41,642 nt of DNA from a virus: the IMG/VR virus record IMGVR_UViG_3300027971_002711, positions 1 to 41,642 of that record, one strand, 5' to 3'. The notes under the pieces are model-generated. The model searched no databases. It was not told the origin of the DNA and saw nothing but the letters and a program-made list of their open reading frames with translations. Within the stretch, counting starts at the first letter, position 1, and the number at the start of each line of letters is the position of its first letter. This document shows positions 1 to 41,642 of this stretch, piece by piece. The translations under genes were made by a program, and so were the position numbers.

Positions 1-72
1 AATGAACGCGTAAATCAATTCGGAAAAGGATTACTTACAAAGTCAGAACGAAAGATCGAGAAAAATAAATAA
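1..72 (+). CDS. C-terminal fragment of an upstream gene
   Basis: An open frame runs in from the left edge and stops at TAA 70-72, leaving 23 residues (NERVNQFGKGLLTKSERKIE, then KNK). The tail is basic and gives no family signal. It is followed at once by a promoter-like stretch and the next gene, so it probably ends a transcription unit. Function cannot be assigned from this fragment. Confidence 0.55.
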   Translation, partial: NERVNQFGKGLLTKSERKIEKNK

Positions 73-75
73 AAA

Positions 76-105
76 ACGGTTGTTTAATTGAAATAAATAT
101 ATTAT
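76..105 (+). promoter_or_regulatory. Candidate phage promoter (ACGGTTGTTTA plus TATATTAT)
   Basis: ACGGTTGTTTA (76-86) is followed 11 nt later by TATATTAT (98-105), with the next ATG at 114. The same 11-mer recurs at 39845-39855, again followed by a TATATTA box and a start codon, and weaker GGTT boxes lie before the genes at 10298 and 10785. The layout differs from the usual Bacteroidota TTTG/TAnnTTTG promoter, so it may be a phage-specific class. Assignment is from motif recurrence only. Confidence 0.45.
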
Positions 106-113
106 CTTTAAGT

Positions 114-389
114 ATGAAAGAAAAGGCACCTAAGATAGAAATAACTATCCCTAAATCTAAAAAGGAATATGTATTTTCTGATGAATTAAGTACTGACACT
201 TGGATATACAATGATAAAGGTCTTTTAGAAGTAAAGATTGATTGGGATAAAAAATTACTTAAATCAATTCAAGACGAAATACTTTATCAAGAATCATTAC
301 CAAAATCAAAACGAAAGTATTTGAATCCGGAAAATGGTAAGTTTGTTGGGTATGCTCGAGCTAGAGATTTAGGATTTTTTGAAGATTAA
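114..389 (+). CDS. Hypothetical protein, 91 aa
   Basis: A small soluble protein of mixed charge with many Lys residues and no signal peptide or membrane segment. The middle has alternating hydrophobic residues (LLEVKIDWDKKLLKSI) and the C-terminus is aromatic and acidic (ARDLGFFED). The ATG at 114 lies just behind a promoter-like motif, so this is probably the first gene of a unit running to 1692. I do not recognise the family and see no catalytic motif. Confidence 0.7.
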   Translation: MKEKAPKIEITIPKSKKEYVFSDELSTDTWIYNDKGLLEVKIDWDKKLLKSIQDEILYQESLPKSKRKYLNPENGKFVGYARARDLGFFED

Positions 390-402
390 ATAAATAAAAT
401 AT

Positions 403-636
403 ATGGGTAACGAAAAAGCATCAGTATTAACACAAACATTAAAAGTAACATTCACTCAAGAAAGTGACAGCTGTGAATCTAGAGATGATGGTCAATTTTT
501 AACTATAAGGACAGAAGATGCCGGCGGAGGTAATTTTTTTATTATAAACACTAAACGATGGGCTGTCAATAATATAGATGAAATGATTGAAACCTTAAAT
601 CAATTTAAAGAAAAATACGATAAACTAAATAAATAA
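403..636 (+). CDS. Hypothetical protein, 77 aa
   Basis: A small acidic-to-neutral soluble protein. The N-terminal half looks like beta strands (LKVTFTQES, FLTIRTED, a GGGNFFIINTKRW turn and strand) and the C-terminus is one charged helix (IDEMIETLNQFKEKYDKLNK). That alpha+beta shape is common in small phage accessory proteins. It lies 13 nt after the previous gene on the same strand and is probably co-transcribed. Family not recognised. Confidence 0.7.
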   Translation: MGNEKASVLTQTLKVTFTQESDSCESRDDGQFLTIRTEDAGGGNFFIINTKRWAVNNIDEMIETLNQFKEKYDKLNK

Positions 637-646
637 ACAAACAAAC

Positions 647-1066
647 ATGAAAAAAATCAATTTATTACTCTTATTAACTATGGTTAGTTTTGGGAGTTGC
701 ACTAAAAAAGAAGAAGTATTAATAAATAATACACCAACTGAATCTAGTACCCGAATATTAGATATTGAAACAAGAGTTGCAGGGTCAAATACTACAACTA
801 TGTGGCTAAATAACGGCCAAAAAGATAGTTTATTCTTACTATCAGTTAATGGAGATGGCGATCCAATATTCAGTACAAGATGTGTTGTTGGTAAAGTAGG
901 TGATACTTTAAATATTAGAGTTGAGGATGGAATAATAATGTCTGAATATCAAGATATTGTTATAAGAGACACAATGTATAATATTTTAAGTAGAGCTACA
1001 AATCATAATGTTGGTATTTGTAGACTTCCATCACTACCATTAAATCTTTCTTATATAATTAAATAA
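647..1066 (+). CDS. Predicted lipoprotein, 139 aa
   Basis: The N-terminus is a lipoprotein signal: basic MKK, a Leu-rich core, then lipobox F-G-S-C with Cys18 as the lipidation site, followed by TKKEE. The mature part appears beta-rich (TRILDIETRV, STRCVVGKVGDTLNIRVEDG) and resembles a small Ig-like or lipocalin-sized domain, though no family is recognised. In a Bacteroidota host it would be lipidated and face the periplasm or the outside. Phage lipoproteins can act in superinfection exclusion; that role here is inference only. Confidence 0.7.
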   Translation: MKKINLLLLLTMVSFGSCTKKEEVLINNTPTESSTRILDIETRVAGSNTTTMWLNNGQKDSLFLLSVNGDGDPIFSTRCVVGKVGDTLNIRVEDGIIMSEYQDIVIRDTMYNILSRATNHNVGICRLPSLPLNLSYIIK

Positions 1067-1075
1067 ATAAATAAT

Positions 1076-1270
1076 ATGAATAAAACAATGAAAATCATAG
1101 ATATATCTATGCACCTTATAATGATACTTACATGTATCTTAGCTTTAATATTCTCGCCTTATAATGATTGGTGGATAGCAAATACTTTAGTATGGGTATC
1201 AATATCCTTTTTAAAGGCTATAACTATCTCTAAATTAGAAGATAAGATTGAAGAAATATCAAAATTCTAA
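1076..1270 (+). CDS. Small two-helix membrane protein, 64 aa
   Basis: Two hydrophobic segments are visible, about residues 8-27 (IDISMHLIMILTCILALIFS) and 32-50 (WWIANTLVWVSISFLKAIT), joined by a short aromatic turn, with a charged C-terminal tail (KLEDKIEEISKF). Such a hairpin would sit in the inner membrane. It lies 9 nt after the lipoprotein gene and its TAA is followed within 2 nt by the next ATG. Function unknown; a holin or antiholin cannot be excluded. Confidence 0.65.
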   Translation: MNKTMKIIDISMHLIMILTCILALIFSPYNDWWIANTLVWVSISFLKAITISKLEDKIEEISKF

Positions 1271-1271
1271 T

Positions 1272-1505
1272 ATGAGTAGTATTAACAAAGAACAAGTAAA
1301 TCACCCTTTGCATTACGGCGGGGGTGATAATCCTTACGAAGCAATTAAGGTAATTGAAGCATGGGACTTAGACTTTCATCTAGGAAATACGGTTAAGTAT
1401 ATTTCACGGGCAGGAAAGAAAGATCAAGATAAAGAACTTCAAGACCTTAAAAAAGCTTTATGGTATTTAGAACGCAAAATTAATAACTTAGAAAACAATA
1501 AATAA
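1272..1505 (+). CDS. DUF3310 family protein (SaV-like)
   Basis: The protein starts MSSINKEQVNHPLHYGGG and shows the DUF3310 signature: N-H-P-x-H-Y, then a helix (EAIKVIEAWDL), F-x-x-G-N-x-x-K-Y, R-A-x-x-K and a terminal D-L-x-K-A-x-W-Y-L helix. DUF3310 is widespread in phages; the best-studied member is the domain in T7 gp1.7, a nucleotide kinase, but most members are uncharacterised. I use ATG 1272 rather than an in-frame TTG at 1248, because the upstream extension would overlap the previous gene and lies outside the family. About 77 aa, typical size. Confidence 0.85.
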   Translation: MSSINKEQVNHPLHYGGGDNPYEAIKVIEAWDLDFHLGNTVKYISRAGKKDQDKELQDLKKALWYLERKINNLENNK

Positions 1506-1506
1506 A

Positions 1507-1692
1507 ATGGAAGAAATCTACGGATTCGTGTTTTGGCACAATTATTTAAATTCAACATGGTATGCAATACCTAGAGACCAATACAGTACCTTTTTTGGAG
1601 GTAATGCTAATGCAGAAGGAGTATTAAAATCGGGGGATATAAAGACCTTGATTTCTATCATAGAAAATCCTGCATTAATAAAGGATCTTTAG
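1507..1692 (+). CDS. Hypothetical protein, 61 aa
   Basis: A short aromatic-rich soluble protein (YGFVFWHNYLNSTWYAIPRD, then a Gly/Asn turn and the helix DIKTLISIIENPALIKDL). It begins 1 nt after the DUF3310 stop codon region and ends with TAG, which shows TAG is a stop in this genome. The fold looks like a small beta sheet plus one helix. It closes the first transcription unit before the inverted repeat at 1697-1771. Family not recognised. Confidence 0.65.
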   Translation: MEEIYGFVFWHNYLNSTWYAIPRDQYSTFFGGNANAEGVLKSGDIKTLISIIENPALIKDL

Positions 1693-1696
1693 TATA

Positions 1697-1771
1697 ATTT
1701 GTTTCATTGTTTGAGGGGTGTGTAAGATATATATAAAATATAATCACATCTTTTTAAACAATGAAACAAAT
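1697..1771 (+). promoter_or_regulatory. 16-bp inverted repeat enclosing the leader and covering the start codon of the 1761 gene
   Basis: The left arm ATTTGTTTCATTGTTT (1697-1712) is the exact reverse complement of AAACAATGAAACAAAT (1756-1771). The right arm contains the ATG at 1761-1763. Inside the arms, GAGGGGTGTG (1713-1722) can pair with CACATCTTTT (1745-1754) using several G-U pairs and one bulged U at 1755, leaving an A/T loop with TATATATAAAATATAA. In RNA this would bury the start codon in a stem of roughly 25 bp. It could be a translational switch, an RNase III site, or at DNA level an operator flanking a promoter. There is no terminal U tract, so it is unlikely to be a terminator. 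Confidence 0.6.
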
Positions 1772-3638
1772 CTTACTTTTAGCACTGACCTTTCTAACTT
1801 TAAGCGTCTTTGCACAAACATGTCCAACTACGACAGGTAATTCAATTATCATTAAGTCGAATTATGCAGTTGGGAGCTCAATCGCAAATGAATCGAATGC
1901 AATTCTTTGCTATAACAATACTACAACGTCAAAGATTACTGCTATGCAGTTTAAACTTACTTATGACACTATTGCATTCACTAATCCATCAGTATATTTA
2001 TTAACGGCTGATAGTGCAAATCATTACTTACAATTTTATGTAAATAAAGGCACTATCACAATTACATCAGTATACAATGGCACAAATCTTAATTATACTT
2101 ATCCGTCAGGAGAGTTAATTAGAGTAAATTTTAAGCATTCTGCACCAAGCACATTTCAGTATTTAACTTCGATACAGCCATTAGCATTTAATGCAACGTA
2201 TCCAGTTATAGCATCTACTAATGCAGGTAAGGATACTACATTAACTAAATTTAATGCTGGCGGTTTATTTACCAGACCTAGCATTTCTTTCTCAGGAACC
2301 TTTAAAAACGTAACAGGATCATTTACTAAGAACTTATTAGTAGGATTTTGGAAGCAACCAAAAACAGGTGGTGCATGGACATTAGTTGATGTTGACACTA
2401 CCGATTTATTAGGTAAGTTTGGATTCACTCCAATCGTTGATACCACTTTCTGGACTTGTAAAGTAGAAGTTAAAGGTGATACCTTATCTTTAGGTAATGT
2501 GGTTACTACAGCAGACGTTCAAAAGGTAAATCGTTTCGTATTAGGTATTGAGTCGCCAGTTGCATTTGACTTCCATACTTCAGATCCTAATAATTCAGGC
2601 GCAATATCAATCTCCGATGTATATACTATCTTTAATAGAATAGCAGGAAGATTTACTTCATTCTCAGTTCCAGATGTAAGATTCTTTACTGATGTACAAT
2701 TTGGTACCATTACTGATGATAGTTTAACTAATCATAGTTTAGATATACCAGGAACTGCTAATTATTCATATACAATCGTAACGGGTGTAGATTCAATTTT
2801 AGTTTATGTATTAGCAACAGGTGACGTTAATCAGACAGGTTATCGTATGGCGAAATTAGCCCCTATTAAGATCATAAATCCTCTTAATGCTCCTAATTAT
2901 ATAATAGACCAGACAACAGAATATTATGCAGCATTGAACGAAATTGAAATTAAATTACCAACTTTAAATGTAGAAGAAGGTAATTTAGTTAATATTCCAG
3001 TTAATGTTTTAACTAATGGCCAAACTTTAGGCGCAGTTCAATTATCAATGAAATATGATAATACTTTATTGGAGTTTAAAGGTGTTGCGTCAAAAGCAGC
3101 AGCTGCTAAATGGATGACATTTACTAATTCAGCTAATAATGAAGTTGAGTGGGGTGGTGTTGATATGTCAGAAGAAAATAAAATAACTGATGGTCAGCAA
3201 GTTGTCGTTTTACAATTTATCGCTAAAAAATCTAAATCAGAATGGACAGGTAGTCCTTTATATGTAACCCGTAAATTTGTTGGAAATTCATTTGCTAGAG
3301 ACTTAAGTATTAAGCCTACCGATGGTAGAGTTGAAATTATGAAGACAGCTCCAATAGCTAAATTAACAGGAGAAATTAATATATTAGTATATCCTAATCC
3401 TACAAGTGGTATAGTTGCAATTCAATTTAATGTTCCAGATAATAGTAATACTTCAATATATTTCGTAGATATGGAAGGTCGTATAGTATCTAGCATTATA
3501 AATGAGCAAATGCCTAAAGGACAATACAGATATACTGCTAACCTATCTAACCTACCTCCTAGTGCTTATTTAGCAGTTATGGAATGTGATGGTAAAATAC
3601 TTGCAAGTACTAAAGTATTAAATGGCACGACACTATAA
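1761..3638 (+). CDS. Secreted protein with cohesin-like and dockerin-like regions and a T9SS sorting domain, 625 aa
   Basis: A Sec signal peptide (MKQILLLALTFLTLSVFAQ) precedes an N-terminal beta domain with a cohesin-like strand pattern (AMQFKLTYDTIAF). A dockerin-like Ca-binding type repeat follows around residues 255-300 (ADVQKVNRFVLG; DPNNSGAISISDVYTIFNRI), then a second cohesin-like domain around 395-530 (VNIPVNVL; GAVQLSMKYDNTLLEF). The last 85 residues, from Val543 (VYPNPTSG), form a type A T9SS C-terminal domain. T9SS exports such proteins to the Bacteroidota cell surface and usually removes this domain. The gene lies behind an inverted repeat that covers its start. An uncommon cargo for a phage: it would rely on the host secretion machine. 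Confidence 0.85.
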   Translation: MKQILLLALTFLTLSVFAQTCPTTTGNSIIIKSNYAVGSSIANESNAILCYNNTTTSKITAMQFKLTYDTIAFTNPSVYLLTADSANHYLQFYVNKGTITITSVYNGTNLNYTYPSGELIRVNFKHSAPSTFQYLTSIQPLAFNATYPVIASTNAGKDTTLTKFNAGGLFTRPSISFSGTFKNVTGSFTKNLLVGFWKQPKTGGAWTLVDVDTTDLLGKFGFTPIVDTTFWTCKVEVKGDTLSLGNVVTTADVQKVNRFVLGIESPVAFDFHTSDPNNSGAISISDVYTIFNRIAGRFTSFSVPDVRFFTDVQFGTITDDSLTNHSLDIPGTANYSYTIVTGVDSILVYVLATGDVNQTGYRMAKLAPIKIINPLNAPNYIIDQTTEYYAALNEIEIKLPTLNVEEGNLVNIPVNVLTNGQTLGAVQLSMKYDNTLLEFKGVASKAAAAKWMTFTNSANNEVEWGGVDMSEENKITDGQQVVVLQFIAKKSKSEWTGSPLYVTRKFVGNSFARDLSIKPTDGRVEIMKTAPIAKLTGEINILVYPNPTSGIVAIQFNVPDNSNTSIYFVDMEGRIVSSIINEQMPKGQYRYTANLSNLPPSAYLAVMECDGKILASTKVLNGTTL

Positions 3639-3657
3639 TTATTTAAAATAACAAATT

Positions 3658-3993
3658 ATGTCAGAAGAAGTAGAAACCACCAACGACGGCACATGGTCAG
3701 GTCTTAAGAAGACTATCATAGCCACATTAACAACAGTAATTACAGGAGGAGGCGCTTATGTAGCTACAACCTTGTTTTCAGGAAATTCAGATAAAGAAGA
3801 AACTAAAACAGAACAAGTTGCTCAACCAGCAGCAGCTGCACCTGTAATCATTAATTTATCTAATAATAATGAGCAAAAGCAGCAAGCACCTGCCGCAACT
3901 AATACAGTCATTAAAGAAAGAATAATCGAAAAGGCTGCTCCAGTTGAAAAGAAAAAGGAAGAAAAACCTAAAGAAGAAGAAGCACCTTGGTAA
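3658..3993 (+). CDS. Membrane-anchored protein with long charged tail, 111 aa
   Basis: The order is an acidic N-terminus, one membrane helix at about residues 19-41 (TIIATLTTVITGGGAYVATT), then an extended Ala/Pro/Gln-rich linker (QPAAAAP, QKQQAPAATN) and a Lys/Glu-rich end (KKKEEKPKEEEAPW). The layout resembles an inner-membrane anchor with an arm spanning the periplasm, as in TonB-like or i-spanin-like proteins, but no family motif is visible. It is followed by two holin-like genes, so a lysis or envelope role is plausible but unproven. Confidence 0.7.
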   Translation: MSEEVETTNDGTWSGLKKTIIATLTTVITGGGAYVATTLFSGNSDKEETKTEQVAQPAAAAPVIINLSNNNEQKQQAPAATNTVIKERIIEKAAPVEKKKEEKPKEEEAPW

Positions 3994-4017
3994 TCACAAA
4001 TAATAAAAAATAAATAT

Positions 4018-4374
4018 ATGAGTAAGTTAAAAGAAGCAATTAAATCGTTTGTAGGAACAGACGAAATAAAAAACATAGAAGACAAAAATAGATTCTATTT
4101 TATGTTACAACAAATGCAAAACAATAGATGGAAAATAACAGGTATAGTATTATTCTTATTTTTCTTTATTGTATTGGGTATTAATGCAGGTATTATATTT
4201 GGATTAACAGTTGGAGAAGATTGGAAAGAAATGTTATTAATTTTATTAGGAGCATTTGTTGGTAATCTTAATAAAGTAGTAGATTATTGGTTCAATTCAG
4301 AAGATAGAGATAAAATGCTAATTCAAAAAGTGGACGAGGAGGATGGTATATCATTATCAAACACTAAAGACTAA
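4018..4374 (+). CDS. Holin-like membrane protein, 118 aa
   Basis: A charged N-terminal 40 residues precedes two membrane helices, about 42-63 (GIVLFLFFFIVLGINAGIIF) and 71-88 (MLLILLGAFVGNLNKVVDYW), then a charged tail. The second helix ending in V-V-D-Y-W-F plus a short charged stretch resembles many small phage membrane proteins annotated as putative holins (usual pattern V-x-x-Y-Y-F-G-S-S). Holins form inner-membrane lesions that time lysis. No endolysin is recognisable nearby, so the call stays tentative. Confidence 0.6.
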   Translation: MSKLKEAIKSFVGTDEIKNIEDKNRFYFMLQQMQNNRWKITGIVLFLFFFIVLGINAGIIFGLTVGEDWKEMLLILLGAFVGNLNKVVDYWFNSEDRDKMLIQKVDEEDGISLSNTKD

Positions 4375-4379
4375 ATATT

Positions 4380-4625
4380 ATGTTGCAATTCTTTAAAAAT
4401 TTAATGTCAAGTCAATCTGATACTTCTAGTAAAAGATTTGCGGCATTATTTACGTTAATAAATATTATACTTATGGCCTGGGTTGCAACTTTTGCAGCCG
4501 TAGGTCATGTAACTCCAGAATTTATGTTTACTGCATTAGCTGCTGTTGCTGGAGGTGGATTAGGATTAACGATTTTAGAGAAAATATTTAATAAAAATAA
4601 ATCTGATGATGAAACTAAAAAATAA
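4380..4625 (+). CDS. Second holin-like membrane protein, 81 aa
   Basis: A short polar N-terminus with S-S-K-R-F, then two hydrophobic helices at about 20-42 (FAALFTLINIILMAWVATFA) and 49-68 (MFTALAAVAGGGLGLTILEK), and a lysine-rich tail. The S-S-K-R-F lead-in and the L-G-L-T-x-x-E-K-x-F ending match small phage proteins often labelled holin-like. It starts 5 nt after the previous gene, and the next gene overlaps its end by 20 nt. The pair could be holin and antiholin, by inference from tandem order only. Confidence 0.6.
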   Translation: MLQFFKNLMSSQSDTSSKRFAALFTLINIILMAWVATFAAVGHVTPEFMFTALAAVAGGGLGLTILEKIFNKNKSDDETKK

Positions 4626-5340
4626 AGGAGTAGGATTTGATGTGCTAATAATGTTATTATGTATATCATTATTATTAATTATTACTGGTCTAAGTTCTTG
4701 CGGAACTACTAAAACAGAAACATACCAAGCTGATTTTGAAAAGAAACAATCAATTGCTACAGTAAGCGATTATGATGGAACAAAGATTCCTATTCAAATA
4801 TTATCTATTGGTATTACTGATAACGTATATGCAATGTATCCAGTTCTTAAAGAAAAAAATGTTGGAATGGGCGTAACCAATTTAGCATTAGATTATTTAG
4901 AAGGAACTAATAGATTTGAGTTTACAGAAGATAAAGAAGAAATCAAACTTAAGATGGTTAAGCAATTTCAAGCCAGTAAAAAAGGATTTACCGAAAATAA
5001 ATTAGATGGTAAAGGTAAAATTAAATTGGCTAAGTATTTTGTTTATGTTGAAGTATATGATTTTTCTGTAGACGAACAAGAAACCTTCGTTGCTGGAAAA
5101 AAGACATTAGAAGTTACTACTAGATTGGGTTTGCAGATTAGATTTGCAGACGCAGAATCAGGAGAGATTAAAGTTGGCTCAGGAATGGGCGAAGCTACGC
5201 AATACGGTCAATCATTTTTAAAATCTCTTGATATGAAATTTGCCCAATCAACAATTGGTATTTCAACAAGAAAAGCTTTAGAAACAGGATGTTCTAGAGT
5301 GGTAACAAAAATGATTAAAGATGGTGTTTTCGAGAAATAA
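4606..5340 (+). CDS. CsgG-like outer-membrane lipoprotein, 244 aa
   Basis: After a hydrophobic segment there is a lipobox L-S-S-C with Cys32 as the lipidation site. The mature protein follows the CsgG order: I-P-I-Q-I-L-S-I-G-I, a helix with V-T-N-L-A-L-D-Y-L and R-F-E-F, then KLAKYFVYVEVYDF, a long strand pair ending FADAESGEIKVGSGMGEA, and a closing helix TRKALETGCSRVVTKMI. CsgG forms a 36-stranded outer-membrane export channel for curli; other relatives are periplasmic lipoproteins. ATG occurs twice in a row at 4606 and 4609; I keep the first, giving a 20-nt overlap with the holin-like gene. Family call is from pattern, without a search. Confidence 0.65.
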   Translation: MMKLKNKGVGFDVLIMLLCISLLLIITGLSSCGTTKTETYQADFEKKQSIATVSDYDGTKIPIQILSIGITDNVYAMYPVLKEKNVGMGVTNLALDYLEGTNRFEFTEDKEEIKLKMVKQFQASKKGFTENKLDGKGKIKLAKYFVYVEVYDFSVDEQETFVAGKKTLEVTTRLGLQIRFADAESGEIKVGSGMGEATQYGQSFLKSLDMKFAQSTIGISTRKALETGCSRVVTKMIKDGVFEK

Positions 5341-6784
5341 TATTTTAACGTTTATTTTTATAATGATAGGGTTGAGTGTAAAAGCTCAATCCTTTTCATA
5401 CTCTTATATAGATCCTTGTACTGGAGTATCAAAGTCAATTGTCATATCTAGTTTAAATGGTAATTCTCCAATCGTAATGAATTATTATGGTCAAGTAAAA
5501 ACATTTACTACTTCCGAACTTCAAAACGGGTCTTTTGATACCTGGGCTAATGGCATTTATAATAGTTATGGAAAAGGTAATCCTTGTGAACAAGTTGGTA
5601 TTGTTACTATTACAACTAACGTATTAAACGTATCTAATAATATCATATCAAATGTCGTCGCATTAAGCTCAATGCTTACTTCTATAACAGATATCGCATC
5701 TACAGCATCAAGCTCAGTAGCGAACGTTGCAACCTCTGTAACGGGTGGTACTAGTGCAGCAGGTGGAAGTGCAGGAAGCGGAGATAATGGTAATGACAGT
5801 AAAGCTAGTGGAGATAATAAAGGATCAGGATCTACATCAAAAGATTCAGAGAAGACTGAAGCAAAAGATGAAACCAAGACTGACGATCAAAAGAAAGATG
5901 AAACAAAACCAGATAATGAAAAGAAAGAAGAAACAAAACCTGACGAAACTAAGCCAGATAATCAAAAGAAAGACGATACTAAGCCTGATGAAACTAAGCC
6001 GGATAATCAAAAGAAAGATGAAGCAAAATCTAACGACCAAAAATCTGAAGATCAAAAGAAAGAAGAAGCCAAGGTAGAAGAACAAAAGAAAGAAGAAGCA
6101 AAATCAACATCACAAACTACTTCAAAGTCTGCAGCAAAGGCAAAGGCCAGTCAAGACAAACCTTCTATTATGTTAACGGGAGATATTGTAGGTATGCAAA
6201 GAGCCACAGATAATATACAAGATGCTAAAATAACTTCATCTTATATAATGATAGCCGGAGATAAAAAAACATCATTAGGCCTTTCAGTAGACTTTACCGT
6301 AAAAGCTAACGTCGGAAATATATCAGCATTCAAATCTTGGATGACTACTAAAACCACCAGAAAGCATATTGATTTAGTATCTAATAGCGTATCATTATTG
6401 CCTGGTAGTATAAGTAATACAGCTGTATATATTCGTATTGATAATGTAAAGAAAGTAACTGCATTATATGGAATAGGTGGTATGTATGGATCTATGAACC
6501 AAGAACCATTAATTACTGTCGTTGCTATCGGAGGTGGTATGTTTAAAGGTCAAATAACAAACAATATAGATGCGGTAATTATATTAGCGGTAGTATATGT
6601 GCCTTACATGAAATATTATACGGAAAGTATATTTGTAACTAAACCATTAATGCTACCATTCTTTAATATTAACTATAAACTAACTAAGACATTTAGATTT
6701 GGATTAACGGGAGGAACTACTTATTCAGTAACAGAATCTGTCGTTAATTATCAATTATTATTTGGGGCTAAATTAACATTATGA
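5321..6784 (+). CDS. Secreted protein with Lys/Glu-rich repeats and possible beta-barrel end, 487 aa
   Basis: A Sec signal ending V-K-A-Q (about residue 23) precedes a small folded domain with one Cys pair (DPCTG, NPCEQVG), a Ser/Ala/Gly-rich linker, and a stretch of Asp/Glu/Thr/Lys repeats (units such as DETKPDNQKK) at about residues 180-265. The C-terminal 200 residues alternate hydrophobic and polar strands (ALYGIGGMYGSM, FRFGLTGGTTYSV) and end in FGAKLTL, as expected for an outer-membrane beta-barrel. The charged section could span the periplasm or bind peptidoglycan. It overlaps the CsgG-like gene by 20 nt, suggesting coupled expression. No named family. Confidence 0.7.
   Translation: MVFSRNNILTFIFIMIGLSVKAQSFSYSYIDPCTGVSKSIVISSLNGNSPIVMNYYGQVKTFTTSELQNGSFDTWANGIYNSYGKGNPCEQVGIVTITTNVLNVSNNIISNVVALSSMLTSITDIASTASSSVANVATSVTGGTSAAGGSAGSGDNGNDSKASGDNKGSGSTSKDSEKTEAKDETKTDDQKKDETKPDNEKKEETKPDETKPDNQKKDDTKPDETKPDNQKKDEAKSNDQKSEDQKKEEAKVEEQKKEEAKSTSQTTSKSAAKAKASQDKPSIMLTGDIVGMQRATDNIQDAKITSSYIMIAGDKKTSLGLSVDFTVKANVGNISAFKSWMTTKTTRKHIDLVSNSVSLLPGSISNTAVYIRIDNVKKVTALYGIGGMYGSMNQEPLITVVAIGGGMFKGQITNNIDAVIILAVVYVPYMKYYTESIFVTKPLMLPFFNINYKLTKTFRFGLTGGTTYSVTESVVNYQLLFGAKLTL
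5861..6107 (+). repeat. Low-complexity coding repeat (Lys/Asp/Glu/Thr/Pro/Gln)
   Basis: The DNA repeats degenerate units built around GATGAAACTAAGCCAGATAA followed by TCAAAAGAAAG. The clearest two copies lie near 5944-5972 and 5989-6017 and differ by a few silent or conservative changes. Translation gives DETKPDNQKK units that decay at both ends into EEAK and DQKK. Such tracts can change length by slippage, so this protein may vary between isolates. Confidence 0.8.
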
Positions 6785-8412
6785 GATATATAATCTTAAT
6801 ACTTTTATTTATATCAAATTTTTCTTACGCTCAAAACTTTTCATATGCTGGGCGTGTATATGGTATTAATAATGTAGGTGTTCCTGATGTAAAGATTCAA
6901 TTATGGAAACGCGTAACTCCTACACTAACTGGGTTTACATCTCAAACAAATTATAATAATCATTCATATTATAGATCTACAGGGACTGCAGTATGGACTA
7001 CAGCACGAACAAGTTGTGAATCAATGGGAGGCCATTTAGTAACAATGTCTAATGCTGCAGAAAATACATTTGTATATAATACTTGGCCTTCAGGATGGAT
7101 TGGATATTATCAAGATAAGACAGGAGCATTTTATTCTGAACCATATGGCGGGTGGAGATGGACTCAACCTTATCCTATAACAAATCAAAAAGCAGATTAT
7201 GATGTCGCGTCATATACATCCGGAAATACATTAGTGGATATAAAGGGTTCAATTAATGCTACTCTTTACAATACGCCCGTCTATACAAGTACTGCAGGTA
7301 GTTATTTAACCTTTAACGGAACTAATCAATATGCTATAACAAATAACTTAGCATCTAAAGTACCTGGTAAAACTACTACATTATTGGCTTGGATATATCC
7401 AACCGGAAATGGAGTTATTATAACTGAATTAGGATCTGGAAGTACTTCATCAGGATGGCATGACTCTCAAATAGAAATTACGGGTGGTAATACTTTAAGA
7501 GTTGCTATTTGGAATATGTCTGGGAATTTATCTACATCAATAACTCTTAATGCTTGGCACTTAGTAGGATTTACTTATGACGGAACAACATTGACAGGAT
7601 ATAAAGATGGTGTTAGTTTTGGAACATCTACAGTAAGTAGACAAGATCCTATATCTAATGGAAATGGATTATATTACGGTATCGGATTAACAGAAACAAC
7701 AAATTTAGGATCAGGTGCCTATGGCTCGTTTAGATTAGCCGACTTTCAAGTTTATTCGGCAGCAATGTCAGCAGATGAAATAGATCAAGCATATGTATCT
7801 AGTTCGTGGAGATTTGGAATATATCCTTATTCTAATTGGAATGGTGGTGAGCCAAACAATTCTGGTAGTGAAGATTATACACAATTTGTTAGTGGAGGTA
7901 AATGGAATGATTTAAATAATAACAGTGCATATCAATACGTATTGGAATTTGATTATATAATAACGACAGGACCTTGGACATTAGATACGACAGTAAAAAC
8001 AAATTCAGTAGGAGATTATTCATTTTTAAGAGCATCTAATCCATCTATAGAATGGAAAATAGTGCTTGATACTTTATCTATTAGTCCGCCCGAAAAAATA
8101 AATGCTGTAGATAATAACGGTCTTATATTATCTAAACGATCAATATTAGGTAAAGATTATTTTAGATATGATTTAAATATAGATGGAATATTTTCTATAT
8201 CAGACTTATATCTTCAATTGCAAAAGAAAAATAGCGCATCATGGTTAATGTCTGCATATAAGATAATAACTCAAACAGAAAATGCCACTCTTCAAACAAC
8301 TACATCAGATTTACGATTATCTATACTAGGAAGTCAAAATTATTCTTTAAATCCGTTAGTTAATGGAGGGGTTACTAATATTTATATAATAAGAACAGGA
8401 TATGAAAATTAA
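6781..8412 (+). CDS. Secreted C-type lectin interrupted by a LamG domain, with dockerin-like end, 543 aa
   Basis: The signal peptide ends S-Y-A-Q (about residue 18). A carboxypeptidase-regulatory-like strand set (YAGRVYGINNVGVPDVKIQL) follows. A C-type lectin fold begins near 62 (ARTSCESMGGHLVTMSNAAE, WIGYYQ, WRWT) but is broken at about 135-343 by a LamG/concanavalin-type domain (YLTFNGTNQYA, LLAWIYPTG, WHLVGFTYDG, ADFQVYSAAMSADEI). The lectin resumes with NWNGGEPNN and KWNDLNN, the EPN and WND sugar-binding motifs. The usual disulfide cysteines are mostly absent. The C-terminus has a dockerin-like DLNIDGIFSISDLY like that of the 1761 protein. It probably binds glycans at the cell surface. 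It overlaps the previous gene by 4 nt. Confidence 0.8.
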   Translation: MRYIILILLFISNFSYAQNFSYAGRVYGINNVGVPDVKIQLWKRVTPTLTGFTSQTNYNNHSYYRSTGTAVWTTARTSCESMGGHLVTMSNAAENTFVYNTWPSGWIGYYQDKTGAFYSEPYGGWRWTQPYPITNQKADYDVASYTSGNTLVDIKGSINATLYNTPVYTSTAGSYLTFNGTNQYAITNNLASKVPGKTTTLLAWIYPTGNGVIITELGSGSTSSGWHDSQIEITGGNTLRVAIWNMSGNLSTSITLNAWHLVGFTYDGTTLTGYKDGVSFGTSTVSRQDPISNGNGLYYGIGLTETTNLGSGAYGSFRLADFQVYSAAMSADEIDQAYVSSSWRFGIYPYSNWNGGEPNNSGSEDYTQFVSGGKWNDLNNNSAYQYVLEFDYIITTGPWTLDTTVKTNSVGDYSFLRASNPSIEWKIVLDTLSISPPEKINAVDNNGLILSKRSILGKDYFRYDLNIDGIFSISDLYLQLQKKNSASWLMSAYKIITQTENATLQTTTSDLRLSILGSQNYSLNPLVNGGVTNIYIIRTGYEN

Positions 8413-8854
8413 ATTATTATTTTTGATATTAGCATTGCCGCTATTATCTTTAGGACAATGTATGTATGTAGATTCCGTATACAATAAAACAGGATTCGAC
8501 GCTATTGAAAATAGAAGTATTCAATTTGGCGTTAAGCAACTAACAGAAGAAATTTTACAAGATAATGGATATGACATTTGTAAAGAAGGAAATCCGGTAT
8601 TCGTAGAAATGGTTTATATGGGTCTTCCAGAAAATACCTTTAGAATAGCAGGATTTGCTTTACAAAACAAAATAACTGAAATTAAAGTTAAAGTTATTAT
8701 AGCAGGTCGTATTAAAGAAGGTACAGGTGTATATAAAACATCAGTTAATGCAATGATGCTAGAAATACAAGAAAATATTCCTTTTAAGCAAAGTGTTCTA
8801 TCAAATGCAATTAAATTAGCATTAATAGATGCTTTAAAGCCTACTTCTTTTTAA
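8402..8854 (+). CDS. Small secreted protein, 150 aa
   Basis: A Sec signal (MKIKLLFLILALPLLSLGQ) leads into a 130-residue alpha/beta domain: helix FGVKQLTEEILQDNGYDI, strands VFVEMVYMGLP and EIKVKVIIAGRI, and a closing helix LSNAIKLALIDAL. That helix-strand-strand-helix order is faintly like the CsgG-type protein four genes upstream, so it may be a truncated relative or periplasmic partner. Two Cys (C20, C60) may pair. It overlaps the lectin gene by 11 nt and ends 14 nt inside the convergent minus-strand gene. Not recognised as a named family. Confidence 0.65.
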   Translation: MKIKLLFLILALPLLSLGQCMYVDSVYNKTGFDAIENRSIQFGVKQLTEEILQDNGYDICKEGNPVFVEMVYMGLPENTFRIAGFALQNKITEIKVKVIIAGRIKEGTGVYKTSVNAMMLEIQENIPFKQSVLSNAIKLALIDALKPTSF

Positions 8855-9239
8855 TTAAGATTTTCGAGAAGAATAATTCGAAGCTTAAGCTAAAAGCCGA
8901 ATGTAACACTAATAAATTACCTGCTATATTAACAAATATAGATTCTGTTACTATAATTGGATTATAGAATATAATAGCTAACGTAAATGCGGTAATCATA
9001 AGCATTTTAGCCAAGTGCCATGCATCTGTTAAAAATACTAAGAATGTCTTAGAACCAAAGAACTTAGGCCCTAAATTTGGATTGTTATCCTTATACTTAT
9101 TCACCCAAGATTCTTGAGGGTTGAAAAACTCTTGTAATTTAGTATATTTACTAAAAATCGATGTTTTATATCTAAAAGAAAGAACGTCCATCGTGGCATT
9201 TAATGCCCCTGCTAAAAATAATAAAAATAATGTTATCAT
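8841..9239 (-). CDS. Integral membrane protein, 132 aa (minus strand)
   Basis: This is the only convincing minus-strand gene. Hydrophobic segments are visible at about 1-17 (MITLFLLFLAGALNATM), 66-92 (FLVFLTDAWHLAKMLMITAF) and 95-125, with a charged loop rich in Lys/Asn and aromatic residues (KLQEFFNPQESWVNKYKDNN). The conserved-looking P-x-x-S-W-x-N-K-Y motif and basic tail support a real gene. It converges on the 8854 gene with a 14-nt overlap and diverges from the nuclease gene at 9288. Function unknown. Confidence 0.75.
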   Translation of the reverse strand: MITLFLLFLAGALNATMDVLSFRYKTSIFSKYTKLQEFFNPQESWVNKYKDNNPNLGPKFFGSKTFLVFLTDAWHLAKMLMITAFTLAIIFYNPIIVTESIFVNIAGNLLVLHSAFSLSFELFFSKILIKKK

Positions 9240-9287
9240 ATCTATAAATATCTTAGGAAATATGAAATTAATTCTTTATAATTAAGA

Positions 9288-10259
9288 ATGACAATAATAA
9301 GTAAGATTTTAAAGACGACAGAATCATTGAATGTAAATGATACGACAAAAAAGAAAATATCTTTCAGTCAATATTCCAAATGGGCCAATTGCCCCAGAAG
9401 TTGGAAACTTTCATATATAGATAAAATAAAAATATCAAGACCCTCTATATCATTAGTATTTGGAACTTCTTTCCACGAAACTCTACAGCATTTTTTATCA
9501 GTATTGTATAACGATTCCGTAAAGAAAGCAAATCAAATTAATCTTCATGATATGCTGAAAGAGCAAATGATGAATAACTATGCAGTAGATTTAGCAAATA
9601 ATAATAATGTTCATTTTGCTACTAAAGCTCAATTATTAGAACATTGGAATGATGGCTGCGAAATATTAGATTATATAGTTAAACATAGAGTAGAATACTT
9701 TTCAACTAAGGGAATGGAATTAGTAGGTATTGAATTACCATTATTAGTCCAAGCTTCAGATAAAAATGAAAATGTATCATATCTTGGATATTTAGATTTA
9801 GTAATGTATGATAAAGATTTAGATAAGATTATTATATATGATATTAAAACATCTACAAAAGGATGGACAGATAAAGAAAAGAAAGATAAAGTTAAAACGT
9901 CCCAAGTAATCCTATATAAAAAATACTTCTCTAAACTATTAGATTTCCCAGAAGATAAAATTAAAGTTGTATTTTGGATAGTAAGACGTAAGCTATGGGA
10001 GAATCCTGATAATCCTTATATCAAAACAAAACGAATTCAAGAATTCATACCTACCGCAGGAACTAAGACAGTTAAAGATGTTGGGAGATCCATAGATACT
10101 TTTATATCAGAATGCTTTAATGACGATGGAAGTTATAATACCGAAGCACAATATCCTGCTATTTCTGGAGTAGAGTCAATTAATTGTAAGTGGTGTGACT
10201 TTAAATCTCATGAAGGATGTCAATTGAGTGAACGTAAAACAACAAACTTATTTAAATAA
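9288..10259 (+). CDS. PD-(D/E)XK nuclease superfamily protein (RecB/Cas4-like), 323 aa
   Basis: Motifs appear in the order of the RecB-like nuclease family (PF12705 type): an N-terminal S-x-x-x-x-W-x-x-C-P-R helix (Ser28-Arg37), F-G-T-x-x-H with His63, G-Y-L-D with Asp170, Y-D-I-K-T with Asp185 and Lys187, then Q-V-I-L-Y (Gln206, Tyr210). A C-terminal CKWCDFKSHEGC (with the earlier Cys35) could hold an Fe-S cluster as in Cas4 and AddB. It would cut or resect DNA. In phages such proteins serve recombination, replication or host DNA breakdown. No CRISPR array or other Cas gene is nearby, so a Cas4 role is not implied. Confidence 0.9.
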   Translation: MTIISKILKTTESLNVNDTTKKKISFSQYSKWANCPRSWKLSYIDKIKISRPSISLVFGTSFHETLQHFLSVLYNDSVKKANQINLHDMLKEQMMNNYAVDLANNNNVHFATKAQLLEHWNDGCEILDYIVKHRVEYFSTKGMELVGIELPLLVQASDKNENVSYLGYLDLVMYDKDLDKIIIYDIKTSTKGWTDKEKKDKVKTSQVILYKKYFSKLLDFPEDKIKVVFWIVRRKLWENPDNPYIKTKRIQEFIPTAGTKTVKDVGRSIDTFISECFNDDGSYNTEAQYPAISGVESINCKWCDFKSHEGCQLSERKTTNLFK

Positions 10260-10260
10260 A

Positions 10261-10293
10261 GGTTGTTACTTTAAATAGTTTTTTATATATTAA
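10261..10293 (+). promoter_or_regulatory. Candidate promoter (GGTTGTTA plus TATATTAA)
   Basis: GGTTGTTA (10261-10268) lies about 17 nt before TATATTAA (10286-10293), with ATG at 10298. This repeats the box order seen at 76-105 and 39845-39878, with GGTT 36-44 nt before the start codon in each case. The leader would be very short or absent, so the A/T box might alternatively serve translation initiation. Confidence 0.4.
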
Positions 10294-10297
10294 TGAT

Positions 10298-10735
10298 ATG
10301 ATAGAGAAGCCTAAAATTTTAAAAATAGGAATTGCTGGAGATATAATTTATGAAAATGCAAGAAAAATTAAAGAAACGTTATTTCAGTTAAAGAACAGCC
10401 TTAAAGGACAAGAATTTATAGTATATTCATTAGGAAGTATACATGGAGCAGATAAATACATTAAAAAATATTGCTTAGAGCTTAATATTACTTATAAAGA
10501 ATTTACTCCATTATTTCTTCCAGTAACATTATATTCAGTATTTCCGCCAGAGATGCATAATCAAAAATGGCATCCAGCAATAGCAGATAGGCACATAAGA
10601 AACTTCTTGAAATCCTGCAAAAAATTTATTATATTTATTAATAAGGATGAAGTATCAAGTAAGTTTAATATGAAGTTAATTAAGGCTCAAACTACAAAAC
10701 TAAAATCACCAATAGTATTTATTAATGAAGGTTAA
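10298..10735 (+). CDS. SLOG/Rossmann-like protein, 145 aa
   Basis: The protein opens with a strand-loop (ILKIGIAGD), then a helix, a second strand (EFIVYSLGSIHGADKYIKKY) with the G-x-x-x-G-A-D pattern of DUF2493/SLOG proteins, I-T-Y-K-E-F-T-P, an R-x-x-R-N helix (RHIRNFLKSC) and the strand KKFIIFINK. SLOG domains bind nucleotides or nucleotide-derived ligands; DprA and lysine decarboxylase-like relatives are examples. The catalytic role here is not visible. It sits directly after the nuclease gene, which may point to DNA metabolism. Confidence 0.6.
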   Translation: MIEKPKILKIGIAGDIIYENARKIKETLFQLKNSLKGQEFIVYSLGSIHGADKYIKKYCLELNITYKEFTPLFLPVTLYSVFPPEMHNQKWHPAIADRHIRNFLKSCKKFIIFINKDEVSSKFNMKLIKAQTTKLKSPIVFINEG

Positions 10736-10741
10736 AAAAAG

Positions 10742-10770
10742 AACCGGTTTTAAATACTAGGACGATAATT
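10742..10770 (+). promoter_or_regulatory. AACCGGTT palindrome with A/T box before the glycan island
   Basis: The palindrome AACCGGTT (10742-10749) lies in the 49-nt gap between 10735 and 10785 and is followed by TTAAATACTAGGACGATAAT and then ATTATATAAAATAAG before the ATG. The CCGGTTTTA string resembles the CGGTTGTTTA box at 76 and 39845. It is the only gap at the head of the glycosyltransferase run and is the natural place for its promoter or an operator. The evidence is position plus motif likeness. Confidence 0.35.
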
Positions 10771-10784
10771 ATATAAAATAAGTT

Positions 10785-12188
10785 ATGACAAACACCAAGA
10801 AAACAAAAATCCTCTTCTTGTGCGACGATCCTAGATTCAGTTCAGGTATTGCCACGATGGCCAGAGAAATTATTTTAGGTACCTGCCACGTATTTGATTA
10901 CGTTGTCGTAGGAGGCGCCTTAACCCACCCTGAAGAAGGACAAATTATTGATCTTTCAGAATCTATTAAAACAGATACGGGTAAGATTGCAAATGTAAAA
11001 TTATATCCAGTATCAGGATATGGAACACCAGATTTAGTAAGACATTTAATTACTGCAGAAAATCCTGATTGCATTCTTCATTTTACCGATCCTAGATATT
11101 GGATATGGTTATATAATATGGAAAATGAAATCCGTCAGCGCATTCCTATTACGTATTTAAATATTTGGGATTGTCCACCACCACCAATGTATAATAAACC
11201 ATATTATCAATCATGTGATTTATTAATGAATATATCTAAACAAACTTATGGTATTGTTCATAAAGTATTAGATGGTTGCAATTATGAAGATTGGCAAATT
11301 ACCTATGTTCCGCACGGTATAAACGAATCTCATTTCTTTCCAATATCAAAAGACTCGGAAGGGTATAAAAGCGTCTTAGACTTAAGGAAATCATTCTTAA
11401 CGGGCAAGAAAAACAAAGATGTTATTCCTGAATTCGTATTTTTATATAATTCAAGAAACATAAGAAGAAAACAAACAGCGGATATTATATTAGCATATAA
11501 AACATTCTGTGATAAGTTACCTAAAGAGAAAGCGTCTAAATGTGTATTAGTTCTTCATACTCAACCAATAGATGAAAATGGAACTAACTTAATTGAAGTT
11601 AAAGATGTTCTTTGCCCTGATTATAATGTTAGCTTTACAAACAGAGCCTTTAATGTTCATGAAATGAATACTTTATATAATGCATCTGACGTATTAATAA
11701 ATATTTCAAGTAATGAAGGATGGGGATTATCAGCAACAGAAGCTATGATGTCAGGTATATGTACTATTGTTAATATGACAGGTGGTCTTCAGGATCAAGT
11801 TGGATTAATGAAAGATGATGGTACTTTATTAACAGCAGATGATTATAAAGAAAAGGATTGGCACTCAAATCACGATGGAAGATATACTAAATGGGGCAAT
11901 TGGTCAAAACCAATCATTCCAAGCAATCGTTCTATTCAAGGCTCTGTACCTACTCCTTATATCTTTGATGATAGAGTTAAGTTTGAAGACGTAGCTGAGG
12001 CTATGCTTGAATGGTATAATACTCCAGAAGAAACTAGAATACAATATGGAATAGAAGCTCGTCAATACTTAATAGATAATAAAATGAGCGCAATAGGTAT
12101 GTGTGATAATGTTATTACAGATATTACTTCTTGCTTAGAAAATTTCGAACCTAAAGAAAGATTTACATTAACTAAATTAACCAAATAA
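10785..12188 (+). CDS. GT-B glycosyltransferase, GT4-like, 467 aa
   Basis: The N-terminal Rossmann half starts ILFLCDDPRFSSGIATMARE, with a flexible glycine loop for the acceptor. The linker strand VPHGIN leads into the C-terminal half with YNSRNIRRKQ, the nucleotide-sugar contacting motif N-x-R-x-x-x-R-K-Q, and the end motif S-S-N-E-G-W-G-L-S-A-T-E-A-M-M (about residues 308-322), whose two Glu form the E-x7-E signature of GT4 enzymes. It should move a sugar from an activated donor with retention. Length is normal. First gene of the glycan island; donor and acceptor not predictable. Confidence 0.9.
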   Translation: MTNTKKTKILFLCDDPRFSSGIATMAREIILGTCHVFDYVVVGGALTHPEEGQIIDLSESIKTDTGKIANVKLYPVSGYGTPDLVRHLITAENPDCILHFTDPRYWIWLYNMENEIRQRIPITYLNIWDCPPPPMYNKPYYQSCDLLMNISKQTYGIVHKVLDGCNYEDWQITYVPHGINESHFFPISKDSEGYKSVLDLRKSFLTGKKNKDVIPEFVFLYNSRNIRRKQTADIILAYKTFCDKLPKEKASKCVLVLHTQPIDENGTNLIEVKDVLCPDYNVSFTNRAFNVHEMNTLYNASDVLINISSNEGWGLSATEAMMSGICTIVNMTGGLQDQVGLMKDDGTLLTADDYKEKDWHSNHDGRYTKWGNWSKPIIPSNRSIQGSVPTPYIFDDRVKFEDVAEAMLEWYNTPEETRIQYGIEARQYLIDNKMSAIGMCDNVITDITSCLENFEPKERFTLTKLTK

Positions 12189-12200
12189 ATAAAAATAAAT

Positions 12201-12548
12201 ATGTTTCACAGAATCATTAATTGGATTACGAATCCATTCAAAAAAGAAGAAGAAAAAATCACATTACCAAATGTAGCACCTTTATCAAAAGAAGTAAAAA
12301 ATAAACTTATATCTGATTTAATTGAGGTAGCAAAGGAGTTTAAAGAAAAGAAAGAAGTAGAGTTAGATACATTACCTTTAACAAGAGTATCAAATGAAAC
12401 TAAAGAAAAGATTGCTACTTTAGTAAAAGAAGATTTTAAATCAAAGAATACTTTAAACGTTGAGCACCAAGTAGTAATTACAGAATCTGCTCCTAAAAAG
12501 AAAAAGCGTTATTACAAAAAGAAAAAAGCAACGGATTCATCTAAATAA
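12201..12548 (+). CDS. Lysine-rich hypothetical protein, 115 aa
   Basis: The N-terminus MFHRIINWITNPFKKEEE could form a short amphipathic membrane-contacting helix. The centre is a charged helix (KNKLISDLIEVAKEFKEKKE) and a second one with similar 'LTRVSNETKEKIATLVKE' spacing to the first (LSKEVKNKLISDLIEVAKE), so it may be an internal duplication. The tail KKKKRYYKKKKATDSSK is strongly basic and could bind nucleic acid or lipid. It lies between two glycosyltransferase genes with 12- and 14-nt gaps. No family known. Confidence 0.65.
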   Translation: MFHRIINWITNPFKKEEEKITLPNVAPLSKEVKNKLISDLIEVAKEFKEKKEVELDTLPLTRVSNETKEKIATLVKEDFKSKNTLNVEHQVVITESAPKKKKRYYKKKKATDSSK

Positions 12549-12562
12549 TCTATAAATTAGTT

Positions 12563-13897
12563 ATGACATCAAATAAAAAGACTATAGTTCTCCAGGCCCC
12601 GGTAAATACAGCATCGGGGTATGGAGCCAGAAGTAGGGATATTGCGAAAGCATTAATAGAGAATGAAAGCTATGATGTTACAATTATTCCTACTAGATGG
12701 GGTGATACACCTCAAAATTTCTTGAATGATAAAGATCCTTTGCATCAAGAAATACTTAAGAGATTTGCAACTCCTAATCAACAAATACCTCAACCTGATA
12801 CCTTTATTCAGATTACAGTTCCTAATGAATTTCAAAAAGTCGGGACGCGCAAATCTATTGGTATTACAGCAGGTATGGAAACTACATTAGTAGATGCGGC
12901 CTGGATAGAAGGAAATAATCGTATGGATATGGTTCTTTGTTCTTCAAAGCATTCAGTAGAAGTAATGAAATCTAGTAAGTATGATAAAATGGATCAGAAC
13001 ACTAAACAAAAGGTTGGAGAATTAATTTCTGAGAAGGAGATTGATATTTTATTTGAAGGAATAGATTTTAATATCTATAAGAAGATAGAAATCATTAATC
13101 CTAATGTAAATGCTTTTATTTCACAAATACCAGAAACATTCTGCTTTTTAGTTGTTGGGCATTGGCTTCAAGGACAAATGTGGGAAGACAGAAAAAATAT
13201 GGGAGGTACTATATATACTTTCTTAAATGCTTTTAAAGGTAAGAAGAATGTACCTGCATTGATACTTAAAATTAGTTGTGGCTCATATTCTGAAATAGAT
13301 CGTCAAGAAATTCAAAAGCGCGTTAATCAAATTAAAAAGATGTTTGATGATGAAGGAATAAGAATACCTAATATTTACTTATTACATGGTGATTTAACGG
13401 ACGAAGAAATGAATTCATTATATAATCATCCAAAGGTAAAAGCTATGGTGTCTATGACTAAAGGAGAAGGATTTGGAAGACCGTTAGCAGAATTTGCAGT
13501 TACAGGAAAACCAATTATCGTTTCTCAATATTCAGGTCATATGGATTTTCTTCCTAATGAGATGGTTATGTATGTTCCAGGTGAAATGAGACCAGTTCAT
13601 GCGTCAGCTGTAATTCCTAATTTAATATTAGCACAATCGCAATGGTTTATGCCTAATCCAGCAATCGTTGAAAGATATTTAAATGATACCTTTGAAAATT
13701 ATAAAGTAAAATTAGAATCATCTCGTAAGCTAACTAAATACTTAAAAGATAATTTTTCTTTTGATAAGATGAAAGAAATACTTTATAATTATATCGATGC
13801 TCCTGTTAAGGTAATAGCACCGAAACCACAAATGCAACAATTGAAGTTACCTCAAATCAAAAAAATTGAGCTACCCAAATTAAAGAAAATAGACTAA
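12563..13897 (+). CDS. GT-B glycosyltransferase, GT4-like, 444 aa
   Basis: It starts with VLQAPVNTASGYGARSRDIA, a GT-B N-terminal acceptor loop, and has LFEGIDFNIY at the domain linker. Nucleotide-binding strands VVGHWLQGQMWEDRKN and a C-terminal T-K-G-E-G-F-G-R-P-L-A-E-F-A motif (about residues 298-311) carry the E-x7-E pair of retaining GT4 enzymes. The last 35 residues add Pro/Lys/Leu repeats (QLKLPQIKKIELPKLKKI), an unusual tail that may tether the enzyme or a partner. It is a paralogue by layout of the 10785 enzyme but differs widely in sequence. Confidence 0.88.
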   Translation: MTSNKKTIVLQAPVNTASGYGARSRDIAKALIENESYDVTIIPTRWGDTPQNFLNDKDPLHQEILKRFATPNQQIPQPDTFIQITVPNEFQKVGTRKSIGITAGMETTLVDAAWIEGNNRMDMVLCSSKHSVEVMKSSKYDKMDQNTKQKVGELISEKEIDILFEGIDFNIYKKIEIINPNVNAFISQIPETFCFLVVGHWLQGQMWEDRKNMGGTIYTFLNAFKGKKNVPALILKISCGSYSEIDRQEIQKRVNQIKKMFDDEGIRIPNIYLLHGDLTDEEMNSLYNHPKVKAMVSMTKGEGFGRPLAEFAVTGKPIIVSQYSGHMDFLPNEMVMYVPGEMRPVHASAVIPNLILAQSQWFMPNPAIVERYLNDTFENYKVKLESSRKLTKYLKDNFSFDKMKEILYNYIDAPVKVIAPKPQMQQLKLPQIKKIELPKLKKID

Positions 13898-13898
13898 T

Positions 13899-14402
13899 AT
13901 GATAAAACCAAACTTAACAGAAACCATTCCTTGCCCTTGCAAAAATGGCGGTAATGCATTTAAAGATTCATTCGATAAAATCGAAGTTTCTTTATGCAGC
14001 ACTTGCGGATTAATGACTACTTCTCAGTATCAAGAAGATTCAGAACAAGTATTAAAGATTAAAGAATTATGTCCTCCCGAAATAATGCTTATAAGTATAT
14101 TAGATGATAATAACTTTAGATGGTTTCCATCGGTAATACCTTATTCAAAGAAAGGTGTTATTTATGCAGAGCCTAAAGGTAAGAATCAATTTAATTGGTA
14201 TGTAGCTCCAGTAGTTAAAGTAGCGGAAGCAGAAGGTTATTTATATATTAATCCTGCTACCAATACTCCTTATGAAAGACGTATTGCGCAAGAGCAAGCT
14301 ATTATATTTGATAAGAATGAATTTATTAAAGCATTGGAGTTATCAGAAATAGACGAAGCTAAGGAATTATTGAACCGAATTAAACAAATATTTAATAATT
14401 AA
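13899..14402 (+). CDS. Zinc-ribbon-like hypothetical protein, 167 aa
   Basis: Cys12, Cys14, Cys33 and Cys36 (PCPCKNG and LCSTCGLM) suggest a small metal-binding knuckle at the N-terminus. The rest is mixed alpha/beta with two proline-rich stretches (LCPPEIML, FRWFPSVIPYSKKG) and ends in a helical hairpin (FIKALELSEIDEAKELLNRI). It begins 1 nt after the glycosyltransferase stop codon. Similar-looking small proteins occur in large phages, but I cannot name a family or function. Confidence 0.7.
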   Translation: MIKPNLTETIPCPCKNGGNAFKDSFDKIEVSLCSTCGLMTTSQYQEDSEQVLKIKELCPPEIMLISILDDNNFRWFPSVIPYSKKGVIYAEPKGKNQFNWYVAPVVKVAEAEGYLYINPATNTPYERRIAQEQAIIFDKNEFIKALELSEIDEAKELLNRIKQIFNN

Positions 14403-14406
14403 TATT

Positions 14407-14658
14407 ATGAACGAATCACAATTTATACAATGGCTTAAGGGCTATTTAGATGGAAGAAAAGTATCTGCAGGAGAAAATGCCTTATCTTTTGAGTTAGCTA
14501 CGATCAAGCATAATTTAAGTATGGTATATACAGATCCTAACCCTAAATATAATATTGAGTCTAGAGATACGAGTGGGTATAAGATCTATGGTGATGGTAT
14601 TGATGGTCGAACAACAAACTCATCTAATACAGTAAATAAAACAATACTAAAAGGGTAA
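14407..14658 (+). CDS. Hypothetical protein, 83 aa
   Basis: The N-terminal half is a helix pair with F-I-Q-W-L-K-G-Y-L-D-G and a later KHNLSMVY, a pattern seen in many small phage proteins of unknown role. The C-terminal half is Gly/Asn/Thr/Ser-rich and probably disordered (YGDGIDGRTTNSSNT). The last base of its TAA is the first base of the next ATG (TAATG), so the following tagged phosphoesterase is probably translationally coupled to it. Confidence 0.7.
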   Translation: MNESQFIQWLKGYLDGRKVSAGENALSFELATIKHNLSMVYTDPNPKYNIESRDTSGYKIYGDGIDGRTTNSSNTVNKTILKG

Positions 14659-15212
14659 TGATAAAACTTAAAAGCTTACTTAAAGAAGCTAAACCAGAAA
14701 CCCATGAATATGGATGTGTAATGTTATATTTTAACTTTCCAGAGATAAATACTATTCATCATCTTATCGATCAAAATGATATCTATACTAATGATAATGA
14801 TCCTTCTTATGGATTAGAAGATGAACCTCATATAACATTATTATATGGACTGCATCCTGAAGTAACAGTAGATCAAGTGAAACGCGTATTAGACGGTCAT
14901 GTTTATTCTGCTTGCAATATATTTAATGCGTCAGTATTTAACAACGAAAAGTTTGATGTTTTAAAGTTTGATGTAAGAGGTGAAGGTTTAAATGATACTA
15001 ATACAGCGTTAAAGGCATATCCTTATACAAGTAATTTCCCTGATTATCATCCTCATCTTACAATTGGATATCTTAAAAAAGGAACAGCGCAAAAATATGC
15101 TGACAAGATTAGTAAGATAATGCCTAAAGGATATCAGTTAGTTCCTAAGTATGCAGTATATTCTGAATCAGAAGGAACAAAAAATCAATTACCAATACAT
15201 ACAGATCAATAA
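14658..15212 (+). CDS. 2H phosphoesterase (LigT-like) with N-terminal capsid-targeting-like tag, 184 aa
   Basis: Two H-x-T motifs, H58-I-T60 and H133-L-T135, each followed by an aliphatic/Tyr strand, define the 2H phosphoesterase fold. The family includes RNA 2'-3' cyclic phosphodiesterases, 2'-5' oligoadenylate phosphodiesterases and phage Acb1, which destroys cyclic nucleotide signals of CBASS immunity. The first ten residues MIKLKSLLKE, then Ala, match the tag shared by the proteins at 35.3-39.8 kb and lie outside the catalytic fold. If the tag is a head-targeting sequence, this enzyme would be packaged and delivered at infection. Which substrate it uses cannot be read from sequence. Confidence 0.85.
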   Translation: MIKLKSLLKEAKPETHEYGCVMLYFNFPEINTIHHLIDQNDIYTNDNDPSYGLEDEPHITLLYGLHPEVTVDQVKRVLDGHVYSACNIFNASVFNNEKFDVLKFDVRGEGLNDTNTALKAYPYTSNFPDYHPHLTIGYLKKGTAQKYADKISKIMPKGYQLVPKYAVYSESEGTKNQLPIHTDQ

Positions 15213-15539
15213 ATGAATAAAGATAATAATACAACACCAGAGACTATATATGTAGTTCAAGCATCGTCTGGAGAATATGATTCATATCACGAATGGGTGG
15301 TAGGAGTTTTTGATAATCTTAGAATGGCGAATACTTTAAAAAATACTTTAGATGCGAAAGCAGAAAAAATAAAATCTGAATGCCCAATTAAATATTCGAC
15401 TAATTTGACTACATCTCAAGTTATGTCTGAAGAAGATGAAAAAATATATTGGGATTACTATACATTACATCAAACCGAAATGGAATGGGTTGGAGTACGT
15501 ATAGAAGAATGTAATTTAAATATACCAATAGAATACTAA
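15213..15539 (+). CDS. Hypothetical protein, 108 aa
   Basis: A compact alpha/beta protein: strand IYVVQASSGEYDSYHEWVVG, an F-D-N-L-R-M-A helix that continues to about residue 55 (KNTLDAKAEKIKSE), and an acidic C-terminal section with W-D-Y-Y and EWVGVRIEEC. The G-E-Y-x-x-Y opening is shared by small phage proteins of unknown function. It starts at the base after the phosphoesterase stop and is co-transcribed with it. No catalytic motif is visible. Confidence 0.65.
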   Translation: MNKDNNTTPETIYVVQASSGEYDSYHEWVVGVFDNLRMANTLKNTLDAKAEKIKSECPIKYSTNLTTSQVMSEEDEKIYWDYYTLHQTEMEWVGVRIEECNLNIPIEY

Positions 15540-16175
15540 ATGAATATATCATATTGCATAACAGTATGCGACGAGCATGAAGAATTAGATTTGTTATTAA
15601 ATCATATGTTGCCTTTATTAGAGGATGATGATGAAATTATAATACTTAGAGACATAACAAAAACTAATAGCAAGGTTACTAAGGTAATACTTAAACATAC
15701 ACCATTATTTGGTGATCGTATACGAACTATCGAAACTTCACTTAATAAAGACTTTGCGGCATTTAAAAACAACTTTATAGACGCTGCAAATGGCGAGTAT
15801 ATATTTCAAATTGATGCTGACGAAGTACCTAATGAATTCTTAATAGAAAATATAAAACCAATCCTTAACATTAATAGAGATATAGATGTATTTTATATTC
15901 CTAGAGTTAATAAAGTAATTGGCATTACTCCAGAACACATTCAAAAATGGGGTTGGAGGTTTGATGAGAAAGAAAGAATAAACTATCCTGATCCTCAAAT
16001 GCGTTTATTTAAAACAAATAAAGGAATTAAGTGGAAGAATAAAGTTCATGAAGTATTAGATGGTTATGAAACTATGACTACACTTCCTTGGGATGAGCAT
16101 GAAGACTTTTGCCTTTATCATATTAAGACAATTAAAAAACAAGAAGATCAAAATAATTTTTATGACAAGATATGA
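15540..16175 (+). CDS. GT-A glycosyltransferase family 2-like, 211 aa
   Basis: The opening strand ISYCITVCDEHEELDLLLNH is the nucleotide-sugar pocket of the GT2 fold. The D-x-D metal site is in FQIDADEVP (Asp92, Asp94). Later WGWRFDEKERINYPDPQMRLF and IKWKNKVHEV match the acceptor region of WaaE/KdtX-like transferases (W-x-x-x-V-H-E). The chain is short for the family, and the C-terminus overlaps the next gene by 4 nt (ATGA). It probably adds a hexose or heptose to a surface glycan. Confidence 0.85.
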   Translation: MNISYCITVCDEHEELDLLLNHMLPLLEDDDEIIILRDITKTNSKVTKVILKHTPLFGDRIRTIETSLNKDFAAFKNNFIDAANGEYIFQIDADEVPNEFLIENIKPILNINRDIDVFYIPRVNKVIGITPEHIQKWGWRFDEKERINYPDPQMRLFKTNKGIKWKNKVHEVLDGYETMTTLPWDEHEDFCLYHIKTIKKQEDQNNFYDKI

Positions 16176-16918
16176 TAACGCATAAAAGTATAGGGTATTC
16201 AGGTAGATTAGGAAATCAAATGTTCCAATATGCTGCTTTAAAGTCAATAGCAATGTTAATGGATCAAGATATAGTCTTACCAAACCATACTGCTATTAAA
16301 AAAGATGGGGCTTATAACTTTACTGATAATACTTGGATACCTTATAAATTAGATTTATTAGATTGCTTTGATTTAAATTGTTCGTTTGAGAGCATTAATG
16401 ATGATAAAGGAATTATTGAAATAGATGGTTATTTTCAAAGCTATAAGCATCTTATAGGTATTGAGGAAGACATAATTAATGAATTTGCCTTTAAGCCTCA
16501 TATACTTAATAAATGCACTGATATCATTAAAGATTATACCAATACCGTTTCTATTCATATAAGAAGAGGAGATTATGTTAATCATCCTAATTATTGGGTA
16601 GTAACTCCAGAATATATTCAAGCCGCCTTAGAACAATTTTCTGATAATAAATATACTTTTTTAATATTCTCAGATGATATCCAATGGTGTAAAGAAATAT
16701 TTCCAGAAGGAGTTATCTTTATGGAAGGAAATAATCAATTTGAAGACTTATGTTTAATGTCATTATGTAATCATAATATCATTGCTAATAGTTCTTTTAG
16801 TTGGTGGAGTGCATTCTTAAACAAAAATAAAAACAAACGAGTGATAGCCCCGCAAATGTGGTATTCAGAATATAAAGACCTTTCTGATTTATATCCTCAA
16901 CAATGGTTACAACTATAA
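16172..16918 (+). CDS. GT11 alpha-1,2-fucosyltransferase-like, 248 aa
   Basis: The N-terminus shows G-R-L-G-N-Q-M-F-Q-Y-A (residues 11-21), the first GT11 motif. The second, H-I-R-R-G-D-Y (129-135), contains the Arg residues that bind GDP-fucose. S-S-F-S-W-W-S-A near residue 210 is the third. Family members transfer fucose from GDP-fucose, forming an alpha-1,2 link usually to galactose. Length is near 250-300 aa. ATGA coupling with the gene before. The GDP-fucose supply would come from the host or from the SDR gene at 23541. Confidence 0.93.
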   Translation: MITHKSIGYSGRLGNQMFQYAALKSIAMLMDQDIVLPNHTAIKKDGAYNFTDNTWIPYKLDLLDCFDLNCSFESINDDKGIIEIDGYFQSYKHLIGIEEDIINEFAFKPHILNKCTDIIKDYTNTVSIHIRRGDYVNHPNYWVVTPEYIQAALEQFSDNKYTFLIFSDDIQWCKEIFPEGVIFMEGNNQFEDLCLMSLCNHNIIANSSFSWWSAFLNKNKNKRVIAPQMWYSEYKDLSDLYPQQWLQL

Positions 16919-16919
16919 T

Positions 16920-18380
16920 ATGTATTTAAAAAGTAATTTTATGCCTGCAGAACTTTATAATAAGTTCGTATGTGATTTACCAGAATTTAAAGATAAGCCC
17001 ATTAGCATTTTTAATGATTATCAACCTTCGTATGAAGAATTAGCAATTAATCCTTATAATATTTTAATTGTATTAGAGCCTAATCAATTATTTGGTATTC
17101 ATGATTGGGTAATTCAAAACTCTCATTTATTTAGCGCAATACTTACTTGGAGCCAACCAATTTTAGATTCTTGCGAAAATTCAATGTTACTTCCATTCGG
17201 TACGACATTTTTACATAGTAAAGATAAGTATAAGGAATTAGCTTCAATGAAAAAAGAATTTGAAGTATCATTTTTATGTGGCATCAAAAATAAAATAGAA
17301 GGACAACAATTAAGACAAAGAATCTATAAAAAAGGAGATCTTATAAATATACCTAAGAAATGGTATTATACATTAGAAGGTCCTAAAGATCCTTGTTATG
17401 AAAGTTCAATGTTCCATATTTGTGTAGAGAACTCTAAAAATAAAGGTTATTTTTCAGAAAAGATAGTAGATGCTTTGATTTCTAAAACAATTCCATTATA
17501 TTATGGATGTTCAGATATAGAAGAGTATTTCGATAGCAGAGGATTTTTTACATTTAATACTGAAGATGAATTAGTTACATTAGTTAATTCATTAACTGAA
17601 AAGGATTATGAAGACAGAAAAGAATATATCGAAATAAATTATCGTAAAGCAATATACTATGCTGAATACTTTATGAGATTTAAAGATTTATTACAAGAAA
17701 TTATAATATTAAACGAAATACGACCTATGAAAAAAGAATTAGTTATATCTTTATATGATAGACCATTAGATTGGATTAAAGATATTAATGATGATGTTAA
17801 GATCACTGTATATCGAAAAGGTAATATAACATCACACCCTAATGAAATATATTTAGAGAATAATGTAGGTCGAGACGTACATACATTTTTTTATCATATA
17901 GTTAATAATTACGATAATTTAGCAGATTATACATTCTTTTCACAGGATTATCCATTTGATCATATAGGATCATATAAAGAAATTATTAATGGAAATGAAG
18001 AAGTTTGGAATAAATGGTCCAGTCATCACTTTGAAGGTTATTGGGGATATCATTGGAATAACATTGGTACGATGTGGAGTTTATATGATTCTAAACAATT
18101 TGGAGGTAAGATTTTATGGTGTCATCCTAACGGATATCCGCAACATGAAGGATTGCCTTTAGAACAAATATGGAATCAAATATTTGATATTCCAATCTTA
18201 GATGAGATAGAATTTACGCCAGGAGGTCATTTTAGTATCTCCAGAGAACAAATTCTTTTAAAAGATTTGGAATATTATAAAAAAATACTTATATTATTAG
18301 AAACCGAAGAATATGCGCCTTGGGCGATAGAAAGATTTGAACCATATATTTTTCATTCATCAACTAAAATAAAACTATGA
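16920..18380 (+). CDS. GT10-like fucosyltransferase fused to a DUF3431 domain, 486 aa
   Basis: The N-terminal half (about 1-260) contains F-H-I-C-V-E-N-S-K-N-K-G-Y-F-S-E-K (163-179) followed by IPLYYG, the GT10 alpha-1,3-fucosyltransferase core, where F-x-x-x-x-E-N and the K-x-x-D contacts hold GDP-fucose. The C-terminal half (about 268-486) carries DUF3431 features: V-G-R-D-V-H-T-F-F-Y-H, TFFSQDYPFDHI and PGGHFSISREQIL. DUF3431 proteins are probable glycosyltransferase relatives. A bifunctional fused enzyme is likely. The gene overlaps the next by 4 nt. Confidence 0.85.
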   Translation: MYLKSNFMPAELYNKFVCDLPEFKDKPISIFNDYQPSYEELAINPYNILIVLEPNQLFGIHDWVIQNSHLFSAILTWSQPILDSCENSMLLPFGTTFLHSKDKYKELASMKKEFEVSFLCGIKNKIEGQQLRQRIYKKGDLINIPKKWYYTLEGPKDPCYESSMFHICVENSKNKGYFSEKIVDALISKTIPLYYGCSDIEEYFDSRGFFTFNTEDELVTLVNSLTEKDYEDRKEYIEINYRKAIYYAEYFMRFKDLLQEIIILNEIRPMKKELVISLYDRPLDWIKDINDDVKITVYRKGNITSHPNEIYLENNVGRDVHTFFYHIVNNYDNLADYTFFSQDYPFDHIGSYKEIINGNEEVWNKWSSHHFEGYWGYHWNNIGTMWSLYDSKQFGGKILWCHPNGYPQHEGLPLEQIWNQIFDIPILDEIEFTPGGHFSISREQILLKDLEYYKKILILLETEEYAPWAIERFEPYIFHSSTKIKL

Positions 18381-19663
18381 TACAACAACAAGACATTACA
18401 GCATTAGTAGGTAATCATGTAGCTCCTTACATCTACAATGCGAAGAACTTTGAAAAAGGTAAAACTCCTATTTACTATTCTGGTCCTTATTGGGATAACA
18501 AAGAAATTGAAGCAGCAATGGAATCATTTCTTAACGGTAAATGGATAACGGCGGGAGAGAAGGTACATAGATTTGAAAGTATGTTTAGCAAAAGATTTAA
18601 CGTGAAATATTCACATATGGTTAATTCTGGTAGTTCAGCTAACTTAGTTTTAATTGCAGCTTTAAAACGTAGATTCAAATGGGAAGATGATTCTGAAATT
18701 ATAGTTTCTCCTGTAGGATTTGCTACAACAATATCAGTTCTTTATCAAAATAGATTAAAGCCAATCTTTATTGATATTGAATGGGATACTTTAAATTTTG
18801 ATGTAGATGCTATTGAAGCAAAAATTACATCTAAGACAAAAGGAATATTTGTATCTCCAGTATTAGGAAATCCGCCTGATATGGATAAATTAGTTCAATT
18901 ATGTGATAAGTATGATATAAAGCTTATTGGAGATAATTGTGATAGTTTAGGAAGTAAATGGAATGGTAAATACTTAAGTGAATATTACGTTGCATTCTCT
19001 AATTCATTTTATCCTGCTCATCATATTTCAACAGGTGAAGGTGGAATGTGCTGCACTAATGATGAAGAACTTAAAAAATTATTTGTAAGTATTAGTTGGT
19101 GGGGTAGAGATTGCTATTGTGTAGGATCTGCTAACTTATTAAGTTGTGGCACTTGTGGTAATCGATTTGATAAATGGTTAGAAAACTATGACGGTATAAT
19201 TGATCATAAATATGTATTCTCAGAAATGGGATATAATTTAAAACCATTAGACTTACAAGGTGCAATAGGTATAGTTCAATTAGATAAGTTAGATGAAATC
19301 GAAGCTAACAGAAAAAGATCTAATACTAGAATAACTGAGATATTTGTAAATAATATTCCTGGATTAAAAGCACCTAAGGTATTAGAAGGATCTGAACCTT
19401 GTTGGTTTGGAACTCCATTTATTTGTGAGGAAGAAGGATTGAAACCTAGATTAGTTCAATACTTAGAAGACAATAAGATACAAACTAGAAATTATTTTGC
19501 GGGTAATATATTATTACATCCAGGATATAGTTCATTAGAAGATTATAAATTATATCCAGAAGCTAATAAGGTATTAGATAAAGTATTTTTTATTGGAGCA
19601 GCGCCGCATTATACAGAATCTGTATTTGAATATATCGAAGAAGTTATTAAGAATTTTAAATAA
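18377..19663 (+). CDS. RfbH/E1-like PLP-dependent sugar 3-dehydratase, 428 aa
   Basis: This is a DegT/DnrJ/EryC1/StrS-fold enzyme (GSSANLVLIAAL; IGDNCDSLGS). At the PLP lysine position it has SNSFYPAHHISTGEGG: His215-His216 replace Lys, the mark of the 3-dehydratases E1/RfbH and ColD. Four Cys, C246, C248, C257 and C260 (WGRDCYC and SCGTCGNRF), match the [2Fe-2S] site of E1, so an E1-type CDP-6-deoxy-hexulose 3-dehydratase is favoured over ColD. It would start a 3,6-dideoxyhexose pathway. Its reductase partner (E3) and CDP-glucose enzymes are not in this window. It overlaps its neighbour by 4 nt. Confidence 0.9.
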   Translation: MIQQQDITALVGNHVAPYIYNAKNFEKGKTPIYYSGPYWDNKEIEAAMESFLNGKWITAGEKVHRFESMFSKRFNVKYSHMVNSGSSANLVLIAALKRRFKWEDDSEIIVSPVGFATTISVLYQNRLKPIFIDIEWDTLNFDVDAIEAKITSKTKGIFVSPVLGNPPDMDKLVQLCDKYDIKLIGDNCDSLGSKWNGKYLSEYYVAFSNSFYPAHHISTGEGGMCCTNDEELKKLFVSISWWGRDCYCVGSANLLSCGTCGNRFDKWLENYDGIIDHKYVFSEMGYNLKPLDLQGAIGIVQLDKLDEIEANRKRSNTRITEIFVNNIPGLKAPKVLEGSEPCWFGTPFICEEEGLKPRLVQYLEDNKIQTRNYFAGNILLHPGYSSLEDYKLYPEANKVLDKVFFIGAAPHYTESVFEYIEEVIKNFK

Positions 19664-19878
19664 TGAAAACTGATCTTCAATCATCTATTAAGAAGCAAGG
19701 AGAGTATGTTACTCAAATCATTCATTTTGTTGGAGGAGAGAAGCGTACTTTTGAAAACATAAAATCATCCACCGTTAAGCAAGGTCAATTTACTAAGTTA
19801 AATACTATTGACGGTAGGATGATTTTAATAAATGATAAGAACGTTTTATGTATAGAAGTATTTCCAGAAAATGAATAA
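19663..19878 (+). CDS. Hypothetical protein, 71 aa
   Basis: A small beta-rich soluble protein (TQIIHFVGGEKRTFENIK, TVKQGQFTKLNTIDGRMILI, NVLCIEVFPENE). The strand-turn-strand layout with evenly spaced hydrophobics suggests a small barrel or Sm-like shape, but no family is recognised. Its ATG shares a base with the stop of the dehydratase (TAATG) and it overlaps the next SDR gene by 8 nt, so it is locked into the island operon. Confidence 0.65.
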   Translation: MKTDLQSSIKKQGEYVTQIIHFVGGEKRTFENIKSSTVKQGQFTKLNTIDGRMILINDKNVLCIEVFPENE

Positions 19879-20557
19879 AGTATTAGTTTTAGGAGATGGT
19901 TTGTTAGGATCTGAGATAGTTAAGCAAACTGGATGGGATTATGTATCTAGAAAGAAGGATGGTTTTGATATTAGAGCAATCAAATCATCCTATCATTCTT
20001 TTGGGTTGCATAGATATAATGTTATAATTAATTGTATCGCACATACAGATACGTATTCAGATAATAAAGAATTACATTGGAATATTAATTATAAAGATGT
20101 TATTAAATTATCTAATTATTGTAGCGAATGGGATATAAAGTTAGTTCATATATCAACAGATTATATTTATTCCAATTCAATAGTTCAAGCATCAGAAACA
20201 GATATACCTATCCATGGAAATAATTGGTATAGCTATACTAAATTATTAGGAGATGCTTATGTACAATTAAATGATAAGAATCTAATTATTAGAACATCTC
20301 ATAAACCTTATCCATTTCCATATAAAGATGCTTGGGCTAATCAACATACAAACGGTGATTATGTTAACGTCATTTCAGACTTGATTATTAAGTTAGTTAA
20401 TAAGACCGCATCTGGAGTATATAATGTAGGCACTAACGAAAAGACATGGTTTAATTTAACTAAAGAAGAATTTAATACCAATCCAATATCTAAACCAGAT
20501 ATTGCTCCAGAAAATATAACTATGAACGTTAATAAATTAAATAATGAAATTTTTTAG
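19871..20557 (+). CDS. RmlD-like SDR sugar reductase/epimerase, 228 aa
   Basis: The Rossmann start VLVLGDGLLGSE gives the G-x-G-x-x-G NAD(P) loop (G8-G13). HISTDYIYS carries the T/S of the active site, and Y120-S-Y-T-K124 supplies the catalytic Tyr and Lys. Family relatives such as RmlD reduce dTDP-4-dehydro-rhamnose; others act on CDP- or GDP-sugars. At 228 aa it is shorter than RmlD (about 290), so the substrate domain is reduced. It follows the E1-like dehydratase and may act on the same 4-keto-dideoxy sugar. Inference from order only. Ends with TAG. Confidence 0.8.
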   Translation: MNKVLVLGDGLLGSEIVKQTGWDYVSRKKDGFDIRAIKSSYHSFGLHRYNVIINCIAHTDTYSDNKELHWNINYKDVIKLSNYCSEWDIKLVHISTDYIYSNSIVQASETDIPIHGNNWYSYTKLLGDAYVQLNDKNLIIRTSHKPYPFPYKDAWANQHTNGDYVNVISDLIIKLVNKTASGVYNVGTNEKTWFNLTKEEFNTNPISKPDIAPENITMNVNKLNNEIF

Positions 20558-21239
20558 TGTATGTATTCCTACCTGGGAAGTAAAAGGTAAAGGTGTAGAA
20601 TATTTAGAGCATTCATTTAATATACTAGCAAATCAAACATTTAAAGATTTTGATATTATTATTTCAGATAATAGTCAAGATTATGAAATAGCAGATTTAT
20701 GTGATATTTGGGGCAGTATATTAGATATAAAATACTTTCGTAATGAAAATGGAAGAGGCTTTATTGCTCCCAATCTTAACTATGGATTAAAGCAATGCAC
20801 TGGTAAGTATATTAAGATATTATTTCAAGATGATTTTTTATATGATATAGATTCGTTAGAAATAATATACAATAAAATACAATCAGTTCCCGATGCTAAA
20901 TGGATACTTACAGGATGTGTTCATACAGAAGATGCAGAGAATATGTTTCAACCTATGGTACCTAGATATCATGATAAGATATACTTAGGACAAAATACTA
21001 TAAGTTGCCCTACGGTAATGACTATTAAGAATAATAATGATATGTTATTATTTAACGAATCATTATTGTGGTTGGTAGATGTAGAATATTATAAAAGATG
21101 TTATGATAAGTTTGGATTACCAACTATCATAAATGAAATTGGTGCTGTTAATAGAGAACAGCCAAATAGAGTAACAAACTCAATGACTAAAGAAATTATA
21201 GATGAAGAAACGAGTCGGTTAGACAAAAAATATAAATAA
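20544..21239 (+). CDS. GT-A glycosyltransferase family 2, 231 aa
   Basis: F-S-V-C-I-P-T-W at the N-terminus, DFDIIISDNSQDYEI, and RGFIAPNLNYGLKQCTGKYI are the usual GT2 blocks. The metal-site loop reads ILFQDDFLYD (D-D instead of D-x-D). The C-terminal section L-W-L-V-D-V-E-Y-Y-K-R-C is a typical GT2 acceptor helix. It overlaps the SDR gene by 14 nt. After its stop there is a 39-nt gap with two TATATTA boxes, one of the few breaks in the island. Confidence 0.85.
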   Translation: MKFFSVCIPTWEVKGKGVEYLEHSFNILANQTFKDFDIIISDNSQDYEIADLCDIWGSILDIKYFRNENGRGFIAPNLNYGLKQCTGKYIKILFQDDFLYDIDSLEIIYNKIQSVPDAKWILTGCVHTEDAENMFQPMVPRYHDKIYLGQNTISCPTVMTIKNNNDMLLFNESLLWLVDVEYYKRCYDKFGLPTIINEIGAVNREQPNRVTNSMTKEIIDEETSRLDKKYK

Positions 21240-21249
21240 TAAATTAGGA

Positions 21250-21269
21250 TATATTAAAATAATATATTA
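21250..21269 (+). promoter_or_regulatory. Tandem TATATTA boxes in an island gap
   Basis: In the 39-nt gap before ATG 21279, TATATTA occurs at 21250-21256 and 21263-21269, 13 nt apart. TATATTA also precedes genes at 114, 10298, 30216, 31368 and 39891. It could be the -10-like box of internal phage promoters. No GGTT box is present here, so confidence is low. Confidence 0.3.
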
Positions 21270-21278
21270 TATTACAGT

Positions 21279-22052
21279 ATGAAAAAAAAGATAGCATTAG
21301 TGTGTATCGCAAAAAAAGAAGATGATTATTTACAAGAATGGATAGATTATCATTTAAAATTGGGATTTAATAGTATACATATATTTCAGAATGATTGGAG
21401 ATTTAATAATTCTATAGAACAAGATAATGTATATTTTCATGAATGGGATGGAGAAACGCCTTTAACCCCTGAAGGTGAGATATGGGAACAGAATATACAA
21501 GCTAAATGCTATACAGATTTTTCTAGAAATTACTATGAAGAATATGAATGGGCGGCTTTTTTTGATGTAGATGAGTTTTTAGTTCTTAAAAAGACTAATG
21601 ATGTGAAAGAATTTATAGCAGCATATGATAGTGTTAATTGTGTAGCTATAAATTGGGCCATGTTCGGAGATAGCGGATTACCAGAACCTGATGGAAGAGG
21701 CGTAATAGATAGATTTACTATGAGAAAAAATGGACAGCATGGGCAATTCAAAAGTATTTGTAAATTAAGCCCTATATTGTGTCATCAAATTCATTTTAGT
21801 AATGATCAATGTTATGACCTAAATTTTAATATGATATATAATGGATTTAATCCTAGTGGCAATTTTGATATAGCTCAACTAAATCATTATTTTACAAAAA
21901 CATATCCTGAATTTGTGTATAAAAGAAATAGAGGTAATGCTTGTGGTTCGGGAGAAGACAGAAAAAGACCAATGTCAAACTTTGAAGAAAATAATTTTAA
22001 TGAAGTAGAAGATTTGCACGCAAAGAATTTTTTTAATAATCAAATAAACTAA
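21279..22052 (+). CDS. GT-A glycosyltransferase, GT92/Glyco_tranf_2_4-like, 257 aa
   Basis: IALVCIAKKEDDYLQEWIDY is the signature opening of the GT2_4/GT92 group (E-x-x-Y-L-x-E-W-x-x-Y-H). The metal site is in FFDVDEFLVL. A conserved H-Y-F-T-K-T-Y-P-E-F region near residue 208 follows. Relatives move galactose or similar sugars onto glycan cores. Length is standard. Base composition is more A/T-rich than in earlier island genes. Confidence 0.85.
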   Translation: MKKKIALVCIAKKEDDYLQEWIDYHLKLGFNSIHIFQNDWRFNNSIEQDNVYFHEWDGETPLTPEGEIWEQNIQAKCYTDFSRNYYEEYEWAAFFDVDEFLVLKKTNDVKEFIAAYDSVNCVAINWAMFGDSGLPEPDGRGVIDRFTMRKNGQHGQFKSICKLSPILCHQIHFSNDQCYDLNFNMIYNGFNPSGNFDIAQLNHYFTKTYPEFVYKRNRGNACGSGEDRKRPMSNFEENNFNEVEDLHAKNFFNNQIN

Positions 22053-22060
22053 TATAATAA

Positions 22061-22741
22061 ATGGAAACACAAATTTTTAATATGAAACCGCTTGAATATA
22101 CGGGATTGGGAGATACAAATTTTATCTTTGAAGATATTCGAAATTCAAATACAGTGCCATATGTATGGAATGAGTTAATGAATAATTTTTATGGTATAGA
22201 AGATATACATTTAACAGAAGATGATATTATTATTGATATCGGCGCCAATGTAGGTTTATTTTCTATTTATATGAAAAAGAAATTTGGCTGTAAAGTGATA
22301 GCATTTGAACCAGTACCAGAAAATTTTGAAAATTTAAAAAGAAATATTATACATAATGGCTTTTTAGAAAGCGATTTTGAATTGCATAATTGTGCCATTA
22401 CGAATATAGATGGTGGAGAAATACAAATAGGTACTCCTATACTTAATAGCGGAGGTTCATCTGTATTTGAAGCTGGAAATTTTAATTCTATTTGTAAAAC
22501 AGAAACTATTGATAAGTATTTAGTTAATGGATGTTCTTATTTTAAAATTGATTGCGAAGGATGTGAATATGATGTCATACCTACTATAATGGATAAGTTA
22601 AACGATTTTCAATATATTGGAATTGAATATCACCAGTATATTCCTTCTCATGATGCTAAAAAATTATATAGAGATATGCAATCTAATTTTAATGGTCTAA
22701 TATTTTCAAATATAGGCGATGTTAATGCAATTTGGAATTAA
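22061..22741 (+). CDS. FkbM-family SAM-dependent methyltransferase, 226 aa
   Basis: The SAM motif is I-I-D-I-G-A-N-V-G (57-65) followed by K-V-I-A-F-E-P-V-P, the classic FkbM start. Then FKIDCEGCEYDVIPTI is the family's K-I-D-x-E-G-x-E block. FkbM enzymes O-methylate sugars or other small molecules; several occur in LPS and glycan clusters. It would add a methyl cap to a sugar of the island product. Size is normal. Confidence 0.9.
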   Translation: METQIFNMKPLEYTGLGDTNFIFEDIRNSNTVPYVWNELMNNFYGIEDIHLTEDDIIIDIGANVGLFSIYMKKKFGCKVIAFEPVPENFENLKRNIIHNGFLESDFELHNCAITNIDGGEIQIGTPILNSGGSSVFEAGNFNSICKTETIDKYLVNGCSYFKIDCEGCEYDVIPTIMDKLNDFQYIGIEYHQYIPSHDAKKLYRDMQSNFNGLIFSNIGDVNAIWN

Positions 22742-22749
22742 TTAATTTT

Positions 22750-23523
22750 ATGAGAGAAAAGAAAATTTTAAAAGCAGATTTTGGAGGGTTAGGAGATCAT
22801 TTAGCATTTTCTACACTGGCTGAAGTATGCGACCGTAATGGATACGACTTTTATTTAAGCGATACTTGTCAATTTAGAAATAATCAAACTTTAGATTTAG
22901 TTTGGCTTCAAAATCCATATTTTAAAGGTGTTACTCATGAGCCTGCTAATTGTGGGCATGGCATTACAGACTTTGAAAATATGGATCATAACCTTTCTAT
23001 GAATAGAAACTTAGAAATAAAATTCGGATTTCCAGAATCTATTTTAGAACATGATAGCAAATTTCCTATAATATACTATCAACCAAAATTAATAGATAAA
23101 TTTAAAGATAGTTTATTAATAGATTTAAATGGGCATTCATTTACAATTAATGGATATGGTTATAATTGGCCATTAATTGAACAATATATAAACGAAGAAA
23201 TTAATCAATCTAATTATAAGTCAATATATTTTATCATACCTAATGAGTCTAATTATTCAAATACAGATTATAACTTTAATTTTATTAGAGCAGAGCATAT
23301 AGTAACATCTGATATTTTTAATTATACTGATACTATTTATTCATGCAAAAAGATTATAACTATTTGGTCAGGCGGTTCTCATTTAGCATCTGCTATAAAA
23401 TGGAAATATAATTCTGACTTAGAAATAGTTACATTTTCAGATAATATATCTAATAAGAGTTGTTTTTGTTATGATAATGTAAATTACGTAACAGGACATA
23501 TGATAAATTCAAGTTGGTCATAA
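22750..23523 (+). CDS. GT9-like/GT-B fold glycosyltransferase, 257 aa
   Basis: The opening KILKADFGGLGDHLAFSTLA resembles the G-x-G-D-x-L start of the heptosyltransferase-like GT9 fold. A C-terminal segment KKIITIWSGGSHLASAIKWK matches the second-domain sugar-nucleotide site (S-G-x-x-H-x-A). I place the start at ATG 22750, after the upstream stop at 22741, rather than the in-frame TTG at 22732. A GT-B enzyme of unknown sugar specificity. Confidence 0.65.
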   Translation: MREKKILKADFGGLGDHLAFSTLAEVCDRNGYDFYLSDTCQFRNNQTLDLVWLQNPYFKGVTHEPANCGHGITDFENMDHNLSMNRNLEIKFGFPESILEHDSKFPIIYYQPKLIDKFKDSLLIDLNGHSFTINGYGYNWPLIEQYINEEINQSNYKSIYFIIPNESNYSNTDYNFNFIRAEHIVTSDIFNYTDTIYSCKKIITIWSGGSHLASAIKWKYNSDLEIVTFSDNISNKSCFCYDNVNYVTGHMINSSWS

Positions 23524-23540
23524 AATAAACAAAATAATAA

Positions 23541-24527
23541 ATGAAACAAAAATTTTTAATTACTGGAATTACGGGATTTGCTGGACCTAACTTAGCAAAA
23601 CTTTTATTAAACAATGGACATGAAGTCCATGGAATAGTTAGAACTGCGAATGGCAGAGAAATGGATTTGATTGATATTATGTCTTTAGATGAAATACAAC
23701 AAATCAAATTTCATTATTTAGATTTAAAGCATTATTACAGTATTGATAAATTACTTAAAAATGAAAAGTATGATGGCATCTTTCATTTAGCCGCCCAATC
23801 ACATCCACCTACTAGTTTTAAAGATCCTATATTAACATACGAAGAAAATGTAACTGCAACAATGAATTTAATAACTTCATTAGAAGGCTCATCAACCAGA
23901 TTTATGTTTTGCTCAACGAGTGAAGTATATGGAGATACATGTAAAGATGTAGGGAAGTTAACAATTAATACTCCGCTTAAACCTAGTAACCCATATGCAT
24001 CATCAAAAGCAGCGATGGATTTATATGTTCAAGAAAGAACTTCTAACGGATTTTTAAATGGATTTATTACTAGAGCATTTTCTCATACAGGCCCTAGAAG
24101 AGGTAAAATATTTAGTATTAGCTCTGATGCATATCAAATTGCTAAAATGGAATTGGGCTTGCAAGATACTATATTAAATATTGGTAATTTACAAACTGAG
24201 AGAGTCGTAATAGATGTTAGAGATTGCGTGATGGCATATTATTTGTTAATGATGAATGCAGATAGCAATGGTAAAGTATTTAATGTATGTGGGTCTGAAG
24301 TGCATAAAATGCAATACTATACAGATTTATTAATTAAAGCATCTAAATTTGAGTATAATGAAATTGAACAAAGAATTTATACTCCATATTATAGACCTAT
24401 TGATATTCAAGTACAAATAGGAGATTCTTCAGAATTAGTAGAATTAACAAATTGGTCTCCAACAATAACTATTGAACAGACAATGTACGATTTATTAGAT
24501 TATTGGAGAAATAAATTATCTAAATAA
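23541..24527 (+). CDS. SDR sugar-nucleotide enzyme, GDP-mannose dehydratase/RMD-like, 328 aa
   Basis: The NAD(P) motif T-G-I-T-G-F-A-G (8-15) opens an extended SDR. S-T-S-E-V-Y-G-D (125-132) and Y152-x-x-x-K156 in PYASSKAAM are the active site. RAFSHTGPRRG, followed by FSISSDAYQIAKME and GNLQTERVVIDVRD, is the pattern of the GMD/RMD (GDP-4-dehydro-6-deoxy-mannose) group. It would make or reduce a GDP-6-deoxy sugar, which could feed the fucosyltransferase-like genes. GMD and RMD cannot be told apart here by eye. Confidence 0.85.
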   Translation: MKQKFLITGITGFAGPNLAKLLLNNGHEVHGIVRTANGREMDLIDIMSLDEIQQIKFHYLDLKHYYSIDKLLKNEKYDGIFHLAAQSHPPTSFKDPILTYEENVTATMNLITSLEGSSTRFMFCSTSEVYGDTCKDVGKLTINTPLKPSNPYASSKAAMDLYVQERTSNGFLNGFITRAFSHTGPRRGKIFSISSDAYQIAKMELGLQDTILNIGNLQTERVVIDVRDCVMAYYLLMMNADSNGKVFNVCGSEVHKMQYYTDLLIKASKFEYNEIEQRIYTPYYRPIDIQVQIGDSSELVELTNWSPTITIEQTMYDLLDYWRNKLSK

Positions 24528-25415
24528 ATGTACATAGATTTATTCGGTGCTAGCGATCGTATTGGTGGAAATATAGCTGATATGATTGCACAAGTACTAT
24601 ACGCATTTCATAATAATATCTATATAAGATATAATAGAACGAATTTAAGAGTTTATTATTCATATAATCAAAGTTATAATGATAGTATCTTTATGCAAAC
24701 TATTTTTGATATTATAGATAACCATAATAATTCTATATATAATAAAGATCTTAATGATTATATCGAATTAACATCACCTACACATTTTGAAGTAAGTGCT
24801 AGAACATTATTAAATATACAGCAAGATTTATTTAGTTATTTTAATAAGAATTTATATACTAATGAATTTAGAAGTATTTTTATGGAGTATGCAAAAAATA
24901 AAGGATATGAAGTTCCTTTTGATACTAAAAATACAATATTGATTCATCTTAGATTAGAAGATGTTAAGAATAGACCGGATTATGATGGCAGCATTTGCGC
25001 AAACTATTTTAAAGATTTAGTTGAGTATAATATAATACCTACAGAAACAAATGTAAATGAATTAATTTCAAAACATCCTATAAGTGCTATGCAATCTCCT
25101 ATTCCTTTTGAAAGAATACAAACAATTATTGATAGTATTTTAAAAGATAAACCCGGATATGAAGTTATTATAGTAACGAATCCTGGAGAAGATTTATCAA
25201 CATTGCCATATAAAGTAATATCTAATCAAGACGAATGTTATGATTTATTTTTACTTTGTAATAGTGAAGTAGTAATTTTATCTAGAAGCAATTTTGCATT
25301 AAGTTCATTATTCTTTGGTATAGCAAATACAGTTTATATACCTTTATGGGGAGTTACATCATGCCTCGGGCTTGATACTAAATATGATCAAACGACATTT
25401 AATTATTTTATATGA
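24528..25415 (+). CDS. Fucosyltransferase-like GT-B protein, 295 aa
   Basis: IGGNIADMIAQVLYAFHNN is an N-terminal glycine-turn helix like that of O-fucosyltransferases (G-G-x-x-A/N). ILIHLRLEDVKNRPDYDGS is the HxR-type GDP-fucose contact. A later helix (VVILSRSNFALSSLFFGI) matches the S-x-S-x-x-S-x-F third motif of GT11-like folds. Distant from classical families; likely another fucosyl- or related transferase. Starts at the base after the SDR stop codon and overlaps the next gene by 4 nt. Very A/T-rich. Confidence 0.65.
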   Translation: MYIDLFGASDRIGGNIADMIAQVLYAFHNNIYIRYNRTNLRVYYSYNQSYNDSIFMQTIFDIIDNHNNSIYNKDLNDYIELTSPTHFEVSARTLLNIQQDLFSYFNKNLYTNEFRSIFMEYAKNKGYEVPFDTKNTILIHLRLEDVKNRPDYDGSICANYFKDLVEYNIIPTETNVNELISKHPISAMQSPIPFERIQTIIDSILKDKPGYEVIIVTNPGEDLSTLPYKVISNQDECYDLFLLCNSEVVILSRSNFALSSLFFGIANTVYIPLWGVTSCLGLDTKYDQTTFNYFI

Positions 25416-26317
25416 TAATAACAGAATTTTATTATGGCCAAGGATTAGGTAATCAATTAGCTGTATATGTAGCTACTAGAGCTATTGCATTAAGAAATGG
25501 TTATGATTTTGGCTTTATTGGTTTAGAGAATATCGGAGATAAAAGATATAATAATCAAGGCGTCTATTTTATGGATTTGGATTTAGGTAAAGAAGTAGAT
25601 CTAAACTTAATCACAAATCATTATACGGAAAAGGAAATACGAATAAAACGTAACCATAACTATCATGATTCTACTTTAGGATGTGATGTTCGTATGACAG
25701 ATATGAATCTAATAAACATTCCTGATAATACTAAAATTGATGGCATTATGCAATCCGAAGATTATTTTTATGAATATAAAGAGCAGATTAAAGATTGGTT
25801 GCGGCTTAAACCTGAACATGATAGTTATGATTTTACTTCAGATGATATTTGTGTTTTAAATGTAAGGGATTATGAAGGAGATCCTGCTTTATATTTAACT
25901 AGAGAATATTGGATAAATGCTATTAATCATATGGCTAAAATTAATCCAAATATGCAATTTTTAGTTATTACCGAAAACGTAGAAGCAGCAAAAAGATTAT
26001 TACCGGAACTATCAGATAATATATATCATTTTGATGTAGGTAAAGATTATGCTACTATTAAAAACGCAAGATGGTTAATACTTTCAAATTCAAGCTTTGC
26101 TTATTTCCCTGCATTAGTTAATGAAGAAGCTAAATTTATTATAGCCCCTAAATATTGGGCTAGACATAATGTTTCAGATGGATATTGGGCAATGAGCACC
26201 AACCTATTCAAAGATTTTACATATATGGATCGAGATGGTAAATTACAATCATATGATGAATGCAGACGAGAATTTGAACTATATAAACAATCACACCCAG
26301 AAATTTATAGTAATTAA
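25412..26317 (+). CDS. GT11-like fucosyltransferase, 301 aa
   Basis: YGQGLGNQLAVYVATRAIAL is the GT11 first motif (G-x-L-G-N-Q-x). The second motif is altered: VLNVRDYEGDPALYLTREYW, with V-R-D-Y in place of H-I-R-R-G-D. The third is LSNSSFAYFPALVNEEAK. An inverting fucosyltransferase-like fold is likely, but the changed second motif could mean another donor. It is coupled by ATGA to the preceding gene. Two GT11-type enzymes with different motifs suggest different linkages in one glycan. Confidence 0.75.
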   Translation: MIITEFYYGQGLGNQLAVYVATRAIALRNGYDFGFIGLENIGDKRYNNQGVYFMDLDLGKEVDLNLITNHYTEKEIRIKRNHNYHDSTLGCDVRMTDMNLINIPDNTKIDGIMQSEDYFYEYKEQIKDWLRLKPEHDSYDFTSDDICVLNVRDYEGDPALYLTREYWINAINHMAKINPNMQFLVITENVEAAKRLLPELSDNIYHFDVGKDYATIKNARWLILSNSSFAYFPALVNEEAKFIIAPKYWARHNVSDGYWAMSTNLFKDFTYMDRDGKLQSYDECRREFELYKQSHPEIYSN

Positions 26318-26322
26318 TAATC

Positions 26323-27183
26323 ATGGCAATAAAAATAATAGATTCATTTATATTTTTTAATGAGTTAGACACATTAGATATTCGTCTTAATATATTAAAT
26401 GAAAAGGTAGATACATTTGTTTTGGTAGAGGCGACAGTTAGCTTTACTGGTAAACAAAAGCCGTTATATTATTATGAAAATAAACATTTATTTGAAAAGT
26501 TTAATCATAAAATTATTTATCATATAGTAGATGATGTACCTAATTCATTTGAAGAGGTTCAATCAAGATTATTAAATCCTAAAGACGAATTAGAAAAAAC
26601 TATTTTAATACGATGCCTTACTACTCCCAATGTGCCGAAAGATGAGGTTCATTGGTTACGCGAATTCTATATTAAAGAAAATATTAATAGGGCGTTATTA
26701 AATGCAAATTTAAATGATAATGATATATGTTTTATATCAGACTTAGATGAAATTTGGAATCCAAAATTACATATATCACCCAATGAATATTCTATTTATA
26801 AACTTAAACAACATGTATTTATTACATTTTTAAATTTAAGAAGTAATGAATATTGGGCTGGCACTTTTTATACAAGATATAAAAATATAAAAAATGCAAG
26901 TATAAACCATTTAGATACATTTATTAAAATTGGATATGAATTAATTGATAATGGTGGTTGGCATTTTACATATCAAGGTGGTATTGATAAAATTAAAACT
27001 AAATTAGAGAATTTTGGACATCAAGAATGTAATACTGATGAAGTTAAAAATCTAATACAAGAAAGATTAGATAATGGATTAGATGTATTAGGTAGGCCAT
27101 TTAAATGTATTATAGATAATGAAAGTATACCGGAGTATATAAAATTACATAAAAATAAATATTTGCACTTATTTAAACAATAA
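26323..27183 (+). CDS. GT17-like glycosyltransferase, 286 aa
   Basis: The start IIDSFIFFNELDTLDIRLNI and VDTFVLVEATVSFTGKQKP (V-E-x-x-x-x-x-G-K-x-K-P) are the mark of GT17. ICFISDLDEIWNP holds the D-x-D-E site. NNGGWHFTYQGGIDKIKTKL-like segment (residues 209-228) matches the G-W-H-x-S/T block. In animals GT17 adds bisecting GlcNAc; bacterial and phage members have unknown targets. Full length for the family. Confidence 0.88.
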   Translation: MAIKIIDSFIFFNELDTLDIRLNILNEKVDTFVLVEATVSFTGKQKPLYYYENKHLFEKFNHKIIYHIVDDVPNSFEEVQSRLLNPKDELEKTILIRCLTTPNVPKDEVHWLREFYIKENINRALLNANLNDNDICFISDLDEIWNPKLHISPNEYSIYKLKQHVFITFLNLRSNEYWAGTFYTRYKNIKNASINHLDTFIKIGYELIDNGGWHFTYQGGIDKIKTKLENFGHQECNTDEVKNLIQERLDNGLDVLGRPFKCIIDNESIPEYIKLHKNKYLHLFKQ

Positions 27184-27184
27184 C

Positions 27185-27853
27185 ATGATAGAATTAAATA
27201 ACGTTACGTTATTAGCATTAACGAGCATAAAGATAGAAGAAACAGTTAAGGCATTAAGACATTGCTCGAGCTTAATTAAGTTTGCTGATGTTAAAATAGT
27301 AACTGATATAGAAGTAATTGATGATATAGTTAAATGGGAGAAATGTGAGAAATTAGATTATATTGGTTACAGTAGATATGCAGTATATGATATGTGGAAA
27401 CATGTAGATACTGAATTCGTGCTTAAAATAGATTATGATGGTTTAATAGTTAATGCTGATCAATGGGATAATGATTTTTTAAACTATGATTATATCGGAG
27501 CTCCATGGCCAATACCTTCAGATAATTTTTCTATGAAGGATATTAATGGGAATATTCAAAGAGTTGGTAATGGTGGATTTACTTTAAGATCAAGAAAGAT
27601 AATGAAATTAGCATCAGAGCTAAATATTCCATGGGAATCATTTTATGGATTTTATAATGATGATGGATTTATGACTGTTAATAATAGACACATATATGAA
27701 GCTAATGGTTGTAAGATAGCCCCGATTGAAGTAGCTGCTAAATTTTCTCATGAAATGCCTATTCCGGAAATACAAGATATAGAACCTTTTGGATTTCATG
27801 GTAAGCACAGTAAATACTATCAATACTTTTTACATTTTAATTACTTTCAATAA
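27185..27853 (+). CDS. DUF5672 putative glycosyltransferase, 222 aa
   Basis: It begins LNNVTLLALTSIKIEETVKA, and has YDMWKHVDTEFVLKIDYDGL (D-x-D-G metal-like site), YDYIGAPWP and VGNGGFTLRSRKIM, which are the DUF5672 blocks; these proteins have a GT-A fold and sit in glycan clusters. PFGFHG closes the family domain. It starts 1 nt after the GT17 stop region and its stop shares a base with the next ATG (TAATG). Donor and acceptor unknown. Confidence 0.85.
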   Translation: MIELNNVTLLALTSIKIEETVKALRHCSSLIKFADVKIVTDIEVIDDIVKWEKCEKLDYIGYSRYAVYDMWKHVDTEFVLKIDYDGLIVNADQWDNDFLNYDYIGAPWPIPSDNFSMKDINGNIQRVGNGGFTLRSRKIMKLASELNIPWESFYGFYNDDGFMTVNNRHIYEANGCKIAPIEVAAKFSHEMPIPEIQDIEPFGFHGKHSKYYQYFLHFNYFQ

Positions 27854-28725
27854 TGCTAACACAGATCGTAATTCATTTAATGCCATACGAGCTAGATCAT
27901 TTTGAATGGCAATCTAAACAATTCAAACTAGGAAGTTCATTCTTATCTAAAGATGATAAGATACTAATAGATGCTACATTAAACTTTAATCTTGTTAATT
28001 GGGATGAGTCTAAACTATCTAAAGAGTTCTTTATTGATAAGTTTAATCAAATAAAAGAATTATGGGATTGGGCTGAAACAAAGTTTGATATTGACGAAAA
28101 TAATATTTGCCGTGGCTGTGATGATAAAAGAAGAAACTCAATCAGATCTTCATTAGCAGATAATATACTTTATTTAGATAGCGATATTATATTTAAACCA
28201 GAGCTATTAAAATATATGATAGATGCCGCAAGTGCAGTTCCTAATGAATATTATATTATATCTCCGCAAGTATATAAGTTATGGGATGATTCATGGGATT
28301 CATTAGTTAATGACAACTTCATAAACCTTAAAGCCTCCCAAGATTATACGACTATAGACCCATATACGATAATATCTCACAGCACAGATACCATAACCAT
28401 CAAACCAATAAATGAGTTTAAATTTGGAGGTGGTTGGTTTAATCTTCTTTCAACAAACTTACTTAAACTAACGGATATACCTGATTCCTTTGGTCCTTAT
28501 GGCATTGATGATTTATATGTAATGATTTGTTGTGGCATTTTAAAACAAAAAGGGTATGATGTTTATCAGTATGTCCTTGAAGGAATGATTGTTGCAGAAA
28601 ATTTAAAATATAGGAAAGATCCTTACAAAAATTTATTATATTTGATTAATAAACAAAGTGAGTTCAGAACACAAGCAGAGAATAATTTACAAGCAGAAAT
28701 TAATAAGTTTATAAGTAGAATATGA
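27853..28725 (+). CDS. Putative GT-A glycosyltransferase, 290 aa
   Basis: A GT-A-like metal site is visible in NILYLDSDIIFKPELLKYMI (D-S-D). The N-terminal third is an unusual acidic region (WDWAETKFDIDENNICRGCD) with two Cys in C-R-G-C. FKFGGGWFNLLST and GPYGIDDLYVM fit acceptor-side loops of GT2-like proteins (G-G-G-x-F; D-D). It shares its ends with both neighbours (TAATG and ATGA). A glycosyltransferase is likely, no family number assigned. Confidence 0.7.
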   Translation: MLTQIVIHLMPYELDHFEWQSKQFKLGSSFLSKDDKILIDATLNFNLVNWDESKLSKEFFIDKFNQIKELWDWAETKFDIDENNICRGCDDKRRNSIRSSLADNILYLDSDIIFKPELLKYMIDAASAVPNEYYIISPQVYKLWDDSWDSLVNDNFINLKASQDYTTIDPYTIISHSTDTITIKPINEFKFGGGWFNLLSTNLLKLTDIPDSFGPYGIDDLYVMICCGILKQKGYDVYQYVLEGMIVAENLKYRKDPYKNLLYLINKQSEFRTQAENNLQAEINKFISRI

Positions 28726-29411
28726 AAATAATATATAGAATATCCGATGCAGGATATAGTAAAATAAAACCAGAATATATCAATAATGAATTATGTTTAA
28801 AAAACTTTGTTAATATATTCGGTAATACCGATCTTCATATCATAGCTGATAATTGTAGCGAAGATACTTTACGTATGGTTTCTAAATACGTTCATCATAG
28901 TGCAATAACAATAGTATCTGTCGGTCATGGTGCTGGAACTTTTAATTTAGCATTGGATATGGCATTGGAATATGATGATGAAACAATAGTTTATTTTGTA
29001 GAGAATGATTATCTTCATAAACAAGGTTCTCCTAGAGTCATAGTTGAAGGATTACAATTGGGATATGGTTATGTTTCTTTATATGATCATCCAGATAAGT
29101 ATATTAATAAACAAAATGGAGGAAATCCTTTTATAGAAGATGGCGGTGAAGTAACAAGAGTAATGTTAACTGATTCTTGTCATTGGAAATTAACTAACTC
29201 AACTACTATGACATTTGCCTCAACCGTAGGAACTTTAAGAGAAGATGAATCTATATTAAGAGAATTTACTAAAGGTTCTTATCCTAGAGACTTTGAAATG
29301 TTTTTGGCATTAAGAGAAAATCAAAAGGGATTATTAACTCCCATTCCAGGTTATTCGACACATGGAGAAACGGCTTGGTTAACACCATTAATAGATTGGA
29401 GCAAAATATGA
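28722..29411 (+). CDS. Putative GT-A-like glycosyltransferase, 229 aa
   Basis: The N-terminus MKIIYRISDAG and HIIADNCSEDTLRMV are like the first two strands of GT-A proteins. IVYFVENDYLHKQGS is in the place of the D-x-D motif (E-N-D). VSLYDHPDKYIN and CHWKLTNSTTMTFA follow, a pattern seen in phage and cyanobacterial glycan genes. The D-x-D is weak, so activity is uncertain. It overlaps the following GT2 gene by 4 nt (ATGA). Confidence 0.65.
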   Translation: MKIIYRISDAGYSKIKPEYINNELCLKNFVNIFGNTDLHIIADNCSEDTLRMVSKYVHHSAITIVSVGHGAGTFNLALDMALEYDDETIVYFVENDYLHKQGSPRVIVEGLQLGYGYVSLYDHPDKYINKQNGGNPFIEDGGEVTRVMLTDSCHWKLTNSTTMTFASTVGTLREDESILREFTKGSYPRDFEMFLALRENQKGLLTPIPGYSTHGETAWLTPLIDWSKI

Positions 29412-30184
29412 TAAGTGTAATAATACCTACGTATAAAGAACCTGAAGCATTAGATTTATGTTTAAGGTCAGCCATCAAAGGACAAAAAAATAAAAATCAA
29501 ATCATAGTCGTAGTTGATGGGTTCTATGATATCAATAAGGAAGTATTGGATAAATATCAAGATGATATCCAAGTCCTTAACTTAGAAGAGAATGTTGGAA
29601 TGATTAGAGCTATGAACTTTGGCCATATGAATGCTAAGTATGATTTAGTGTTTCACGTCCAAGATGATAATGTATTTCCTTTAAATTGGGATATTAATTT
29701 AGAGAATGATTATAAACCTAATAGTGTTTTATCTCCTAATCAAATAGAACCTACTACAAGTATGTTTTCTCAATTTCTTATTAAAGATATGGGAAGAGAT
29801 CCTAAGACATTTGATTTAGTTCGATATCAAACTTACTGCGAAGAATTAAATGATGTCACATATATTAAACATCCTAGTGAAACAGGTTCGACATTTCCAT
29901 TCTTAATTAATAAAATAGACTATCTTAAAGTAGGAGGCTTTGATGAATCATATCCAGGGCCTTGGGTAGTTGATTGGGAATTTTTTCTTAAGTGCAGATT
30001 AAATGGTATGAAGATGTTAAGAACATATAACTGCCATTTTTATCATTTTGTTTCATTAGGAACAAGAACACCAGAAAAAGTTCAAGAGAATCAACAAATA
30101 GAACATGATTGTCATGTATATGGAAATTATAAATGGGGTACAAGTATAAAGCATAATCCTATTAATAATGAAAAATATCTTTAG
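29408..30184 (+). CDS. GT2 glycosyltransferase, 258 aa
   Basis: I use ATG 29408, where MISVIIPTYKEPEALDLC begins a perfect GT2 N-terminus and overlaps the previous stop as ATGA; an in-frame TTG at 29375 would only add residues ahead of the fold. QIIVVVDGFYD, NVGMIRAMNFGH, and FHVQDDNVFP (D-D metal loop) follow. VGGFDESYPGPWVVDWEFFL is the acceptor segment with the E-D/W-E base. Last gene of the glycan island. Ends with TAG. Confidence 0.9.
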   Translation: MISVIIPTYKEPEALDLCLRSAIKGQKNKNQIIVVVDGFYDINKEVLDKYQDDIQVLNLEENVGMIRAMNFGHMNAKYDLVFHVQDDNVFPLNWDINLENDYKPNSVLSPNQIEPTTSMFSQFLIKDMGRDPKTFDLVRYQTYCEELNDVTYIKHPSETGSTFPFLINKIDYLKVGGFDESYPGPWVVDWEFFLKCRLNGMKMLRTYNCHFYHFVSLGTRTPEKVQENQQIEHDCHVYGNYKWGTSIKHNPINNEKYL

Positions 30185-30204
30185 GACTTACAAAGTTTAA
30201 TTTA

Positions 30205-30211
30205 TATATTA
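30205..30211 (+). promoter_or_regulatory. TATATTA box before the 30216 gene
   Basis: TATATTA (30205-30211) lies 4 nt before ATG 30216 in a 31-nt gap after the glycan island. The same box at 31357-31363 lies 4 nt before ATG 31368. So close to the start it would imply a nearly leaderless message, or it may be an unstructured A/T translation enhancer. Marked as a recurring start-proximal motif rather than a proven promoter. Confidence 0.25.
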
Positions 30212-30215
30212 TAAT

Positions 30216-30572
30216 ATGAAATCTCCAGTAGAGCAAGTAAGCGAAAAGATGTTTGGATATGTTAATTTAACAGTCGAAGATGTAAAACTTAATCCTGCTT
30301 TATTTTTATCGCATAAATTAACATTTGAGCAATACGTAGAATGGTATAATTGGTCACAAGAGTTATTAACTTTATCATATCCTTCGATGTCTGAAATAGA
30401 AATATTAAAGATATTAGATTTATTTGATATCAAGTTTGGATTATTATATGATTATATTAAAGTAGATGGAAAATTATCAGACGAATTATTAGAAATGCTT
30501 CGTGAGGTAGCTCCAAAGAAAATGAAAGAATCAAAAAATAAAATACTAGATGGTAAAGCATCTTATTCTTAA
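30216..30572 (+). CDS. Hypothetical protein, 118 aa
   Basis: A mainly helical soluble protein with an aromatic segment (LTFEQYVEWYNWSQELLTLS), a middle helix (EIEILKILDLFDIKFGLLYD) and a lysine-rich C-terminus (APKKMKESKNKIL). No signal peptide and no catalytic motif. It is the first gene after the glycan island and opens a unit of short genes ending at the terminator near 33040. Family unknown. Confidence 0.7.
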   Translation: MKSPVEQVSEKMFGYVNLTVEDVKLNPALFLSHKLTFEQYVEWYNWSQELLTLSYPSMSEIEILKILDLFDIKFGLLYDYIKVDGKLSDELLEMLREVAPKKMKESKNKILDGKASYS

Positions 30573-30578
30573 TTACAT

Positions 30579-30833
30579 ATGAAAAATCAATTATATACAT
30601 ATTACATACTTCTTCCAGGCGATACCGAAGAAAATATAACCGATGCCAACATCCTAGGAGAAGAAAGTACACATAATAACTTTTGGCCTGGAGATGGATT
30701 GATAGCATTAAACAATATTATTGACAGAAGACCTGATATGCTAGATCAAATTACCGTTATCAGATCTGATAGGAAAGTAATTACGATAGAGAAATTTTTA
30801 AATGATATTAAGAAGTTTAACATTAAAAAATAA
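30579..30833 (+). CDS. Hypothetical protein, 84 aa
   Basis: A small alpha/beta protein: strand YTYYILLPGDTEENITDANI, an aromatic/acidic loop with N-N-F-W-P-G-D-G, a helix (LIALNNIIDRRPDML) and a final strand-helix (VITIEKFLNDIKKFNI). The G-D-T-E-E-N-x-x-D start looks like a conserved phage small-protein module, but no family is known to me. Spacing of 6 nt to both neighbours supports co-transcription. Confidence 0.65.
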   Translation: MKNQLYTYYILLPGDTEENITDANILGEESTHNNFWPGDGLIALNNIIDRRPDMLDQITVIRSDRKVITIEKFLNDIKKFNIKK

Positions 30834-30839
30834 CATACT

Positions 30840-31352
30840 ATGACAATAGACGACGATATAGATGCATTGCAATGGAATTCTATAATAGACTCGAATTTCA
30901 AGACTCAAATTATTTATCCAAATAATCCATCCTTTAAAAAAATGTATGATAATTATTTTAAAGTATATGGTGTCGCATTTTTACATTTTCCTAGCATGAC
31001 TGTATTTATTGACGGTCAAGAATTCATTAAGGATGGATATACCACTTCACACATTTATGCAGTGGAGGCCCACGAAATTGCCCATTATATTTTAAAACAT
31101 GATATGAATGCTCCATCAAAAGAACAAGAGATGGCAGCAGATGTAGCAGGAATTCAAATATTACACTTCTTAGATCACCAAGTAGCTAAAAACTTATTAA
31201 TAAGCCGGTTTACCTCTTTGTATACGGACGATTATAGTATGGAAAATAACTTATCTCCAAAAGAGCAAGAGTTACTTAAATCATATTTAAAATTGCGTAA
31301 ATATAGCTGGTGGGAAAGTATTAAAAAATTCCTTTGGAAATTTAAAAAGTAA
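30840..31352 (+). CDS. Zincin metallopeptidase-like protein (ImmA/IrrE-type), 170 aa
   Basis: The active site is H78-E79-I-A-H82 in the helix AVEAHEIAHYILKH. The third ligand is likely Glu97 or Asp101 in EQEMAADVAGIQIL, matching the E-x-x-A-x-x-F-A pattern of ImmA/IrrE (PF06114). ImmA-like proteins cut repressors and other regulators. Total length and the lack of a signal peptide suit a cytoplasmic enzyme. It is followed directly by a second, unrelated-looking zincin gene. The target is unknown. Confidence 0.8.
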   Translation: MTIDDDIDALQWNSIIDSNFKTQIIYPNNPSFKKMYDNYFKVYGVAFLHFPSMTVFIDGQEFIKDGYTTSHIYAVEAHEIAHYILKHDMNAPSKEQEMAADVAGIQILHFLDHQVAKNLLISRFTSLYTDDYSMENNLSPKEQELLKSYLKLRKYSWWESIKKFLWKFKK

Positions 31353-31367
31353 TTATTATATTAAGGT

Positions 31368-31949
31368 ATGGGAAGATCTAAAATTATATATAAGACAAAG
31401 TTACGGAGTTTTATTAATTTTATGTCTCGTGAGATATTTAATGCTGTCAAATTAAATAAGACTAAGACTTTATCGTTTGAATTTAATTATAATGATGAAG
31501 TTATTGAATTAAAAGTAGCTATTAAAAGGGCAGGTATAGATATAGCATTTGATATATGGGGAAGTAGTTCTGATGAAGACATTGATATGAATATTTCTAT
31601 ATCAACTAAATTATTCAGCTCAAAAGATTATAATCAATTCAATGCCGAGGTAAGAGAATTCTTAAGGCACGAAATGGAGCATATTGGACAATATCATGAA
31701 GTGCATGGCAAAGAAGATATATATGGTTATCCAGCAGCAACCACAGAATTAGATTACTTTACAGTTCCTTATGAAATAGATGCTTTCTTACATGGATTGA
31801 ATTATAAAAGAAAATATCTTAAAACTAACATCATAGATGAAATAAATGATTTACTCAGAAATTATTATTATGTAAATGACCCAGTAATATTAGATGCATG
31901 GATTGCAAGATTAAATATAATTTTACCACATACCTTAAACAATGACTGA
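31368..31949 (+). CDS. Second zincin metallopeptidase-like protein, 193 aa
   Basis: The zinc site is H101-E102-M-E-H105 in REFLRHEMEHIGQYHEV, with Glu136 in VPYEIDAFLHGL the probable third ligand. The N-terminal 60 residues form a beta-rich domain (LSFEFNYNDEVIELKVAIKR). This H-E-x-x-H plus Y-E-x-D-A-F layout is seen in phage-encoded predicted metalloproteases. It overlaps the next gene by 8 nt. No signal peptide. Substrate unknown; a role in virion maturation or host protein cleavage is possible but not shown. Confidence 0.78.
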   Translation: MGRSKIIYKTKLRSFINFMSREIFNAVKLNKTKTLSFEFNYNDEVIELKVAIKRAGIDIAFDIWGSSSDEDIDMNISISTKLFSSKDYNQFNAEVREFLRHEMEHIGQYHEVHGKEDIYGYPAATTELDYFTVPYEIDAFLHGLNYKRKYLKTNIIDEINDLLRNYYYVNDPVILDAWIARLNIILPHTLNND

Positions 31950-32211
31950 AAAGAATTATATACATAAAGTACTTAGTGAGGGAGTTGATCTTTTAACATC
32001 ACCCAATCTTAAATTTCCAAGAGACATAACTAACGATGAGCGAATCCTTTTCTTTCAAAGAATGATTAAGTTTTTCGAAGATAAAGAAGATTATTTAAAG
32101 TGTGCGCGTCTTGAAAAGCCATTATACAAATACATTAAACAACAAAAACAAGAATCCAATGGACGAAAACATAGAATTAAAAACTCCATCACAGGCTCTC
32201 AAATTACTTAA
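31942..32211 (+). CDS. Hypothetical protein, 89 aa, with tag-like start
   Basis: A charged helical protein. Its first residues (MTEKNYIHKVLSEGVDLL) contain V-L-S-E-G, close to the end of the long tag on the 34924 protein (EVLSEG). The rest includes RDITNDERILFFQRMIKFFE and a basic tail. The tag resemblance is partial and may be chance. It overlaps the next gene by 53 nt when that gene starts at 32159, unusually long for this genome. Confidence 0.6.
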   Translation: MTEKNYIHKVLSEGVDLLTSPNLKFPRDITNDERILFFQRMIKFFEDKEDYLKCARLEKPLYKYIKQQKQESNGRKHRIKNSITGSQIT

Positions 32212-32554
32212 AGAAGATTTAAAATCTCATACCGGATTCAAAAGATTAATTGGTCAAGGATTTATTAATAAGCCTAGATTCTTTGCATCTGCATATGATA
32301 TTATTAAAGATAATTTTAAGCAAACGACGAAAGTATTTATTTTGGAAGGTCAGGTAAATATATTAATCAATAATGAAGTCCAATTAAATTTAAGCTCAGC
32401 TATCGAAATATTAACTAACAATGATCTTTTAGATATAACTGCAGTAGACCCTGATGGGCAATTATTATATAGGCTATCTGATAAAGGTATTAAAGTCATA
32501 GAACAACTTAAAGCATTAGATGGCAGGGAAAAAGAAGATACCGGAAATATTTAA
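32159..32554 (+). CDS. Hypothetical protein, winged-helix-like, 131 aa
   Basis: Starting at ATG 32159 the protein reads MDENIELKTPSQALKLLKED. Hydrophobic spacing in the C-terminal 60 residues (LNLSSAIEILTNNDLLDITA, GQLLYRLSDKGIKVIEQLKA) is like a winged helix: helix, turn, wing with G-x-L-x-Y-x-L-S-D-K-G. That wing resembles the end of MarR/PadR-like DNA-binding domains, so a small regulator is possible. An in-frame GTG at 32102 would overlap the previous gene much more. It overlaps the next gene by 35 nt. Confidence 0.55.
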   Translation: MDENIELKTPSQALKLLKEDLKSHTGFKRLIGQGFINKPRFFASAYDIIKDNFKQTTKVFILEGQVNILINNEVQLNLSSAIEILTNNDLLDITAVDPDGQLLYRLSDKGIKVIEQLKALDGREKEDTGNI

Positions 32555-32798
32555 CCTAATAATATTTAATAATGATAAATTATCTTTTTTAGAGATTATC
32601 TTAATATTAAAGTCAATAGGGTTAATGGAATTGCAAGCAAATCAATGTGCGATGTTAATTCACAATAAAGGAAAATACGCAGCAGTGTCAGGTGAATATG
32701 ATGAAATGAAGTCAATTCAATCTAACTTGACAGAGTATGGAGTAAAATCGGAAATAGAGCCGAAAATAAATAAACCAATAAATAAAAACAAAACTTAA
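32520..32798 (+). CDS. Hypothetical protein, ClpS-like fold possible, 92 aa
   Basis: The sequence begins MAGKKKIPEIFNLIIFNNDK, then LSFLEIILILKSIGLMELQA, AMLIHNKGKYAAVSGEYDEM, and a strand pair in LTEYGVKSEIEP. The N-D-(K) near residue 18, a helix, M-x-x-x-H-x-x-G and a late V-K-S-E strand echo the ClpS/adaptor fold (N-D-D-x-T, H-x-x-G), which would make it a protease adaptor. I treat this as a lead, as identity is low. It overlaps the previous gene by 35 nt. Confidence 0.5.
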   Translation: MAGKKKIPEIFNLIIFNNDKLSFLEIILILKSIGLMELQANQCAMLIHNKGKYAAVSGEYDEMKSIQSNLTEYGVKSEIEPKINKPINKNKT

Positions 32799-32803
32799 CA
32801 GTT

Positions 32804-32995
32804 ATGGAAGAAAAAACATCAAATGTAATGTTTACGGACATGAAAGATTTATGGACAGAATTCGAAACAAATCATTCGGATTTTGCAAGTACAGGTAAGA
32901 AGAAAGCAGCAGCGAGAGCTAGAAAAGCTATTCAAAACCTTAAGGCTATGATTACTAATTACAAGAAAGCTTCAGTAGAAGAATGTAAAGCATAA
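32804..32995 (+). CDS. Hc1-like histone H1 family protein, 63 aa
   Basis: The sequence FASTGKKKAAARARKAIQNL followed by KAMITNYKKASVEECK matches the Bacteroidota and chlamydial Hc1-like family (G-N-K-A-A-G-T-R-A-R-K-A-x-x-E-L). The N-terminus (FTDMKDLWTEFETNHSD) is the family's acidic helix. These proteins coat and compact DNA. In a phage it could condense the genome or reshape the host nucleoid. The gene ends its unit; a terminator follows 20 nt later. Confidence 0.8.
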   Translation: MEEKTSNVMFTDMKDLWTEFETNHSDFASTGKKKAAARARKAIQNLKAMITNYKKASVEECKA

Positions 32996-33015
32996 TTAAA
33001 GCCATTAGTATATTG

Positions 33016-33044
33016 GGGTGGGGAATAAAATCTCCACCCTTTTT
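33016..33044 (+). terminator. Intrinsic (rho-independent) terminator
   Basis: GGGTGGGGA (33016-33024) pairs with TCTCCACCC (33031-33039) through 9 pairs with one G-U, around the loop ATAAAA, and is followed by TTTTT (33040-33044). It is the strongest terminator in the window and separates the 30216-32995 unit from the tagged-protein cassette. The high local G+C of its stem stands out from the A/T-rich surroundings. Confidence 0.88.
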
Positions 33045-33078
33045 ACGCCCAAGATATAATTATAATAAATAGAATAAA

Positions 33079-33540
33079 ATGAATAATAATACTCTTAAAA
33101 AACTTATCAAAGAAGAAATAAGATCTATACTTAAAGAAGGAGAACATGATCAACAAAATTATATGTTCTTTCAAAATCTTCATACTATTAAAAGAATGGT
33201 AGAGAAGATGCTTGCTCTTAATCCACAAGAAGTAGACACATTATTATCTGATGGCCATGGATGGGCTGTAGATCATATTTCAACTTCTGCAGATGATGTA
33301 GGTGAAGTAGGAACTTGGATGTGTAATGAGTTAGGACGTGATATGAATAATACTAATATGATGTCAGAATCTAATTCAAGAAATGATATTGCTAATTATA
33401 TTAGTATATTATCAAATAGACTTATTGTAGCTAAACAAGAAGGCGATCAAAAGATGATTGACACATTAACTAAATGGATTGCAGATTTAAAGAATGAACT
33501 TAACAGTCTTAAAAAACTAACTAATGAAAAAATACGATAA
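33079..33540 (+). CDS. Tagged protein A (long tag), 153 aa
   Basis: The N-terminus MNNNTLKKLIKEEIRSILKE, then Gly, is the long form of the shared tag: an amphipathic basic helix ending [I/L]-L-K-E-G. The body has a helix (KRMVEKMLALNPQEVDTLLS), HGWAVDHISTSADDVGEVGT, and a C-terminal coiled-coil-like section. Similar bodies occur in marine phages without known function. If the tag is cut after Glu20, a 133-residue protein would remain. First gene after the terminator; overlaps the next by 17 nt. Confidence 0.75.
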   Translation: MNNNTLKKLIKEEIRSILKEGEHDQQNYMFFQNLHTIKRMVEKMLALNPQEVDTLLSDGHGWAVDHISTSADDVGEVGTWMCNELGRDMNNTNMMSESNSRNDIANYISILSNRLIVAKQEGDQKMIDTLTKWIADLKNELNSLKKLTNEKIR

Positions 33541-33976
33541 ACTAAGACAATTACTTAAAGAGCAAATCAGAAAAGTAATTCTTAAAGAAGGATTTCAATC
33601 AGCAGACAATATTTATATGTCAATGTTTGAAGATAATATTGTTCTTACTCAATCATTTAATGGTTCAGAATCAGATATGGGCCAAAAGATAGAAATATCT
33701 ATGAAAGACTTTCCTAAGATATTAGATGGTTTATTTAATTTGGTTCCTGTAAATAGAATCCCTGTTAATTATCGTCAAAGTATGATAGCAAAATTATCTG
33801 ATAAAGCAATTGATCAAGAAACTGATTTAGCTGCTGAAAAGCCAGATAAAGAATTTAAGGGTAAAAAAGGTAAAGATGAAGAAGGTGGCGGAGGAAAAGA
33901 ATCTGCCGCAGAAGAAACGCCAGCAGGTGGTGAAGAAGAAGAAGAAGCACCGGCAGGTGAAAATCCATTCGCATAA
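33524..33976 (+). CDS. Tagged protein B (long tag, acidic tail), 150 aa
   Basis: The tag is KYDKLRQLLKEQIRKVILKE followed by Gly23. A compact middle domain (IYMSMFEDNIVLTQSF, SMKDFPKILDGLFNLVPV) leads into a disordered tail that moves from Lys-rich (KEFKGKKGKDEE) to Gly-rich to acidic (GGEEEEEAPAGENPFA). Such tails are typical of virion internal or scaffold-like proteins that touch DNA or shell. The overlap with the gene upstream is 17 nt, and the next ATG shares the last base of its stop (TAATG). Confidence 0.75.
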   Translation: MKKYDKLRQLLKEQIRKVILKEGFQSADNIYMSMFEDNIVLTQSFNGSESDMGQKIEISMKDFPKILDGLFNLVPVNRIPVNYRQSMIAKLSDKAIDQETDLAAEKPDKEFKGKKGKDEEGGGGKESAAEETPAGGEEEEEAPAGENPFA

Positions 33977-34329
33977 TGAAGACTGATAAACTTAGATTAC
34001 TTCTTAAAGAAGAAATACGCAAGATATTAAAAGAAGATGATATTGTTCCAGTAGGACCTGAAGGAGAAAAGATATCAGATCCAAAGGTTGCAGCAAAACT
34101 TTCTAATACTCTTAAACAATCTTTACTAAAAGTACCATCATCAATGAGATCTAGACTTACTGATTTAATTGCTGATGATGGAATAAGAAGTGCGTTAAAG
34201 AGTAAAGATCAAAGGGCGAGTATATTAACTGCTATTGCAACTGCATTTGGCGTTAATGATCAAGAGTTTGGTCAAGTCGTGTCTCAAATCAAAAAGAATT
34301 TGGCGATGACTAATACAGAAAAATTATAA
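33976..34329 (+). CDS. Tagged protein C (long tag), 117 aa
   Basis: The tag reads KTDKLRLLLKEEIRKILKED, with the [L/I]-x-E end at Leu-Lys-Glu19. After a short loop with V-G-P-E-G-E the rest is helical: VAAKLSNTLKQSLLKVPSSM, RLTDLIADDGIRSALKSKDQ, AFGVNDQEFGQVVSQIKKNL. There is no cysteine and no catalytic motif. It appears to be a small helical bundle of unknown role, within the tagged cassette and coupled to the previous gene by TAATG. Confidence 0.75.
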   Translation: MKTDKLRLLLKEEIRKILKEDDIVPVGPEGEKISDPKVAAKLSNTLKQSLLKVPSSMRSRLTDLIADDGIRSALKSKDQRASILTAIATAFGVNDQEFGQVVSQIKKNLAMTNTEKL

Positions 34330-34334
34330 TACAT

Positions 34335-34904
34335 ATGGAACCATTAACTCATAATAACAATACCTTTAATGATTTAACTTATCAGCTATATAAACATATG
34401 TCTGATAAATATGAAGTTCTTAAGAATCAATATCCAAAATTCATTATCAACAACAAACAACAATCATCTCATATTTTAGGGCCAACAGCTAACTATCAAC
34501 CAGACACTAAAACTATTACGGTATTTAGTTTTGGAAGACATCCTAAAGATATGTTAAGATCATTTGCTCATGAAGTTATTCATCACGTTCAAAATTGTGA
34601 AGGAAGATTAACTAATACTTCTACACATGAAGGATATGCTTTAGACGACTCAAATATGAGCGAATTGGAGCGAGAAGCGTACGAGCAAGGCAATATGGCA
34701 TTTCGTGAGTTTGAGGATCTATACAAAAGAAAAAACCCTATTGCTGAAGGCGGTGCTATGATGAATGCTGCTGAAATGAAACGTCACAAAAATAAATTGG
34801 GCAAGCTTAATAAAGTATTAGCGAAACAGGGAGATCAAATGATTCCTTATCCTAAAGAATTACCCAATACCGTTATGAATGCTAAATTAATTACGAAAAA
34901 ATAA
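34335..34904 (+). CDS. Third zincin metallopeptidase-like protein, 189 aa
   Basis: The site is H79-E80-V-I-H83 in MLRSFAHEVIHHVQNCEGRL, with Glu114 or Glu117 in SELEREAYEQGNMAFREF as the likely third ligand. The E-R-E-A-Y-E-Q-G-N/x-M-x-F-R pattern is seen in predicted phage metalloproteases. It has no N-terminal tag but lies inside the tagged block. An internal P-I-A-E-G-G near residue 137 fits [L/I]-x-E-G. A virion-associated protease is one reading. Differs in sequence from the zincins at 30840 and 31368. Confidence 0.78.
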   Translation: MEPLTHNNNTFNDLTYQLYKHMSDKYEVLKNQYPKFIINNKQQSSHILGPTANYQPDTKTITVFSFGRHPKDMLRSFAHEVIHHVQNCEGRLTNTSTHEGYALDDSNMSELEREAYEQGNMAFREFEDLYKRKNPIAEGGAMMNAAEMKRHKNKLGKLNKVLAKQGDQMIPYPKELPNTVMNAKLITKK

Positions 34905-34923
34905 CAATATAAAATATAACAAT

Positions 34924-35175
34924 ATGAAAATATCACAATTAAAATCTCTTATAAAAGAGAACATTAAAGAAGTTTTATCTGAGGGAGCACTTTTAAATTC
35001 TATTACTCCAGGTTTGGAAGGCGAAGTTAAAATAGCTGTTCAAAGTTTAGAAGCTTACTTAAATAAAACCAACGCAATCTTAGACTATAATCACGCTCGT
35101 AACCTAGCAGAGCTTATTATTGATATAATTGATGCTGCAAAGGATGAAGCAAGAAACGAATCAAGCGATTACTAA
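34924..35175 (+). CDS. Tagged protein D (long tag), 83 aa
   Basis: The tag MKISQLKSLIKENIKEVLSE followed by Gly is a close copy of the long form, and it accounts for a quarter of the gene. The remainder is a single helical pair (LEGEVKIAVQSLEAYLNKTN, HARNLAELIIDIIDAAKDEA). A very small internal protein with little beyond the tag and a helical hairpin. Preceded by the A/T-rich spacer AATATAAAATATAACAAT. Confidence 0.75.
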   Translation: MKISQLKSLIKENIKEVLSEGALLNSITPGLEGEVKIAVQSLEAYLNKTNAILDYNHARNLAELIIDIIDAAKDEARNESSDY

Positions 35176-35186
35176 AAAATAAGAGT

Positions 35187-35237
35187 ATGGGTGATCACGA
35201 GGAATATCCAGATTTTTTTGAGCATAACGAATTATAA
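35187..35237 (+). CDS. Possible micro-ORF, 16 aa
   Basis: ATG 35187 to TAA 35237 encodes MGDHEEYPDFFEHNEL, an acidic aromatic peptide. It fills most of the space between the 35175 stop and the 35241 gene. There is no Shine-Dalgarno site to test, as in the rest of the genome. It may be a translated leader or chance. Listed because the gap is otherwise unexplained. Confidence 0.3.
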   Translation: MGDHEEYPDFFEHNEL

Positions 35238-35240
35238 CAA

Positions 35241-35339
35241 ATGACCAAAAAAGAAAAGAAAGCTAAGAACAGAAAGAAGATAGCTAAAGCAGCTATCAAG
35301 CTTCAACAACAAAAAGGCATCTATAAAAAGAAAACATAA
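35241..35339 (+). CDS. Small basic peptide gene, 32 aa
   Basis: ATG 35241 opens a 32-residue peptide with MTKKEKKAKNRKKIAKAAIK and then LQQQKGIYKKKT, ending TAA 35337-35339, one base before the next gene's ATG. It is about half Lys/Arg and forms one helix. Such peptides can bind DNA or RNA and may be packaged with the genome. The precise fit between neighbouring genes supports translation. Confidence 0.55.
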   Translation: MTKKEKKAKNRKKIAKAAIKLQQQKGIYKKKT

Positions 35340-35340
35340 T

Positions 35341-36453
35341 ATGATTAAGCTCAAAGACTTATTAGAGAATGCTAATGTTAATATTGATTCGAAATTTAAT
35401 TCTGATCTAATAAACTATATCAATAAACAATATCATGAAAACTATACAACATTAACTCCTAGGGAAATTAATGATGGTTATTGTGATTTATGGGCTAGTT
35501 TATTTATAAAGAAGTTTGGCGGAGAACATCAATGGTCTTATGACTTTCCTAATGAACCTAATGCGCATTCATGGGTCAAGCTTAATAATAAATTTTATGA
35601 TGCTGAAGCAACAAACGGAGTTTCTAGTTTAACTGAATTACCAGAATTCCAAAGATTTATATCAAAATATGGAAATGAATGGTTAAATGATTCATTTTAT
35701 AAAAATATCCAATCAAGCACAACGGAAATAACAGAAGATCTTCGTGATTGGTTTGGTAAAGGTAGTAAAGGCGGAGTAGGTGGAGGAGGATGGGATAGAT
35801 ATAATTCATCAGGAGATAGAATAGGTAAGTGCGGAGATGCTAAAGAAGGAGATGCTTATTCAGCTTGCCTTTCAAAAGAAAAAGCAGAGAAATTAGGTAA
35901 AGAAGGAAGAGCAGCATTCGTAAAAAGAAAAAGGGCTGCCCAATCTAAAGGCGGAGACGCTAAAAAGGGTGGAGAAACAACTAAAGGTCAAAAGGCTATT
36001 AAAGTAAAAATGGGGGTTAAAGAAGAAATAACACCGGAGCAGTCTGAAAGAATTGGTATGCCATTTAAAGGGAAGAATAATCAAAAGTTAAAAGAAACAT
36101 CAGATCCGGAATCAGGCAAAGCAGCGCCATATGGGTCTGGCTATGCCCCTATCAAAGAATTAGTAACAGCTACAGAAGTTATTTGTGATAATTGTAAATG
36201 GAAATGGAAAATAGCCGAAGGCGGTAAAGATCCTTATCTATGTCATAAATGTCATCATGATAATACACCCGACCTCGCGAAATACAAACAACTCTCAGCA
36301 TTATTAGAAAAGAATATACCTACAGATAAATCTAAATGGTCTTATTACAAGTCTCAAGCCAAAAAGAAATTTGATGTATATCCTTCAGCGTATGCAAACG
36401 GATGGGCTGCAAAAATGTATAAAAAAGCTGGTGGAGGCTGGCGTAAATCTTAA
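35341..36453 (+). CDS. Tagged multidomain protein: Cys-protease-like, Gly/Lys linker, zinc ribbon, DUF5872; 370 aa
   Basis: A short tag MIKLKDLLEN opens the chain. The first domain (to about 130) has Cys48 (DGYCDLWASLF), His76 (NAHSWVKL) and Asp87 (FYDAEATNG), a transglutaminase/papain-like C-H-D order. Next comes a DWFGKGSKGGVGGGGW motif and a Lys/Gly segment (CGDAKEGDAYSACLSKEKAE) known in marine phage proteins. A CxxC-CxxC zinc ribbon (ICDNCKWKW, LCHKCHH; about 281-304) follows. The end, FDVYPSAYANGWAAKMYKKA, is a DUF5872 domain. Likely a virion-carried protein. Activity of the triad is a guess from order only. Confidence 0.75.
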   Translation: MIKLKDLLENANVNIDSKFNSDLINYINKQYHENYTTLTPREINDGYCDLWASLFIKKFGGEHQWSYDFPNEPNAHSWVKLNNKFYDAEATNGVSSLTELPEFQRFISKYGNEWLNDSFYKNIQSSTTEITEDLRDWFGKGSKGGVGGGGWDRYNSSGDRIGKCGDAKEGDAYSACLSKEKAEKLGKEGRAAFVKRKRAAQSKGGDAKKGGETTKGQKAIKVKMGVKEEITPEQSERIGMPFKGKNNQKLKETSDPESGKAAPYGSGYAPIKELVTATEVICDNCKWKWKIAEGGKDPYLCHKCHHDNTPDLAKYKQLSALLEKNIPTDKSKWSYYKSQAKKKFDVYPSAYANGWAAKMYKKAGGGWRKS

Positions 36454-36458
36454 TAATT

Positions 36459-36794
36459 ATGATAAAACTTAAATCTATAATCTCAGAGGCTAAGAAACCA
36501 GAAGAGAAACAGGACACGTTCGAATTATTCGCAGAAACTAGAATGGGCGGTGCAGAAAAGATATCTAACAATGCTCATGAGAAAGGAGGCTTCGCTCTTC
36601 TTACTTGGCATCATTTCAAAGTAAAGCTTCCTTATTATAAAAAAGCCACTGAAGGTAAATTTGATATGGAGTCTGCTAAGAAAGAGTTTGAAGAAACATA
36701 CAAGAAAATTTCATTATCTATGACTCCGAATGAATTTCAACGAGAAGTAGGTAGATTAGAAGTATTAGGCGAATTAATTATTAAACACAAATGA
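36459..36794 (+). CDS. Tagged protein E (short tag), 111 aa
   Basis: The tag is MIKLKSIISE then Ala. The body is helical with GGAEKISNNAHEKGGFALLT, WHHFKVKLPYYKKATEGKF and a Glu/Lys-rich end. A very similar layout (G-x-A-x-L-x-x-x-H-x-x-x-K-x-x-P-Y) is found in small T4-like marine phage proteins, so the family looks conserved but is uncharacterised. It overlaps the following gene by 4 nt. Confidence 0.75.
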   Translation: MIKLKSIISEAKKPEEKQDTFELFAETRMGGAEKISNNAHEKGGFALLTWHHFKVKLPYYKKATEGKFDMESAKKEFEETYKKISLSMTPNEFQREVGRLEVLGELIIKHK

Positions 36795-37213
36795 TCAAAC
36801 TAACAGATATATTAAATGAAGGGCAGATAGCTAAATGTCCTCCAGCAACTCAAAACATAGAGTTGAATCTTAAAAACAGACAAAAGGCTATTGACGAATA
36901 TGGATATGGTCCTATGAATCCAAATGAAAAGAATGAAAAGTTCTGGCAAAAGAAAGTGGATATGTGGCAATTGGATTCTGCAGCTGAGGCTAAAAAATCT
37001 CTTTGCGGAAATTGTGCTGCATTCGATATGACAACTAAAACATTAGATTGTATTGCTAAAGGTATTGGAAATGATGAAGGTTCGGAAGATCCATATCAAG
37101 TTATTAATGCTGGGCAATTGGGATATTGCAGATTCTTAAAGTTTAAATGTGCAGCTAAACGTACTTGCGATGCATGGGTAGTTGGTGGACCTCTTAAAGA
37201 TAAAGTTAAATAA
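36791..37213 (+). CDS. Tagged Cys-rich protein F (short tag), 140 aa
   Basis: The short tag reads MIKLTDILNE then Gly. Eight Cys follow, beginning at Cys16 (IAKCPP) and grouped in CGNCAAFDM, LDCIAKG, GYCRFLKFKC and RTCDAW, a pattern for one or two metal or Fe-S sites, as in rubredoxin-like or HiPIP-like small phage proteins. Between them lies NPNEKNEKFWQKKVDMWQLD. It is coupled both sides (4-nt overlap before, TAATG after). Role unknown; could be a redox or structural module in the virion. Confidence 0.75.
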   Translation: MIKLTDILNEGQIAKCPPATQNIELNLKNRQKAIDEYGYGPMNPNEKNEKFWQKKVDMWQLDSAAEAKKSLCGNCAAFDMTTKTLDCIAKGIGNDEGSEDPYQVINAGQLGYCRFLKFKCAAKRTCDAWVVGGPLKDKVK

Positions 37214-37851
37214 TGAAACTAGAACTTACATCTAATAAACTTAGTCAAACTAAATACTGGATTAATGAAATAATCACAGAATATCAACCAATGGCTAATG
37301 ATATTTCTTTATTTGATGTTAATGGTTATGATTTATGTGGGCTAGAGCAAGAATATGCTAAAGTAAATATGTCTGCAACTGAGCATCGGTATAAACAAGC
37401 CATTAAAAAAGATTGGATGATAGATTCAGATAAAAGTATATCAGGCTGTCATATTAATCATGCTCTTTTATTTGAACGTAAAGGATATTCCGGCCCAGCA
37501 TTAGAACAATTATCTTTATGGGCTAAAGAATTACCTCTTATCAATAAATTAATCTTTATTAATCCAAAGTGGGGTATAGACCTTTCAATTGATTATGTAG
37601 ATGATAATGGTAATGTATTTGAAGTATTTCATTATGAATGGGATTCATTTGAATATTCTAAAGTATTGAAGATGAAAGACAAAATTGAATATTTAGCATT
37701 AAATACAAATTGGGATGATGCTGCGATAGAATTAATTAAAAGAAAAGATGAATGGTCTACATTACCATTCTTTGAACAAAGTAATTGGAAATGTAAGTTC
37801 TATGGTATCGAACCAGAAAACTTTAAAGAAATAATTTGGAGCTCTATATAA
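37213..37851 (+). CDS. Hypothetical protein, 212 aa, within the tagged cassette
   Basis: The start MKLELTSNKLSQTKYWINEI has no clear tag, although I-I-T-E (about residue 22) fits [L/I]-x-E. The rest is an alpha/beta protein with SGCHINHALLFERKGYSGPA and LFDVNGYDLCGLEQEYAKVN. It is Trp-rich near the end (NWDDAAIELIKRKDEW). It lies between tagged genes and is coupled by TAATG, so the same virion setting is plausible. No family recognised. Confidence 0.7.
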   Translation: MKLELTSNKLSQTKYWINEIITEYQPMANDISLFDVNGYDLCGLEQEYAKVNMSATEHRYKQAIKKDWMIDSDKSISGCHINHALLFERKGYSGPALEQLSLWAKELPLINKLIFINPKWGIDLSIDYVDDNGNVFEVFHYEWDSFEYSKVLKMKDKIEYLALNTNWDDAAIELIKRKDEWSTLPFFEQSNWKCKFYGIEPENFKEIIWSSI

Positions 37852-37852
37852 T

Positions 37853-38638
37853 ATGATAAAACTTAGATCATTATTAAAAGAATCATTAGACAAAAATATA
37901 GTAAATACTATACTAGATGAATTAAAGCCTACTATATCAGATATGGTAAATGAAATAGAAAATTGGGTTAGAGAAAAATATAAAATGCCTGTTAATGATC
38001 ATGACAGAGAAATGTTTAGATATAATCTTATTGTAGATATGGTTAAGGCGGTTGAATCATACACTAAACCAACTGATAAACTTATTTCAGTAAGAGCAAG
38101 AAGATCAGGTAAAGGAAGTATTCAAATAAATGCTGAGATTGAAAGAGATGGAGTTTCATATCCATTTGAAACGGAAGCTATATTAGCTGGAGGTCATAAT
38201 ATTCAGCAATTACATTATCGTTATATTACCAAAACACGATTAGGGAAAACGGGTAATTCAGAGATTACTAACGTTTATAAAGAAAAGATTAAACGATTAT
38301 CCAAAATAGATAAAATCAATCAAGAAATTGAAAGCTTTCAAAAGAGAATAGATAATACAAATAAAGAAATTGAAATGAACTCTAAAATGAGCGATGAAGA
38401 AATTCTTAAATCTGTAACATCAAAACCAGATTATTATGTATGGCCTTCTTGGGAAGAAATGATTCAAAGAGATGCTGCAAGAAACTATGATAATGATGAA
38501 GCACTTTATAATAAAGAAAAAACCGACCGTTATAATTCTATAGTCCCTAATTGGAAAGATAGAAATATTAGACAAAAGCAAGATTATGCGAAAAGCTTAC
38601 AGATTGCAATAAATAAACTTCAAAAGAAACTTGCATGA
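37853..38638 (+). CDS. Tagged protein G (short tag, coiled coil), 261 aa
   Basis: The tag is MIKLRSLLKE then Ser. A globular alpha/beta domain (about 30-145) contains VRARRSGKGSIQINAEIERD and FETEAILAGGHNIQQLHYRY. A coiled coil follows (KIDKINQEIESFQKRIDNTN), then a charged Trp-rich tail (YYVWPSWEEMIQRDAARNYD). The shape suggests a structural or DNA-contacting protein. It overlaps the next gene by 4 nt (ATGA). Confidence 0.75.
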   Translation: MIKLRSLLKESLDKNIVNTILDELKPTISDMVNEIENWVREKYKMPVNDHDREMFRYNLIVDMVKAVESYTKPTDKLISVRARRSGKGSIQINAEIERDGVSYPFETEAILAGGHNIQQLHYRYITKTRLGKTGNSEITNVYKEKIKRLSKIDKINQEIESFQKRIDNTNKEIEMNSKMSDEEILKSVTSKPDYYVWPSWEEMIQRDAARNYDNDEALYNKEKTDRYNSIVPNWKDRNIRQKQDYAKSLQIAINKLQKKLA

Positions 38639-39339
38639 TAAAACTTAAACCTTTACTAGAAAAAATACAAGAGTTTAATCCTTCTAATATAAATGCTGAA
38701 TTTAATAAGATAGCTGATATATGTGAAGGATTAGGTAACCATGAATTTCTTTCAAGAGAATTTGGCGTCGAGGCTGGGTTTGGATTATATCTTGTATATA
38801 CAGAAGAATGGACTAAAGGAAAGATTGGATTAAATTTAAGTTACGAACCAGAAATAAAAGCATACTTTACTCAACTAACCGATAAATTCGGAATGGATCA
38901 TATAGTATATACTTCTTATAAAAGTTCAAGAGGCGGCTTCTTTGGCCGTGAATATTTAATGATACCAATATCTCCATTCAAAACAATTTGGAGTCCTAAA
39001 GTAAATGATATTTATTCTAATATAAGTCAAGCAATAAAAAAGAATGAGCCCGTTCAGCCTATGATAGATTCATATGTGGATGATTGGCCAACGCAATCTA
39101 CAGGAGAAGTATTGGTAGATTGCGATCAATATTATTTATTGAATTTTAAGCGCTTTGCAGATTTATATGGTTGGATGACGTCATCAAGAATACAAGCAAA
39201 TAAACAATTTCATGCACCAAGACCAGGAAAGAAAGCTGATCTACTTGCAGTTACCACTTATAGTGAATTAGCGCCATTTTTAAATTGGTATGCTGAAGAA
39301 TCAAAATTTGATACCCCATTAAGCGATAGACCTAGATAA
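38635..39339 (+). CDS. Tagged protein H (short tag), 234 aa
   Basis: The tag is MIKLKPLLEK; it keeps [L/I]-x-E as Leu-Leu-Glu9. The body is a single alpha/beta domain (EAGFGLYLVYTEEWTKGKIG, FGMDHIVYTSYKSSRGGFFG, YLMIPISPFK) with a Tyr/Trp-rich C-terminal half (DCDQYYLLNFKRFADLYGWM). No named family. The ATG overlaps the previous stop by 4 nt. Confidence 0.72.
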   Translation: MIKLKPLLEKIQEFNPSNINAEFNKIADICEGLGNHEFLSREFGVEAGFGLYLVYTEEWTKGKIGLNLSYEPEIKAYFTQLTDKFGMDHIVYTSYKSSRGGFFGREYLMIPISPFKTIWSPKVNDIYSNISQAIKKNEPVQPMIDSYVDDWPTQSTGEVLVDCDQYYLLNFKRFADLYGWMTSSRIQANKQFHAPRPGKKADLLAVTTYSELAPFLNWYAEESKFDTPLSDRPR

Positions 39340-39340
39340 T

Positions 39341-39838
39341 ATGATAAAACTTAAAACATTATTAAAAGAAGTAGGAGAAGGCGTTACGCCTTATCAATGG
39401 AGCGGGCCTCAAGAACAATCTGGAAATATTAATTATCATTTTACTACAGAAGATAATGATTCATATCGTGTCGTATTTACTGGCATTGAAGGGAATGATT
39501 GGAGATTGGATTTTTATGTTAAAGAATCTAAACCCAATAGTGAATATGATTCGGGTACAGTAACTAATAAAGGCAGACAATTTAAAATCATATCTACAAT
39601 AATGGATATCATGAAAGATTTTATAGAAGAATATCCTGCAGATGCTATTGTATTTTCAGGCGCTGACAAAGAAGGATCTAAAACAAATCAAAGGGAAGAG
39701 TTATATAAGAAATATATCATAAAGAATATTCATTTGTTGCCAGGTTGGGATACAAATATAGATATGCCAGGGCAAATAGGACATCTTTCTATATTTAGGG
39801 AAGAACCTTTAGATGATATGCAATTATCAATAAAATAA
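39341..39838 (+). CDS. Tagged protein I (short tag), 165 aa
   Basis: The tag is MIKLKTLLKE then Val. The domain (YRVVFTGIEGNDWRLDFYVK, GRQFKIISTIMDIMKDFIEE, PADAIVFSGADKEGSKTNQR, LYKKYIIKN) is a pattern shared with small proteins of many T4-like marine phages, with a strand pair, helix and a core F-S-A-D-K/E segment. Function unknown. It is the last short-tag gene; a promoter-like motif follows its stop. Confidence 0.78.
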   Translation: MIKLKTLLKEVGEGVTPYQWSGPQEQSGNINYHFTTEDNDSYRVVFTGIEGNDWRLDFYVKESKPNSEYDSGTVTNKGRQFKIISTIMDIMKDFIEEYPADAIVFSGADKEGSKTNQREELYKKYIIKNIHLLPGWDTNIDMPGQIGHLSIFREEPLDDMQLSIK

Positions 39839-39844
39839 AAAATA

Positions 39845-39878
39845 ACGGTTGTTTATATAAAAGTATATAATTATATTA
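39845..39878 (+). promoter_or_regulatory. Candidate phage promoter (second ACGGTTGTTTA)
   Basis: ACGGTTGTTTA (39845-39855) is an exact copy of the 11-mer at 76-86. TATATAA follows at 39864 and TATATTA at 39872-39878, with ATG at 39891. The 52-nt gap here is one of the larger ones in the window. The exact repetition of an 11-mer at two gene starts 39.8 kb apart argues for a shared transcription signal. Confidence 0.5.
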
Positions 39879-39890
39879 AAGAAAAAGAAG

Positions 39891-40238
39891 ATGAATAAAA
39901 ACATATTAAAGACTCTTATAAAAGAGTGCTACAAAGAAGTATTAGCAGAAGGGTTTGATGACCAAGAAGCTGAATTACCTGCTACAAGAAGTGTAAATAT
40001 GGGTGATGCTCCAAGTAAAATTGATTTAGGTGTTAATACTAAAGCATCTAGTAAGATAAGTAAATTACAATCTGCTATCGATCAATTAAGTACCACTCTT
40101 AAAACTAACTTAGATCTTTATAAAGCTGGTCAAATGTCAATTGCAGATTATAAAGTTGCTGTAGGAGATATTCCAGTAAAGCTTAAAGGTTTAGTTGCAG
40201 CATTAGAGATGGAAATAGGAAAGACAGCTAATATATAA
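39891..40238 (+). CDS. Tagged protein J (long tag), 115 aa
   Basis: The tag MNKNILKTLIKECYKEVLAE then Gly is a diverged long form. The rest is an acidic linker (FDDQEAELPATRSVNMGDAP) and a helical coiled-coil-like end (KISKLQSAIDQLSTTLKTNL). It is preceded by its own candidate promoter. No catalytic motif. It fits the internal-protein group by tag and size. Confidence 0.75.
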   Translation: MNKNILKTLIKECYKEVLAEGFDDQEAELPATRSVNMGDAPSKIDLGVNTKASSKISKLQSAIDQLSTTLKTNLDLYKAGQMSIADYKVAVGDIPVKLKGLVAALEMEIGKTANI

Positions 40239-40271
40239 TCAATATGGATAATCCTCCGCGAGAATTAAGAA

Positions 40272-40505
40272 ATGACATTCAGAGAAACATTCAAGAAAAA
40301 CATACTAATGATAATATTGATGGCGGCTACATTTTTTCTGCCACTTGGCTTCGATGTATTGTTCGCTCTAATCATGCGTTGGACAGAGTCTTTTTGGGTT
40401 ACGGATGTAATTTTTTATTGTATATCTCTATCATTCTTTGGGCTTTATTTTTACTTAACTAAAAAATGGGGCTTTAATAAAAATGGACTACCAAAAAATC
40501 TATAA
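40272..40505 (+). CDS. Small two-helix membrane protein, 77 aa
   Basis: The chain reads MTFRETFKKN, then hydrophobic helices at about 11-34 (ILMIILMAATFFLPLGFDVL) and 44-63 (DVIFYCISLSFFGLYFYLTK), ending in a basic tail. Similar two-helix proteins with L-P-L-G-F-D occur in other large phages. I prefer this frame over one starting at 40244, whose product lacks organised hydrophobic segments until its end. It overlaps the endonuclease gene by 23 nt. Confidence 0.7.
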   Translation: MTFRETFKKNILMIILMAATFFLPLGFDVLFALIMRWTESFWVTDVIFYCISLSFFGLYFYLTKKWGFNKNGLPKNL

Positions 40506-41226
40506 TAGTATAATCGAAAATGCTCGATTAGAAAATAGAAATAAAGGCACTTCTAAATATTATGAGTCACATCATATTATACCAAGATGCATGGGCGGTA
40601 ATAATAATAAATCAAACCTTATCTTACTAACTGCTAAAGAACATTTTATAGCTCATAGATTATTAACGTTAATATATCCGGATAATAATAAATTAGTACG
40701 AGCTTTATGGGCAATGAGTACGATGAAAAATAATATTCAAATTCGACATATTATATCATCTAGAACATATGAAAATCTTAAAATCGAATATGCAAGAATT
40801 AATTCTGAGAGAATAATTACTGATGAATTTCGAAATAAGATATCTAAAGCACGCACTGGTAAAACTCATACCGAAGAGACTAAAAAGAAAATATCAGAAA
40901 TAACAAAAGAGAGATTGTCAAATCCAGATATTAGAGCTAAGTTTTTAATTCATTGTGAATCTAAACGAGGTATTCCTTTATCACAGCAAACGAAAGATAA
41001 GTTATCTAAATCTTTAAAAGGTCGAATAGTATCTATAGAAACTAAAGATCGTATGAAGATATCAAATAAAATCAATGCTATAAATCAAAAAAAGCCTCTA
41101 AAAGATATAAGGTCAAATATAGTATATCTAAAAAAGCCAGATCTAATTAAAGACTTGAATATCTCTAATAGAGAATATCTTAAATTACTAAAAATGAATA
41201 TTTTAATACGAATAGATAATTATTAA
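40483..41226 (+). CDS. HNH homing endonuclease with NUMOD3 repeats, 247 aa
   Basis: The catalytic part is YYESHHIIPRCMGGNNNKSN (about 26-45), giving H30-H31, then Asn45 and LTAKEHFIAH (His54, His58), an HNH/HNHc site. At least two NUMOD3 DNA-binding motifs follow: KISKARTGKTHTEETKKKIS and LSKSLKGRIVSIETKDRMKI. Such genes are mobile: they cut a target site in phages that lack them and spread by repair. It is free-standing. It overlaps the membrane-protein gene by 23 nt, which suggests it has disturbed its flank. Confidence 0.92.
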   Translation: MDYQKIYNSIIENARLENRNKGTSKYYESHHIIPRCMGGNNNKSNLILLTAKEHFIAHRLLTLIYPDNNKLVRALWAMSTMKNNIQIRHIISSRTYENLKIEYARINSERIITDEFRNKISKARTGKTHTEETKKKISEITKERLSNPDIRAKFLIHCESKRGIPLSQQTKDKLSKSLKGRIVSIETKDRMKISNKINAINQKKPLKDIRSNIVYLKKPDLIKDLNISNREYLKLLKMNILIRIDNY

Positions 41227-41229
41227 TAT

Positions 41230-41514
41230 ATGAAAATTTCGCCACAAGGTAATTATACATCACCTGCAAATCAAGTATCCGCAATGGATACAAGCTTAAG
41301 AGATAAACTTAAAAAACGATTGAAATATGTTGTTCTTGATTTTTTAACGGACAATCCAGAATATGATATAACGACTGGTAAAGACACTATGATGCATTCA
41401 GTATATTCATCAGATATGTATTTAGAAGAATCGATTAAGTCTTTAAATTCTTTAACGGAATTATTTAATATGATTAATGAACATTATTCGATATTAAATG
41501 AATCAGGAGAATAA
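41230..41514 (+). CDS. Hypothetical protein, 94 aa
   Basis: The N-terminus is flexible (MKISPQGNYTSPANQVSAMD), then a basic helix (SLRDKLKKRLKYVVLDFLTD) and an acidic tail with a late helix (ESIKSLNSLTELFNMINEHY). No membrane segment or motif is visible. It starts 3 nt after the endonuclease stop and overlaps the following DUF5522 gene by 17 nt. Confidence 0.65.
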   Translation: MKISPQGNYTSPANQVSAMDTSLRDKLKKRLKYVVLDFLTDNPEYDITTGKDTMMHSVYSSDMYLEESIKSLNSLTELFNMINEHYSILNESGE

Positions 41515-41642
41515 GAGTGAAACCAAACTTAAAGAAGGATTACATTATTACATCGAAGAAGGCAATTACGTATTTACAGAGCTATATCATAGATCGCGCG
41601 GTTACTGTTGCAGGAATGGATGCCGACACTGCCCTTATACAA
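41498..41642 (+). CDS. DUF5522 family protein (partial, runs off the right edge)
   Basis: From ATG 41498 the frame is open to the end. It contains LKEGLHYYIEEGNYVFTELY and then HRSRGYCCRNGCRHCPY, the DUF5522 signature (E-G-x-x-V-F-T, R-G-Y-C-C-x-x-x-C-R-H-C-P-Y). The four-plus Cys probably bind a metal. DUF5522 is a short protein of unknown function mostly found in Bacteroidota genomes, so it supports the host assignment and may have been acquired from the host. It overlaps the previous gene by 17 nt. The C-terminus lies outside the window. Confidence 0.8.
   Translation, partial: MNQENKSETKLKEGLHYYIEEGNYVFTELYHRSRGYCCRNGCRHCPYT

Follow-up and report, generated by a model that had tools for sequence, protein, structure and literature searches.

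Phages are known to alter the surfaces of their hosts by means of enzymes and small membrane proteins. Among the systems closest to the locus described here are two sets of phage-encoded export components. Cargo of the type IX secretion system (T9SS) has been reported for Cryophage (Bellas 2020, PMC7468147) and for a crAss-BACON ORF (PMC6949934), the cargo comprising endoglucanase, GH39 and PA14 proteins, while CsgG and CsgF have been reported for pelagimyophages (PMC7029224) and for phage Melnitz (PMC9004378). T9SS cargo and CsgG have each been described from phages before; for the combination found here, T9SS cargo with cohesin and dockerin domains in a block with a CsgG-like gene, we found no report from a phage in the open-access literature. 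The window, that is, the whole stretch of DNA that was analysed, comprises 41,642 nt and corresponds to positions 1 to 41,642 of the IMG/VR virus record IMGVR_UViG_3300027971_002711. A block of genes at 1761-8854 begins with a gene for a 625-aa protein, hereafter the scaffold (Table 1). We hold with middling confidence that this block is a system for display on the surface of the infected Bacteroidota cell, and our analysis suggests that the virus coats that cell with swappable sugar-binding proteins.

The block has points in common with each of the described systems. Cryophage likewise encodes T9SS sorting-domain proteins, which are variable and one of which has PA14, and the crAss-BACON ORF resembles the scaffold in being a phage-encoded protein with a T9SS domain; in the consulted parts of these two descriptions (PMC7468147, PMC6949934), there is no mention of a cohesin, a dockerin or a CsgG-like block. 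The pelagimyophages and Melnitz are T4-like phages in which a CsgG-family outer-membrane lipoprotein adjoins exported proteins, as in the block (PMC7029224, PMC9004378), but they have a true CsgG by Pfam (4.8e-53), CsgF and curlin repeats, whereas the block has the CsgG fold only, a cohesin scaffold instead of curlin, and no CsgF that we could find. Cellulosome scaffoldins also bear cohesin and dockerin domains on exported proteins, and their division into anchor and adaptor has a counterpart in Flavobacterium phage immuto (see below); the block differs from a cellulosome in having lectins and no enzymes, in attachment through the T9SS as opposed to an S-layer or sortase, and in being borne by a virus.

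Although no virion structural gene was identified in the 41.6-kb window, the scaffold gene is a phage gene. Viral contigs with a relative of it number in the hundreds, every one of the four records of the cultured phage immuto contains a relative, and a T4-type major capsid gene matching that of immuto is present in each of the ten large block-carrying viral records tested, with a fragmentary match in one of them (G007). Host contamination is therefore ruled out. A first genome scan with gp015 of immuto as query returned no relative; a wider scan recovered 248 viral loci related to the block.

The original prediction was that the 625-aa protein carries a type A T9SS sorting domain at its C-terminus and two cohesin-like regions on either side of a dockerin-like region. 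The sorting domain was confirmed by PF18962 (aa 543-611, E = 1.9e-9, 38.1 bits against a cut-off of 27) and by TIGR04183, which, with a cut-off of 23, scored 27.6 bits in a genome search and 22.4 bits, just under the cut-off, in hmmscan. The second cohesin lies well above the curated cut-off of PF00963 (36.6 against 24.1 bits); the first lies below it in the window, and the matching region of one relative just reaches it with 24.1 bits. Among 20 family members with 37-77% identity to the window scaffold, all 20 have the sorting domain and 18 have a cohesin, so these matches are not due to chance. The dockerin is more elusive: Dockerin_1 (PF00404) has no Pfam match in the window scaffold sequence alone, and is detected at E ≤ 0.01 in nine of the 20 family members, with one record above the curated cut-off. 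At profile positions 251-309, the family profile matches a dockerin of known structure from a scaffoldin of the cellulosome (4uyp, E = 6e-5), and it also matches the scaffoldin cohesin 4ums weakly (E = 0.035). The domains had been read correctly.

Confidence varies along an AlphaFold2 model of the scaffold (mean pLDDT 70.8): it is high in the N-terminal cohesin region and in the sorting domain, moderate in the second cohesin, and low over much of the dockerin region; Foldseek searches with this model returned many cohesin structures among the best matches. The signal peptide, with predicted cleavage between MKQILLLALTFLTLSVFA and Q, was read from the sequence by eye and is of a typical Bacteroidota type, and our own heuristic finds a signal-peptide pattern in 37 of 39 scaffold relatives. 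In eight of ten large phage records there is exactly one sorting-domain protein per record, each located inside the block.

Table 1 Features of the scaffold gene and of the other genes of the block (positions in the window).
Feature	Position	Strand	Basis
Scaffold protein, 625 aa: signal peptide, cohesin-like 1, CnaB-like/dockerin-like region, cohesin 2, T9SS domain	1761..3638	+	
Signal peptide, aa 1-19	1761..1817	+	by eye
First cohesin, weak here	1914..2150	+	19.2 bits, E = 3.3e-5, below cut-off
Dockerin-like region, about aa 245-300	2493..2660	+	borders by eye; low model confidence
Second cohesin, aa 396-495	2946..3245	+	PF00963, E = 6.2e-9
Type A T9SS C-terminal sorting domain	3387..3614	+	PF18962, TIGR04183 (genome search)
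Protein with one transmembrane (TM) segment, long Pro/Asn-rich tail and conserved C-terminal Trp	3658..3993	+	topology by eye
Small membrane protein, kept in part of the loci, position varies	4018..4374	+	topology by eye
Small membrane protein, possibly holin-like	4380..4625	+	by eye only
CsgG-fold lipoprotein, lipobox LSSC	4606..5340	+	fold comparison; lipobox by eye
Protein with signal peptide, two-Cys N-terminal domain, low-complexity linker and putative outer-membrane barrel	5321..6784	+	alignment
Exported lectin: C-type lectin domain split by LamG, then CnaB and dockerin-like tail	6781..8412	+	
Small exported protein, remote relative of the CsgG-like protein	8402..8854	+	hhalign, E = 8.4e-11

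The scaffold had initially been treated as a lone oddity, but it belongs to a conserved block of several genes. In the 45 loci that were found via the CsgG-like gene and had enough flanking sequence, the scaffold, the barrel protein and the small exported protein were present in all 45, the TM protein in 42 and the lectin in 39, always on one strand. Conversely, the CsgG-like gene and the barrel gene were present in all 66 loci found via the scaffold. Raw counts of the lectin among scaffold-found loci are inflated because the lectin profile also matches the scaffold; when each ORF was assigned to its best family, the lectin was present in 66 of 73 such loci, short ones included. One lineage, accounting for six of the 45 loci, has no recognisable lectin, and the scaffolds tested there also lack the sorting domain (L038:6428-8607 and its relatives L035, L039, L046 and L047). 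A 122-aa lipoprotein beside the scaffold in this lineage (L038:8239-8607), which by eye alone appeared to be a candidate sorting domain, was rejected as not significant (E = 0.097).

The block stays together as a unit in differing genomic contexts. Its flanking genes in the window are a DUF3310 gene on one side and a PD-(D/E)XK nuclease gene on the other; in immuto these two genes adjoin each other elsewhere and the block follows nucleotide-metabolism genes, and in other lineages it stands beside ThyA, RecA/SSB or endolysin-type genes. Promoter and terminator scans showed no excess over shuffled sequences. Signal-peptide patterns were detected by our heuristic in the scaffold, the CsgG-like protein, the barrel protein, the lectin and the small exported protein, and were absent from the TM protein. 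Searches of the block members against PHROGs gave no useful function: the possibly holin-like protein had no significant match there, and weak matches pointing to a Zot-like identity of the TM protein were dismissed as low-complexity chance. The C-terminal part of the 5321-6784 protein is a putative outer-membrane barrel, with no support from Pfam. Upstream of the block, a gene at 647-1066 encodes a small putative lipoprotein with a signal sequence ending in FGSC and no Pfam match. Directly after the block, the region 10785-30184 contains glycosyltransferase and aminotransferase genes that are partly related to immuto gp169-gp181.

Kinship of the 4606-5340 lipoprotein with CsgG is indicated by fold comparison together with a marginal Pfam match. 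With a model of mean pLDDT 71.4, CsgG ranked first in Foldseek (2.2e-7 to 4uv2), and comparison with 6l7a gave a Z score of 13.1 over 165 residues with an rmsd of 3.3, against Z 10.8 for the best other fold; PelC and other ring lipoproteins share this fold in structure comparison. Pfam CsgG (PF03783) matches two of 14 relatives (best E = 8.5e-5, hmmscan), and no record of the family reaches its curated cut-off. A PDB profile search with the family alignment returned nothing, and the family profile did not match the single CsgG sequence of Pelagibacter (SAR11) phage HTVC008M. Compared by eye with that CsgG, the two pore hairpins are shorter and more polar, and thus the pore of the block protein remains putative. 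In the curli cluster of HTVC008M (L101), the gene at 10638-11963 encodes a protein with PA14 and curlin repeats, adjoined by a FecR-domain protein. On our reading, the pairing of an exported PA14-type protein with a CsgG-fold lipoprotein is common to two lineages of T4-like phages.

The original prediction had also proposed that the scaffold assembles with other surface proteins, and the exported lectin of the block supports this as a prediction, as hhalign shows its tail and the scaffold's CnaB-dockerin region to be homologous (E = 9e-30). The front of the lectin varies widely. Across 27 relatives, Pfam detects a C-type lectin domain in 17, LamG in six and PA14 in five, and it turns over while its neighbours are near identical: between L023 and L024 the scaffold is 99%, the CsgG-like protein 100% and the lectin 37% identical, and the corresponding values between L003 and the window are 97%, 91% and 48%. 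This pattern fits a recognition module. In the window, LamG (7315-7782) is inserted inside the C-type lectin domain, and the near-identical block of L003 has no LamG. An annotated structural protein in immuto has a LamG similar to this insert (E = 4e-7), a likeness which hints that binding domains are exchanged between virion proteins and exported ones.

A cultured phage also carries the whole block. Flavobacterium phage vB_FspM_immuto (Immutovirus, NC_055915; Hoetzinger 2021, as cited in PMC11500664) is of the T4 type and has the block as gp013-gp019, which match the scaffold and most of its neighbours; the only names given there in its record are those of one protein with a lectin domain and one with a cohesin domain. 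Its arrangement differs from that of the window in that the scaffold is split over two genes, the lectin lies upstream and the genome position is different. The protein gp015 has a cohesin and the sorting domain, both above Pfam cut-offs, gp014 is homologous to the N-terminal half of the scaffold with no significant Pfam match of its own, and gp013 is the lectin with a dockerin-like tail. Both gp014 and gp015 have their own signal peptide. By analogy with the cellulosome, gp015 looks like an anchor and gp014, which is cohesin-like and dockerin-like, looks like an adaptor.

From these features we propose the following mechanism for surface display. Sec would carry the scaffold through the inner membrane, and its sorting domain would then direct it to the host T9SS for passage through the outer membrane; on sequence grounds this route is strongly predicted, and export by the host T9SS, which had already been proposed, is supported as a prediction by the retention of the sorting domain in all 20 family members. 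The scaffold would then remain on the surface and display its cohesins, a retention that we infer from the behaviour of type A T9SS cargo. The exported lectin would dock on a cohesin via its dockerin-like tail, and additional copies of the scaffold may be recruited by the dockerin that each carries. Passage of the lectin across the outer membrane, or its retention there, may be assisted by three proteins whose candidacy for this role is speculative: the CsgG-fold lipoprotein, the small protein related to it and the putative barrel. Infected cells or their remains would thereby hold particular cells or glycans through a quickly swapped lectin front; adhesion of the infected cells or of debris is the likely benefit and masking of the phage's own receptor the nearest alternative use, and we regard these two as the leading readings of the purpose. 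The original prediction had listed a block to superinfection, adhesion and the spread of lysis products as possible uses.

Surface assembly is supported by immuto, because its putative anchor, its putative adaptor and its lectin are separate exported proteins, as such assembly would predict. Other observations count against the display model. The lectin has no sorting domain, individual sequences match dockerin weakly and the structural model is poor in the dockerin region. Moreover, cohesin and dockerin domains can act within one protein, or bind no partner dockerin or cohesin at all. The lineage that has neither the lectin nor the sorting domain keeps the rest of the block, and the core function may therefore be something else. 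A more ambitious form of the display model, in which the block is a virus-encoded cellulosome-like organelle with a cohesin scaffold, interchangeable dockerin-tagged lectins and the CsgG-fold lipoprotein and barrel as the lectin exporter, so that the phage would determine what its dying host sticks to, is one that we put forward only tentatively.

The same parts could serve another purpose if the exported lectins covered those glycans, on infected cells as well as debris, that the phage itself uses as receptor; progeny would then be spared loss and other phages kept from adsorbing. We consider this unlikely as the main role. The likeness between the LamG of the window lectin and the immuto structural protein hints at a shared type of target, but this LamG type is common and the lectin of immuto has no such match. 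The glycosyltransferase-type cluster after the window block indicates that the phage invests in surface change; on the other hand, the fast swapping of lectin fronts would require matching swaps of receptor.

It is improbable that the block is instead an outer-membrane lysis module, with the TM, holin-like and CsgG-like proteins as holin or spanin parts and the scaffold and lectin merely keeping wall or debris together. Endolysin-type genes do lie near the block in several lineages, and a gating role in lysis has been proposed for CsgG/CsgF of phage Melnitz (PMC9004378). Lysis has no need, however, for a cohesin, a dockerin, a sorting domain or a lectin, neither in the window nor in immuto is the block next to a lysis gene, and no block protein matches a holin or spanin. 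Tail fibres typically bear lectin-type domains with fast turnover, and Ig-like domains are frequent on virions, which would fit proteins that end on virions, with the fold of the sorting domain being a mere Ig-like domain. This possibility we judge very improbable: the signal peptides direct the proteins out of the cytoplasm, where virions assemble, and immuto has its head and tail genes at about 124-160 kb, away from the block at 10.5-16.4 kb, both of which argue against a virion location.

If the display model is true, a dedicated surface scaffold that uses host type IX secretion and swappable lectins would go well beyond the surface alterations known from phages. It would also give concrete form to the idea of 'sibling capture', which was put forward in connection with the curli genes of SAR11 phages (PMC7029224). 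As the block is widespread and occurs in a cultured phage-host pair, the question is directly testable.

Searches of 395 Bacteroidota genomes gave different results for the two profiles used. The scaffold profile, which also detects T9SS sorting domains of the hosts, had matches in 293 of these genomes; among the matches listed, most covered the sorting domain alone, and those in G337 and G227 extended into the cohesin region. The CsgG-like profile matched solely a phage-like contig of one assembly. The one hit in a bacterial genome (L083) is contig 291 of a Bacteroidetes MAG, 254 kb long and binned as bacterial; it has both the block and, about 75 kb away, a T4-type capsid gene, and it is therefore most likely a large phage contig inside the MAG.

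Follow-up and report, generated by a model that had tools for sequence, protein, structure and literature searches.

Locus and tagged genes

The window analysed here is a contig of 41,642 bases, only a fragment of a phage genome, and belongs to a relative of Flavobacterium phage immuto that has not been cultured; no near-identical DNA was found among named phages. Between 33.0 and 40.3 kb it carries a cluster of plus-strand genes, many of whose products start with a short tag closed by an [LIV]xE site (a slash below stands behind the Glu of this site). The cluster opens with three tagged proteins of 153 (33079..33540), 150 (33524..33976, acidic at its C-terminus) and 117 amino acids (33976..34329), which bear the type B tags MNNNTLKKLIKEEIRSILKE/G, MKKYDKLRQLLKEQIRKVILKE/G and MKTDKLRLLLKEEIRKILKE/D, the first of them a long one. 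These are followed by a metallopeptidase-like protein (34335..34904) that contains the motif HEVIHH and an internal NPIAE/G site and has no tag, and by a tagged protein of 83 amino acids (34924..35175; MKISQLKSLIKENIKEVLSE/G, type B). The largest product, a tagged multidomain protein of 370 amino acids (35341..36453), starts with MIKLKDLLE/N, contains internal ITE/D and IAE/G sites and gives a weak match to DUF5872 at its C-terminus. Downstream lie a protein of 111 amino acids with a compact, helical body (36459..36794; MIKLKSIISE/A), a Cys-rich protein (36791..37213; MIKLTDILNE/G), a doubtful member of 212 amino acids (37213..37851; MKLELTSNKLSQTKYWINE/IITE/Y), and tagged proteins of 261 (37853..38638; MIKLRSLLKE/S), 234 (38635..39339; MIKLKPLLE/K), 165 (39341..39838; MIKLKTLLKE/V; a DUF6934 protein) and 115 amino acids (39891..40238; MNKNILKTLIKECYKEVLAE/G, type B). 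Two genes amid the cassette thus do not plainly fit, the untagged 34335 and 37213, in which the site reads WINE/IITE. Outside the cluster, a twelfth clear tag, MIKLKSLLKE/A, heads a 2H phosphoesterase of 184 amino acids (14658..15212, plus strand), and a protein of 89 amino acids starting with MTEKNYIHKVLSE/G (31942..32211, plus strand) is a possible further member.

An earlier note on this DNA had described eleven proteins with a shared N-terminus ending in [L/I]-x-E, mostly followed by G, A or S. All eleven starts, from 33079 to 39891, are real open reading frame starts and an [LIV]xE site is present in every one of the N-termini, with a clean [LI]xE closing the tag in nine; the sites of 35341 and 38635 are weaker, with the Glu at position 9. 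The following residue is G, A or S in seven of the eleven and D, N, K or V in the others, so that this description holds. The motif [LIV][LIV]xE, starting at residues 5–23, occurs in 10 of the 14 genes within 33.0–40.3 kb (P = 5e-11, compared with a protein-body rate of 4.8% per equal window), while shuffled controls gave a mean of 2.1 and a maximum of 7. Among the remaining genes of the window, only 3 of 50 have such an N-terminal motif.

Tag types and their spread among relatives

The viral group to which this phage belongs uses at least four interchangeable tag types, 9–25 residues long and ending in [LIV]xE: tag A (MIKLKxLLxE), tag B (MKKSxLxxLIKEEIRxVLxE), tag C (FDLKKFLxENKL...LxE) and tag D (RMQKLAGIITE). 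In addition, relatives of one cargo family bear a T4-like tag, MIKSFTQFLxxxFE. The tag of T4 internal proteins consists of ten residues, with hydrophobic residues at positions 4, 7 and 8 and a Glu at position 10, and is cut by gp21 (PMC9026906). Tag A meets this register and agrees with the T4 IPIII tag at the positions that mutation showed to matter, namely 4 and 7 (targeting) and 8 and 10 (processing), whereas tags B, C and D differ in length.

Tag A was found at no fewer than 120 loci in IMG/VR, compared with 8 matches for a codon-scrambled control pattern. In relatives, 232 unique tag-A proteins have about 100 unrelated bodies; a motif search of N-termini in related phages had been proposed in the earlier note. 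The tag stands at the first ATG in 250 of 265 cases, and 100 representatives can be aligned over the tag only. The peptide is written in 131 different 30-nucleotide codings with a mean identity of 0.75, which indicates that the peptide is what is kept. When 358 unrelated bodies were compared de novo, 88 strong matches were obtained at N-termini, versus 0 and 0 internally, and tags A/B, C and D were recovered together with signal peptides. At loci not chosen by tag pattern, the residue after the Glu is G, A or S in 41% versus 18% (P = 4e-10). The same preference on pattern-selected loci was dropped and the analysis redone on other loci, since the search pattern itself constrained that codon. 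As the homologues are related, none of these counts represents independent events.

Proposed cargo proteins

One example of tag swapping is the 2H phosphoesterase family of gene 14658, whose homologues carry five unrelated tag types. All 51 of 51 homologues keep an [LIVMF]xE site at the junction and E10 is invariant. A PDB sequence search with 14658 returned only chance matches, and a fold search was therefore needed; its best matches were human USB1 and a Burkholderia-phage phosphodiesterase, with Acb1 lower. The Pfam Acb1 score (24.3 bits) likewise remains below the cut-off of 27. The body has two HxT motifs and a 2H fold common to Acb1, USB1 and the poxvirus cGAMP phosphodiesterase, and residues 1–13 are disordered in the model. 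In the structure models, tag residues are of low confidence and the body is confident.

E10 is also invariant in 17 homologues of 36459, for whose body neither the fold search nor Pfam returned anything. Relatives of the Cys-rich protein 36791, annotated as high-potential iron-sulfur proteins, carry either tag A or tag C, and the same body has no tag in small phages that are not of the T4 type. The homologue of 37853 in one relative (L197, G014) starts with MIKLKNLLNE/G. The metallopeptidase domain of the untagged 34335 is found in immuto and several relatives within longer proteins, where it is followed by an [LIVM]xE/[GS]-type site. Most tagged proteins have a single domain, the exceptions being immuto gp88 (907 amino acids), 35341 of the window and L093:5101. 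Cargo enzymes in the group include ADP-ribosyltransferases, Nudix proteins, zeta-toxin-like kinases, nucleotidases and lysozymes, and cargo of the NMN-adenylyltransferase type is tagged in the immuto-type group and in cyanophages alike.

Head genes and the scaffold

Relatives of the window phage encode a T4-type portal, an S77 prohead protease, a scaffold and a Gp23 capsid protein. The protease and the Gp23-type capsid gene do not lie within the 41.6 kb fragment; both are present in immuto and most relatives, and in several relatives the tagged cluster is directly upstream of the terminase gene. When larger contigs were picked by the tag alone, 13 of 16 held S77, Gp23 or Gp20, the three without a T4-type head family being G015 (207 kb), G025 and G027. 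Head genes were found in 0 of 8 contigs picked by the scrambled pattern versus 10 of 27, a control too small to rely on. The earlier note had proposed looking for this site in capsid and scaffold proteins as well, and a site of this kind both starts the major capsid protein and occupies its T4-like processing region in all 23 of the 23 sequences read from relatives.

Tag D is a copy of the scaffold protein's C-terminus, which is conserved. In 519,098 residues, the tag D motif occurs 27 times at cargo N-termini, where 0.27 would be expected, 24 times at C-termini, of which 21 are scaffolds, and only twice elsewhere. Tag A, in turn, resembles the starts of scaffold and capsid proteins. On the basis of these two observations, the tags probably work by copying scaffold contacts.

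Virion proteomes of T4-like cyanophages

Virion proteome data could be consulted only for T4-like cyanophages, as none exist for the window phage or immuto. In S-CREM2, 5 of 6 proteins with a tag in the T4 register were detected (P = 0.003 overall; P = 2e-4 for non-structural proteins only) (PMC10665884). The S-CREM2 pattern was written after the N-termini had been seen, although the register itself was taken from T4, and a looser tag pattern was not significant overall on this proteome (P = 0.06). With the pre-specified pattern, none of the 4 tagged proteins of S-SZBM1 were among the 30 detected, and an NMN adenylyltransferase with its tag one residue out of register was detected in this phage. 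Cargo of this type is among the proteins reported for the virions of several cyanophages (PMC10665884, PMC9602691, PMC9146016). Taken together, the cyanophage proteomes give mixed support for the packaging of tagged proteins.

Interpretation

It is directly observed that tags recur on unrelated bodies and are swapped, that the site is conserved, that tag D is identical to the end of the scaffold and that relatives encode head genes. These observations are best explained, with a probability that we put at roughly 0.87, by capsid-targeting propeptides that are cut by the prohead protease, in a T4-like but more diverse manner. A head-targeting propeptide that would be cut accords with the same type of site in the capsid protein, with tag D being the scaffold end and with tag swapping in which the Glu is kept. 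The proposal of the earlier note, a head-targeting tag cleaved by a gp21-type protease, is thus supported by the comparative tests in relatives, without packaging having been shown.

It remains conceivable, if rather improbable, that the tagged proteins are parts of the prohead core or scaffold, like T4 gp67 and gp68, which are destroyed during assembly and never delivered. Small tagged proteins are encoded between the protease and scaffold genes (immuto gp69 and gp72; two with tag D in L304), and the tags copy the ends of scaffold and capsid proteins. However, the roughly 100 bodies are unrelated and many are enzymes, modelled bodies are folded with one site only, right after the tag, and the gene content is patchy, unlike that of a conserved scaffold. 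Still less credible is an uncut amphipathic helix serving in membrane, tail or baseplate association or in oligomerisation: the tag is basic and amphipathic, some tagged proteins are lysozymes and an immuto tag-B gene (at 81,525) sits near baseplate genes, but the invariant Glu followed by small residues, the capsid protein site and the sequence identity between tag D and the end of the scaffold would be left unexplained. That the first codons are shared only for DNA or expression reasons (5' cassette exchange, translation initiation), the peptide itself playing no part, can be practically set aside, for although the clustering and shuffling of tagged genes resemble those of T-even internal-protein cassettes, one peptide persists through its many codings and unrelated tags have only the [LIVMF]xE junction in common.

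For the preferred reading of cleaved propeptides, a mechanism can be inferred. The N-terminal propeptides would dock unrelated cargo into the prohead core during head assembly, and the S77 protease would then cut after the Glu of [LIV]xE and release the cargo inside the head. DNA would subsequently be packaged around the freed cargo, which would probably be delivered into the host along with it; docking, cleavage and packaging are inferences, and injection is an extrapolation from T4 that has not been shown. We further lean, by a narrow margin over even odds, towards a broader proposal: that in this uncultured T4-like group the head is a general delivery vehicle, loaded through interchangeable tags with dozens of exchangeable enzymes, some made as chains diced by the prohead protease at domain borders, that act from the moment of infection. 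These would include a cyclic-nucleotide-type phosphoesterase, ADP-ribosyltransferases and metallopeptidases, activities that are likewise inferred.

If correct, a sequence rule would pick cargo genes straight from metagenomes, replacing a vague idea of protein injection. Hundreds of unknown phage proteins would gain a predicted place, the head, and a predicted time, the first seconds of infection, when anti-defence activity would be expected. That tag D is identical to the end of the scaffold provides a testable account of tag origin and docking, open even for T4, and swappable tags would also help in loading phage heads with foreign proteins.

Comparison with known systems

Among the papers in the library searched, none joins 'capsid targeting sequence' with metagenomics and none prints MIKLKDLL. 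The nearest known system is that of T4, in which IPI–III and Alt likewise carry a short N-terminal tag on unrelated bodies and Ip1-3 act as restriction inhibitors after injection (PMC12373910). About ten internal proteins are known from T-even phages, with essentially a single type of tag, whereas here about 100 body families and at least four new tag types are found, tags are swapped on one body and one tag is the scaffold C-terminus. T4 57B and FBB1 Acb1 have the 2H fold in common with 14658, and T4 57B has no tag. In SPN3US and phiKZ, many head proteins have N-terminal propeptides that a gp21-related protease cuts behind a Glu (PMC5694885), but these mostly exceed 100 residues and are cut at A/S-x-E, unlike the far shorter [LIV]xE-terminated tags described here. 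Polyvalent proteins (PMC5512222) resemble the present set in cargo domains (ART-PolyVal, MPTase-PolyVal), and in the occurrence of some multidomain chains for which packaging and injection are predicted. Unlike polyvalent proteins, the tagged proteins are mostly short and single-domain, bear a common address tag and are predicted to be cut by the prohead protease instead of an internal peptidase.

Tagged genes in the window

The earlier note had inferred that eleven genes between 33.1 and 40.2 kb encode proteins with a head-targeting N-terminal tag and prohead-protease sites of the type [L/I]-x-E. Open reading frames are found at all the starts proposed for them and every N-terminus contains an [LIV]xE site, with the membership of 35341 and 38635 (genes are named by their start in the window) being weaker; 34335 and 37213, located inside the tagged stretch, are not plain members of the set. 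An N-terminal [LIV][LIV]xE is present in 10 of the 14 genes in 33.0–40.3 kb versus 4.8% of equal windows inside proteins (P = 5e-11; shuffled control: mean 2.1, maximum 7) and in 3/50 genes outside this region. The short tag A is carried by 36459 (MIKLKSIISE/A, the slash marking the predicted cut after Glu), 36791 (MIKLTDILNE/G) and 37853 (MIKLRSLLKE/S), and 34924 carries the long tag B, like MKISQLKSLIKENIKEVLSE/G. A further clear tag outside the cassette is found on 14658. What the earlier note saw in the sequence is confirmed. Directly ahead of the cassette lies a ClpS-like adaptor of ATP-dependent Clp protease (32520-32798; PF02617, E = 2.8e-5), and at its end an HNH endonuclease with NUMOD3 motifs (40483-41226), likely a mobile intruder. 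About 15 sugar genes, including glycosyltransferases, an aminotransferase, an epimerase and a methyltransferase, occupy 10785-30184, with a similar set in Flavobacterium phage immuto; they probably serve modification of a surface glycan or the virion.

No head genes are present in the window record, a viral contig of 41,642 bases. Flavobacterium phage immuto_2-6A (160 kb) is its closest named relative, as judged by a glycosyltransferase and the 36459 protein. This phage encodes a T4-type portal gp20, an S77 prohead protease, a scaffold and the capsid protein Gp23. Its tagged cluster (~102–119 kb) lies directly ahead of the terminase, portal, protease, scaffold and capsid genes. Of 38 fetched loci, about one in three has a recognisable terminase, and nearly all of these have tagged genes upstream of it. 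At immuto 81525-81944 (L002:31525-31944), a tag B protein adjoins baseplate genes and may be an exception to the head-targeting rule.

Spread and exchange of tags

A degenerate DNA pattern for MIKLKxLLxE retrieved at least 120 stretches from IMG/VR, a lower bound, compared to 8 in the entire collection for the same codons scrambled. The tag is at the first ATG in 250 of 265 tag-A genes, and the 232 unique proteins sort by body into 100 groups that show no BLAST similarity to one another. In a 100-way alignment only M1, I2, K3, L4 and E10 are conserved, although those positions that the search pattern fixes could not vary in this set. E10 is invariant in the 36459 and 14658 families, both gathered by body and not by tag, and L4 is nearly invariant in the former. 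The tag-A peptide is encoded by 131 distinct 30-base sequences with a mean identity of 75%. When 358 unrelated bodies were compared over their first 30 residues, 88 strong matches emerged versus 0 in two internal segments. The comparison recovered, unprompted, tags A/B, tag C (FDLKKFLVENKL) and tag D (RMQKLAGIITE), together with secretion signals, which served as positive control. Several of the patterns used were written only after inspection, homologues do not count as independent, and genes outside annotated records were called by a simple longest-ORF method.

Different tags also occur on one body. The 2H phosphoesterase 14658 has 55 relatives in IMG/VR, and all 51 that could be anchored at the domain start have [LIVMF]xE at most 14 residues ahead of it (body rate 19%). 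Five unrelated types of segment precede the domain, namely A (14 cases), B (7), C (3), D (6) and a T4-like type (17, for example MIKSFTQFLTGIFE); 4 are unassigned. Glu is an invariant column in an alignment of 29 members. The structure model of 14658 (mean pLDDT 90) is confident except for residues 1-13, placing the predicted cut in a flexible stretch ahead of a compact domain. Similarly, the Cys-rich 36791 body is found with tag A, with tag C, or untagged in two small phages of other types.

Proposed cargo

Among the 100 tagged bodies, Pfam assigns names such as ART-PolyVal, lysozymes, Nudix, HD, zeta toxin, GNAT, NT5C, Tpt1, metallopeptidases and 2H phosphoesterase. Polyvalent proteins, which are predicted to be injected, have domains of these kinds (PMC5512222). 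An ADP-ribosyltransferase, Alt, is injected by T4. The commonest cargo among the fetched loci is the 36459 body, for which a fold search gave no known match. The 14658 body matches, in rank order, USB1, a Burkholderia-phage phosphodiesterase, a poxvirus cGAMP phosphodiesterase and phage Acb1; that it counteracts CBASS is no more than a guess. Tag-A lysozymes were observed at L130:10330-11025 and L144:732-1577; by analogy with internal transglycosylases of other phages, these might help DNA entry if packaged in the head.

Immuto gp88 (907 aa) fuses domains that are separate genes elsewhere. In nearly every relative the 34335-type metallopeptidase domain is followed by a site of the type [LIVM]xE/[GS], and in one locus (L152) the gene stops at this site, which suggests, short of proof, that part of the cargo is synthesised as chains that are then processed between domains. 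Three HExxH-type metallopeptidase-like proteins lie near one another in the window (30840-31352, 31368-31949 and 34335-34904), two of which correspond to domains of gp88.

Link to head proteins and protease

The tag-D motif [RK][WMFLI][QKR]x[LIM]A[GN][ILMV], derived from tag D and scaffold ends, was counted over 2,285 genes (519,098 residues). Of its occurrences, 27 lie within the first 26 residues (0.27 expected by chance at N-termini), 24 at the extreme C-terminus and two elsewhere, one of the latter being a second tag D within a tag-D protein. The C-terminal occurrences are scaffold proteins adjoining the capsid gene in 21/24 cases and non-scaffold proteins in 3/24. Non-scaffold proteins with a scaffold-like C-terminal RxxxLAGI are L302:2079 (181 aa), which starts with tag A, L158:4320 (243 aa), which also has a tag-like start, and L152:12245 (199 aa).

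The capsid protein, in which the earlier note proposed to look for the cleavage site, has [LIVMF]xE directly after a conserved ENQ in 23/23 head modules examined in relatives, in the region of T4 gp23 processing, and many of these capsid proteins start with LLE/S or similar. A gp21-like prohead protease, likewise among the checks proposed there, is represented by S77 in relatives; none is present in the window, which is only a fragment. The residue after Glu is G, A or S in 41% versus 18% (P = 4e-10). Larger contigs chosen by tag alone contain S77, Gp23 or Gp20 in 13/16 cases, and the other three may be fragments. The 207-kb contig G015 has a clear tag A gene without an S77, Gp23 or Gp20 match, so that its head module is divergent or the contig breaks the rule. 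Short ORFs matching Gp23 pieces away from the capsid gene were seen in G046 (133357-133506 and 190314-190466; the L276 contig), with similar extra ORFs in G045 and G047.

Cyanophage virion proteomes

The virion proteome of Synechococcus phage S-CREM2 comprises 52 proteins (PMC10665884). Six of the 219 proteins of this phage fit the T4 register, five of which are in the virion (P = 0.003; 2e-4 among non-structural proteins): a SAM hydrolase, a kinase, an NMN-adenylyltransferase-like protein and two unknowns. This pattern was fixed after the N-termini had been seen, and, applied unchanged to S-SZBM1 (PMC9146016), none of 4 matching proteins was among those detected in the virion. The S-SZBM1 virion does contain the NMN adenylyltransferase, whose tag is one residue shorter, and this enzyme family is tagged both in window relatives and in cyanophages. 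Taken together, the proteomes give mixed support for packaging of tagged proteins. S-CREM2 gp12 (L226:7704-10313), a Cas9-annotated nuclease reported in virions, starts with MTSRWSNWSTGSDKKPLRFASFMAE/A, a longer segment with the same kind of site.

Comparison with T4

In every sequence feature that could be checked on the proteins, the T4 class is matched, and to that extent the head-targeting reading put forward earlier holds. The best-supported interpretation is that the tags act like the T4 capsid-targeting sequence, with cleavage, packaging and injection being inferred from sequence: tagged proteins would dock into the prohead core, after which the S77 protease would cut the tag. A literature search, subscription papers excluded, found no tags of this sort beyond the T-even and giant phages. 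Novel aspects are how many cargo families there are, that tags come in several types and are swapped, and that tag D derives from the scaffold. In T4 IPIII, residues 4 and 7 are needed for targeting and residues 8 and 10 for processing (PMC9026906); tag A is hydrophobic at positions 4, 7 and 8 and has Glu at position 10.
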